Shown here: positions 1 through 64,000 of the stretch, piece after piece | Layout: each line of letters opens with the position of its first letter | How positions within the stretch are numbered: position 1 is the first letter of the stretch | DNA from: Quercus robur | Taxonomy: Eukaryota > Streptophyta > Magnoliopsida > Fagales > Fagaceae | Reading direction: 5' to 3' | Assembly: GCF_932294415.1 (NCBI RefSeq) | Contig: NC_065539.1 | Span: 49,681,501-49,745,500 of the forward strand | Length of the DNA stretch: 64,000 nt | Translations under genes and position numbers: made by a program | The notes under the pieces: generated by a model | Databases searched by the model: none | Told to the model about the DNA's origin: nothing | Seen by the model: only the letters and a program-made list of their open reading frames with translations

Positions 1-650
1 AAAAAAAAATCATGGTTTTTACTTCCAATGTGTGGGTAAAAGATAGAGAAGTGTGTTCTCCTTTTATTTATTTTTTTATTTTTTTATCTTTTAGATACAA
101 TTGTATTTCAAGTTCAACCTAAGGTATCTCTCCACGATAATGATAATGATGATTACCTTTAAGTTTCTTATTCTACGATTAAAAAACTTTATCATTAAAT
201 TGATTTAAGAATTGAAGAAACGAGAATTTGGTATTAACTCAATTTTTAAGAGAACTCACATCATGATAATACATACATAATAGGATGAGATAACTAAATT
301 AACCGCAATTGAGTGCTAAGTTAAATAAGACCTCGGGCTTGTTTTGGGTTTTAAGCTCAAAACTTAACATTGGGCCAAACTCCGAAGATAATCAATGGCT
401 ACTATTGCATTTTTTCCTGCTTCCAAGAGAAAGGAGGCCTAAAATTTGAGAAGTAAAGTTTCTGTGATAAGTGAGCTTTGATTTGTGCACAAAGATGAGA
501 ATAATATAAGTCCAATAGTGAGGAGTTAAAAAAAAAACATTGAGTCTCCAACAATAGAAAGAAACAAAGCATTATACTTCCATGGATTAGGTGAAAAGCA
601 AAAATAATACACGTTTGGTGATAATATAAAACTGAAACAAAACAGTCTCA
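1..650. other. AT-rich intergenic sequence, no gene seen
   Basis: No open frame of useful length, no recognisable domain and no structured repeat apart from A/T homopolymers. It ends at the SINE target duplication. Confidence 0.5.
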
Positions 651-849
651 ACACTTATGGTATGATTGTGGGTTCCAGTTAACTCAATTAATAAAGTCTT
701 TGATATTTAAATAAGAAATTTAGGGTTCAATCTTCATTTATACCAAAAACCGATTGATATCTTGGTTTGATGATAAAGACCATCAGTAGGAGCGAACACT
801 ATAGATTGAAACTCTCTCTAAAAAAAAAAAAAAAAACACTTATGGTATG
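651..849 (+). mobile_element. tRNA-derived SINE with 15-bp target site duplication
   Basis: The body (666-834) starts with a tRNA-like head: an A-box-like stretch (AACTCAATTAATAAAGTCT) followed by a B-box-like GGGTTCAATCTTC. It ends in AAACTCTCTCT plus an A tail of about 17. The flanks 651-665 and 835-849 are the same AACACTTATGGTATG, a typical product of LINE-type target-primed insertion. Head, tail and flanking duplication all agree, so the call is strong; the family name is not assigned. A 5' part of a related copy lies at 52232-52310. Confidence 0.85.
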
Positions 850-1779
850 GTTCATTATCCAACAAAAAAAGAAAAAACGCCAATAATAGTTCTCTTTTGG
901 TTCATTTGGACATGCATACGTGTTTTAATTCCTTCATGAAATAAGAGTTTTTTTTTTTTTTTTTCTCCGCCCAAAAAAAAAAGGGTGATTTCTCTGTACA
1001 TACCTATATATTAGATGACTTGTGTATACTTATTAAGTTTACAAAGATGATTAATTATCTATCTTATTCAAGTAAGTTATGACTTAATTTAATATTAGCA
1101 AAAATAAAGATTTTTTATTCTTTCCATGGAGATGGAGTTGTGAAGCAATGTTAAACTTTTGGCACCCCAAAATTTATAATTGTACACTTTATTTATTTAT
1201 TTTTAATTAGAACCAAAAAATTTGGTCTCCCAAAAATAAGACAAATATTCCTCTGGTTATTGCGATCGCAGGGAGTTGATTAACAATTTGCTTCATCAAG
1301 AGAACAATTAGAAAGTTTACAAAGACAAAAAACCGAACTGAGAAGTTGAGAGAAAAATGCCTAGGGTTATAGGAAGAAGGTGAACGAGGAAATGGTTGAA
1401 ACAAAAATTGCGTAATTGGTAAAGCAGAGAAAAGTAGCCCTTTCGAATTTCAAATGATAAAATTGTCGTGATAGACATGTTTTGTCTTATTATTTTCAAT
1501 AACACAAACAAAAAATTGGCTATAACCTATGCCAATCACGTATGGGGGCATTTGTTAACAACATAATTAAAAGATAGGAGGGTATTTGGTATAATTATTT
1601 AAATAACAATTTTCAGTGTTTAAACACTGAAACATGTATTTCCACTATATTTTTTAACTCACACGTATTTTCACAATACTTGAACAACGATATTAGAAAT
1701 CTCTAACCAAACGGACATTAGGCAACACTAGAATAACAGAACACATAAAAAGTATTATTAGGAGACCACAAGGACGGCA
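850..1779. other. Intergenic, with an old DNA-transposon-like remnant
   Basis: No gene seen. Positions about 1550-1720 contain a stretch ending in AATCTCTAACCAAACGGACA, which resembles 43640-43815 (ending AATCTCAAACCAAACGGGCC). This type of ending is common in small non-autonomous plant DNA transposons. No target duplication was resolved. Confidence 0.4.
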
Positions 1780-3190
1780 GTGCTAACATATTTAAAATGT
1801 GATGGTGAAGTGACAACTCCCAATTTAAAGTATGAGAAGCTTATCGTGCCAATCATTAGAGTTATCATAATCCAAAAAGAAGTTAACACGTGATGACAAC
1901 TTATTGGATAAGTGTCCTATGCGATGAATGATAAAATTCCATGTGTTACAACAAACTAGAAATAACCAACAAGACCTCGAGTATCTAAGTAAAGGCTCAT
2001 ATCCTAAGAAGAGACACATCTCAAATTAATTTTTTCTATTGTATCACTTGTTTAAGGCTATGTGTAGTTTTATTAGGGTGTTGATGCAAGTAAGTAGCTA
2101 TATATATATATATATATATATTGTAATTTCTTATTTTAATTGTATAATGTCATTGTAATTAGTATCGATAGAATAATCACATTATCTTGTAATTAGCATT
2201 GCCCATAGTGCAGATCGTTGTAGTTTCTAAATAGCATCTTAACATTTTTTCTCATCGATTACTTAATATTTGCCTTTATAATCGACATAGCATTGCTGAC
2301 GTAGTTACCATCAATTTGAAAGAATCACCCTTAGGTGTTATTTGCTGATTTGCATGGTCATTGGGGTACCACATGTAGCCGAAATAAATATAAGAACATG
2401 AAGCTCTTTTGATTAGTAACGAAACAAGCTGCAATGAAGAAAATAATAATTTTTCTACACATTTCTTACCGCATTCCATTGGAAATTACGAAAATTTGGT
2501 AGTAATGGCACATGGATAATGAGAAATTTGGAAATGTTTGGATAGAATAATATATTAAATAATACAAAATTGAGGTTTCATAGGCTTCTGTTCAGTAGGC
2601 TTATTAAATAAACACACATTATAATAGAATAAGATAGAATGGAACCAACAGATCCTCTTTTCATACCCTTTTCCCTTTGAAGCTGAGCAAAAATGGCAAT
2701 GTGTGGATCGAAAGCCTTATTGAGTTGCGGCTTGTTTTACTTTGTTAATGTTGAAAAATTATCATATGAGACAGTTATGATTTTATAATGTCAAGCTCTC
2801 AAGTATAAATAGAGGTTCACATTCAAAGAAAAGACATATCCCAGACTAATTTCTCTTGATATTTCACTTGTGGCTTACTAGTTTAGGATTATATGTTGTC
2901 TTATTAAGCTATTTGATGCAAGTAAGTAGCTATGTACTCTTGTAATTTCTTAATTTGATTTTATAATGTCATTGTAGCTTTACATTATGTTTAAAGATTA
3001 GTATTGAGAGATTAATGACATTATCTTGCTATTAGAACTGCCTATAATGGTTTCTTAATTGCATTTTAACATACATATAGTTATTTCTGTCTATTTAATT
3101 AGTATCACTTAATATTTGCCTTTTCTAATCCACATAACGTTGTTGAAGTAGTTTCCATTAATTTGAAAGAAGTAGTTCGGAAATGACGAG
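1780..3190. repeat. Two diverged copies of a roughly 0.5-kb repeat, offset about 840 bp
   Basis: Segments around 1950-2330 and 2790-3180 share the same order of landmarks: an AAGAGACAC/AAAAGACAT block, GATGCAAGTAAGTAGCTAT, TAATGTCATTGTA, then a tail with ACTTAATATTTGCC and AATTTGAAAGAA. The last about 80 bp also occurs downstream of DLH-C at 27560-27640. The right copy ends almost exactly where homology of DLH-A to DLH-B stops. The repeat family is not identified and there is no coding content. Confidence 0.55.
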
Positions 3191-3991
3191 TTAATCAGAA
3201 AACTCACCACCCCAGCAGAAGCCTGCAGCCCCAACTGCAGAAAATCCTTTACTTTTTAAAGCTTCAATTACGGGCTTTGCTTCCTCAGTTCCCTTGTCCT
3301 ATTGAAATTATTATAGAGCTTCAGACACCATTAGTGCATACTGAAAATTGCATAGCAATTAGTAGAAGGCACAGCAATATCAGGGTCGCAAATTTCAATC
3401 AAGGTCTCAATAGGGGAAGGTAGATCAATATATTATGAAGTATGAACCATATACACACATATATATATATATATATATATATTTCATAAATAACAATAAA
3501 GAAGTTACACAGCTGAATCCAAACACATATTCAGACAAAATATGCAAGATACTAAACTTTCAATGAGGCCCTAATAAGTAAATCAAAATTATAAGCAATT
3601 TCCAGTAAAGTATAAAAATATAAAACCAACCGTTCCATGATCCTTCAACCAAACTTGTAGGGGCCTATTAGGATCGTTGAGCACAAAGGGTTCTCCATGT
3701 AAGAAGTCAGGAACTACAGCATAAAATCCAGAAGCTGCAACCTCGTCTGCAAGCTTCCTTTAAAAGAGAAAACAATTAACATTAGTTTCCAGAATCAAAA
3801 AGTAAGCACAAACTCACAATGTTAAGTGTGTTTGAACAAGCATGTGTAGATTACTTTATATTTTTTTATTTATAAACAACATGTGTATATTACCACTCCA
3901 TATTTTAATGGAAAGATCTTTATAGTCGCACTTCTTATTCAAAATAACATAATATAGCTTCAAATAGACAATTACAATTATTTACTGTAAC

Positions 3992-5408
3992 CTGCTTGGT
4001 GTGGTGTCGCAAGCAACCAAAAATAAAACCTATACTCTTAAAAATATATGTAGTAGTGTGAGTAAGGATCATTCCCATAGAGAGTATCTGTCTAATTTTA
4101 TGCTACGTGAACAAGGAGGGGGGGTTGAGTATAGTGAAAACAATTTTAAGAAAAAAAACAACTAAGGAACAATTCAAATTAAAGTATTGAAATCAATCAA
4201 AAGAACAAACATTAGTCTAAGTCAACATCCACCATTGTAATTTTACAACTGATTATCGACGCAAGTATATATCAATTCACATTTTGAATATTCACCGTTG
4301 GAACTATTTTCCTATCTCTCCTTAGTCTTAGTTAATTAGAAAACAAGTGATCTAATAAACTCTTACTACTAAACAATCCAAAACAAGCACTAAAGGTTTA
4401 ATCTAGTAGCAGCCTTAAGAATTAGAGAGATTGATGAAACTAAATAACACAAGCACAAGTGGTTGTATTTAATTTAGTCGAGCGTTCTTCCTAAGATCTA
4501 ATAATTTCTAATGCAACAAATCATTAAATCTTGGTTGCTTCACAAGTTAGAGAGATCAAATAATTACGGATTTGATATCTAACCTAGCAGTAGATTGCAA
4601 CGAATAATAAATCAGTAGGCCTCTTAGTAATTGAATGAGACAATCATGAAAATAGACACAGAAGAACATCCAATATTTAAAGTATAAATTGAACAATAAA
4701 AACAAATTAGATCTCACAGTTTTATTGATTCTAAGGCTTCAGTTTCCTTCGACCAAGTATAAAAGTTTTAGCCACGCAGGGCCATGATGAAAACTCGAAG
4801 GATAAATTAGAGAAGAGGGGAGAGAGAGGCGTCTCTCAAGTCTGATTTTTTTCTCCCCCTTTTCCAAGCCTACAAGATCTCCTAAAAATATTCGAAATTC
4901 CAAATCTGACTAATTAAGAAAAAATATTAAAAATAAAACAAAGTTCTAATATAACTAGGAAAGTGGTGTTTTTCAGCTGGAATTTTTGTGCATCAGATCT
5001 GAAAGCTTCCAAAAATAAACCACATCAGATCTGCGTATTAGAATTGCAGGCAAAGGAACATTCCAGAACGTCAACAGTGCAGGTGCTGCAATTTCAAGCC
5101 CGATTTCAAACTTGATGCAACTCATATCTCTCAAAACTCAAAACATGAAAATTGTAGAACTTTGTCTTGGCATTCCATAGCATTTTGAATCATCTCAATC
5201 GGAGCTCGGATGAGAGAGTTATTCCCAGATTACGAAGCGATGTCAAAGCTGTTTAGAATCGCCCAATTAACTACGTTTTGCACTTAATGCCTCAATTTGC
5301 ATCCTAAATCAAAATATAAGAATAATGAGTACATTTAGGCACCAAATAAGTATAAAAGACTAAACATTAAGAGAGAAAAATATGACATTTTGCATTCTCA
5401 TCACTGCT
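3992..5408. mobile_element. Solo LTR in intron 2 of DLH-A
   Basis: Positions 3997-5403 (1407 bp) start with TGGTGTGG and end with CTCATCA. They are flanked on both sides by CTGCT (3992-3996 and 5404-5408), the 5-bp duplication usual for LTR retrotransposons. DLH-B has no such insert at the matching place (CTGCC near 30421). There is no coding region, so this is an LTR left after recombination between the two LTRs of a complete element. The family is not assigned; the low-copy look of its interior does not help. Confidence 0.75.
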
Positions 5409-5869
5409 TTCGGAATGAAAGAAAAATAAAAGCATTTCAAATATTAAATCAACTAAATTTCAGAATGATGGCTCTGAATTTTAAAGATATATATATATAT
5501 ATGGCACCTAAATCAAAAAGACATAAGGTAGAAGGAGTTCTTTATTAATATAGAGAAAATCTAGGAACAAAACTTTTATCACAATTCTAATATGATCATA
5601 TGTGGATAGTGAAAAAAGAAAGAAAGTGGTGAGTCTATGTTTAAGTGAATATCACCACTTACAATCAACTACTTCAGTAAATTTTGCCAAAAGCGTTACT
5701 AACAAAACCCATAAACTAAAAAAGAAAAGAAAAGAAAGAGATATGAGATATAGCCATACCTCAAGAGTGGAGCCTCATATCCTACAAGAAAAACTCAAAC
5801 ATGTTAAAGATGGAACATGATAGTAATAATAAATTAACATAGCCAATGATTTAATGGCAGGTACAGACA

Positions 5870-5874
5870 AACAA

Positions 5875-5915
<41 letters not shown>

Positions 5916-5960
5916 CACACACATATATATATATATATACACATATTTATTTACATAAAT
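5870..5960. repeat. TA/CA dinucleotide microsatellite
   Basis: Long runs of AT with short ACAC interruptions in intron 1 of DLH-A, left of the Mutator-like insertion. Confidence 0.9.
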
Positions 5961-6497
5961 GACTAGAACAAACACCGATCATCAAGATAAGTACCCAATT
6001 TTCAAAGCAACATCAAAGAGTTACTGAATATAGAATGTCAACCTTAGATGCTGATCAAAATCCTTTTTTCTTTTTTTCCTCCTTTTGATTCTCTAATGCC
6101 CTACGTTTTCCGGTTTTCACAGAAATTCTTTATTCATAAATAATTCAATTAAAAAAACAATGGTTGTTAGTTGTTACACGACCAAAATTGGAATTTAACC
6201 ATGATTTCCCAACTATTTAGTTAGTAGGCATGGTTTCAAAAGTATTTAATTTACTAAGAGACTCGATTTTGGGCTTGTAAACCGAGTCTCAAAGACTCGG
6301 TTTTTATGGTTGGATCAGATCTAATGTGGTGTTCTTGCCACTTGGCATCCATCTGAAAATCGAGTCTTAGAGACTCGATTTCCAGTTGTGTGTGACATGG
6401 CAATTTGTATGTGACGTGGATGATCCACGTGGAAGCCACCTGAAAACTAAGTCTCTAAGACTCGATTTCTAATAGGGCTTTTTTTAAATTTAACGCA

Positions 6498-6890
6498 CTT
6501 TGTCTCTCCACTCTCACTCACCCTCTCACTCTCTTAGCCTCACCGATCCCGACCCACTCTCACTCACCCTGTCACTCTCTTAGCCTCACCGGTTGGACCC
6601 TCTCACTCTCTCAGCCTCACTGACCAAGACCCACTCTCACTCACCCTCTCACTCTCTCACTCTCTCAGCCTCCCCAACCCTGACCTCGACGCATTCACCC
6701 TCTCAACCTCACCGGTCGGACCCTCTCACTCTCTCAGCCTCATCGACCCTGACCCCGACCCACTCTCACTCACCCTCTCACTCTTTCACTCATCAACCCA
6801 TTGTCACACCTCTCTCAGTCACCCTCACACAGACACCCTGTCACCCTCTCTACTCTCTCACTCACCCTCTACTGTCTCCAGTCTCAGTCA
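6498..6890. repeat. CT-rich minisatellite inside the Mutator-like element
   Basis: Imperfect tandem copies of a unit of roughly 60-80 bp built from CTCTCACTCACCCTCTCAC and a spacer like AGCCTCACCGACCCTGACC. The repeat gives a chance open frame rich in Ser, Pro, Thr and His on the plus strand, which I do not regard as a gene. It lies just inside the left terminal inverted repeat. Confidence 0.8.
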
Positions 6891-7033
6891 TTATAGAGTT
6901 TTGAGTTCCTTTAGTCTACGCGGTCTCTGAAAACAAAAACAAAAAAGTTAAGTCCCTTTATGCAAAATGCAAAGTGTGTTTCACCGTTTGGTTACTGAGA
7001 AATAGTGGGAAAAATCAAAGAAACTTTGGTTTT

Positions 7034-7074
<41 letters not shown>

Positions 7075-8591
7075 CTATTTTGGTTTCTGTATTGAATTTC
7101 TAATAGAACTGTTAAAAAAGATAGAAGCTTTATTGTTTTTTGAAATTTGAATTGGTATGTGGAATCGGATTATGTTTTTGGGTTTGTTTATATTTGCTGA
7201 GGATTTAATTTTAGTGCTTTGTTGATCAAAATTTACTTTGATCTAAGTTTGATTTGGTCAGTTATGGTAAATATGTTACTAAGAATAGAGAAATTGGAGA
7301 TATATATATATATATATATATTTATTTATATACTTGTTGGGTTGCTGAGAATTTAATTTTTAGTTGTTTTATGGAAAAAATTTACTCTGATTTAGTGCTT
7401 TTTTTTTAACAATTACAGTAACATTGGCCTACTAGGTTACTAAGGATTTAATTTTAGTCCTTTGTTGGAGAAAATATAATTTGATTTAGTGATTTTAGAG
7501 ATGTTAGTAATATATATACTTTTTCTCTAAAATCATTATTGTTTAACATGAATGTAAATCATGTCATGTTTAGCTCAAAAAAAAAAAAAGGTGAACTTAA
7601 TTTATGATTTTATGAACCAAACAATCAGTATTGTTTAACATTATTGTGTTAAATTTTATTTAAGAGCCATTTTGTTAACATTAGCTGGTTTGATGTGGAT
7701 CAATCAAAAATTATGATATTAGATGGCATTCATTCATAGGTAATGTAAAGGTTATTAGGTAGAAATCAAATTGATGGAATTTTATTTTATTTATTTAAAA
7801 AATTGGTTTAAACACTATAGACTCAATCATTCATAATATAAATGATGACATGAAGTTGAGTTAAATAAAACTAAGAAAATAAAGTAATTGCTTGTTATTC
7901 ATTGGCTTTGGCCTTGGGAAGATTATGTTCAAGATATAGGAAATAGAAATGACTTCATTGTGTGCAACAATGTTAAACTGTCTAAACGGGGAGACACTTG
8001 AATTTACCTTTTTTTTTTCTTCCTTTTTCTTAATTGGGATCTGGGTTTTCAGGTGAGGAACCCTCCCTCATCCTCATGGGCCATGATAACTTGATAAGTA
8101 AAAATGAGTTCTCCATTAATCAAACATGTTTTATCATCGACATAAGTTGGTTCTATTCCTTTTCACTGATCATATTCTTTCTATTGATTGGGTTAAAAAA
8201 ATCATTTTGTGTATGACAATTTGGACATGAAATTTTTGTATAATCTTCTTGGGAACTTATATTTTATGTTGATCATAAAAATTATTTGGCTTTGAAGGCA
8301 TTTTTGATTATTTTGATTGATGCTATCTAGTACTAGTGGCTAGGGATGGCAATTTCTACCCGATTCGTGGGTACCCGGCCCGGCCTAATCTTAATGGGTC
8401 GGATTTTACCCGGCCCGATAAAGAATAGGGTCGGGTTTGGGTTTAAAAAAAAAAAAACCCGAAGTGGGTCCTAGTCGGGTCTGGATTTTGGTAAAAACTC
8501 GGCTTGACCCTAGACCCGACCTGACCTGTTTACAACTAAAGTAAAATTACTAAAATACCTACCTACCTACCTATATATATATATATATATA

Positions 8592-9433
8592 TGATAGTTT
8601 TTAGACCCCTTAAAAACACAATTGGTTTAACCTAGGTAATTAGCTAAGTTGTTACTTAGATCAAATTCCAAATCTAGGTTATCACAATCAAATAACCATG
8701 TCATGCAAAGCAGTGGAAAGATAAATAACACAATGATATGATCACCCAGGAAACCAAACTGGTAAAAACCTGGGGAGGATTTAACCTAACTATCCTCAAG
8801 TAACCCTGAATCCACTATGAAAGAATCAAAGTTGTTCAACAGGACTTAGACCACTAACATCCTATTACTACCCACCAATAGAAACTTACTGACACTACCA
8901 CTTGCAAGCTCCGTAACCACGGACTCCTTCTTTCTTGGATTTTCCAGCAAGTACAAGCACACCCGCTTGTGTTTCTTTAAGTTCTTATGGCAGCAACTGA
9001 ATGATCATCAAGCTCTTGAAGAAATCTCCTTCTTGATAATCCTAACCTTGTGTAAAGGAAAGCTCCTCTCAGATCTCACAAGAGATTTACACAAACAGCA
9101 ATATGAGCAACACTAAAACGTGGCTAGGGTTTGCCTTATATACCTAGGTCAAAAACACAAAACCCTAAACGTTTTAAATAAACTAGGGCTGAGTTGGAAT
9201 TCTGCAGAAAACGCATTCTACCCGAATTTCGATTGATCGAGTCTAAGTTTCGATCGATCGAACCAAGCTAAAATGTTTTATTAAATCTGCATCAACTTAA
9301 ATCCAACTTTACATAAATGAACCAACTTTGAGCAAGTCTAAACATGACTAAACACTTTGTTTTGATCATGGTTTGCCAATAATACACATTAGAGTTTTAA
9401 ATACATAAGATCCTAAGTCTTTAGAACCTAACA
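8592..9433 (-). repeat. 3' LTR of the nested gag-only element
   Basis: 842 bp, same length as the partner LTR at 15022-15863, TG...CA ends. Contains palindromic TCGATCGATCGA near 9250. Confidence 0.9.
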
Positions 9434-10097
9434 AACTCCCTCTTTAGCAATCCATGACAAAACACAACTAAAAGCTCAAAGTTTACAAAGAAAAGCCCTT
9501 TACATAAAAATGCTCATAAAAACAAATTCAATCCTAACTACTATCCATCAGTTGCAAGTTTAGACAGCAGCTCAATTTAATCAACTTGTATATTTCCTGA
9601 AATACTAAACAAAATGCATAACCACATGTGTGGAAAATACAAGTAAACAAAATAAATTCTTAATTTCAACCAACACACAATAAAGACATATATCAATGAA
9701 TAACTCATAAATATTAATCAATAAGCAGTTGAAACAAGAAATATATAAAATAATAAAAGTATCTCCCCTTAACATGAATAGCCCAAACAAAACAAAAATG
9801 AGCTAAAAAGGTAAATACAATGTGAAGCACCTAGATACAATCTAAACTCCACAAGCTCCAACCAACAAAAAATGCTCTCCCCCTAAAAACAAAAACTCTA
9901 CAAGTGCACAAATATGTACTCCCCTTTTTTTGTGACAGAATGCCAAAGGGCAATTAAAATCCATCATCAAAAGGAGGTAGCGGTGAAGATCGTCGAAACT
10001 GTGCCAACTCTACGCGTAAAGCACGGATCTCATCGAGCACATCCACCAAAATCTATCCATGAGTTGCCTAAACGATTAAGACATGATCCAACGTACG

Positions 10098-11006
10098 TCA
10101 AATGTCTGAATCATCCGAAGTAGTCGGTGGAGGAACATCAGGATCAGCAGCAGCACCAGACGCCTCAGCTGTATTAGCACCTGTAGAAGAGGGAGGAAGG
10201 GGAACAACACCAGATGACGCACCTCTAGGACGCGTAGGACCAACTCTCAAGTGAGCAGCCCTCTGCCGAAGGAAGGTGGCACCTATGAGAGCTATGACAT
10301 GAACGGGCTCACCGGCAAGGAAATCAGCTAGACCAAGAAACAACAAAATCCTATGAATGAAAATAGGATAGATAAGAGCATGCGCTACGGCAGAACTCCT
10401 ATGAACTTCGTTCAAAGAACGAAGAAACAAATGAGGAAAGCTGATAGACGCACTAGAAACAAAAGCGTACAAAAATACACATCGTTTAAGAGGGATGGTG
10501 TGGAGATGAGAAATAGGCCACAAAGAATGACACACTATCCTAAAGAAAAGATAGGCAGTCTTAGTAAGCTTAGCAGACGTGATCCGAGGATCGGAACCCC
10601 ACTGGATAGAAGACCCAGTGATGTATGACATAACGTCATCTAGGGGTGGAGACTCCTTATAGGGATAGACAGGCTCCCTAACGACTAGAACCCCAAGAGC
10701 TTCAGCCACTATCCGAGGGGTAATAGTGAACTCAACACCTCGTATCCAACTCCTAACAAGAGTGTTGGAATCATAGACGTGGCAAGAGAGATTCGAGAAG
10801 AACTCTCTAATCAGGGCGGTCGGGGGTGGATGATCTACCTTTAACAAAGGCAACCAACCTCTACTCTCAAGGTTTTCCCTAATGGCAGGATCAACCTTAT
10901 CTAACACAACAGAACACTTAGCCCAAATCTTACGCTTACAGTTCAGTTTCTCATAGACCTCTCTGCTTTTGTCATTCCTAAACAACTCACTCCTAGAGGG
11001 AGACAC
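10098..11006 (-). CDS. Accessory open frame of the LTR element, resembles plant transposon-associated protein
   Basis: An uninterrupted frame of 302 residues on the element's coding strand. Stretches such as ESRGWLPLL, FSNLSCHVYDSNTLVRSW and GVEFTITPRIVAEALGV match the general pattern of the widespread plant family annotated as putative plant transposon protein (recognised from memory, not searched). The C-terminal 60 residues are low complexity, rich in Ala, Ser, Pro and Asp. It sits between the gag region and the 3' LTR, where a Copia element would normally end its pol gene. Its role is unknown. It is element-encoded, not a host gene. Confidence 0.6.
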   Translation of the reverse strand: MSPSRSELFRNDKSREVYEKLNCKRKIWAKCSVVLDKVDPAIRENLESRGWLPLLKVDHPPPTALIREFFSNLSCHVYDSNTLVRSWIRGVEFTITPRIVAEALGVLVVREPVYPYKESPPLDDVMSYITGSSIQWGSDPRITSAKLTKTAYLFFRIVCHSLWPISHLHTIPLKRCVFLYAFVSSASISFPHLFLRSLNEVHRSSAVAHALIYPIFIHRILLFLGLADFLAGEPVHVIALIGATFLRQRAAHLRVGPTRPRGASSGVVPLPPSSTGANTAEASGAAADPDVPPPTTSDDSDI

Positions 11007-11819
11007 AGAGGAAGTGGAGGGTGTCCTATGGGCTCTAGTTTCCTAAGCATGGTGCTTGGATAAGGACCAAGACACAAAGAAAAAAAACAAAAACCAAGGG
11101 CAGACTGCAAGTTAGCACAAAAAAATATAGAACAAAAATCTATATGATGCATGAACAATTTAAATGTCATGATGCATGCTCTAATGCAGTGCAATTAAGT
11201 TCAAATTTAAATTAAGTTCACAAAATTGGCTTGAGCATAGAGTTTCTAACAAAAACCCCAAAAATTGAAAAACCACTTGTTCATTTTGTAAAAAATTTGA
11301 CCAATTGATCATTACACAAGTTAGATTATATAAAATAATGATCAATTACATCAATTCAACAAGCCAATTTTATCAATTGAAATCAATTTGAACAAAATCC
11401 CCAAATTCGGATAAAAACAAGCTCTAGAACTTTCAATTTCTCACAAAACACCAAATTAATCAAATTAATCATCATAGATCATGATTATAACATTATAGGA
11501 ACAAAACCCAATGATCAATTTCAGAAGAAGAAGCTTGAATCAACAAAAATCCCAATTTGAAAAGTTTCGAAAATACCCATGAAATTCATGTAAAAATGCA
11601 TGAACACTTGAACTAAAATGCAAAAGGAAGGTCAAAATAGACTTACTAGCTTAGAGAGAGGAAAACCTTGCAAAAAATCTGAAGGAAAACGACAAAAAAT
11701 GGTAGGTGAGCTTTGTCCAAATTGGAGAGAGAAAAAAGTTTGAAAAGAACTTTTGAAAAGTAAGTCTGAACAAGTCAAATCTGCCTTTTAAAAAACTTGA
11801 TTCATGACTTTTGATTGAT

Positions 11820-11995
11820 GGAAAATCAGTTTCGATTGATCGAAACAGACAGAGGCTTCTTTAAAAATTTTAAAACAATTTCAATTGATCAAAAAACAGA
11901 TTAGATCAATCGAAACAGACAGAGGCTTCCTTAAGGCTTTTAAAACAATTTCGATTGATCGAAAAACAGATTGGATCAATCGAATTAGACAGAGA
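11820..11995. repeat. Tandem repeats of about 60 bp with TCGATTGATCGA motifs
   Basis: Three imperfect units each contain CAATTTCGATTGATCGAAA or a variant and a GACAGAGGCTTCCTT-like block. The palindromic core also occurs in both LTRs near 9250 and 15680. It lies in the non-coding middle of the LTR element. Confidence 0.65.
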
Positions 11996-13254
11996 CTCAC
12001 AAAATTTTTGAGAAAAAACACAGTTTTTGAAAATAACAAAGACACATTTTAGAAACACCTCAAAGCATTGAAATTGATGATCAAAATGCACGAGTATGTG
12101 ATGTAATGTTTATAAAAAACAAAGTTTTAAGCCCAGTTTTCCCAAAATTAAGATTTTCAAGCATTTTCCTTAAGATTTTCAAGCATCAAAATTGTTTTGC
12201 ATAAAAACTCAAAGTATTTGCAAACTTGGTTGGTCAGACCAAAGACATACACAAAGACATATACAATGTTTAGCAAAGAGAAACTTGTGTAGTGTGTGCA
12301 ATTAGCAAAAACTTGAGATACATGTGAGGTAATATGAGTATAGCAATTAAATACAAAGTTTACAAAATTCATCACATAGAATTTGAAAGAGACTATTACC
12401 AAAAGAGTTACATCATATAACTCCCACATCTCTTAGATCATAAGCTTGCAATCATGTAAGTTTCTTGATTTTGCCTCATATAGTACACACAAATTTTAAT
12501 TATTTAGAAAATTATTAAAATAGCCGGGATAATGTACACACCAATTTTAGCAATTATTTGATTTAGCTTTAAGTCCAATAATGTACATACCAATTTCGGC
12601 ATTTAAATCGAGGCTACACCTTATGATCTTTTTGTGCATGTGCTACACTTTCTCGAGTACAAAATTTTACGATATGCACTAAGGTGTTCATGATTGGCTA
12701 GTGAACAGTGGTGAGATGGTTATTTATGCCTTTCTCAAAAGGTTCAAGTCCGACAGTCAAAGACATGTGATTTAAAGATCAAGACAAAGTGATCAAAACT
12801 ATAAACATCTTTCCCACACGACATGCACTACAAAGCTTTAACTAGTAAAGTGCAATAAGTAAGCTCATCAAAGCTAAACAAGGTACAAAAGACATGTTAT
12901 GTGAAAATAAATTGACCAACCTTGTTTTCAAAAACCAAGAAAATAGTGCAAAACACAATTTGATTCCTTTTTCTTCCTTTTTTTTTTATTTGAAAAAGAT
13001 AAACAAAAACAACCTAGAATAAAATGCATGAATGTTATGCAATGCAAATCCTAGAAACAGAGAAAACAAAAACCAAAAAATAATAGTCACGAAAAATAGT
13101 AATGAAGCACAAAGACCATGTCAGAAGGACTCAATTCGATTGAGCCTTTTACATCCAAAACTTTTTAGATGCACCACGAGCATTAGAGTTCTTATTCACA
13201 CGGGAATGATTACCAACTCCAGGATTGGAATAAAGATTTAGAGCCTTTACCAAT

Positions 13255-14600
13255 TCACAATGAGTACCTTGGATTTTGTGCTTGAAGCACAGGTACTTTT
13301 GGTTTGTTTGCTCTCTTAGCAGCTTGTAGCTTGTAACAGTTTGGACGAATGTGTCTAGACTTTCCATAAAAATGACAAACCCATGCAGGCTTATCATGTG
13401 ACTTGTCCTTAGAAAGGGTGGACTGCTTAAATTTAGACTCTTTTAGTTCAACTCTAATCTTCCTAGGAGGTGTAACTTCTAAGGGTTTGACAACTTCACT
13501 CACAGGGGGTTCAGAAGAAGATGAAGGAACAGAAATAGTGGAATTGGGTGCAGACACATTGATGCTTTCTACAAAACCTAACCCAGTTTTGTTAGAAGTA
13601 GACTTTTGAACACTAAGCATATGATCAAGTTTGGAACTAGCGGACCTATTAAATTGTTCTCTAGCAACAGAAAGCTCATATTCCAAATTCTTAACTTTAT
13701 CAAGTAAAAGCATGTTCTCAGTCTTCACATTATTCAAAAGTTCAGTAGCATTAAATAGTCTAACAAGCAAGTTTTTCTTATCAAGCTCAAGAGAAGCAAT
13801 TTTCTTCAAGCCTAATTCAACTTTCATAGCATTCTTTGCAGTAATTTTGCAAATTTTATTGTAGGCTTCTTGAAGATCTGCGTCCTCAGAGAGTTCCCCA
13901 TCACAAGGGTTCTCTTCAGCAGATACGCTTTCATTGACTACAGCACTAGTAGTACAGGCAATGAAGTTTCTATCCTCGTCACAACTAGACTCATCATCAG
14001 AAACTTCACCATCACTAAGGGTACAGCCATAGTCTTACCCTTAAACTTCAAGTAAATAGAACATTCAGATTTTATGTGATCATACCCTTGATATCCAAAA
14101 CACTAAGGACCCATAGAATTATTAGAATATTGACCTACTTTTTCTCTAGGTTTATCAATGTTGTTAACCTTCGTGGGACCATTCTTCTTAAAGTTTCTAG
14201 GTTCAGCAGTGTTCTTATCTCTTTCCCTTATGTTGTTGTTTCTGAGGAAATTCCTAAAGTTCTTGGCAAGGTAAGCAATCTCTGTAGTAGATAACTCATC
14301 ATCAAATCCACCAACATCAACATCATCAACTGACTTGAGAGCTATTGATTTAGATTTGCTAGTCTTAGGTAGGTCTGACTCATAGGGTTGAAGAGATCCT
14401 ACAAGTTTATCAATAGGGATGGAGTCCACATCTTTACTCTCAGTGATGTTAGTCACCTTGGGTCTAAAATCTTCAGTCAAAGATCTAAGAATCTTCTTAA
14501 CAATTTTAAGTTGATCATAGATTTCACCCAAGTTATATGCAGAATTGACAATATTATTAAGTTTAGCATAGAATTCGTTAAAAGATTTATCATCAGACAT
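13255..14600 (-). other. Copia-type gag remnant of the nested LTR element
   Basis: The upstream piece (14103-14600) reads like the UBN2 gag domain found in plant Copia elements: FNEFYAKLNNIVNSAYNLG, then ILRSLTEDFRPKVTNI. The downstream piece (13255-13827) has a leucine-rich coiled-coil-like start and a retroviral-type zinc-knuckle-like stretch near its C-terminus (KSRHIRPNCYKL). The two pieces are no longer one continuous gene. There is no pol region after it. Confidence 0.7.
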
Positions 14601-15008
14601 CCTATTGCTTTCAAATTTAAAAGTTAACTGCTATAATTTATTGATTTTGACAGCCTTTATGCCTTCATGCACAGTCTAGAGGATATTCCAAGCAGTATGA
14701 GCAACCTTAACATTAGATATTCTCTTAAATTTCTCTATAGAAACAGCGTTAAAGATAGCATTCATAACTTTGCTGTTGAACGCGGCTGCTTCTTTTTGAG
14801 AAGTTTACCACTCACTAACCTCCTGTCCATATTTGACGGAGTTCTAGACTCTCTCATCAATTGACTTCAGGAATGCTTTCATCTTTCCTTAAGCATAGTT
14901 ATTCCCATCAAAGTGAGGAGGAATAACAAGAGAATATCCGTGTTCTATGACAATAGGGGTCAAGGATCAGCTCAATAATCAAAAGATCAACAACAAAAGA
15001 GCAACCCA

Positions 15009-15019
15009 CTCTGATACCA
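15009..15019 (-). promoter_or_regulatory. Primer-binding site (initiator Met tRNA type) of the nested LTR element
   Basis: The minus strand reads TGGTATCAGAG, the standard complement of the 3' end of plant initiator Met tRNA, two bases inside the right-hand LTR. This fixes the orientation of the element. Confidence 0.85.
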
Positions 15020-15021
15020 CT

Positions 15022-15863
15022 TGATAGTTTTTAGACCCCTTAAAAACACAATTGGATTAACCTAGATAATTAGCCAAGTTGTTACTTAGATCAAATTCCA
15101 AATCTAGGTTATCACAATCAAACAATTATATCATGCAATGCAGCAGAAAGATAAATAACACAATGATATGATCACCTAGGAAACCAAACTGGTAAAAACT
15201 TGGGGAGGATTTAACCTAGCTTACCTCAAGGTAAACATGAATCCACTATGAAAGAATCGAAGTTTTTCAACAGAATTTAGACCACTAACATCCTATTGCT
15301 ACCACCCAGTAGAAACTTACTGACACAACCATGTGCAAGCTCTGAAATCACGGACTCCTTCTTTCTTAGATTCTCCAACAAGTACAAGTACACCCACTTG
15401 TATTTCTTTAAGTTCTTATGGCAGCAACTGAATGATCATCAAGCTCTTGAAGAAATCTCCTTCTTGATAATCCTAAGCTTGTGTAAAGGAAAGCTTTTCT
15501 TAGATCTCACAAGAGATTTATACAAACAGCAATATGAGCAACACTAAAACATGACTAGGGTTTGCTTTATATACCTAGGTCAAAACACAAAACCCTAAAC
15601 GTTTTAAATAAACTAGGGCTGAGTTGGAATTTTGCAGAAAATGCATTCTGCCCGAATTTCAATTGATCAAGCCTAAGCTTCGATCGATCAAACCAGGCCG
15701 AAATGCTTTATTAAATTTGCATCAACCTAAATCCAACTTTACATAAATGAACAAACTTTGAGCAAGTCTAAACTCGACTAAACACTTTGTTTTGATCATG
15801 GTTTGCCAATAATACACATTAGAGTTTTAAATACAGAAGATCCTAAGTCTTTAGAACCTAACA
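15022..15863 (-). repeat. 5' LTR of the nested gag-only element
   Basis: 842 bp; starts TGATAG and ends CTAACA on the plus strand; followed by ATATA, which matches the 5 bp before 8592. Confidence 0.9.
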
Positions 15864-17454
15864 ATATATATATATATATATCACTTATGTCAAACCCTAA
15901 TTCATTTCTCTAATATCTCTTAGCTCCAGCTGCCTCTCTCAATGCTTTCACCTCACCCTCAATAACTTTCTATCTGATTTTCTCTCAAGCCACCCCACAT
16001 GGTCTCACCCAGTCTAGCAGTCACCCTCACCCTCACTCTCATTCACTCACCAACCAACCCTCACCTTCACTCTCATCACGTGGTGGTTGCTATTTGCCAG
16101 GGAGAAGCACGGAGGTTAGATTGGAGAGAGATGTGCTAGGTTTAGGCCGTGACAGGTAGAGTGGCCCAGCGCCGATCATCGAAGATCTTGGTGGTCTGAG
16201 ATAGAGAGAGGCTGAGTAGGAGTCCAAGATCGGAGATAGAGCCTTAGTGGACTGAGTTCTCCAATATTTTTTTTGGGTTCATGTTCTCTCTCAAATCTGA
16301 GTTTGTGTTTGTGATTCTGTGAATCTATGTTTGTGAATCTCTGTTTGAAAGGGAAACTCCTTTTTTTTTTTTTTGAAAGATTGTATGGCACAACAATGGC
16401 GAACACAACAACGCCGTTGAGTTCTTCAGGTCTCGTGGCATTCAGCCTCTCTTCAGACAATATATGGTGGATGTTATGTGTATTTGTCAAATACAAAGTA
16501 CAAAAAAAGACAATGCCAAAAACTTTTTCAATATTTCGTTATGCTTTTATATGTATATCTGAAAATTTTATTACATAAACACGAACACAACCATATTTTG
16601 TATGTGTACGCCGTTGAGTTCAATTTTTTTTTTTTTTTTGGTTGGGCCACAATTTGGGCCGCCGCTAGTGCCCAAATCTGGTTGGGCTAAACGGGGCCTG
16701 TGGGGCCCAGTGGGCGGGTCTGGGCTCCGAGAAAAAAAACCCATTTAATAATTGGGTCGGGTCTGGGTCGCAGGTTTAGACCCGTGGGTTAGGTCCGAGT
16801 ATGAAAAAACACAGCCAGAACCCGACCCATTGCCATTCCTACTAGTGGCTTATATATAGTCAATGCCTTCAACTTCTTTTAGTTTTCCTTGTTTGACCAT
16901 GGTACTTACCTATTAATTCATATGGGAGTTAAAATCTGTTGTCAGTTGGTAGGGTTCTTTCTAGAGTATTTGCCGCTAGGCTATAGAATTAATTGCTGCC
17001 TAGCATGTACAACTCAGTCGATATTCAATTTGCTAAGGGTCATGGGAGTTAGAATATGAAATCCGTGGAAGGGAGGGAGTTGGTGACTAATGCAAGGGAG
17101 TTGAAAAACTAGTTTTAGGAAGGAGCAGTTATACCAAGGAAAATAATTGTATAGAATTAATTTTTTTTTTCAAGCATTAAGAGTGAAGTAAACAATACAA
17201 AATTGCTAGTTGAAGACAAACAGTACATACAAACATATACTCACATTTGCATATACTCACCCCACATTACATACAAACACACAATCATTATCATTCCATA
17301 CTCAAACAAAAAAATCTAAAGACAAAACTCACCCCCATTACAAAAATATAAATAAAAATATCAAACCAAACAACAATACAATCATTAAAAACCTAACAAT
17401 ACAAATATATCAAGAATACATCTTAAATATATCAATCATTATTTCATATATTTC

Positions 17455-17572
17455 ATACTGAAGCAAAAAAAAAAAAAAAAATTAAAGACAAATATAAAAC
17501 CAAACAACAAAAGAAATTCATGATACATACCCATGATAAAAACCTAATAATACACAATGATTTTCATACTCA

Positions 17573-17603
<31 letters not shown>

Positions 17604-18550
17604 CTATAGAAAAATATCAAACCAAACAACAAAAGAAATTCATGACACGTACCCATGATAAATTTATAAACTACATTTTCTATTATTTTATTTTATTCTC
17701 AACTAAATAAATGAATTTTTCATCCATCTATTTTTTTCATCTTTTTAATATTTTTCATCTTTAACCAACTAGAGCCTTAGGGAAAAAATTTGATATTTTT
17801 AAAAAGTCTTAATAATACTTAGTATTAGCCAACCTAAACCTTAGGATTGTTTGTGTGTTTTATCCTAGATTTATTGTTTGATTAAAGTTCGTGACTTGCA
17901 AGTTGTAACATTGTGGGTATTTAATTAAAGTTCGTGGCTTGCAATATTGTGGAAGCATAAAACATCACCTTCGGCAACAAGCATTTCTTTTGAATTCTTT
18001 CTGCGATTCTTTTTAATTATTATTTGGGAAAAAGGCATTGCTTTGATGAAAACCTCTAGTAGTTTTTTTTTTTTTTTTTTGGTTAAATAAAAACCTCTAT
18101 TAGTAATTTGTATGCATTGGTTGTCTCAAAAAAAAATTACAGACGACATTGGTTACATAAAAAAACAATTTTATTTTATTATTATTTTTTTTTTTGTTGA
18201 GAAAGTAACAATTTTATGGTCTTGTCAAAATAGTTGGTAGAAATTGGGCTATTGGCTTGAAAGTAACCAGAGTGTTAGGAAAATAGAGTAGACCCAAATA
18301 TCAAACCTAACAATACTCAATGATTTTCATACTCAAGCAAAAAAAAAAAAAGTAAAGAAAAATATCAAACCAAACAACAAAAGAAATTCATGATACATAC
18401 CCATAATAAAACCTAACAAATACAATCAATGATTATAATTTCATACTCAAGCAAAAAAAAAAAAGCCAAAAAAAAAAAAAAAAAAACCTAAAGACAAATA
18501 TCAAAACCAAACAACAAAAGTCATGATACATACCCATGATACAAATATAT
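17455..18550. repeat. A-rich repeats near the right end of the Mutator-like element
   Basis: Repeated blocks of about 110-130 bp contain AAACCAAACAACAAAAGAAA, TTCATGATACATACCCATGA and TTTTCATACTCAAGC followed by a run of A. Two adjoining copies lie at 17455-17665 and two more at 18297-18545. About 630 bp of different, T-rich sequence separates the pairs and may be a later insertion. Confidence 0.7.
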
Positions 18551-19177
18551 CTTAACACTGTATACACTAACACTAGCAAAATCCACTAACACTATATACA
18601 CTAAACAATCAACAGACCCTTACCTGACATGAGGATGTGCAAATGTGCTAAGATTGTATGAGTGAGAGGGGGAGTGAGAGAGGAGAAGACTACAATGACT
18701 GTTGGGAGTATGACTTGCTGAACATGTGTATGAGACCCAAGAGACCCAAACAAAAAATTAGATCTGATATAGGGACCTAGACATGATTGCCATGTGGAGT
18801 AATTTTTCACCATAATTTAAAAATCGAGTTTCTGAGACTCGGTTTCACTTTTAGCAAACTGAGTCTTAGAGACTCGATTTCCATGTGGTGTCTACGTGGA
18901 ATCTTAGACCATAGAAATCGAGCTTTTGAGGATCGAGTACGAAAATCAAGTCTATAAGATTCAATTTCCACGTGGAAAAGAGCCACGTCAGGATGCCTCA
19001 GAACATAAAAGCCGAGCCTCTAAGGCTCGGTTTATAAGCCCAAAATCGAGCCTCTTAGGCTTGAGATGTTAGAAAGTTATATAGTTTGAAAAAGTGGCCT
19101 ACTAATTATATTGTTTGGAAAACGAAATTAGTTTCCCAGAAAGGCCCTTGTTACACTTACACTGTACACACACACAC

Positions 19178-19262
19178 ATGTTTTTTAATTGAAACACGCG
19201 TGTTTTTTAATTGAAATCATACTTGTAATCATACAAGTACGATTTCAGTTAAAAACATGCAT
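19178..19262. repeat. Short palindromic MITE-like repeat in intron 1 of DLH-A
   Basis: The arms TGAAATCATACTTGTA and TACAAGTACGATTTCA are nearly complementary and can fold back. The same repeat sits at the matching place in intron 1 of DLH-B (31716-31795), so it was present before A and B were duplicated. Confidence 0.7.
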
Positions 19263-19656
19263 ATGTGTACTGTGTATGTAAGAGTTATTTCCCAGTATCA
19301 TCAAAATCCAAAAGTCAACAGCTAGATGAGATCACAGTTTGAAGTGAAAATAGAGTAAGCAAAGGAGTGAAGTGTGGAAGAAATGTGTAGGTAGTTAGGT
19401 ACCAAAAATGTTAGTGATGAAAAGGATGGCAAACTTAGAGTTGGGAGAACCAGAGACGTAGGTGATGAGACCACCAAGCTGTTCAACATGCCCAGCTCCA
19501 GCATTTGGGTGCAGGGTTGGTGGGTTTGAGCAAAACTGAGGACCAAACATTCTTATTCTCTCTTTTTGTGTTTCTTTCTATGATCAACAAACACAAAATG
19601 AAACAAAATTGTTTGCTCCTCGGACTGTTGTTTTGTTCTTGTACGATGTTGGTTAG

Positions 19657-19669
19657 AATATATATAAGG
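19657..19669 (-). promoter_or_regulatory. TATA box of DLH-A
   Basis: TATATATA at about 110 bp upstream of the DLH-A start codon, in the same context as the TATA box of DLH-B. Further upstream the DLH-B promoter sequence is displaced by about 1.6 kb of repeat. Confidence 0.6.
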
Positions 19670-20199
19670 GTCCAGTTGATGTCATTAAGGGTATGTTTGT
19701 TTAGAGAGATTTTAGAGAGGATGAAAAATTGAGAAGAGAAAAGTGGAGAGAAAAATTTTTTAACGAAAAAATGATATGTTCACAATATTTTCACAACACT
19801 TTTACAATAAATTATAAGTAGTAAGTTGTTATGATTTAGTAAAAAAGTAATTTAAGTTGTGAATTCAAATTCAAATCAATAAAAACTTACCATATGCGAT
19901 TTGTTGTGAAAGTATTGTAAAAATATTCTAGGCATAGCACTTCTCTTTTGAGAAAGTGGTTGTTTGGTTGGGAGGGAGAGAGGAAAAAAAATATAGGAGA
20001 ATTCGAATGTTTTCTCCTTGAGCCACCAAAATGTTCTCCCCAAAATGGAGAGAAAACTAGGTCGTAAAATTCAATTTGTTGAGTTGACGAAATTGCTAGT
20101 GCCAGTAGGTTTTGTCTAGTTGTTTTTTTTTTTTTTTTTTTCCCCTCTGATTTTTGCTTCATCCAGTTGCATTTTTGTTTTTTTGTTTCTGCTTTATTC

Positions 20200-20230
<31 letters not shown>

Positions 20231-20255
20231 TTTCTTGTATTTCTTAGTTTTTTTT

Positions 20256-21341
20256 TGGTGTGCTCATCTTCCTTTGGCTTGTGCTATTTATTAAAAAAAA
20301 AAAAAAAATTTGAAGTGTCCATACACAATTTTTTTTTTATAAAGAAAAGTGTTACTTTTTTATTTTGATTAATGGGGACATAATTGTAAATTATACCAAC
20401 TTCATTTTTCATCCTCTCATTTTATTTTTCAGCCAAACAAATAAGTTTTTCATCTCTCCACTTGTTCAATCTCTCAACCAAAACATAAATGGAAGAAAAC
20501 TAAATTTCTTTTATCCTCCCACTTTTTTATTTTCCCCTACTTGTCCTCCAATCAAATGAACTTTAAGGACATATATTAATAATCCATTTTAGGAAACCTT
20601 TTATAGAGAATTGAAAAGACTATCAAAAAAATTAGACCCTTTTTCATTTTCTTGTACAAATATTTCTAAAATAATTTATTAATGTACATTAACAAAATCT
20701 TATATATTATATTATAAATGTCTAATTTGGGACATCTTGGCTCCTAGTTCACACCGAATCATGTCCCCATTTCTCAGTAGTGCTTTTTTTGTGCTCATTT
20801 TTCTTTGACTTGTTCTGTTTAAAAAAATTTTGAAGTGTCTATACAAATTTTTTTAATAAAAAAAATGTGTTACTTTTTTGTTTTATTTAATAAGGACATA
20901 ATTGTAAATTTATCCAACTTTATTTTCATACTCTTTTTTTTTTTTTTCTCAACCATCTCCACGTTTTCATCCATTTAACCAAACACAAATGCAAGAAAAC
21001 TAAATTTATTCTATCTTCTCATTTTTTTTTTTATCTCCTCTCTATTTTATATTCTCTCATACTTTTCCACTTCTCCATCCAAACAGACATTAATGACATA
21101 TATTAATAATCTATTTTAAGAAATCTTTTATAGAAAATTGAAAAAACTATCAAAAAAGTTGAACACTTTTTCATTTTCTCGTACAAACATTTTAAAAATA
21201 GTTTTTTTTTTTGATAATCACATTATAAAAATAGTTTATTAATATACATTAGCAAAATCCTATATATTGTATTATAAATGTCTAATTTGGGACATCTTGG
21301 CTCCTAGTTTCTACTGAATCGTGTCATCATTGATGTCACCT

Positions 21342-21344
<3 letters not shown>
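20256..21344. repeat. Tandem duplication of about 0.54 kb upstream of DLH-A
   Basis: Unit 1 (about 20256-20775) and unit 2 (about 20787-21344) share the order GTGCTCAT, TTTGAAGTGTC, GACATAATTGTAAATT, ATTATAAATGTCTAATTTGG and GACATCTTGGCTCCTAGTT. The last two blocks also occur once upstream of DLH-B at 32225-32260. This is therefore a promoter-linked segment that was copied together with inserted T-rich sequence. Confidence 0.7.
21322..21338 (-). promoter_or_regulatory. as-1-like motif displaced from DLH-A
   Basis: TGTCATCATTGATGTCA has two GTCA cores 12 bp apart, the spacing of the as-1 element bound by TGA-type bZIP factors. It corresponds to the site at 32268-32284 upstream of DLH-B, but here lies about 1.65 kb from the TATA box. 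Activity is not shown by the sequence. Confidence 0.45.
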
Positions 21345-21384
<40 letters not shown>

Positions 21385-22212
21385 TTTCAATTCTACAGAT
21401 TATTGTTTGAATCGTCATGGGCGGCGGGGATGAATGTGACCACGGTATAGAATATATTTTTGATAAGGTGGTATGAATTTGGATCCACCATTGATTCAAG
21501 GTAGAGTGATCTCACTCACGTACGTGCAGCGTTCTTTGGGCTTCTTATATATATGGTTGTAAATTAGTCTTAGACTATTCCACTGTCACTCCATTTGGCA
21601 TGTGATTGCCAATATTGACTACCATGCGTCTAGATTCATTCTTGACGCAGGAGGGCAATATTGGGATGGAGTTTGAAATAACTTTGAGTCACCAAACTTG
21701 ACTTTTCAATAATATTTAAGGTGCATTTTTTTTTTTTAATCAATGCTATTTTATAGTAGACTTTTTTTTTTTTTTTTTGGAAAATACTTAACTAATGTGA
21801 CAGAGATTTGAATCTAGATGTCATGGACACACCAAAAAGTATCAAGAAGTTGAGTTACAATACTCTTAACTTAGACCTTTAAATCAAATTTTTATGTTCA
21901 TCACATGCATTTTCAATTAATTCATATCATATCATATAATATAAAATAAAAGTTACGACAAATATGTTGTAGTTAAACACTTAAATTATAAATAAATAAA
22001 GACAGTATCATTTTCTTTTTCCTTATTTCTAATGCCATGATGGTCCTTTTGCTCTTTTATTTTATAACACAAACACTTTTGAAATAAATTTTGATCTCCT
22101 CGACTCTTCAATTTATTAGCCAATTTATCTCAATCTTTTCATATTCTCCTTTTCTTCATATATAAGTTCTAAGAATGTACATTTGGTCATTTGGTTCTCT
22201 CAAATTATAAAT
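21345..22212. other. AT-rich intergenic sequence between DLH-A and DLH-C
   Basis: Contains a TA microsatellite (21344-21375) and T-rich stretches. No open frame or known domain seen. The divergent genes A (minus) and C (plus) read away from this interval, so it must hold their upstream regions. Confidence 0.5.
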
Positions 22213-22505
22213 TGTACGTTTTTAGACCTCTTAAAACACAAATTGTTTAACCTAGTTATTTAGTTAAGTGATTATTTAATCAAATTATTCAGATCTAAGT
22301 TAACACAAATATATTATATCATGTAAAGCAGTAGAAAATAAGTAACACAAAGATATAATGACCCAGGAAAACCAAACCGGTAAAAAACCTGAAAATAATT
22401 TAACCTAACTATTCTTAAGGTAAAACAGATCCACTATAAAATAATTGAAATTTACAAAACGGCGACTTAGACCACAAATATCCATTATCAACCCTTATTT
22501 CTTTA
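22213..22505. mobile_element. LTR fragment directly upstream of DLH-C
   Basis: Starts TGTACGTTTTTAGACCTC and follows the first about 300 bp of the 842-bp LTR at 8592: shared blocks include AACCTAG, GCAGTAGAAA, GACCCAGGAAAACCAAACC and GGTAAAAAACCTG. It is much more diverged than the two nested LTRs are from each other, so it is an older or related insertion. It ends about 85 bp before the DLH-C start codon and so occupies the position of its promoter. Confidence 0.75.
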
Positions 22506-22589
22506 CAAAAACCTCACAACCTCAAAAGATTGTGGAGAGTGTTTGTGTTTGACTGTCTGTGCTGCTCTGCTGATCAAATAAGAAGAAGA

Positions 22590-25500
22590 ATGGCAGGACA
22601 TCAGTGCTGCTCTAACCCACCAACTTTAGACCCAAGCGCTGGAGCTGGCCATGTTGAACAACTCTGTGGTCTCAGCACCTATGTCACTGGCTCACCTAAT
22701 GCCAAGCATGCCATCATTCTCATCTCTGACGTCTTTGGTATTTACACGTTTCTTTGATACTTGGCTTCTTTACTCACTTTTTTTCCTAGGCAACAAATTT
22801 CACAACTGTTGGGTTTTTATTAGTTTTAGTATGGATCCATTACATACATCATTTTATAATCTACTATTAAGAATTTGTCAACTCAGTAAGTAGCTGTAAA
22901 ATATTTTGTGAAAAGTTATTGGTTTTTCACTCCAAACTGTAACCTGGGCGTTGACTTTTATGGTTAATGAATAATTGGGTTATATATACATGAATCTGGA
23001 GGTAAATTGATTAGCACCTCCAGTAATCATTCAGAAATGGAAGTTCCTGATCCTTGGAAATTCTGTGATAACATAGGGGCCTTCGAAATTCCTGATCCTT
23101 GGAAATTCTAGAGAGAAGTAGAGAACCCAAAAAAAAAAAAAAAAAAAAAGGATTTCTATTTAGTATCAGAGGTTCATATTTTATCTTCATTAATCTGTAT
23201 GCTGTATGTTGCTTCGAAAAATGAGTACTATTTTTCTAATGATTGGAGTGTTACCGAGATCATACGGTAATAATAGGAAAATGTTTCTCTCCGAAATCTG
23301 AACCCTCGCCCATATAATTTATTAGAGACTTTTTTGTTGGATAAAATTTATCAGAGACTTTTAGTCACACGCAAATTTCTTTTAGGCATTTACGTAAAAA
23401 AAAAAAAAATTGCTTACTTATTTATTGTTTTTATACTATTTTTCTGTTCTGGCCTTGGTTGGGTATCGAAAATTAATGTGGAAGTGGTGAAATTCTTGTT
23501 GAGCAATTATTGGCTATGTTAATTGATTCATTACCACTATCATGTTCCAACTTATTAAGTTTGATTTTTCCTGCAGGATACGAAGCTCCAAAGTTGAGGT
23601 ATGCTTAATTCTCTCTCTTTTCTTTGTTTAGTTTATGAATTTTGCGTAGTCCATCAGATTAGGCTTTTTTAACAAGTCATTCTGTAATGCGTAACTTACA
23701 TTGTGACTTTTCGTTTAGGTGGCATATATATTAGTTAAAATTCAGACCCAACACTCTGAAACTTAGCTGGCTCAACTTGGTCAAATAGTGGTCACTTTCA
23801 ATTACTTACATTTTTCTTTCATTTAAGAAGCAGAGTATAACAGAAATAACATACGTGTAATTGTCTATTCAAAGCTATATTAGGCTGTTTTGAATAATAA
23901 GTGCAACAACCAGGGTTTTCCCACCAAAAAGTTGAAGTTGTGATCTATCATGCATGTTCATAGAGACACTCACAAATAATCAACATTGTGAGTTTGTGCT
24001 TTTTTTAGCTTCTGAAACTAATGTTAGCTGCTTTATATATAAAAGGAAGCTTGCAGACAAGGTTTCAGCTGCTGGATATTATGTGGTAGTTCCTGACTTC
24101 ATACGAGAACCCTTTGTGCTCGAAGATATTGCTAATAATCCTCTAGAAGTTTGGTTGAAGGATCATGGAACGGTCGGTTATAAATTTTAATTTTTTCCTG
24201 GAAATTGTTTATAAGTTTGTTTTTTACTTATCAAAAAGAAAATGTTTTTGTCACAGTGACCCTTTTGTGAAACTTAAATGTATTGCTACATTTTCATTTG
24301 AGATTATATTCTAAAGGCCTCCATTGTGGAGTTTGGGTATTTTGCATATTAGGCTGTCTGAATTTATGTGTGAATTCAGCTGCACAATTGCTTTATTGTT
24401 ATTGCTGTAAGTAACAAATAGTTCATACTTCATAAATTATTGAACTAGCTGGCTGTGTCCACCTTTTGCGACCTTGGTTAAAATTGGTGACCCACTGACC
24501 CTAATATTGTAGTTTTCTACTAATTGCTATGCAATTTTCAGTTTGCACTAATAGTATCATAATTATTTCTATAGGATAAAGGATTTGAGGAGGCAAAGCC
24601 AATAATTGAAACTTTGAAAAGTGAAGGTGCTTCTTCAGTTGGGGCTGCAGGCTTTTGCTGGGGTGGTGAGTTTTTTCTCTATTAATTCTTCTTTTCTTTC
24701 TTTTTGAGTATCTTTATACAGCATTTTATTGCTTGAAAAAAATGCTGACATTTGAAATTTTACATTCTTCTCACTTCTCAGGTAAGGTTGTGGTTGAACT
24801 TTCAAAAGTTGAACTTATCCAAGCTGCAGTGATATTACATCCTGCAGGGGTAACAGTGGATGATATCAAGGGTATGGATTTGAATGGATCCCATTGTATA
24901 ACTTTTTCAAGAGCTTTATATTAGTTTCACTAGATTGTTAGTTTGCAATTTCGGAGTGTAAAAGTGTTTTTTGAAGAACTTTCAAGAAAAAACTTCTAGC
25001 TCTTAGTATACTCTAGCAATTAAAATATTGGAAGTAACTAGTAATCACAAGTACTTGACTTTATAAGTTTCCTTCTTTCCTTTTTCTTGAGGTCAAAGTA
25101 TATTTGTTTGCTTTTAGCATGCAGATTTACAATGATTTAATCTTACTAAACTCCTTCTCTGTCATAATTTTGCATTTTCCCTGGATGTTGGAAATCAATT
25201 CTTGTTCCAATATTTTTTTTTCGACCTTCAAGTTGCTTGCAGACCAGGACTTGCTAAATTTATTTATTTTCTAGTAAGAGTACAAGTATAAGGAAGAAAA
25301 AAAATTAACAATTTTGTGTCATAGTTAACTGGTATTTGGAGATTGATTTCAGGTGTAAAGGTTCCCATTGCAGTACTAGGAGCTGAGATCGACAACTTTG
25401 CTCCACCCGAACTCTTAAAACAATATGATGAGGCCTTAACTTCTCAATCTAAGGTAGGAAGATCAAATCCTTGTCTAGTTTTATTTTTAATTTTTTATAT

Positions 25501-27036
25501 CCATTTTTATATGCTTCTTTATAGTGCTTAGCTGTTACATTATTTTATTATATATCTCAACCTTTTCTGGTTATGATTTTTTCTTCTTCTTAGATAATAA
25601 GTAATAATATTTTGGTAATAATGTTGATTCATCATTCTTCTATTGAGGTTTGACTGGCTACATTTAATTTTTTACGTATTGGAATATTTGAAACATAACT
25701 ATGATCCTTTTAGCCTAAATTTCATACTTTTAGCATTAGTTTCATCTCAAGAGTATTTTTCTTGGTTTTCTAGATGAAAGAGTGAATGGTAGCAAAGTGT
25801 ACACCCACACTAGTCTTGTGTTATGTGGCCAAGTGCTTGCTGAAGCATGCTCATGCCATATCTCTAGATCCCTCCTATATTGGGATAAGATTTTTGGCTT
25901 GATAAATTACAATTTTTGGCAACCTAACTGCACTTAAATGCTTGATTAGGTCTTTCTTCTATGTAACAAAAAATTTTCAAAAAATGAAATTGGTTACATG
26001 AATCTTTTGCCTTATCCTCTGTTATATCATGACTTCTTCTTTGGTCTTTTCTTGGCATTTTGATTACTAATGTTAACCGTGGCATCTTTGAGCTGGGCTT
26101 TTGTCATAAACATATAGGTTGGGGCCGGCTAAGTAGGGGAAAATGGGTATTTATCCCTAATTTGAAAACTATGTAGCAAAATGCCTATGTTTTGAGGCTT
26201 AGTAAAATGCCCTTGTTAAGGAACTCGATTTTAACAAAATCAAGTTCAGTGTAAAACTTAATATCCTCAAAATCGAATTCTATATATATTTTTAAGTAGA
26301 ACTCGACATTAATTCCACTTAAATTTTACTAATGTCAAGTTCCACCTATAACTTGATTTTGTTAAAATCGAGTTCAAAAAATAGGGGCATTTTGCTACAT
26401 AGTTTTCAAATTAGGGGTAAATACCCATTTTGGCTGGCGTGTTTCAAATCTTTTCAATCAAACAAATAAATTTTCATCATGGTGTTTCATCATCTTGTCC
26501 TTGAAACACCTTAACTTAGGTCAATCTTTTCTTACTAGGGCTATAGATTTCTCAGCAATTAGCAGTCGGCAATCAATCCATATTGGTGTAACTTTTTCCC
26601 ATGTTCTCCCAATTTTTGCATTGGGTGATGGATCTTTGGCTTTGGTTTTGATGATGTGATCATAGAATCTTTGGTTTTGGCTAGTTAGTGTTATCAAATT
26701 ATTTTAAACAATAAACAGATATTGATCATGGTGATCTTGCCTTTTCCTTTAAATGCCTTTTAATTAACTTAGGCCAATCTTCCATATTGAGGCTATAGTT
26801 TGTTCATGCAATCAATCTATTTTGGTGTTATCTTCTCTAATGTTTTCCTAGTTTTTCCATTTGATAGCAATCAAATAATGTTTGATTCTTTTCAGGTGGA
26901 TTTCTATGTTAAGATATTTCCAAAAGTCATTCATGGGTGGACAACTAGGTACGAAGATGAAGATGAAGTAGCTGTGAAGTCTGCTGAGGAGGCCCATCAG
27001 AATCTGTTGGACTGGTTTGCGAAGTATATTAAGTGA
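22590..27036 (+). CDS. DLH-C: dienelactone hydrolase family protein, 239 aa
   Basis: Seven exons: 22590-22737, 23577-23598, 24046-24172, 24575-24665, 24782-24871, 25353-25453 and 26896-27036, all with GT-AG borders and in phase (720 nt with stop). The start was chosen as the first ATG, giving MAGHQCCSNPPTLDPSAGAG as in the paralogues. The nucleophile elbow GFCWGG gives Cys127, GAEID gives Asp173 and FPKVIHGW gives His206, the DLH triad of the alpha/beta hydrolase fold. There is no signal peptide or transmembrane segment, so it is probably cytosolic. Bacterial relatives open dienelactones; the plant substrate is not known, and some plant entries carry a doubtful endo-1,3;1,4-beta-glucanase label. 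It is the only plus-strand copy, next to DLH-B, with which it converges (about 1.6 kb apart). Intron 6 holds a MITE, and an LTR fragment lies just upstream. Confidence 0.9.
26140..26431. mobile_element. MITE with long terminal inverted repeats in intron 6 of DLH-C
   Basis: The left end AAAATGGGTATTTATCCCTA and the right end (inverse of TAGGGGTAAATACCCATTTT) are inverted copies extending about 50 bp (through TTTGAAAACTATGTAGCAAA). The inner part contains further palindromic GAACTCGATTTTAACAAAAT-type blocks. It is 292 bp long and non-coding. I could not resolve a clean target duplication. The GACTCGATTTT-like inner motif recalls the Mutator-like element in DLH-A. Confidence 0.75.
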
Positions 27037-28601
27037 CAATGTCAAATTAGCTACTTGTGTGCTACGCCTGGGTTTTATATTATTATATGAGTTACAGTGT
27101 GTACCTAGTCTAATATTGTTCTTTCCAAATGTTTGAGAGTATTAAAATTTCAAGTTACACTTAGTGTAAATCTAAACAGTGTTACATCATCCAATAACTT
27201 GTTATAGAATTCATATTTTGAAAATTCCACCTTTGAATTACATGTTCTATATGTTTTTACATTTATACCAATTTTCATGTCAATTGGATGTTATTTACCA
27301 TTTAATCCGTAAACTCATCTTTTTTGCATTATTTTAAATTACAAAAACTTGAATTTAAACAATTGATTGATGACATGACTATTAATCTTTGATCACCTTG
27401 AAATTTTGTAAGCATGGAGAATATATGAAGATAATGTAATCTAATGGTAGATTTGTCAAAATTCGCATCCAATTAAAAAATATTGACTGGTGTAACATTA
27501 TTTAAAATCAGACCAGGTGTAACTTAAAATCAATATATATATATATATATATATATATAGATTGATTGATTACTTAATATTTGCTTTTCCTAATTGACGA
27601 AAAATTGTTGATGTAGTTTCATTAATTTGAAAGAATCACAAAATGAAATGCTTAACGCAGGCCATTAACACTACCTATGATCGAATCAATACTTAGAATT
27701 AAAACAAGTAAAAATAATCATCATAGTGGAAGTTCTATCCCGATATTTGGAAGGATAGCATGAACATAATTTGGCACATGTTACATGTAAACATCAAGCG
27801 ACCCATAAAATGTCATGTACCCAGAATCTTGTGGCTCGTAGATTGCTCGATTTTCTGATGAAGGAACAAATTCCCTCCCCACTCCCCACTTGTTTTTAAA
27901 GAAAAAAAACATAGACAAACAAAAACTTGTAACGTGCCATGTAAATTGAAGCAAAAATTACTCCCACAATGAGACAAGACCTGGCAAGAACTTGGCCATT
28001 TATAGAGAGCCTCAGACACAAGCTCTTCAACTTTTCTCAACCTCTAATAGCTCAAAGGCATCAAACATCAATCACTTTTATGGTTATCATTACAGTGTGG
28101 CAAGACCCTACAGAAACTTCTCCATTTTCAAAGCCCCCAGTATACCATTTTAGTGCATTTTAACCGCTGATAGCTCAAAGGCATCGATATTGAAGTTGAA
28201 ATCATCGAATTTATGATGTAATGATAACCATATAAACCATTACAAAGCATTCAAAGAACTTTTATGGCTTAGGTGAAAACATTCATCGGACAACAGTGAA
28301 ATTATTCAGTGCATCTGGTGTATTACACTTTCTTCTCACATAACGGTGAACCTATATGTGTCTAGCATATGAGACCCACATTTACTCAAGAGGAAAGTGT
28401 AATATATACAATTGATTTATTAAATAATTTCTCTAGAAAAAGGGACTTTGCTCTCACTACAACCATACTTTTAGATAAAGCATGCAACTTTTATTCACCA
28501 TTTATTCATAAACTCATCCAAATTCTTACATACCACATATTAAAGTATAGCTGTATAATGTAAAGCCAATACATAACACAAAAGTATCTAAATTGACAAT
28601 T
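27037..28601. other. Intergenic, convergent 3' ends of DLH-C and DLH-B
   Basis: Contains a TA microsatellite (27532-27560) and, at 27560-27640, the tail of the repeat found at 2070-3180. No gene or conserved frame seen; AT-rich throughout. Confidence 0.5.
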
Positions 28602-31600
28602 TCACTTCACGTACTTAGCAAACCATTCTAACAGGTTTTGATGAGCCTCCTCAGCAGACTTCACAGCTGCCGCATCTTCAACACTATACCTGATTGTCCA
28701 CCCATGTTCAACTTTCGGAAATATCTTAACAAAGCCATCCACCTGAAAAGAATCAAGCATTACTTGAATTAGCCAAAACTTAGTAGAAAAAAAAAGAAAA
28801 AAAAAGTTTCATAATTAGAAAGGGAAAGGCATATAAATTTAGTTAACAGCTTAACGCTGAAAAGTAGTGTTTAAAAATGAATAACCAAGGCCTTTTTTTT
28901 TTTTTAAGAGGACAAGGATTTGATTTTCTTACTTCAGATTTAGCAGCTAAGACCTCTTCAAACTGTTTCAAGAGTGCGGGCGGAGAGTTTCGGTCAATTT
29001 CAGCTCCTAGTACTGCAATTGGAACCTTAACCCCTGAAATTAATTCCAAATATTGATCAGAACAATGAGACAATCCATTGATTTTGTTCTTCTTGAACTT
29101 GTACCAAACCTCAAAAAAAAAAAAAAGCAGCCATTAAGTACGATAAAAGCAGTGATTTCTAAGAACCAGGTAATGTATTATTATATCAAAATGCCAGTAG
29201 CAAATAAATAACCATTAACCTCAAGAGAAAGGGGAAAAAAGTAACTAACAAAATCTGGTACTTGTAATGACATCTAACATCTTAATTGCTAAAGTTCGAT
29301 AAGAGCTAGAAGTTCTTTCCCGAAGGTGCTTCAAAAGACACTCTTGAAGTTTTGAATCTTTAAACTAACAATCTAGTGTAACTAATATCAAGTTTTGAGA
29401 ATTTTTAAGCATATGAATCCATACCCTTGATATCATCTAGAGTGACAAGTGAAGGATGTAATAGCACAGCAGCTTGGATAAGCTCAGTTTTTGCAAGCTC
29501 AACCACAACCTTGGCTGAGAAGAATACAAAAGTTCAAATGTCAGTATTTTTCTTCTCAAGCAATAAAACGCTACATTATTTAAAATGTTAGAAATTTAGA
29601 ATTAATAATGAAAAAAAAAATTAATTATAATAAAACTCAATAGGGTGCTAGTTTGGGAATGAAGAGATAATAAGAAAAACTCACCACCCCAGCAGAACCC
29701 TGCAGCCCCAACTGCAGAAACACCTTTACTTTTTAAAGCTTCAATTACTGGCTTTGCTTCCTCAAATCCCTTGTCCTGTTGCAATAATTACAGAGCTTTA
29801 GACACCATTAGTGCATACTGAAAATTGCATAGCAATTAGTACAAGGCACAGCAATAATAGAGTCGACAAATTCAATTAAGATCACAAAAGGGGGACACAT
29901 CCAGGTAGATCAATATTTTAGGAAGTATGAACCATATATTGCTTTCAACAATAACAATAAAGAAGTTACAAAGCTTAATCCAAACACATATTCAGACAAC
30001 CTAATATGCAAAATACTAAACTCACAATGAGACCCTATAATCAGCAAATCAAAATTATAAGCAATTTTCAGTGAAGTATAAAAATAAAAAACCAACCGGT
30101 CCATGATCCTTCGACCAAACTTGTATGGGCCTATTAGCATTGTCAAGCACAAAGGGTTCTCCATGGAAGAAGTCAGGAACTACAACATAAAATCCAGAAG
30201 CTGCAACCTTGTCTGCAAGCTTCCTTTAAAATAGAAAACAGCTAACATTAGTTTCCATAATCGAAAAGTAAGCACAAACTCACAATGTTAAGTGTGTGTT
30301 TGAACAAGCATGTGTAGATTACAACTCCACATTTTAATGGCAAAATCTTTATAGTCGCACTTCTTATTCAAAATAACATAATATAGCTTCAAATAGGCAA
30401 TTACAATTATCTATTGTAATCTGCCTCCAGAATGAAAGAAAAATAAATGTATTTCAAATATTTGATCAAATAAAGTCAGCTAAATTTTAGAATGATGGCT
30501 CTGAATCTTATATATATATATATATATATATATAATATCAGGGGAATCAAATGATTCGCTAGCAGATCAATAATTAGATTCACTTGAGGTTAAAATATCA
30601 ATATTAAATGAAACAGAAGATTGTGACTCAAGTATCCAAATCAAATCTTTTTTATCACTGTTATCAATATTTAAAATATTAAGTTTATTTTTCAATTTAC
30701 CAGTTTTTTTGTTTGCATTCTTTACTAAAGTGACCGTATTTTCCACAATTGTAACATTTTCCTTTACCAAATTCTATTTATCATGTTTTTTTGTAAACAT
30801 TTTTCTTTTTAGCAGAAAAGTCATCAAGTTTCGTGTATCTTTATTTTTTATAATCTTTATAGATTTGATCATCACTACCAAAAAAAAACTGCCTATAGCA
30901 ACTTTTTTTTAGTGGCGGTCACTACATGCATGTTTCTTTTTCCCTTTTTGCCTTAGGGGTAAACTAAATTATTCACAAAATTTACCCATTTTATATTTAG
31001 CTTTTTTATTTTTTTTTAATTGTTGTATCAAGATTTTTGATAGTGCTATATGCGTGTGTGTGTGTGTGTGTTGGGGGATCTAAACCGGAAAGTCAATATT
31101 AGAAGAGTTCATCATTGATATAGAGAAATCTAGGGCGACAACTTTTGTCACCATTTTGTTATGGTCATTGGTCATATAGGAATGGTGGGTCCATGTGTTT
31201 TTTATTTTTTATTTTTTTATATGATTTGGATCCATGTTTAAATGAATGGTTATGAGATATAGCCATACCTCAAAATTGGAGCCTCATATCCTGCAGGAAA
31301 AACTCAAAATTGTTAAGATGGAACATGATAATGTTAATAAATTAACATAGCCGATGATTTTATAGCTGGTACAGACAAACAAACATATATATTATATTGC
31401 ATAAAAAAATAAAAAGCGAAAACATTTACATAAATGACTAGAAAAACACCAATCATCAATAAATATATCCATTTTTCAAAGCAACATCAGAGAGTACTGA
31501 ATGTAGAATGTAAACCTTTGACACTGATCGAAATCCCTTTTTTTTTTCTCCTTTTGTTTCTATAATGCCCTACGTTTTCCGGTTTTCACAGAAATTCTTT

Positions 31601-32083
31601 TCATAGTAACATTTCATTAGAACAGAGAAATTCCAAGGATAACTGAAGGTGCCAATCAATTTTCCTCAAAATTCATAAATAATTCAATTAAACAAAAAAC
31701 AATGGCTATTACACATGCGCATGCGTGTTTTTAACCAACTGAAATCGTACTTGTACGATTACAAGTACAATTTCAGTTAAAAACATGCATATGTATAACA
31801 GTGTATGTAAGAGTTATTTCCGAATATCTCAGAACCCAAAAGCCAACACCCAGATGAGACCACAGTTTGAAGTGAAAAATAGAGTAGCCAAAGAAGTGAA
31901 GTGTGAAAGAAATGTGTACGTAGGTAGGTAGGTACCAAAACCGTCAGTGATGAGAAGGATGGCAAGCTTGGAGTTGGGAGAGCCAGAGACGTAGGTGCTG
32001 AGACCACCAAGCTGTTCAACATGGCCAGCTCCAGCATTTGGGTTCAGGGTTGGTGGGTTTGAGCAACACTGAGGACCAGACAT
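28602..32083 (-). CDS. DLH-B: dienelactone hydrolase family protein, 239 aa
   Basis: Seven exons in gene order: 31936-32083, 31269-31290, 30097-30223, 29685-29775, 29425-29514, 28933-29033 and 28602-28742. Borders are GT-AG and the reading frame is intact (720 nt). The protein starts MSGPQCCSNPPTLNPNAGAG. Cys127 lies in GFCWGG, Asp173 in GAEID and His206 in FPKVEHGW, so the DLH triad is complete. The N-terminal Cys pair (QCC) is shared with DLH-C but reads QFC in DLH-A. No targeting signal is evident. DLH-A is its duplicate, including intron sequence. A TATA box lies 128 bp upstream of the ATG and an as-1-like motif about 185 bp upstream. The physiological substrate cannot be told from sequence. 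Confidence 0.92.
31716..31795. repeat. Short palindromic MITE-like repeat in intron 1 of DLH-B
   Basis: The arms ACTGAAATCGTACTTGTA and TACAAGTACAATTTCAGT are inverted copies, flanked by GTTTTTAA and TTAAAAAC. It is shared with intron 1 of DLH-A. Confidence 0.75.
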
Positions 32084-32210
32084 TATTATTATTCTCTCTT
32101 TTGCGTTTCCTTCTATGAACAGCAAACACAAAACAAAACACAAACTGCTCCTCGGTCTTTGGGCTGCGGGGATTTTGTGTAGTACTTGTACATGGTTGGT
32201 TGGATACTTG

Positions 32211-32222
32211 GATATATATAAG
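32211..32222 (-). promoter_or_regulatory. TATA box of DLH-B
   Basis: The minus strand reads CTTATATATATC, 128-139 bp upstream of the start codon and in the same setting as the DLH-A TATA box. Confidence 0.65.
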
Positions 32223-32267
32223 AAGGTCTAATTTGGGACACTCTGGATCCTAGTTTCTGCTGGATCG

Positions 32268-32284
32268 CATCATCACTGATGTCA
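32268..32284 (-). promoter_or_regulatory. as-1-like motif upstream of DLH-B
   Basis: The minus strand reads TGACATCAGTGATGATG, 13 of 17 bases matching the as-1 core TGACGTAAGGGATGACG with the same 12-bp spacing of half sites. It is about 45 bp upstream of the TATA box. One half site is degenerate. Confidence 0.45.
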
Positions 32285-32398
32285 CCTCAGATTTTTTATT
32301 TTTTCATTTTGGTAGCTCATAGTTACAATGAAAAGGAGAATGAACCTAGACGTTTCGGATTGAAACGGCATTCCTAGATATCTGACCACCATATATTT

Positions 32399-32664
32399 TG
32401 TTAGTGATATATTAGATATATGAGCTTAATGTAATGGGTTTAAACTCACTCCTACTTGTACTAGTAGTCTAGGGTTTAGTCGCTTATATATATTCATGTT
32501 ATGGTTTATTGTAACACATGTAATTATACTACAATTTTATACAATAAAGTTATAGTCTTTAAGGGTTTCCTCCATGAACGTAGGCCAACAAGACTGAACC
32601 ACATAACTCTTGTGTTTAGTTGTTCTTATACTATACTTCCACTTCCACTCTAAGATATACAACA
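32399..32664. mobile_element. Possible small LTR (TRIM-like or solo) upstream of DLH-B
   Basis: Starts TGTTAGTGATATATTAG and ends ATATACAACA. It contains ACAATTTTATACAATAAAGTT and ends in a block typical of Copia LTR 3' parts. No partner LTR and no clear target duplication were found, so the call is tentative. Confidence 0.4.
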
Positions 32665-34463
32665 TGGTTTAGCATATCGCGTTACTAATATATTTAACAT
32701 ATTTTATGTATGACATTACAATGATTTTATTGATACATAATGGGAGTAGGAAATGGAATTCAAATTACAGACATTTGGTATGATAAAAAATACTAGGGTA
32801 AAGATTGAGGATTATGATAGGTGTACACTTTTTACCAGTGACGACTCTACATTATAGTTAGGGAGTTCACAAGAATACCCTGAATTCCAAAAAAAAAAAA
32901 AAAAAAAAAAAAACCTAACTAACTTGTTTTGTCAACCCTAAAAAAATATTGACACCCTGACTTCAGAATTCTAAGAATTTGATTCAAGATAAATAAGAGT
33001 AATGCTATGTTCATAACATTTTTATAACAAATTATATGTGGTAATTAAGTTGTTACTGGTTCTAATATGGATTCACTACTAGTATCACTTTTTTATCCAC
33101 TAATAAAAACTTGTTACTTAGAATTTGTTGTTAAAATATTGTGGATATAGCATTACTTCAAAAAAATCTTGGCCCCAAACATAATCTTTAACCCTTAAAT
33201 AAAAAATAAAAAATAAAAGCCCAAATAACTATAATAAAAATTGGCTAAAATAAGAAGTGAATAAGAAGTGTTTTGGGGGGGTGGGGGGTGGGGGGGGGGG
33301 GGAGGGGAGGGACCACAATTCAACTTCTTAGAACCAGTCTAAAAACAGGCTCGTAGGACGTGATGTTAAATGCCATAAAAGATTTGAATATGTCTTTTTT
33401 TTCTTTTTCTTTTTTTTCTTTTTTTGATAATATGAATGTCTTCCTGATCATCACCAATTGATTTTGAGGTATAATGGTACAACTCACGGTTCGACAAATA
33501 GCATCATGACCAAGGTCATGGATTTGAGTCACTGGAGTGTCATTACAAGGAAGGGATTGTTAGGAGGACCACAATTCGACTCTACTCTCTCTCTCTCTCA
33601 TCATTTCAAACTCTATCTCACTTATTACTCTCATCTCAGCATTCCTAGTTCTCACTTTATCTCTCATCAGTCATTTTTTTTATTTTATTTTCCTTTTATT
33701 AGTAGAAGGAAAATTTTTCTTAAAGCCGCCACTTCTTTTTACCGTCTGTCATGATCTTGAATGATTAAGTACACAAAAACATTAGACTCAAACCAAATGC
33801 TTACAATAAATACTAGTAGTTGTTATGTATTATCATGAGTCATATAAGTCGATTAACATCTTTTAGTATTTCCATTGAATACATATTCAAATTCTCTTTT
33901 TGTGTTTTCAGGGAATTTGTTTTCAAATTCTCTTTTTGTGTTTTCAAGGAATTTGTATTCAAATTCTCTCCAACCATGGAATTTTTCGGGTAAAGAAAAT
34001 AGTAGTACTATTCTCAAATCCTTACGCAAAACGTGCGGGAGGCTGACATAAGGGAATACGACATGAGATTAGCACTTGGCAGATGGCATTGGCAAGATGG
34101 TGAAAGGGATAGTTTATATTGTATTATGTTGCCCGCTAGTTCACATAATTGCGGCCGAAAAGTATTTAGTTTCCAACTCATGATTGGCTTTTACCATGAA
34201 ATCTTATTATTGAGAACTTTTAGATTTATCAAAATTACTTCACCACAATAAATAAATATAATATATATATATATATATATTTTTTATATTGGCAACCACA
34301 TATTGGTGGCGGCCAAATGTTTTGAGAGATTCGATTCTACACCACTATTAGGAGTGGTACAAGTGCATATGTCGGTTGGCCCAAAAGCCATTGACAACTT
34401 TATGGAGATTTCCACAACACCACCCCCCCCCCCCCCCCCACCCCCTTCCAAATTTATGAAGTG
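32665..34463. other. Intergenic sequence with homopolymers and a small tandem repeat
   Basis: No gene seen. Contents: an A run at 32889-32913, a G-rich run at 33275-33312, and a 36-bp tandem repeat at about 33876-33970 (units with TTCAAATTCTCTTTTTGTG). A TA run at 34260-34280 and a C run at 34420-34446 follow. The 130-residue frame at 34303-34695 runs across the C run into the LTR and matches nothing I know. Confidence 0.5.
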
Positions 34464-36749
34464 TGTTGAGAACAAATTTTTCACAACACATGGCTTCATT
34501 TTATTGACAATCCGCACCACGTCAACATTATCATGGATTGTGGAAAAATCTCTTTTAAAGCCCAGAAGAATCTATATTCACAAAATGACGTTGAAGCCCA
34601 TGGTTCAAAACTCATGGGAATATAACCTCATCAAAGCCCATAATTCGAGCTCATGGCACAACATCTCATTTTTGGCTCATGATCCAAGCTCATGAGTCTC
34701 ATCGAGGGAATTTTGGGAGTCGTGGTTTAGAGGGCCAAGAAATATGTTCAGTAAAGCTCCAGTAGTTCAAAGTTAACAAAGGAAAGCATGTTGTTTAGCA
34801 TGACTTCCCCAATTCCCTGAACTCTGACAGGTCAGTGTGCAAAAAGTAATATTTGGTAAGCCTCTCATATCACATAATACTTAAAATGATAAAACTCTCC
34901 ATACTCTTTACATAAAAATTAATGTTCATCATATAATATAAGTTCAAAAATGTAATTATAGTATTTCATATAAATTATATTATTATTATCTAAATCAATT
35001 TCAAGCACATGGCTAAATATATATCAGTATCTCATATCTACCTTTAAATGCTCTCCTTACTGTCCAAGATTTGGTTAAAATACAAAAAAATCATAATTAC
35101 ATCTCTAAAACTTCATCAAATATCAACCAACTAGTCTATTACTTACCCAAATTATATATGAACTAAACATATAATTTTCCAAAAAGAGAAAACTTAGCCA
35201 AAAATACCAACAGCAGCTCTAGCAGAAGCTGCAACAGCTCCAACAGAAATAGCTTCTACAGAAACAGCTTTTGCAAAAACTGCAACAGTTCCAGCTGTAG
35301 TACCAGAAATAGAAGGATCTCATAAAGATTATGTTCAAGATGTTTGGTGAAATGCCAAGCCACCTATCTCTCAACATTCTCCACCTAATGAAAAGTGCAT
35401 TGACATCTTTGCTTAGGAGTACAACACGATGCTTAGTTTAGATCCTGACTTGGTGATACATGCTCTCAATGTCAAGCCATGGAGAGATTTATCATGACAT
35501 ATGGACTTTCCATTGCTGTACTCATGTCATTACACTGCTGGACTGTCATAACTTCATTGATATATGGCTGGAGCCTTGAACTTTCAAGATAAGTCACCAC
35601 ATCACTATCTTTAAATCTATATTGAATATATGTTACTCTACTAGCACTATACCACTTAATACAAATTACTTTAATATTATATCATATACATCATTCAATC
35701 AAATCTATCACGTTAAGTATATATTACTTTATCTTGAACATTATTGCAATCATTGTACAAAACATATTATTTATTTCAATAATCATCATGATTTTTAAAT
35801 ATTGGGCTTTGTCTATTTTGTAGGCATAAAACCCATAAGAATTTTCATCCCAATATAGAAGCCTCATCCAAGAAATTCAATAACTCCTTGCCGCTGGAAT
35901 CACCAATCTTGTTCCAATCAATAAAAGAAAGTTTTTCTGAATCATCCACTGAACCAAGTAGATTGGAGATCATCAAATATGCTTTATTAACCCCATCAAG
36001 GCCATGGTAGCCCCACACATATTCAAGGCCATGGTAACCCCATGCACCCTAAAGCCATGGTGACCCCATACATCATATTACTAGAATCATCAAATTCACA
36101 TGAACCATATCATTGGAACCTTTGGAATCTTAAGCATCATCAAGGATGTCAACTACCTCACACCTGGGGGCTTTGATCTAAAAGGCCCAATCAAGCCAGC
36201 ATCTTGGCACCCGGAGACCTTTATCTTGTGAGGGAGGTTTACGATAGTGACTATTATTGTCTAGCCATGGTGGAAGGCAAAAATCTCCCAAAACCTATCA
36301 ATGGCAAATGGTTGGAGCTATATCATGCTTAACTCAATCATCATATTTCCAATAAACTACCTCGAAAATAACTAGTAAGCATTATCTTTTGCCTTAAACC
36401 AACTATGAGTATTTCAAGATATTTTTTCTTACGTCAATATTTGTATTTCTATCTTACTCGCAATGATGACCTTTTACAACTTGGTATCTCCAAAATGAAC
36501 TATCATGACTCCGACAAGTTATTTTCACAAAATAAAATGTATAACTTCCATTACCATAGTTTTGGTTTAAGTGCATCAATTTTTTTTTTTTTTTTTTTTT
36601 TTTTATGATCAAAACATATTTCAAACTTATAAATATTCAAATTTGATAACAACCTCTATGGCTAGACCTTCTAAAAATAAAATGGTCATGTGATTTCAAA
36701 AATAGATATTGCCTCCATGACCATACTTTGATATACTTGGCAATTTTTA

Positions 36750-39430
36750 AAAAGCCCATGAGTCAAGTCGATGGCAAAACTATTTTATCAATGGGATTCA
36801 ACCCCATAATTAAAGCTCATGATTTAAACCCATGGCAAAATTATTTCAACAATGGAATTCAAATACCATATTCAAAGCCCATTACTAAATGGCACCATCA
36901 AAGCCCATTACTAAATGGCAACATCAAGCCCAATTTTCATTGGAAACATCAATAGCCCAATTCTCGCTGGCAACATCAAAAACCCAATTCTCATTGGCCA
37001 CATCAAAGCCTAGTTCTCGCTGGCAATATCAAAAACCTAATTCTCATTGACAACATCAAAAACCCAGTTTTCACTGGTGATAGAGCTGTCCATCTCACCC
37101 GCCGACCCGCCCGTACCTAAGCTCCAAAACCCGACGTCGGCAGTTTGGTTTTGGTTCCCTTCCTTCAAAACCCGTTCAACCTGACCCGCCGGAAGAGAGA
37201 ACGACGAGTTGCAATTTCAAGCTTTCCAACGAGTTTTCCAGCACAATTTGGCAGATTTCGACGACTAAAACACCAGATCCAGCGATTCTCGACACGATTT
37301 GGGGGAAAAAGCATCAGATTTGGCGAAATCTCTGCAAAATCCGGCTAGATTGCACAGGATCTTGGACGGATCAAGAGAGATCTCATCGATTTTCTAATTT
37401 TTTTGTCCTCTCTGGCGGGTTTCGGCCTTGCCCGAAACCGCCGCTCACCCTACAGGAAACCAACTTGTAAAACTCGACCCTAATATGGGTCGGTTGTGGG
37501 TTCGGAACCTCCATTCTCGATCTCCGGTGGGTCGGTTGCGGATTGGGCATAAACCCAACCCGCCCGACCCGTGGACAGCCCTAGCTGGCCACATCAACAA
37601 GCCCAATTCTTATTGGCAACATCAAAAACCTAAGCTAACTACTTAGCACTATCTTATCAAAAGCCCAAGGTTATTAATACTTGGCAAATATTATATTCTA
37701 AATATATTACTAAAAGCTCAAGTACTATTTTCAGCAAACCATCATTTCCAAAAAAAAAAAAAAATCCAAAAACAACTTACAAAAATATTATATCTTACTC
37801 AAAGCCCAAAGTTAATAACCTTTGGCAAAATGGATTTTTCTTTAGCAAACACATTATACTTAAAGTCCAAAGTTAATAACATTTAATAAAATTAAATTTC
37901 ATAATAAGTACATAAGCTAATGAATCATGGCAAATATTTATACCATATTATCTATCTTATGTAATAACACCATTCATTTTTCCAAAACCCATGGCAAACA
38001 TATATCAAGCTCATGGAGAAATGTGAGTGTATGTCATTAATAATTAAGCCCATAGAAATTATATTCAAAACCTATGGCAATTTTATTTATTTTACAAACC
38101 CATGGAAAATATTTGTAAAAATCCATGGAAAATTATGTTATCAAAGTAATTACTTATTCAATGATTATAATAATCAAAAAGCCCATGGTAATTATCTTAA
38201 GCCCCATGGCAATTATTATTTACCTTGCTATTTCACAAAAACACATAAAAGACTCAAATAAAATTATATTATTTCATTATGATAGTTATTTATCTTATAT
38301 TACTAACATTTAAAGCCCAAGACTAATAATACTTGGCAATATCTTAAGCCTAAGGTTAATAATACTTGGCAAATACTATATTATAAATATTTGAAACCCA
38401 ATAATGAACAATTTTTTACAAATTATATTACTAAGCTCTTAAACTTATAGCTATAATTTATACCATATTATAAACCCATTGAATCTATTTTGTAAAACCC
38501 ATGGTAATCATTTATCTTATATCGCATTATGTATCTCTCCACTAATCAAAAGCCCATGGAAATTATTTTAAACCCCGTGGCAATTAATATTTACCTTACT
38601 ATTTTACAAAACCCATGGAAATCATGATAAAAAACAATATTATCATGAAAATTATAATTATTTATCTTATGTTATATTATTTATCCCATTAACATTCAAA
38701 GCCCAAGACCAATAATACTTGGAAACATTTTATCAGAAGCCCAATACTATTTGGCAATATTTTAAAAGCGCAATATCATTTGGCAAACATTATCATAAAG
38801 TCTTAAAAGTCCAAGACTAATAATACTTGGCAAATAAATTATTTCAAATATTTTACTAAAAGCCCAAAACTAATCATATTTGGCAACATAGATTTCCTAA
38901 CATATATATGTACTTATCTATACCACAAGATTTATATAAAAACATAGTAACTATTTATCTTATGGCTAACATACATCAAGCCCATGTAGAAATAGGAACT
39001 TATGTTACTAATATTCAAAACTCATAGAAGTCATATTTGAAACCTACAACAATTACATTTATTTTACAAACCCATGGCACACATTTGTCAAAAGCCCATG
39101 GAAAACTATATTACTAGAGTAATTATTTATTCTATAATTACACTAAATAATAAAAGCCCATGATTCAAGTTCATGGCAAAACTATTTTATCAATGGAATT
39201 CAATCCCATAATCAAAGCCCATGGTTCGAGCCCGTGGCAAATTATTTATCAAAGCCCAAGCACAATAATGCTTGGCAATAGCTTATCAAAAGCCCAATAC
39301 AACATTTTAAAAGGCCCATGATTCAAGTCCATGGCAAAGTTATTTTATCAATGGAATTCAATCTCATAATCAAAGCCCATGGTTCAAGCCCATGGCAAAT
39401 TATTTAACAAAGCTCATGTAGTTAAGAAGA
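36750..39430. repeat. Array of covarying mini-hairpins inside the LTR element
   Basis: The unit pattern is AAAGCCCA + 2-4 variable bases + a 5-14 nt AT-rich loop + the complement of the variable bases + TGGCAA. Examples: 36878 (CCATT/AATGG), 36930 (CCAAT/ATTGG), 37062 (CCAGT/ACTGG), 37664 (CCAAG/CTTGG), 37630 (CTAAG/CTTAG), 37804 (CCAAAG/CTTTGG), 38865 (CCAAA/TTTGG), 39257 (CCAAGCA/TGCTTGG), 39336 (CCATG/CATGG). Thirty or more units can be picked out by eye, at irregular spacing. Some units have one mismatch or G-T pair, and others are decayed. Related units also occur in the LTRs (for example 34650-34700). The inserted MITE at 37081-37583 interrupts the array. Confidence 0.75.
37081..37583. 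mobile_element. hAT-like MITE inserted in the hairpin array
   Basis: The ends are TAGAGCTGTCCA and the inverse of TAGGGCTGTCCA, followed on both sides by ACCCG-rich sequence in inverted orientation. The length is 503 bp. The flanking 8-mers ACTGGTGA and GCTGGCCA match at 5 of 8 positions, as expected for an old or repeat-embedded duplication. The interior has short GC-richer frames without recognisable protein. Confidence 0.7.
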
Positions 39431-40369
39431 AATTGCCAACGGTTCAGCAATGATACTTGCAACAAATCTAGCTCATACTATTTTACCACTTGAACTCATA
39501 CCAACCATACCTTCCTAAGAGCTTCTAACAAAGAGATGGAAATCCGATGCTCTCAATTATCATCATTTACTCAACAACCATTAGTACATTTAGCAAGTCA
39601 TAAAGCCGCCAAGGAATGAGGAACCATTTATTCAAATCAAGAAAAGATTACTCCAGCTGTAACTAAACACATATCCAGCAACCTGCCTAGACAAACAAAA
39701 CAAGCTCCTTATGGCTAGAAGATCTCAACTATCTCTTTGCTACCAAAAAAAAAAAAAAATGATCATCTCAACTGCTAGATACGCCATGTCCTAGTTTACA
39801 AAGGAATCCAGTGGTTACATTCAAATCAGAACTCTAGTTGCTCATGTTCAAAATACCAGCGATATTGTAGTCTATACAGACACCTCCAGCAGTCAGACTT
39901 CTACTAATCAAGCATATTCAAGCAAAACATCATTATATCAGATCATTACCACAGGTGTCTGAGCTGTTTCAAACATCAAAAGTGCCAAGATTCCACTGCT
40001 AAACTTGTCAAGGTGCCTCCCACATTCCCCATCTATGCTTATCCAACGCCTCTACGGGCTTGATTCATTGATTCAAAGGTTCCATTTCTGGGGGCTACAA
40101 TTGGGTATTGATCAACAAAGCTACCACTCCATCTGTGGAAGTTTCAACTACATCAATTTATTATCGTTGAACCCATGAGATAGCCAATGCAACCCATATG
40201 TCCAACAATGCCTATTTTACCATCAGCCATCATCTCTAGCAGCCAACAACATTAGATTCGCTCATTTACAAAGTCTTCAAGAAACATCTTCACTCGTGCA
40301 TGTCCTTGCAAAACAAGCCCTTGCAAGACAAGCCCTTGCAAAGCAAGCCCCTACACTCGGGAGGCTGAA

Positions 40370-43106
40370 TGTTGAGGACAAATTTTTCACATCACATGGC
40401 TTCATTTCATTGGCAACCTGTACCACATCAACATTATCATAGATTTTGGGAAGATCTCTTTTAAAGCCCAAAAGAGTCCATATTCACAAAATGACATCGA
40501 AGCCCATGGACCAAAACTCATGGCTATATAATCTCATCAAAGCCCATAGTTCAAGCTCATGGAAGAACATCTCACTTTTGGCTCATGATCCAAGCTCATG
40601 AGTCTCATCAGGGGAATTTTGGGAGTCGTGGTTTGGAGGGCCAAGAAGTATATTCAGTAAAGTTCCAGTGGTTCAAAGATGATAAAGGAAAGCATGTTGC
40701 TTGGCATGTCTTCCACAATTCCCTGAACTCTGACGGATCAATGTGCAATAGGTAACATTTGGTAAGCCTCTCATATCACATAACACTTAAAATGATAAAA
40801 CTACCCATGCTCTTTACATAAAAATTAATGTTCATCATATAATATAAGTTCAAAAATGTAATTATAGTATTTCATATAAATTATATTATTATCATCTAAA
40901 TCAATTCCAAGCACATGGCTAAATATATATTAGTATCTCATATTTACCGTTAAATACTCTCCTTACTTTCCAAGATTTTGTTAAAATACAAAAAGACCAT
41001 AATTACATCTCTAAAACTTCATCAAATATCAACTAACTAGTCTATTACTTACCCAAATTATATATGAACTCAACATATAATTTTCCAAAAAGAGGAAACT
41101 TAGCCAAAAATACCAATAGCAACTCCAGCAAAAGCTGCAACAGCTTCTGCAGAAACTACAACAGCTTCTGCAGAAACTACAACAGCTCCAACTGTAGTAC
41201 CAGAAATAGAAGGATCTCATAAAGATTATCTTACCATTTTTAGCCAAATCATGAATTTAATACCAAATATTTTCCTCCAACAAAAGTTGTCATTCAGATG
41301 ACATTAGCTAGCTGTAACAACTGTGACTGACAACTGTAATAGAAAACAGCTGTAACAACAGCTCCAATAGTATTAAAGTCTCAAATTTTCTTCTTTTGTG
41401 TAAAAAACAAAAACTCACTAATGAAATCACTTACTTTGTCAAAGACTTTTGCTTATTTGCTAAATTTCCCTTCAACTAATTCTAATTTAGTTACATACTT
41501 GGCTCTATATAAAGAGGACCAAGCTACACACTAAAGGGGCCCATCCCTCTCTCATCCTTAATATTCTGAAACTTCATTCACTTTGCTGCACATATTTCTA
41601 AACTTTTCCATACTTCTCCATCTCCCTTACAAAAATATCTCTTCTTAGATAACACCATTACATCACACCTATTACACCACACCATTATACACTATCCATC
41701 TTTGCCACACTTTAATATTCTGAAACTTCATCATTTTGCTGCCCAAAAATACATCTCCATTTCATTCTTTATTTCTCATACAAGATCTCTCTTCTTAGAA
41801 AGTAACATAACCCATGACATAACACAAAAAACCACTTCGGCAGCAGCTATAATCTCATCTATTTACTCTATTTAACCTTCATATTATCTATCTCACACTT
41901 CCATATATTTTATAAACACATTCCTCACAAAATACTCATACATATTTCTCATATATCTTTAAACTCCATGTCTCACATAATATACATGTACAAGATCCAT
42001 GTCCAACAAAGTATCTACATATAATTCCTATACATATTACAAACACCATATCTCACAAAATATATATATTTCCTTCACACATCTTAAAACATATCAAACA
42101 CTCTTCTAAGAATTTGTTACTAAAAGCCCTTTCCCATGGAAGACGTATATTTATAATAAAAGCCCTTCTTATGAAAGGCAAAAACTTACAATACTAAGAG
42201 TCATTCTCATGGAAGGAAACATCACTCATATTTGACTAAAAAACTAAAAGAGCATTACATGGGAAAAGTCATTTACGTGCATGATGAAAGGGGATAAACT
42301 TAACCAACCTATGTACATGACTGAACATGCTCTCTCTCCCTCCAGTTGCACCCATTCTTCTCCTTCAATCATGAAGTCACCACAGAAGGACTCACAATAT
42401 CATATTGTACTGCTGGACTCATTTTATCATGCTACTGAAACACCATAAGTCCACTGCTGTTCTACGACTGGAGCTACAAACTGTCAAGATAAGTCAAAAT
42501 CTCTCTATATTCAAGATTACATTATTAAGTACATGTTAATTCATTGTTATTGCACCGCTGGATGCAAGTTACTTTAATAATATCTCACCATTTAATAAAT
42601 ATGATCTCACTAGTACTTCATTAATGAATATACATATTAATAAATCGATCTACCACCGTTGCACATATATTTTTTGGAAACGAACTATCATTTGACATAT
42701 ATTATTTGGACATGAACCATTGCTGGACATACCTTATTATTTGAACATGAACCGTGAATCGCAATTGGATATGGACTGTTGGACTCATCCCATTGTTGGA
42801 CATTTGGTACCTAATTAATTATTTTCTAATATAGGACATCACTTAATATACATAATAATAACGTATCAACTCACCATCTAATCAAAGTTATCACGCTAAG
42901 CATATTATTTATTTATTTCAACCATTGTCATGATTTTAAGACTTTGGGCTTCATCTATTTTGTAGGCTTAAAAATACACTAGAAGTCGTTAGTCTATGTG
43001 GCCCAATGTCAAGTTCCGAGTTGAACTCCCTAAAACAAATCTGGGCTTAACAAAGTCACACTTCTAGCAAGAGACACGTGGCTACGCGCAAAAATCGCCC
43101 CCAACA
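40370..43106 (+). repeat. Long LTR copy of the large non-coding element
   Basis: 2737 bp, TGTTGAGG start, CCCCCAACA end, followed at once by a tRNA-Arg-like primer-binding site. Positions 41500-41530 contain a TATA-like CTCTATATAAAGAGGAC, a plausible LTR promoter. Confidence 0.7.
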
Positions 43107-43130
43107 TTTTGGCGACTCCAATGAGGACTC
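43107..43130 (+). promoter_or_regulatory. Primer-binding site-like sequence (tRNA-Arg type)
   Basis: TTTTGGCGACTCCAATGAGG directly follows the LTR end CCAACA. Tat/Ogre-type plant elements use this kind of sequence. The exact tRNA was not checked. Confidence 0.5.
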
Positions 43131-43496
43131 ATAAAGTATAGCTTTATCATGCCTCTAAAAGTCTAGAGTCACATGTCATGAAGAAGATCTCAACTCCAAT
43201 GTATCACACGCTCAATATCTCTTAATCCAGCAGCTCACGGAGTTGAGTCATGACATTATTATGTTCAAGATGTTTGGTGAAATGCCAAGCCACCTATCTC
43301 TCAACATTCTCCACCTAATGAAAAGTACATTGACATCTTTGCTTAAGAGTACAACATGATGCTTAGTTTAGATCCTGACTTGTTGATACATGCTCTCAAT
43401 GTCAAGCCATGAAGAGATTTATCATGACATATGGACTTTCCACTGCTGCACTCATGTCATTACACTGCTGGACTGCCATAAGTTCACTGATATAAG

Positions 43497-44269
43497 TTGC
43501 TCAATGACACTTTTGTAAATATTTAGAAAAACGTGAGGCCCACTTGATTAGACAACACATAAAGCTTCCTTCTATAATTCCAACTAGGGGGCGCACTTAT
43601 CATCTTAAAAAAAAAAAACACACGCACACACACACACACATACCAAACACATAATTATGTTTTTTCACACACTGAAATATGTTATTTGAAATATGGTATT
43701 AAACACATTTTTTGTTTTATGAATACTGTAAACACGTGTTTTCCTAACACCTTTTAAACCATAGTTTTCACATCATTTTAAATAACAATACTAGAAATCT
43801 CAAACCAAACGGGCCCTAATCCACTCATAACAATTGCTCATTTTAGGATGTTTAAACAATGAATTTAGAAAACTTGTTTTACCAGTTTTCTGTATTCAAA
43901 CAATATTACTCAATAGCACTTGTAAATATTTTAAAAATTGTAGATCCCACACTTTAAAAAATAAGCACACACACATATTAAATACACAATTATATTTTTT
44001 CACTTTTGAAAATACATTTTTTGCATAATGAATATTTTAAATAATTGTTTTTATGGCACTTTTTAAACCACGGTACAAATATTATCAAACACTTCCCAAA
44101 CAGGCCAATATGCACTTAACTGAAAATACGGTAGGCCGATTACCATGAGTACTGTAGTAATGTTGATACAAAAAGAGCCTCTTATCTTAATTGAATCACC
44201 CAAACCAAATCCATTAAAGCCAGAAGAACAAGATTCAATATTCAACGACTGCAAATCAAATCAAATCAA
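43497..44269. other. Upstream region of the dehydrogenase gene with old repeat remnants
   Basis: Two related AT-rich segments (about 43510-43760 and 43900-44075) share TTGTAAATATTT, ACACACACATA and CACAATTATATTTTTTCAC-type blocks. The first ends in AATCTCAAACCAAACGGGCC, like the remnant at 1550-1720. The last about 150 bp before the ATG are unique and probably hold the promoter; no clear TATA box. Confidence 0.45.
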
Positions 44270-45196
44270 ATGGGGACTCCCTTCCCAAACCCCATCACTC
44301 CTTCCCAAACTCGCATAGGTTGGATCGGCATAGGCGTAATGGGCGCTGCCATGGCCTCTCGCCTCCTCTCTGCCGGTTACTCACTCTCCTTCTACGCTCG
44401 CAACCCTTCCAAACCTTCATCCCTCTCTCTCCAATCCCAAGGCGCCGTTCTCGCCTCTTCCCCACGCGACCTCGCTCGTTCCTGCGATGTTATCTTCACC
44501 ATGCTCGGACACCCACCAGATGTTCGACAAATTGTCCTCGACTCGGATGGCCTCCTCTCCGGCCTAAATCCAAACTCTGTCATTGTTGACACTACCAGCA
44601 GTCACCCTGCACTCGCACGCGAAATTTTCTCCGCTGCACGCAAGATAGATTGCTGGGCTGTCGACGCCCCGGTTTCCGGGGGCGACATTGGTGCTAGAGA
44701 TGGGAAATTGGCCATACTCGCTGGTGGTGATGGTGAAGTTGTGAAGTGGCTGACACCCTTGTTTGATATTTTAGGGAAGGTCACGTATATGGGTCTAGCG
44801 GGTTGCGGCCAGAGTTGTAAGATAGGGAATCAGATTGTTGTGGGAGCGAATTTGTTGGGGCTGAGTGAAGGGTTGGTGTTTGCGGAGAAGGCGGGTTTGG
44901 ATGTTGGGCAGCTCTTCGAGGCGGTGAGGAGTGGGGCGGCGGGGTCGATGGTGATGGAGTTGTTTGGGGAGAGGATGATAGGGAGGGACTTTAGGCCAGG
45001 TGGGTTTGCAGAATATCATGTGAAGGATTTGGGGATGGGTGTGGATGTTGTGGAGCAAGGTGATGATGAGAAGGTTGTGGTTTTACCTGGGGCAGCATTG
45101 TGTAAGCAGTTGTTTTCTGGGATGGTGGCTAATGGGGATGGGAAGCTTGGCACTCAGGGCTTGATCACTGTTGTACAGAGACTCAATGGCAAGTGA
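44270..45196 (+). CDS. 3-hydroxyisobutyrate dehydrogenase-like protein, intronless, 308 aa
   Basis: A member of the beta-hydroxyacid dehydrogenase family (NAD(P)-dependent oxidation or reduction of short beta-hydroxyacids or semialdehydes). The Rossmann motif GIGVMG lies at residues 20-25, the substrate-binding block DAPVSGGDIGARDGKLAI at 132-149, and the catalytic Lys184 in GCGQSCKIGNQ. The C-terminal helical domain is complete up to the end at residue 308. There is no mitochondrial presequence: only 15 residues precede the first beta strand. This fits the plant HIBADH-like 2/3 group, assumed cytosolic, rather than the mitochondrial enzyme. It has no introns, and its GC content is far above its surroundings, especially in the first half. 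The ATG at 44270 is preceded by repeated CAAAT. Which substrate it uses cannot be told. It is unrelated to the flanking DLH genes. Confidence 0.93.
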   Translation: MGTPFPNPITPSQTRIGWIGIGVMGAAMASRLLSAGYSLSFYARNPSKPSSLSLQSQGAVLASSPRDLARSCDVIFTMLGHPPDVRQIVLDSDGLLSGLNPNSVIVDTTSSHPALAREIFSAARKIDCWAVDAPVSGGDIGARDGKLAILAGGDGEVVKWLTPLFDILGKVTYMGLAGCGQSCKIGNQIVVGANLLGLSEGLVFAEKAGLDVGQLFEAVRSGAAGSMVMELFGERMIGRDFRPGGFAEYHVKDLGMGVDVVEQGDDEKVVVLPGAALCKQLFSGMVANGDGKLGTQGLITVVQRLNGK

Positions 45197-46474
45197 GAGC
45201 TTAAACAATTTCCAATCTTTGCAATAATGTTTGGGGTTTATGCATGGTTTTTCATGTAAGTTAAGGCAATGTGTAGAGCATAAAGTATGTTATGCAATGG
45301 GCATACATGGCATAATTCTTTTATGTCTGTGAGATCCATACAGCATGCGAGAATGACGTTTTATGTGTTTATTACATAAGGTATCGCCGCGAGTGAGATT
45401 GAGGTGGAATGGTGTGAAGTGGTAGGAATTTGTTCTTGGTTCATTTTGCTTGGCTGGTTCTGTATTTGTCCAAGATGTTTGGTGATTATAATTAGTGAAT
45501 CTTGGTCTGCATTTTGTTCTGCTCTGCAATGGGTTTCTTAAGAGTTGTTTCTTTAGAGATGAAAATTAATGAAAGACGATTGTAAAAGACCTCAATGCGT
45601 GTAATTTGGAAAATTAGCGTTTTTTTTCTTCTTGATGTTAAAGTAAATCAGTTTGCAAGAGCAGAAAAATATGTACTAATGTTCTTTTTGGGAAAATGTA
45701 TAATAAAACACCTTACGAGACAAAAGTCAAAGGTGAGTCTTGTATGTGGACGTTTGGAACCGAAATAAGATCTCAAGTTGACATCTTGATACACTAATTT
45801 TCCATAATGATAAATAGATTCAACGGTGAGTCTCCCTCAAGTTGACATCTTGATACACTAATTTTCCATAATGATAAATAGACTCAATGGTGAGTCTGCC
45901 GTGGGAAGAGCTGTTTCTTTCTTGCTTGATTGGGGGGAGGGGAGGGGGGGTTGTTTCCATTCAGTTATAATCGGGAATTAATGAAAACATGCTTTCACAA
46001 TTTTAACTAAAATTCAGCTAACGTGGCATTGCATATCCCGCACTATGTGTGACTATCATATACTGTAATATCATGACTGAAATTTAGCTGGAAGACTGCA
46101 CTTTGTGCTGGCTGTAGCTAGGCATCAATTCAAGTTTAATACCTTTCTCTGTATATGCCTTGTGAGTAATATTTTCATATCTCATGCTTTAGTAGAGTCT
46201 TGCACTTTGAAGTGAACATATAGCTTCAAATAAAATGAATGGCAAACAAGAATTGGCCATTTAATTAAGACAATTTCAATCAACATTCTAAATTGTACTA
46301 ATTGAAAATAATATCATTAGTAAAATAATCATCCATGAGTATGTAATTATCACCAAATTTCAGAAACAAGGATGCTGATTTCTGCATACAATACATGGAA
46401 AATTAGTCTTCTAGGCACATTGCCTTACAAGCACGTTCAAACCCAGAGAGTTCACTTTCATGTATAAACAATTT
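45197..46474. other. Intergenic, with a 64-bp tandem duplication
   Basis: 45772-45835 and 45836-45899 are nearly identical (blocks CTCAAGTTGACATCTTGATA and CATAATGATAAATAGA). A G-rich run lies at 45932-45951. The first about 300 bp are the 3' region of the dehydrogenase gene. No other gene seen. Confidence 0.6.
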
Positions 46475-49400
46475 TCACTTGACATACTTGGTAAACCAAT
46501 TTAACATGTCCAATTGGGCCTCTTCTGCACTCTTGACGGCTGACTCATCCTCAAGATTGTACCTCACTGACCATCCATGAGCCACACCAGGGAATATTTT
46601 CACAAAGCTATCAAACTGTAAGATATACATAATAGGAGGTTAAATAAAAGCAACTGAATTATTGTTAATTTTGACATTGCAAAGCAGAAAAATCACTCCA
46701 TGTTTGTTGTTGGAAGAAGAAATAACATATTTAATAAAAGTAGCCAGAATATTTACATGCCCCAATGCTGGAACTTCGAAGAGATTATGCTTTCTTATTG
46801 AGAGAAATTTTTTTCTGACCATTAATTATATGTCTTGAAATTCCAGGATTATTACCCAGGCTTCATTAAATGCTGTAAATATTCTATGATGGCAAATTTA
46901 ATTCGACAAATGTTTTAAATTGGAACATAACATTCACATCTATAAAATTTAAAATCATGATGAGAGAATCAAGGAATGACCTTTTCTTAGGTCTTACCTC
47001 AGATTTTTCTGACAACTTCTTTCCAAACTCTTTCAATTGTTCAGGTGGGGAAGTATGGTCAATCTCAGCTCCCAATATAGCAATAGGAACCTTAACATCT
47101 GAAAAAAAATGAACCTTAACATCTCAGACAACATGCAATCAGTAGCATTAATTAGCATGAGCTTGACAAGTGGGAGACTAACCATCAATTTCATCTTCCG
47201 TGATCTTTCCAGGATGTAACACGACAGCAGCCTGAATGTCAGTAGAACTTGCTAATTTCGCTACTACCTTCCCTGGTAAATTTGAAGGGAAGCTAGATAT
47301 TAGTAGCTGAAGCACTCTAGGTTTTCTATGCAAAAACTAATTTCAATCATTCAAGCATGAAGTCATACAACAAATTTAAAATTGAAAGCAAAACACTTAC
47401 CTCCCCAGCAAAAACCTGCAGCCCCTATGGCAGAAACTCCTCTACTCTTCAGAGCCGTAAGCACAGGTTTGGCATCTTCATATCCTTTATCCTAGAAGGA
47501 AATATTATTCAAATTCAGCTCAAAGCAATCAGAAACGTTCAAGCCATACATAATAGATAATAAGCCATTTTATTTCAATCAACTAAGGCCCTGAACAAAA
47601 CATGCATAAATGTTCAATTTGGACATCAAAGGCAAATCAATATGTGCCCTGTTTGATTTCTTGATTCTTGCACAATTTGTCATATGCCCATCCATAGATT
47701 GCAACTGAGAAGCAAGGAACTAACCGTGTTGTGAGTTTTTCGCCATGAGTCTCGATCAAATGTAGGGTCATTAAAATTAATAATAGGGTCCCCATAAAAA
47801 AAATCAGGAACTACCACCAAATATCCAGCTGACGCAACTTTGTCCGCAAGTTTCCTTCACAGCAAGACAATGCATAATATTAATTTCATACTAGTGAACA
47901 ACATTTACTTCCACCAATTCAAACTATAGAGGACAACTGGATATCATTTGGCTTGAGCTTAGATAATTTATGGTTGAATATATCATTAGCATGTGAAAGA
48001 CTACTAGGTGGTATGAGAAAAATCATTTATATGGTAAGAGAAGAAGAAAAGTATGTATCCTGTACTTAGTTTACTGTTTCAGACTTGTGACCTGGAAATT
48101 TTATATTTAGAATGCATATGCACAAGAAGAACAAATAACAATTAGGAACAAGTTTGCTTTACAAGCTCTTAAAATCAGTATGGGAAAACTACCAAAAAGA
48201 AAAAGAAAAAGAAAAAACCCTTATGATTTGCTGTAAAACACGGAGACCCACTAAACTTTAAAATGTAACACATAACACCCCTGTAGTCGTGTTTTAGTTG
48301 GAACTGTTACATCTTCCGTTACTATTGATGGTAAATAACACATGCCTCACACATGCATTTACACAATTCAAACAGAGACTAAAAAGACATGAATATTTCC
48401 CACCTCTTTTTGACGGCTATGAACCATAAAGGCTAAAATTGAGTCATTTAAGTTTAAGCCTTTATAACTGTTGGAAACTTTTCTCTGTTTTAACCTTCTA
48501 GGGTGTGCAAGTGTCCATGTGAGGCAAACACTATCAACAATAACGAAAAATGTTATGGTTAAAAGAAAACCATGACCACAAGGTGGTTGTGTGTCACAAT
48601 TCAAAGTTTGTTTTACAAGCAAACCACAATGGTTTGTTTTTATTTTTTATTTTTAAATAATTTTCCCTTATAGATATTTGCTACTTCATTTTTCTTATTC
48701 TTCTTTGAAATCAGAGACGTAAAGTTTATGAGCTCATCCTTGTATTCACATTTCTTGTTTCATGATTCTCATAAAATCAATCAGTGAAATTCTCAATTCT
48801 CCACTCACATTTAGATCCATTTTATGCACAGTAATAAAATAATACATTTCTTTTGCTAATTCACATTATTTGATTAGCTAAAATTTTCATTCCTCCAAAG
48901 GCTTTGAAATATATTTAAAATGATGTCAAAATATTATAGCCATGATAGGCCTGGTGTTGCTCCATATTAAGGGTTGCTTGTTTATCATCATCCTTTGAAT
49001 GACTTTTTGCAGGCAGAGAAACAAAATTGTAAAATAATGGCATCCATGAAGTTAACAACACATTTAGTTATGTGAAAATTTTCAAATTACTAGTGTTGGG
49101 TCCTGTTTGGTCCAGACCCATAAGGGCTTTTTCACTTATTCATGCCCCAAGCCATCAGGCGTTTTATAAAACTAAGTGGCGGGAACTTCCAGCACACAAA
49201 GCAATAGACACACACAAACGCACAAACACATAGATAGCGAGATATACAAAAGAGGCTAAGAGAACACACAAGTGAAAGAGATAAGGGTTTGGGTGTGAGT
49301 TTTCTTTCCCCCTACAGCAAGTGTCTGAAAGGTGTTTGGGGTCTCATTGTTGTGTAACCTCAAGTTGTGTGATAAAACTTGAGTAGAAAACCATTGTAAC

Positions 49401-50546
49401 TTGTTGTCTATAATAATTTGTTCGGTGTGCAAACCATGGATGTAGGCTTAGTGTAAACCAAGTAAATCTTGTGTGTGCATTGTGTATGCCTTCTATGTGT
49501 TTGATAATTTGTCTCTTATATTCGATATTGCATATATAGCCAGCTTAGCCTTGGTATTTGTCGTGGCTAATTTCCAATACCTCTGTGTTGGTAAATTTAG
49601 AATTTTTTTTTTATAAGATAATTTTATTGAAAAGAGACTGCTTCATGCAAAATGACATAAATCAGCCTAAGAATTACAAACAAAAACAGAAAATTTAGAC
49701 TTGCTTGACAATCCTGGTGGAGACTTTGCTCTCACCAAGAAGTGGCTAGTTTTTCCCAACACCTAGTACATGTATTGTGAAGAAATCCTTAATCCTAGAG
49801 AACGAAAGATTTATAAGCTCAGCTAGCTATGCTTTCAAAACCAATCTTATGTTTCTGTGCTTTTCCTTCAATTATCTAATTTACTAATGTTGTCACAAAA
49901 TTATATCCTCTTATTTTGAGTGACAGTTTTCTTCTAAAATGGAAGCAAGCACCAAAATATGTAACTAGTTGCCTCTATTGATTTGAACCATTTAGTAAGT
50001 TACAAAACACCTGATCCAGTAAAACAAAGAAATCATCGTACCTTAAATTGGGTGCTTCATACCCTGCAAAACATCACCAGATGATACAAAAATTAAATTG
50101 TAGCTCCAAGGAACATTGTCAAATCTATGTATCACATAAAAAAGCAAATTCCACATTCACACACATATGAATATAAGTGAAAGTTGTGAAATTATAAATT
50201 GAATAACAACAAAATCATCCAAACCCAGATGGCAAAAAAAGTTTTTTTGTTTGTTTGTTTTCCTTTAAATGTTTATTATCAATTAAAAAAACTGATCAAA
50301 ACCCACATCTCTAAACTTTTTGAATTATAGATTCAAGAATTTAACATTTACGTGCATGTTATAGTGAAGAAGGAAACACAAGTAAGATGGGGTGGTACCA
50401 AAAACATCGGAAATGAGAAGGATGGCAAGCTTGGAATCTGGAGAGCCAGTGATATAGGTTTGAAGGCCTCCAAATTCTTGGACTGTCCCTGCTCCACAGG
50501 TTGAGCTCAGAGTTGGTGGGTTCTCAAAGCACTGAGAGCTTGACAT
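46475..50546 (-). CDS. DLH-D: dienelactone hydrolase family protein, 240 aa
   Basis: Seven exons in gene order: 50399-50546, 50042-50063, 47725-47854, 47401-47491, 47183-47272, 46998-47098 and 46475-46615 (723 nt), all with GT-AG borders and in phase. The start MSSSQCFENPPTLSSTCGAG was chosen by alignment with DLH-E; an in-frame ATG further up (50684) lies beyond the TATA box. Exon 3 is one codon longer than in the A/B/C group, with an acidic, Asp-rich insert (NFNDPTFDRDSW). The triad is Cys128 (GFCWGG), Asp174 (GAEID) and His207 (GVAHGW). It is a soluble protein with no targeting signal. Intron 2 is 2.2 kb and holds a solo LTR and an old MITE. An as-1-like motif and TATA box sit upstream. 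It forms a head-to-tail pair with DLH-E. Confidence 0.92.
48216..48640. mobile_element. Old MITE in intron 2 of DLH-D
   Basis: The left end (AACCCTTATGATTTGCTGTA) and the right end (TACAAGCAAACCACAATGGT) are roughly inverted copies. A related, similarly placed repeat is in intron 2 of DLH-E (55315-55925), which suggests insertion before the D/E duplication. No target duplication was resolved. Confidence 0.5.
49089..49766. mobile_element. Solo LTR in intron 2 of DLH-D
   Basis: Positions 49094-49761 (668 bp) begin TGTTGGGTCC and end TCCCAACA, a 7-bp inverted end. Flanks are ACTAG and CCTAG (4 of 5). The matching part of DLH-E intron 2 has no insert at its TGTACTAGTTTTGTGAA-like site. The 3' half has the GCAAACCATGGATGTAGGCT style common in Copia LTRs. 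It inserted after D and E separated. Confidence 0.75.
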
Positions 50547-50619
50547 CTTTACAATTTTGAGTGGCAGTGTTGAAGTGTGAAAGTCAGGACTGAGGAGAAA
50601 AGTGGAGGGAATCTCAGGT

Positions 50620-50628
50620 CTTATAGAG
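50620..50628 (-). promoter_or_regulatory. TATA box of DLH-D
   Basis: The minus strand reads CTCTATAAG, about 75 bp upstream of the start codon and directly downstream of the as-1-like motif. Confidence 0.65.
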
Positions 50629-50635
50629 AAGACAG

Positions 50636-50652
50636 CGTCACTGCTTACGTAC
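50636..50652 (-). promoter_or_regulatory. as-1-like motif upstream of DLH-D
   Basis: The plus strand reads CGTCACTGCTTACGTAC: one intact CGTCA half site and, 12 bp on, a degenerate CGTAC half site. It is about 10 bp upstream of the TATA box, as in promoters with a proximal as-1 site. It matches the DLH-E motif in 14 of 17 positions. Confidence 0.55.
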
Positions 50653-51842
50653 GTGTAAGGGTAAAAAATAGAAATGTTTGACAATTCTAGTACCAGGCTG
50701 TTTACCGGAACTATCTTTACGCGGTAAATTATAACCGATGATCTGTCACTTTTTTTATATTAACCTACCATTTTTTATTAGTTATCTTTATTTTATCCTA
50801 TCAGTGTTGTGTCAAAGTTATGGTATAAAATAATGTAGTCTTAGGTTCTTTTAATGTTTGACACATCCGGAAACACAAGCAAAAATAATATTAGTTTGGA
50901 TTTAGTGTTTAGTACAAATGGGATCGTGTCAAAGTGGATTGCATTTGATCCACAATAACCAAATTCATATAAATAATTTTTATTTTTATTTGACTTTAAT
51001 TTTGAGTTTTAAATAATGAATTGAGTTATTAGAACTTAAAAGAGTTTTAATGGTTATATTAACAAATTCTTCATTTTCGGCATTTTTTTTTTAAATAGGT
51101 TGAAATGGGTCTTGGTCGTATCAACTCTATACATGTTTATTAAAAATGTTGAAATAAGTTTGTTTGTATCAACCCAACATGACCTATGTGTTAAGTGTGT
51201 TAAATGGATCGTGTTTTTAAACTAGTGGTTGATGGATTTTGACATTACTATTAAATATGCCACATTAAGATTGATCCATGTAGTTAAATACTCATGTCTA
51301 GATACAAACACGATCCACTATCATGAAATGAGTGAAGGAAACCTAGGTCATCTCTCAAAAATAGCAATTCATTATTCCAGCCATAATATACTAATATTCC
51401 TTCTCTCTCGGTCACGTCATTATGTTACCTTTTGTTTTGTTTTTGTTTTTGCTTTAATAGATAAAATAGACTTCATCTTATGACATCCATTCTATAATAA
51501 TTTATTATTAGACTAAGATACAATTTATTTATTCTTTGTTATTAGATTAAGATACTAATTGGTTTTTTTATGTATAAAGGATTTGAACCTAAGAAGAGAC
51601 CTTACTGATGGAAAATGAATCATTATTTTGAAGGTGCCATTTTTTAATCCATTTCATAATAATTGATTCATTCTTGTCATTAGGCAAAGACACAAATTGG
51701 TTTTTGTGTATAATAAAGGATCTGAACCTAGAGACATTACTGATTGAAAATGAATTATTATTTTGAAACCGCAATTTTTTTAATTTAATACTATCCCATC
51801 AAATCATGAAAACACCTCGAGAAACTGGCTACTTGACTACTT

Positions 51843-51845
<3 letters not shown>
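50653..51845. other. Intergenic upstream of DLH-D, no gene seen
   Basis: AT-rich. A near-repeat of about 120 bp occurs at 51530-51640 and 51655-51780 (blocks GATTAAGATAC, ATTGGTTTTT, AAAGGATTTGAACCTA, GAAAATGAAT). Nothing else recognisable. Confidence 0.5.
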
Positions 51846-51896
<51 letters not shown>

Positions 51897-51958
51897 AATT
51901 TCTACTGTCAGAACACACACACACACACACACACACATACATAAATTTCTACTGTCAG

Positions 51959-52004
<46 letters not shown>

Positions 52005-52025
52005 TACATAAATTTCTACTGTCAG

Positions 52026-52071
<46 letters not shown>

Positions 52072-52090
52072 TAAATTTCTACTGTCAGAA
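51846..52090. repeat. Composite CA-repeat minisatellite with a conserved 20-bp spacer
   Basis: Four blocks of (CA)n, each followed by ATAAATTTCTACTGTCAGAA, which is unchanged in all four copies. The blocks differ in CA length. Chance Thr/His and Cys/Val frames cross it. Confidence 0.95.
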
Positions 52091-52231
52091 ATTTTAAATA
52101 TTAGCACAATGCACATAAATCAGGCTTTTCCTGGCTGTAGCATGAGGTTATGCTACTGTGAATTAAACATTAGACAAGAGTGTGAACAGTCCAAATTAAC
52201 AATCCTCTAAGTATTAACTCAAATTCAATAG

Positions 52232-52310
52232 TAGCTTGTGCTCAATTAGTAAAGTCTCTGATGGTTAAATAAGAGATCTAGGATTTAATCCTCACTGTGT
52301 ATCTCTCACA
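52232..52310 (+). mobile_element. 5' fragment of a tRNA-derived SINE
   Basis: GCTTGTGCTCAATTAGTAAA (A-box region) and GATCTAGGATTTAATCC (B-box region) match the head of the SINE at 666-834. The 3' part and A tail are not seen, so it is a fragment or a diverged copy. Confidence 0.55.
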
Positions 52311-53402
52311 ATTTTCTCTTGCTTTCAATATTTTTCTCTTCCCTTTTGCTTGCTCTCCCTCACAAAGTTCTTCAAGACTACACTGTCCTCAGTCTCATTC
52401 TCTGGGACTTCTCTTACTCACCGGCAGAATGGCCTCCCCTTTTATTTCATCATCTTTTCCTTCTTTTCTTCCTTTCACACTCTTGATATCAATTCACAAT
52501 AAATACATCCCACTTGCCTTGACTTTGCTTCAGCCAATTTCATTTTTCTTCGACTCTCCCTTAGGTCGAATAGCCTTAATGCATCAGCCCATTTCTTTTC
52601 TCTTTTTCTCCTTAGCGTGTCCAACACGCCTAAGCCAACCAACCCAATAATCATGTTGACTTTTGTACATGATTAAGAAAAGTTAAGAGTGATGAAAGAC
52701 AAGCTCATTTTTTTTAATAAGAAACTTGTAACTTTTATAAAAACGAAGATAACATTGCTACATCATGCAGACTCAATCATAGAAAGGTGTTTCCTCTATC
52801 CAAGCTCATTAAATGAGCATGTCTATTACAAGTGGGCTGGACCCATGGTGCAGTGCACCCAACAATATTGTGATTCTTCGTATGACATATTTATTGAGAA
52901 ACTCTAATCTCACGTAGGATCACCATTAAAGCAGATTTTTTGCCTAGAAATGTCCGGTTAGAGAGGGAATAATAAATAATATTATAAAGTCTCATACTTT
53001 AACAGAAGATATCCTGCTCAAGTGAAGATATAGCCAAATGGCCAAAGAGAGAATTGACCTCTTAATTCAGACAATTTTAATTAATATTCTAAATGGTGCT
53101 AGTACAAAATGATATCGTAAGTAAAATAATCAGCCATAAGTAATTATTACCAAATTTCTGAAACAAGGGTGCTAATCTTTTTTTTTTTTGATAAGCCAAT
53201 TATTGCAACAAGTGACAGAGGGGGATTCAAATCTTGGTTCTTTTCACTAGAAAGACCAAACAATACTACTAAAGTACAAGCTTTTAGGTGAAACAAAGAC
53301 ACTAATTTCTGCATATAATACATAGATAATTACCCGTCTTCTAGCCACATTACCTTACGTTATTTCAACCCTCACATTTCTCTTTCATGTATAAACAAAT
53401 TT
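52311..53402. other. Intergenic between DLH-D upstream region and DLH-E 3' end
   Basis: A pyrimidine-rich stretch at 52300-52650 gives a 117-residue frame without recognisable features. Positions 53170-53290 are a short insert relative to the matching DLH-D flank. No gene seen. Confidence 0.45.
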
Positions 53403-56400
53403 TCACTTGACATACTTGGTAAACCAATTTAACATGTCCAAATGGGCCTCTTCAGCACTCTTGACAGCTGACTCATCGTCAACATTGTACCTCACTGTCC
53501 ATCCATGAGCCACACCAGGATATATCTTCACAAAGCTATCAAACTGAAAGATATAAATAGTAGGAGGTTTAAAAAAGAAGCTGAATTATTGTTAATTTTG
53601 ATATGCAAAGCAGAAAAATCACTCTTCTTTGTTATAGGAAGAAGAAATAATAACTTTTAGCCAGAAGATTTACTATGCTGGAAGAGATTATGCTCTCTTA
53701 TCAAGAGAAATGTTTCTGACCATGAATTTCTAGTCATGAAAGAAATTCCAGTATTTTTACCCAGGCTTCATTAAATGCTGGAAATATACTATGATGGAAA
53801 ATTACTTCAAAAAAAAAAAAAAGACTTAAATTGGAACAAAACATTAACATTTATAAAATTCAAAATATCAATGAATGACTTTTTCTTAGGACATACCTCA
53901 GATTTTTCTGACAACTTCTTTCCAAATTGTTTCAATTGTTCAGGTGGGGAAGAATGGTCGATCTCAGCTCCCAATATTGAAATAGGAATCTTAACATCTG
54001 AAATAATGAACCTGAACATCTAAGACAACATGCTACCTGTAACAAATATTTAGCATGAGCTTGAAAAATGGAAGGCTTACTATTGATTTCATCTTCTGTG
54101 ATCCGTCCAGGATGCAACAAGACCGCAGCCTGAAGGTCAGTAGAACTTGCTAATTTGACCAATACCATTGCTGAAACACATGCACACAAACTAGATGTTA
54201 GCAACTGAAGCACTCCAGGTTTACTGTGCCAAGAAATTTTCAAAAAATTCAAGCATTAAGTTCCTCATCAAAGTTGAAATTGAAATCACATCACTTACCT
54301 CCCCAACAAAAACCTGCAGCCCCTATGGCAGAGAATCCTTTACTCTTCAAAGCTTCAATCACAGGTTTGGCATCTTCAAATCCTTTTTCCTAGAAAGGAA
54401 AATTTATTCAAATTAAGCTCAAAGCAGTCAGAATTAGGTCAGTTCAAGTCATACATTACAGATAAAAAGCATTCAATTTCAACTTTGGCTTTTTAAAAAA
54501 AATGCATAGATGTGTAATAGTATGTCAATTAGGACATCAAACACAATTTGATATGTGCCCTGCTTATTTTCTTGATTCTTGCACAATTTTTCATATGCCC
54601 ATCCTGAAGATCGCAACTGAGAAGCAAGAAACTAACTGTGTTGTGAGCTTTCATCCAGGTGTCTTGATCAAATTTAGGGTCACTAAGATCAGTGACAGAG
54701 TCACCATGCAAAAAATCAGGAACTACCACAAAGAAGCCAGCTGCTGCAACCTTGTCAGCTAGTTTCCTTCATATAGAAGCAATGCATATTATTAATATCA
54801 TATAGCTAGGAATAACTGATATTTGAATGCACTTACATCTAGTTTATCTAGAACATAAAAGTAAATTTGGTTGGTGAATAACAAAATTGATGGAACATAA
54901 AAAGCTCTAAGACATGGTTGATGGCAGTTTGGATCTATGTGCTTAGTAAAAGTTAAAATATGATAAATCATAGTATCTGAAAAACATTTGCTTCCACTAA
55001 TTTGAACTATTGAGGACTGGATATTATTTGGCTCAAGTTTAGATAATTTATTGCAAATATATTTCATTAACATTTGAAGGACTAAAAAGCAGCATAAGAA
55101 AAATCAAATAAATGGTGAGGACAGAAGAAAATAAAGAAGAAGAAGAAAACATTATATACCCTAGACTAAGTATAGCGTTTCGGACTTGTGACCAGAACAC
55201 TTCATAATTAGGATGAACTTATGAAAACACTGCATATTTAGGATGCATAGACAATCAACAATTAGAAACAAGTTCACTTTACAAGCCCTTAAAATCTATA
55301 ATGTGGAAAATGCAGAAAACCCCCTCGCGGTTTGCCTGTAAAACACAAAGACCTCATGAACTTTTATGTTTGACACACAAATCCATGTAATCTTGCTTTA
55401 GTGATGATCGTGACTTTTTCCATTACTATTGATGGTAAATAGTATCTGTACCTCACGTGGGCATTTACACACTCTGAAATGAAGGGCAAAAGAGGAGAGT
55501 CATTTTTGTTACTATCTCCAACCTCTTTCCAAAGGCTATAATTTCCATGAAATTCAAAGAACTTTAGGTCCCTTTGGCCCTTGGATTGCCTGGTTGTGTT
55601 CCATTAGCTAACTAAACATGCCAGAATTTAGGCCAATTACATGTAAATGGCCCAATTTTGGCCTTTATAGCTGTTGGAAAGAGGCATGAAATATTCTTGT
55701 CTCTTTTGTCCCCTATTTCATATACATATATAATTGCCCATGCAAGGCACATGTACTATTTACCTCTATTTTTTTTTTTTTTTTTACTGAAAAAGGTAGA
55801 ACAATTTACCTTTAATGATAATGATAAATTGAAACAGTTATACCTAAAACATGACTTCAAGGATGTAATGGGCCACATGTCAAAATTCAGTGATCATGTC
55901 TTACGGGCAAACCCCATGAATCCCCTTATGGATACTTGCTATTTCATTTTCTTTCTTGGAAATCAGAGTTTGAAAGTTTATAAGCTAACCATTGAATTCA
56001 CTCTCCTTGATATCGTTGTTCTCATAATATTCATCAGCCACAATCTTCACTCAAACTAAAAATTTCAATCCTTCCACGAGCTTCGTGTTTCCCACATTCT
56101 TGGACTTGATATCACTTATTTTTTATTTTCTTTTTTCTTTATTTTTTTCAAATTCATTAACAATGATGTTAAGGATTTCATGTTATTATCATTATCCTGC
56201 GTGGCTGCATCACATCCTTTAAAAGACTTTCTTAGGCAGGTGAACAAAATTGTTGGATAATGATCTTTGTGAAGTTAACAATATATGTATTGGCAGAAAT
56301 CAAGGAAAATCTAGGCCGGTCACAATTACTCAGTGTTACCAAATCTGGTCCTAATAAACCACCATTAGTTGGAGCCTCCTAAGGAAGCAATTCCAAAATA

Positions 56401-57931
56401 ATCTCTAAGCAATTACTCAAATCATACCAAAGTTGGTCCTAGTCAACTACCTTTACTATTGGAAAATTCTAAGGAAGCAATCACATAATACTTTCTAAGA
56501 ATCACTCTTTGTACAATCGATTTTGAATTTAAATTCTTTTTGTATGGAGAATATGTGGTATAATAAAAGGAGATGTAACCTTACTATACTAGCCGAATGA
56601 ACAAGATACAGTTTCTACTTTCTACTCTCCAAATATTCTCTCTAATGTTTGATTTCTTTGAACATGTACTAGTTTTGTGAAAATTAAGAAGAGAAAACTC
56701 TCCGTTCGTCCTTAATCCAATAGAAGGCAAGATTTTATCTCGGAGAATCACTCTTTATAAATTTGGTTTTGAAATTTGAAATTCGTTTTGTATAGAGATT
56801 ATGTTGTGTTATAAAAGGAGAGGTAACCTTGCTATACTAGCTTTCTAATCTCCAAATGTTCTCTTTACTGTTTGATTTCTTTCTACATGTACTAATTTTG
56901 TGAAAATTAAGAAAAGAAGGATCATAGCTGCAAAAAAGCAGATTTCCTTCAAAATCCTTAATCCTAGAGAAGGAAAGATTTATCTCTAAGAGAACCAAGG
57001 GAAAAAAAAATAGCAGCTCAGCAAGCCGTCCTTTAAAAATCATTTCTATCACCTAAGTTGTTTTTCTTTTGCTTTAATGATCCAATGTAACTATTGAATG
57101 TTGTCACATAACTCTATCCTCTTAGTTTGAGTGACAGTTTTCTTTTATATGTAACTAGTTGCCTCTATATAGCGCAATTGAAATATTTGATCCAGTAAAA
57201 TAAAGAAATCATCATACCTGAAATTTGGTGCTTCATAGCCTGCAAAACACCACAAGATGATACATAAAAAAAATGAATTATAGCTCCAAGGAACATAATC
57301 AAATTTATGTCTAATAAAGATAGATCATATTCCTTATTTGTAATGCTATACTTTATCTCCAAGAAAACTGAAGAAACCCACCCCCCCCCCCCCACCCCCA
57401 CACACACACACACATTACACAACAACAACAACAAAAGGCAAGCCTTTGGTCTCAAATTTTGTTGGGGTTGACTATTGATTATCAACTACTAATCATGGTC
57501 AATCACATATTCTTTCTTATCGTTTTATTCTATTCAAAGTCATATTCTTTGTTACTTCATTAACAACGATATCATTCAAACCCAGGTGGCCAATTTTTTT
57601 TTTAAAAATGTTTATTGGGAATTATAATCGCTTTGCAAGGAAAGCTTCCACAAAACTAATCAAAACCCAGGTCCAAAACTTTTGAATTAGAGAATCAAGA
57701 ATGCAAACATGTACATAAACATCATGTATATAAAACACATAAAGAAACAAAGGAACCCAAGTAAGAGAAAAGAAGATAGGTACCAAAACCATCGGAAAGA
57801 AGAAGGATGGCAAGCTTAGAATGAGGAGAGCCAGTGACATAAGTTTGAAGGCCTCCAAACTCTTGGACTGTCCCTGCTCCACAGGTTGAGCTCAAGGTTG
57901 GTGCGTTCTGAAAGCACTGAGAGCTCGACAT
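53403..57931 (-). CDS. DLH-E: dienelactone hydrolase family protein, 240 aa
   Basis: Seven exons in gene order: 57784-57931, 57218-57239, 54637-54766, 54299-54389, 54081-54170, 53897-53997 and 53403-53543 (723 nt), GT-AG borders, frame intact. It starts MSSSQCFQNAPTLSSTCGAG. The triad is Cys128 (GFCWGG), Asp174 (GAEID) and His207 (GVAHGW). It is close to DLH-D throughout. Exon 5 begins AMVLVKLASS where DLH-D has GKVVAKLASS, so the conserved Gly-Lys after the nucleophile loop reads Ala-Met here; this may change the active-site surroundings. Intron 2 is 2.45 kb and contains an old MITE and a tandem duplication. A Mutator-like element carrying a CBBY fragment sits about 260 bp upstream of the ATG, just beyond two as-1-like motifs. 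Confidence 0.92.
55315..55925. mobile_element. Old MITE-like repeat in intron 2 of DLH-E
   Basis: The left part has CCCTCGCGGTTTGCCTGTAA; the right part has TTACGGGCAAACCCC in inverted orientation. It corresponds to the repeat at 48216-48640 in DLH-D but is longer, and the boundaries are approximate. Confidence 0.45.
56500..56930. repeat. Tandem duplication of about 245 bp in intron 2 of DLH-E
   Basis: Copies at about 56500-56700 and 56745-56925 share AGAATCACTCTTT, GTATAATAAAAGGAGA/TTATAAAAGGAGAGG, CTATACTAGC, TCTCCAAATRTTCTC and GTACTARTTTTGTGAAAATT in order. It is absent from DLH-D. Confidence 0.7.
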
Positions 57932-58054
57932 TTTGGTTACAATTGTGATCAGTGGCTGAGTCTGAGCTGCAGCGTCAAAAGTGTTGAAGATTTGGAAGGA
58001 AAAGTGGAGAGGGAAGCTGAGGTTTTAAAGAGAAGAAGACATGAATGGAGTAAA

Positions 58055-58126
58055 CGTCACTACTTACGTCAAAGGACGCTTTGGCAAACACGTCACTACT
58101 TACGTCAAAGGACGCTTTGGCTTGGT
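58055..58126 (-). promoter_or_regulatory. Duplicated as-1-like element upstream of DLH-E
   Basis: CGTCACTACTTACGTCA occurs exactly at 58055-58071 and 58091-58107, within two copies of a 36-bp unit. On the minus strand it reads TGACGTAAGTAGTGACG, two TGACG half sites 12 bp apart, the same layout as as-1 (TGACGTAAGGGATGACG). It is about 125-175 bp upstream of the start codon. Known as-1 sites bind TGA-type bZIP factors and respond to salicylate and xenobiotics; that role is inferred here. Confidence 0.65.
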
Positions 58127-58182
58127 CCGTCTCATCCCTCCAAAAATAACAATTTGTTATTCCTGCTTATCAAAAAGAAACC

Positions 58183-59321
58183 ATTTATTATGGGATAATT
58201 ACACTTTACTCATATGTGGTTTACCTATAATTTAACTTGTCTATTTGTGATTTCAATTTTAACACTTTACCCATCTGTGATTCCTTCCGTTACTAATCCG
58301 TAACCTACTTCTGTTAAAATTAAGGATAAATAGGTATTTTTGCTCAATTTTTATGTCTCTCTCCTCCCAAAACAAAAAGTAGCACAAAAATGCAAGAGAA
58401 AGAAGATCAAAAAATTTCTCCAGTTGGCCAAAGACGCCACTGAAGCTGAATTAGTTCCTTGTCCCTCCATGAAAATTGGGTTCTAATCTTACAACTTAAC
58501 TCTATAAAAACCCAAAATTTGAAATCTAAATATAAATTAAATTTCAATAATAACAAAAACTAACACATAAATTAAATTTCAATAATAACAAAAACTAACA
58601 CCATGGTAAAAGGACCAGGGGTCCAAAAAAAATCTCTCCAATGCGATTCTGGGGCTGGTCGTAGAAATCGATGCCCCAATTGAGAGGCTGTTGTGATTCA
58701 TCAGAAGAAGAAGGGCAACGGACATTGAAATGAGTGAAGGCATCGTTGTAGGCCTGGCGGTGCAAGTGCTTGAACTTGAGGATCATGCCGTCGCAATCGA
58801 ATACCAAAGCTTGTAGAGAAGCCGAAGCCGAAACTGAGAGCTGTTTCTTGGAGGAGCTGAGAGATTTTGATCTGAAGGTTCGAAAGAGCCAAAAAGTAGT
58901 GACTAAAGCTGAATCAGTTCCTTGTCCCTCCATGAAAATTGGGTTCTAATCTTATAGCTTAATGATTTTTCGAAGATGTTTCATTAAGTCAGTGATCTTG
59001 TATAGGTTGATCTGGGTTTTTTTTTTTTTTTGGGGAGTATGTTCTTCATGTTCAAGATTTGTGTGAATGGAGAGAGAGACAAATACCACTTTTTGATCTT
59101 TTTTTCTCTTGCATTTTTGTGCTATTTTTTGTTTTGGGAGGAGAGAGACATAAAACTTGAGCAAAAATACCTCTTTACCCTTAATTTTAACAGAGATGGG
59201 TTACGGATTAATAATGGAGAGAATCACAGGCGGGTAAAGTGTCAAAATTGAAACCACGGATAGACAAGTCAAATTAGAGGCAAACCACAGGTGGGTAAAG
59301 TGTAATTATCTCATTTATTAT
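58183..59321. mobile_element. Mutator-like element carrying a CBBY gene fragment (Pack-MULE)
   Basis: The element is 58192-59312 (1121 bp). ATTTATTAT flanks it at 58183-58191 and 59313-59321, an exact 9-bp duplication. Terminal inverted repeats of about 200 bp start GGGATAATTACACTTTAC on the left and GAGATAATTACACTTTAC (inverse) on the right. The centre holds a fragment of a host gene in minus orientation. A block of about 50 bp (TCCTTGTCCCTCCATGAAAA) is repeated at 58456 and 58920. No transposase. Confidence 0.88.
58610..58933 (-). pseudogene. Captured fragment of a CBBY-like HAD phosphatase gene
   Basis: The frame contains LQALVFDCDGMILKFKHL, then HRQAYNDAFTHFNVRCP and PLNWGIDFYDQPQNRIG. 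This matches the N-terminal part of the plastid CBBY protein (a HAD-family sugar-bisphosphate phosphatase), with the HAD motif I DCDG. The preceding Ser/Lys-rich residues resemble the end of a chloroplast transit peptide. The fragment stops shortly after NRIG, before the rest of the HAD core, so it cannot be an active phosphatase. It lies within a transposon and points the same way as DLH-E. It could make an antisense or small RNA against the parental CBBY gene, which is a guess. Confidence 0.8.
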
Positions 59322-59714
59322 TCTAGGCTTAATATACTACTAATATATTCCTTCTCTACAGATCAAACCTTTTTTTAACCCATTATATATCAAAGCTATA
59401 TAGACACTACAAATTTGATACCTTCTAAAAGCATTTGCAGCAGTGTAGCTAAATAGCTATATTGCTATTTTAGCTACACCAAAACACAAAAAAGAGGGCT
59501 GCAGCAGTGGAGTTATACTTAAAAATTTTTACCTTTTTGCTACAGTGCACATCAATAAATAGATGTGCACTGTAGCTGAAAGCTAAAAAGAAAATTAATT
59601 TTTTATTCTGTGTTCACACTACTTTTTTTATTTTTTATTCTTTCATTCTCCTTTCTCCGTCTCTCTCTCCTCACTGCCTCTCCATCTCTTCTTTCTTCCT
59701 CCAAACCCTTCTTT

Positions 59715-61623
59715 CTTCCTGTAGTGGGCCTTTTTGGTTATATTGGACTGGGCTGCCTCCTGTGGTACTGGGCCCAAATATTCTGAGTAAGGGAGTTGAG
59801 ACCGGTCCAACTGCAACTCAATTTGGTCCGACTTGTGCGCAAACTATGCCTCGTTCGCCAAGAGTGTGCTTACGGCGGGCAAAGCTGTTTTAGATGCGTC
59901 GTGGCAAACAGATATGATAATAATAAGATAAAAGAAAGTACTTTGACTTCTTAATTAAAGTGAAAAGATAATCCCTAATCAAGAAAAGATAATCACAGTT
60001 TAATAATAATTACTTTTATAAAGAAAGTAAGGGAATAAATGGGTAGTCTATGGGTTAATCAAAAGAATAAAGAAATCAGATTAAATCTGATCCGCAGGAT
60101 TAAAACAAGAGAGGGAAGAACGTCTCTTCTCAAAGTGAATAATCTCCCAAGGAAATCCTACTATGGAAATTAATAACTTTAAGGGAAAATGACCTGAATG
60201 GTTGGTGCATAAGGGAACTCTTTGTTTCTGGCAGAGAGTAGGACTTTGAGAGGAAGAGAGGGAATCAACCTATTGGTGCATGTCTGCCGCTCTAATTCTC
60301 TATCTTTTTCTTTCATTCTCTTCTAATACTCCCCTTTCTTATCTTTTTTTCTTAATACTTGTTTTCTATTTCCTGGTTTTTAAACTCCTATGTCGTGGTG
60401 TTGGTGTCTTCTTCCCTGTACACAGCAAGGGTCTCTTTTTATAGTGTCTATCGTGACTGAGTTTTACTATTTTAGCCCTTAACCACCTTTGTCTAGTCTA
60501 GGTATACTTGCCGACCACCACTGGTCCGTCTGTGTGTCACTCCTCATCACTAGACGAAAGAAAACTATTTTTGTTTGTTTGTCTGCCATGGCACCCTTCC
60601 CTGCTATGGTATGGGTGCCTTCTCTCTCCCTATCTCTCATGGCATGCACCTAGTGGTTCCAACTCAGTTTTTGCTTCTTTTAGGTGGTATGTCATTGCAG
60701 CAGGACACTTCTCCCAAAAGAGCCCAAGCAGGAACCTCAAAATAGGTTTTTCTCCTCTCCCCATCGCTAAACCATGCCTTCTTACCTCTGACCCATGACC
60801 TCACCGTGTCCTATATTGGCTAGGTATAGGCTAGTAAGGTCTAGGCCTTGCACGTGCCTCTCTTCCATGTATGTCCAAAATTTACCTATTGCTTATGCGT
60901 TTGCCGTGGTTGACTTGCATAGTCTGCCGTCTGTTTTTTACTATTTTCTGGTTCCCCTTTCTTTTATGACTTGCCCCACTTAGGGGCTGGGCCTTGCTTA
61001 ATGGTGGGCTTTGCCTTTCTTCAGCCCACCCTTTTTTCTGCTACCATCTCCTGCCATGTCATTTTATCATTCCTACTGCGAAGTTGTTTGCCTCAATCCT
61101 GCTGGGCCTCTTTGGGCCTGCCGTTTATTCTTCTCCCAATCGCCCAATACGGCCATTGGTTCTTTTATTACATCACTGGTGGGCTTCTGTGTCCCATTTG
61201 TTTTCTCTTGGGCGTCCCTGGCCCATTTGCTTTCCTTGGCCATTTTCTTAACTTTGTATTCCCATGGGCTTTTACTGAGTTCTTTGGACTTCCCCGACCT
61301 AATTACATTATCCATCATCATTGGGGTTCATGGGCTTGCCATCAACTCCTTACTTTCTTTGCTTTCATTACTTTGGGCCTGTCGTGGCCCATTCTCACAT
61401 TTCCACATCATATACTGCCTATGATTTGCTTATTTCTCTCTTTCCGGGCTCCTTAAGCCCATTTACCCCCTCAAGGCCCATTTGTTTATCTCATGGGCCT
61501 GTGATCCATTATTCCTGCCACTTGGGCTTAATGGGTTTTCTATCCATTTACCAATTCTTTTCTGCCCGCATTACTGGGCTTCTCCTTTCCACTTGGACTT
61601 CCAAAATGGCCATCAACACTTCC
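59715..61623. mobile_element. Solo LTR, 1899 bp, nested in the PIF/Harbinger-like element
   Basis: Positions 59720-61618 begin TGTAGTGGGCC and end CCATCAACA. CTTCC flanks both sides (59715-59719 and 61619-61623). The sequence is unusually rich in GGGCC and GGGCTT words. A TATA-like TCTTTTTATAGTG lies near 60435. Several chance frames inside it are not genes. It interrupts the sequence between the ATL fragment and the left end of the host element. Confidence 0.75.
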
Positions 61624-61624
61624 T

Positions 61625-61985
61625 CCACAAATCCATCGTCGATCTGCACGAGCCCAGCCACGGCCGCACGTCGAGAGAGGCCTCTCATTCGGACGTTGTT
61701 CAAATCGGCTGGGCCCTGAGAGCAGTGGCGGATAAAGATTGAGAAAAAGCCCATGAAGAAAAGAGTAGCAATTAGCACCACCACGATTATCGCCATTGAC
61801 GAACTGAACTTGGCGTACTGGTATGGATCTGGGCTGGGCTGGGCCGTGGCCCATTTGATCATCACCTCCGGACATATAAAAAGAACTCCGATCAAAGTCC
61901 AGATCGGACGGTTGGGATCGGGTTGTGCTTGTGTTTCGGTTTGGCTGTGTTGATTTTTCTGCTTTCTTTTTTTGTTCTTCTTCAC
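61625..61985 (-). pseudogene. Captured fragment of an ATL-type RING-H2 ubiquitin ligase gene
   Basis: The frame includes ATAQPSPDPYQYAKFSSSMA, then IIVVVLIATLFFMGFFSIFI and RHCSQGPADL. This is the N-terminal anchor of ATL proteins: a short extracytoplasmic stretch, one hydrophobic helix, then the basic RHC. The upstream residues are hydrophilic, and the normal signal-peptide-like start is not clear. The GLD motif and the RING-H2 domain are absent, so it is only a fragment of about 100 residues, captured by a transposon. Recognition is from memory of the family and was not searched. Confidence 0.72.
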
Positions 61986-62227
61986 TGGTTTTGATGGGCA
62001 CGGAAGGGTTGTGGTTGTGCAGTGATTTTTGTGGGTTTGATGATGGTTGTGGTGGTGTGTTGGTGGTTGAATGAAATATTATTTTATTGTAATGTTTATA
62101 TTATTTTATTGTGTTAAAAGCTAAAATAGCTTCACTGCTGTAGGATGTGAGAAGGTAAAATAGATAAAGTGACTTTTTGTGTAGGTAAAAAGCTAAAAAA
62201 TTAACTCCACTGCTGTGGATGCTCTAA

Positions 62228-63370
62228 TATGACAAGTCAAAGCTGTATAGACACTGACAAATTTGATACCTGCTAATATGTTAGGTTGGTAGCGTGAGGT
62301 TAAAAAATGAATTTAGTGACTATTTGGATCCAACTGAAAAAGCCAGCGCATCTGCGTCTGACGTTTTCCTTTTTCTTTTTTTTCTTTTCTTATGCATGCG
62401 TTTTTGGGTAGAGACAAAGTTACTATTCATACACACAAAGTTACTATTCACGCACTATTCATGGGACCCACAACCACTTTATTCAAAAAAATATATTTAA
62501 AATGGGTCTCACAGCATTATTCACACATTTAAAAATTATTTTGCTACAGTGTTTTCAGTTTTCAGCAAAATAAGATGTATCCAAACGGACAGTAGTGAGT
62601 CTATATAAGAATCAATAAAATTTTGCCATTTCAATAGTGAAAAATTTTATCTTTTTTTTTTTTGTATATAGCATTACTCTAAATTAAACTTGAAAATATG
62701 GGATTAACTGGCATAGGTGACAAATGGTTGACCTCATCAATATTGCAAAAGAAGGGATTAACCAAGACTAATATAGGTGACGAGTTGATATTGCGGATAT
62801 TATTGAGAATCTTAAGACAGAGAGAGAGATATATATATATATATTTTAAGAATCTCGAGTTTTTGGTGGTCCATAGACAAATTAATAATATTTCTTAAGG
62901 TAGTTAACACCTTTAACACTAAGCAACACCTGAGATTAACCATTCATTAACTAAAAAACATTCCGTCATTTTTTTTCTTTTTCAAGAGTATGAGTGTATG
63001 ACCATAGGTCAAACTAGTTGATTACTTGATTATTTATATTTTTGGAGTTTTTCTGGGCCAACTTAATTATTGAGATTACAGTGGGCCAATTTATATTGTT
63101 AGTTAGTTAATTTGAATATGTGCAATTTAGCCATGCTAAGAGATAGAGTAACAGTGCCACCCATAACAGTGCTAAACATGTGAGACATGTTAGCAAGTTT
63201 TCAGTATAGATAGAAGATGTTCCTTCACACTTTTCTACTGTAATTCAAGATAATTCGACTATTCCTTAAATAAAATTAAAGTGTTCTTTCTCAACAAAAA
63301 AAATAAATAAAATAATGAAAAAAACTTAATCCTTGAGATGGAATGAATATATATATATATATATATATAT
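62228..63370. other. Intergenic AT-rich sequence with small repeat remnants
   Basis: 62228-62275 is the second copy of a roughly 50-bp host repeat (TAGACACTGACAAATTTGAT) whose first copy (59400-59425) lies left of the PIF/Harbinger-like element. Positions 62395-62595 resemble the end of a non-autonomous DNA transposon (GTTACTATTCA repeats, ending ATCCAAACGGAC). A TA run is at 63343-63370. No gene. Confidence 0.5.
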
Positions 63371-64000
63371 TGCGGGGTGTCTGAGGACCAAGAAGAATAA
63401 GAGGTGGGGTATCATGCACCAACTCATTTATAAAAGCGCATCTGACCCGAGGAGTTGGTTAACCCAAGAAGAGGATGGGGAAGAGACATAACATCTTATG
63501 AGCACCTAACTAAGAGAAATGGAGTTATAGGAAAGGATCAGCACGGTGGAAGGAAGCTTCCTGAAAGGGTATACCTTCCACCCCCACATTAAATGTTTTG
63601 TAACAACCTTATCAACTGCATTGATGGGGAAGTGAACCCTGAATAATATTTTCACAGCTAGCAACCCTTTCTACCACCTTCAACTGAGACATGATGGGAT
63701 AAGTATCCTGAGAAGAGCCTTGAGGCATACAAGTGGAGGGTTAGGATGCAAAGAAGGGGGATATATAAGAGGGAAGGAGCTCCACAGTAAAGAGGAGAGA
63801 TTTTTAGGGAAGAAAGTAAGAAATAGAAAAGCGAACAATGTATTGCTTGATAAAAACTAGTGTAAGACCTAAATAAGAACTCTTCCTCGGAAGTGACTGA
63901 GTTCGTTCTTCCTTATTTGGGCACCACTTCACTAGCCCTAAGCTTAGCTTGCAACTATATCGTAGTTGTCCTCCCACGTCTACACAAAACAATTCTATTG
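63371..64000 (+). mobile_element. Probable LTR of a retrotransposon running off the window
   Basis: Starts TGCGGGGTGTCTGAGGACC directly after a TA run and has a TATA box (GGGATATATAAGAGGG at 63759) followed by a purine-rich leader, typical of a long plant LTR. No partner or internal domain is visible inside the window, so orientation and start are tentative. Confidence 0.45.

Follow-up and report, generated by a model that had tools for sequence, protein, structure and literature searches.

About thirty short inverted repeats at about 36751-39439 of the window (the whole analysed stretch of 64,000 nt from the Quercus robur genome) belong to the interior of an LTR retrotransposon that occurs in many copies and is apparently non-coding, as seen in the window itself, in a near-complete sister copy (L032) and in further copies of the array. 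As it belongs to the regular interior of such an element in several copies, the array is not a local oddity. The arms of the repeats covary, and the reading favoured here, with a probability of roughly 55 %, is that the stems are kept paired in the active lineage of the element and then decay after insertion, the array acting as a repeated cis signal while the proteins come from an autonomous partner.

The repeats are delimited by AAAGCCCANN...NNTGGCAAA, with 8-23 nt between these anchors in an anchor scan. On direct inspection of the window, their coordinates agree with those of an earlier sequence-only reading, which had described dozens of small hairpins with covarying arms at this place. 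Each unit has the form AAAGCC-C-ANN...NNTGGCAAA, i.e., a weak hairpin with a one-base C bulge. The simple arm pairing originally described is thus confirmed with respect to the pairs but has to be amended, as all seven folded examples (GCC-C-A.../...TGGC) form 6-8 pairs and carry one unpaired C in the 5' arm. Nor is the array the only place of such units, similar ones being located inside the LTRs. Array and related units are arranged as follows:

34594..34659, + strand: two hairpin units of the array design (34594-34620 and 34634-34659) inside the upstream LTR, from the anchor scan
36751..37077, + strand: first block of the hairpin array, including tandem units of about 26-27 bp
37081..37583, no strand assigned: GC-rich, MITE-like insert that does not belong to the array; its 12-bp terminal inverted repeats match at 11 of 12 positions
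37586..39439, + strand: second block of the hairpin array, with units of 14, 17, 19, 20 and 27-30 nt
40500..40526, + strand: hairpin unit inside the second LTR, from the anchor scan

The insert splits the array, looks unrelated to it, ends in TAGAGCTGTCCA/TGGACAGCCCTA and is probably a MITE. Directly before the polypurine-like tract, a 15-bp tandem repeat (CCTTGCAAAACAAGC, 40304-40350) contains related AAGCCC-type words, possibly representing a decayed unit form.

Folding of the array region in 120-nt windows was not notably better than that of shuffled sequence. Mean z-scores were -0.80 and -0.63 on the + strand (2 and 15 windows), as compared to -0.07 to -0.57 on the + strand of three control regions and -0.76 on the - strand of one of them. 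Whole-region folding was dropped as proof of structure, the energies being ordinary, which is however to be expected of weak, spaced hairpins.

The surrounding element is composed of the following parts:

34464..35335, + strand: LTR start (U3 part) of the upstream copy, beginning with TGTTGAG and 90 % identical to 40370-41232; the rest is missing or rearranged
35328..35564, + strand: segment matching 43258-43494 (96 %), i.e., the sequence after the primer-like site in the second copy
36192..36332, + strand: candidate (lead) for a degenerate pol tail, a 46-aa frame placed from the coordinates of L013 and also readable in L032 at 61 % identity
40354..40369, + strand: polypurine-like tract directly before the LTR (CGGGAGGCTGAA in the window, CGGGGGGCTGAA or CAGGGGGCTGAA in L031-L033)
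40370..43106, + strand: full LTR, TGTTG...CAACA, its start defined by unrelated flanks in many loci and its end by the primer-like site that follows
43110..43127, + strand: primer-binding-like site after the LTR, with 2 of 18 mismatches to a Tat/Ogre-type site
L032, coordinates on its reverse strand: LTR 899-3874; primer-like site 3882; stretch like window 35831-36739; array 6425-9077; pre-LTR stretch; second LTR from 9361

Among the features of an LTR retrotransposon, the element shows terminal direct repeats whose start is fixed and whose ends are short inverted sequences, a primer-like site and a polypurine-like tract, with a CGGGGGGCTGAA-type tract preceding the 3' LTRs. A search of the window's own genome for the LTR start with the second copy yielded 444 candidate places, 40 of which were scored: 28 of the scored places begin exactly at 40370, 35 within 4 bases, and 4 run on upstream. 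Differing flanks were observed in 26 of 33 LTR-start rows (37 loci), two pairs of the 26 being alike. Besides the window, 5 of the 67 loci scanned carry a primer-like site on the strand of the array (L032 and L064-L067, the latter four having been fetched for their arrays). According to a passage of PMC6317226, tRNA-Arg is among the several primers used by non-chromoviruses. Over their first 640 bp, the two LTRs of L032 share 95.6 % identity. The window copy has an incomplete upstream LTR intermingled with internal sequence, and a primer-like site after its second LTR, which indicates that it is rearranged or belongs to a tandem.

No frame above 97 aa exists in the 5.5-kb interior of L032, the longest antisense frame in this region comprising 89 aa. 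Four of the eight L032 frames of 70 aa or more and one window peptide were submitted to Pfam, which gave no match at the cut-off for the five peptides and two matches below it (E 0.017 and 0.19). RT and aRNase H domains were not found in L032, the one copy examined. Together with LTRs, primer-like site and polypurine-like tract, the lack of longer frames in L032 supports the earlier suggestion of a non-coding retroelement. The 46-aa frame at 36192..36332 has no Pfam match; it resembles the end of plant gypsy pol, and may possibly be the degenerate tail of a pol reading frame. Rfam produced 0 matches in the window at the gathering score, a tRNA scan of the window none, and no relatives were confirmed in viral contigs or prokaryote genomes. 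In case of L068, another array locus, three frames reach at least 100 aa in a 5.6-kb stretch upstream of the array, and two of them are open over one tandem repeat. This repeat (L068 3364-4011) is of a different kind, open in two frames and built of TAENPLTAGDIHSYLPFRQQRAS-like units.

Covariation in the window was assessed with units set by the outer anchors alone (CCA...TGG, 4-24 nt apart), the inner arms being shuffled among units; removal of units starting inside the 37081-37583 insert (number unrecorded) left 30. Inner pair 1 is complementary in 25 of these 30 as compared to a shuffled mean of 12.3, pairs 1-2 in 19 (4.8 shuffled) and pairs 1-3 in 8 (1.8 shuffled), whereas the rest of the window is without pairing excess at pair 1 (47/146 vs 44.1 expected on the + strand, 44/146 vs 43.6 on the - strand). 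Stricter anchors gave 25, 18 and 6 of 30 for pairs 1, 1-2 and 1-3 (12.6, 5.0 and 1.7 shuffled). Shuffling within loop-length classes (n=29, with units 36925 and 38698 one base out of register and unit 38608 doubtful) also left an excess: 24/29 vs 19.1 for pair 1 (p 0.0025), 20/29 vs 12.0 for pairs 1-2 (reached in 0 of 20,000 shuffles) and 7/29 vs 3.7 for pairs 1-3 (p 0.018). The CCAT...ATGG units admit a second reading, as direct repeats of a self-complementary core; when they are left out (n=19), the counts are 14 vs 11.2 for pair 1 (p 0.012), 9 vs 3.5 for pairs 1-2 (p 0.0007) and 1 vs 0.5 for pairs 1-3 (p 0.41). A tree-based simulation used 25 of 33 curated units in three classes, too little data for this purpose; paired cells were far over chance (43 vs 22.8, 45 vs 22.9 and 30 vs 20.4), compensatory cells and pair types not (P 0.24-0.67).

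Other copies of the element were found in the window's own assembly (785.7 Mb, 42 contigs). When the 3' part of the array was used as query, 425 candidates were obtained, of which 40 were scored, with 103 matches. The sample of loci fetched from the assembly comprises 67, the window's own place included (202 kb without overlap), and contains 347 distinct units with 5 to 25 nt between anchors. Pair 1 is complementary in 305 of the 347 units (155.6 in a free shuffle, 264.6 within loop-length classes), pairs 1-2 in 207 (63.8 and 161.8) and pairs 1-3 in 62 (21.3 and 49.3). With identical inner strings counted once, the respective numbers are 140, 94 and 32 of 174, as compared to 115.5, 71.3 and 24.1 within classes. 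The predicted surplus of paired changes over shuffled arms is therefore present in the window and across copies alike. Genome-wide pattern counts at inner pair 2 were G-C 202, A-T 356, G.T 39 and A.C 58, while the reversed patterns had 0 matches; the odds ratio of 31.8 comes from copies that are not independent, and a formal p value would not be fair, since they are related by descent. Mismatched counts at inner pair 1 (T.T 68, A.A 118 genome-wide) stem mostly from unrelated-looking sequences, judged by eye, and no conclusion was drawn from them. Matches to a loose pattern (15,206 vs 1,975 reversed) do not represent a unit count, many of those listed looking unrelated.

Units multiply by tandem and block duplication, as evident from the repeat structure: tandem copies of 26-27 bp, blocks of about 100-200 bp and, in L031, repeats of about 670 bp. 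The latter form about four head-to-tail blocks (L031 4500-8054), a higher-order repeat inside one element. A tandem run of near-identical 19-nt units (TGattcaaataCA) in L047 (C37 at about 24282600-24283100) probably reflects the recent amplification of a single hairpin type. Many of the units go back to few types, as expected if a limited set of founder stems was multiplied by tandem and block duplication. The argument that a variety of stems could not arise through mere tandem duplication accordingly stands only in part: there is more to the array than duplication of one stem, but a limited set of founders, represented by 24 recurrent strings, was multiplied. Among 169 inner strings of at least 8 nt, these 24 occur in three or more loci, 21 in two loci and 124 in one locus. 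Position 1 is paired in 24/24, 21/21 and 95/124 of them, respectively, and position 2 in 14/24, 17/21 and 76/124. The more frequent pairing of recurrent as compared to private strings suggests that pairing is kept in the copied lineage and decays in copies that are not copied further; the pattern also fits founders that happened to be paired.

A doubtful explanation holds that a handful of founder palindromes with conserved ends were duplicated in the absence of any pairing pressure, the covariation existing between historically paired founders. It agrees with the 24 recurrent strings, the obvious tandem and block duplications, the excess being far smaller within classes than under free shuffling (305 observed vs 264.6 and 155.6, respectively), the lack of excess of compensatory types in the tree simulation of the window and the four compensated changes among independent sisters (see below), which are of one kind of exchange. 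It is at odds with the within-class shuffles being still exceeded in the window and in the 67 loci, and with pairing at position 1 in 45 of 45 strings of two or more loci. Moreover, at one position of homologous 8-nt units whose loops are almost alike, either A-T or G-C is present, and both mismatched intermediates exist (ATTCTCAT, GTTCTCAC, ATTCTCAC, GTTCTCAT). These homologous units and the within-class excess argue against founders paired by chance, though the events are few.

For the comparison of sisters, 343 of the 347 units were usable, and 140 independent pairs were chosen by flank similarity. The 111 pairs with flanks at least 75 % identical display 22 one-sided changes making or breaking a pair, 2 compensated changes and 2 further one-sided ones that lead from one non-pair to another. 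For the more distant group of 29 pairs, the numbers are 14 one-sided changes, 2 compensated ones and one double change between non-pairs. Double changes among independent sisters are hence compensated in 4 cases vs 1 that is not. All 4 represent an A-T/G-C exchange at pair 1 in the 8-nt class and, being the same exchange, possibly go back to one event. Where both sides differ, a Watson-Crick pair is nearly always formed (32 vs 2, in a count over all pairs, which are not independent). Stems of distant sisters differ at 20 of 116 bases as compared to 33 % in the flanks, i.e., stem divergence is about half that of the flanks. Stems of the closest sisters differ at 8 of 176 bases and their flanks at 1.7 %, the stems thus being the more divergent, partly because the pairs were chosen by their flanks. 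Trees for four loop classes (221 units, inner pairs 1-2) contain 5 direct transitions from one pair to another and 10 cases in which a single change restored a pair (some of them maybe reversions), as compared to 34 losses of a pair by a single change and one double change ending in a non-pair. The stem of unit 39251, one of the two longest in the window, is approached in other copies by one-base steps (AGACC, AGCCC and AGCAC, with the same 3' arm).

Arm correction by the element's own reverse transcriptase, which would switch templates at the hairpins and leave pairing as an unselected by-product of replication, appears unlikely. Such a process would act in active elements only, as the data ask, and creation or repair of stems by template switching is described for DNA replication in parts of PMC8794818. 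Copying of one arm into the other should, however, often even out the C bulge and the AAA flanks, which is rarely seen. With long anchors, the 202 kb contain 182 bulged forms (AAGCCCA..TGGCAA) vs 0 and 2 of the symmetric forms AAGCCCA..TGGGCTT and TTGCCA..TGGCAA, in addition to 4 of AAGCCA..TGGCAA and 2 of AAGCCCA..TGGGCAA. With five-base anchors, GCCCA..TGGCA occurs 254 times, GCCCA..TGGGC 20 times and TGCCA..TGGCA 10 times, these short forms being given without a computed chance level. Inverted loops were not noticed on inspection of the loop-class lists by eye, and the stem of unit 39251 is reached one base at a time in other copies. Switching of the reverse transcriptase could possibly be limited to the stem.

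Very little probability is assigned to the units being DNA sites for protein binding, e.g., with one TGGGCTT-type promoter motif per 5' arm and merely incidental pairing. The 5' arm AAAGCCCA indeed reads TGGGCTTT on the other strand, presumably a plant promoter motif, and units are present in the LTR start too; the matched changes inside the stem and the anchor distances varying from 5 to 25 nt are left unexplained by it. Template switching in host chromosomal replication, a known mechanism (described in parts of PMC8794818) that would keep the arms complementary, is highly improbable, since it should act in dead copies too, where close sisters differ by 22 one-sided vs 2 compensated changes (111 pairs), and since the asymmetric C is rarely evened out. 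With respect to the two causes considered in the sequence-only reading, pairing kept in the active lineage, with its predicted function, thus fits better, and arm copying by host replication is disfavoured.

With stems kept paired in the active lineage, those that lost pairing would be disfavoured there and be replaced stepwise by other paired stems, and dead copies would decay one side at a time after insertion, as suggested by recurrent strings, sister comparisons and intermediates. Pairing would most likely be kept for the sake of a repeated cis signal on the RNA or the single-stranded cDNA of the element, which may be recognised by proteins borrowed from an autonomous partner, e.g., Gag for packaging or dimerisation. 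Many copies of the hairpin would help a protein-less element to compete for the proteins of its partner. This packaging or trans-recognition role is proposed on the basis of position, multiplicity and lack of genes. Only tentatively, and as a possibility rather than an expectation, do we suggest that about thirty bulged hairpins, constrained in structure but flexible in sequence, evolved in a protein-less lineage as a multivalent signal for trans-recognition (packaging/dimerisation), selection on pairing being visible as covariation between paralogous hairpins in one transcript. Speaking against the favoured explanation are the few independent double changes, the inconsistent inner wobble and the ordinary folding energy, furthermore the lack of compensatory excess in the tree simulation, the stronger divergence of stems than of flanks in the closest sisters and pairing of position 2 in only 14 of 24 recurrent strings.

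The two C-G anchor pairs show more T.G than C.A (23 vs 6 among 343 units, the copies not being independent), which fits G.U tolerated in sense RNA. The ratios of G.T to A.C at inner pairs 1, 2 and 3 of the same 343 units are 10:7, 21:34 and 51:37, and 39:58 at inner pair 2 genome-wide (p 0.067, in the direction opposite to wobble tolerance). Wobble asymmetry was rejected as proof of selection on sense RNA, the evidence being mixed, i.e., in favour at the C-G anchors and none or opposite at inner pairs 1-2. The signal may be blurred, since most mismatches are probably due to decay after insertion. Alternatively, the structure may be formed in the cDNA or the antisense strand instead of the sense RNA.

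The primer-like site resembles the Tat/Ogre type. Unlike Tat, Ogre and Retand elements, gag-pol was not found and there is no large antisense frame in L032 (one copy examined). Repeat-rich regions between pol and the 3' LTR are reported for Tat-lineage elements in passages of PMC11963269, PMC7004042 and PMC6317226, and the oak array is comparable to the tandem repeats between coding part and 3' LTR of Tat, Ogre and Retand Ty3-gypsy elements, which are described as family-specific and variable (PMC11963269 and PMC7004042, in part). Its LTR of 2.7 kb contrasts with the 315-1,194 bp given for Retand in a section of PMC11963269. The terms 'hairpin' and 'inverted repeat' are absent from the main text of PMC11963269, and 'hairpin' and 'palindrom' from PMC7004042. 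LARDs are likewise LTRs around a non-coding internal domain, assumed to be mobile with the proteins of other elements, and are said in a portion of PMC7215508 to specify conserved RNA secondary structures; the oak element is set apart by description, as an array of dozens of small covarying hairpins goes unmentioned for LARDs in that portion. Stems maintained by template switching, as treated in parts of PMC8794818, share the compensatory changes in short stems, whereas the asymmetry of the oak stem mostly persists and close sisters differ one-sidedly. A literature search by title and start of abstract, with subscription papers largely outside it, returned no description of covarying hairpin arrays in such an element among the matches listed.

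One small structure is present in dozens of paralogous copies, so that pairing, bulge and loop can be compared within a single genome and are directly testable. Since changes in the active lineage can be distinguished from those in dead copies, the array is a natural system in which selection on structure and template switching may be told apart. To our knowledge, it is poorly understood how non-autonomous LTR elements of plants recruit the proteins of autonomous ones.

Elsewhere in the window, a region on the - strand (13255-14630) contains Ty1/copia-type gag-like frames with a zinc-knuckle motif, recognised by eye. At 44.2-45.2 kb lies a dehydrogenase gene that shares 98 % identity with a protein cluster bearing the name of Quercus suber, which points to an oak or a close relative as the host. 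The segments 46238-50632 and 53037-58036 are two long direct copies, pieces of which are about 68-97 % identical over several kb, and the frames 31829-32227 and 50325-50759 (both on the - strand) begin alike with MSxxQCxxNPPTL. These long direct copies and like frame starts point to a likely duplicated hydrolase-like gene cluster.
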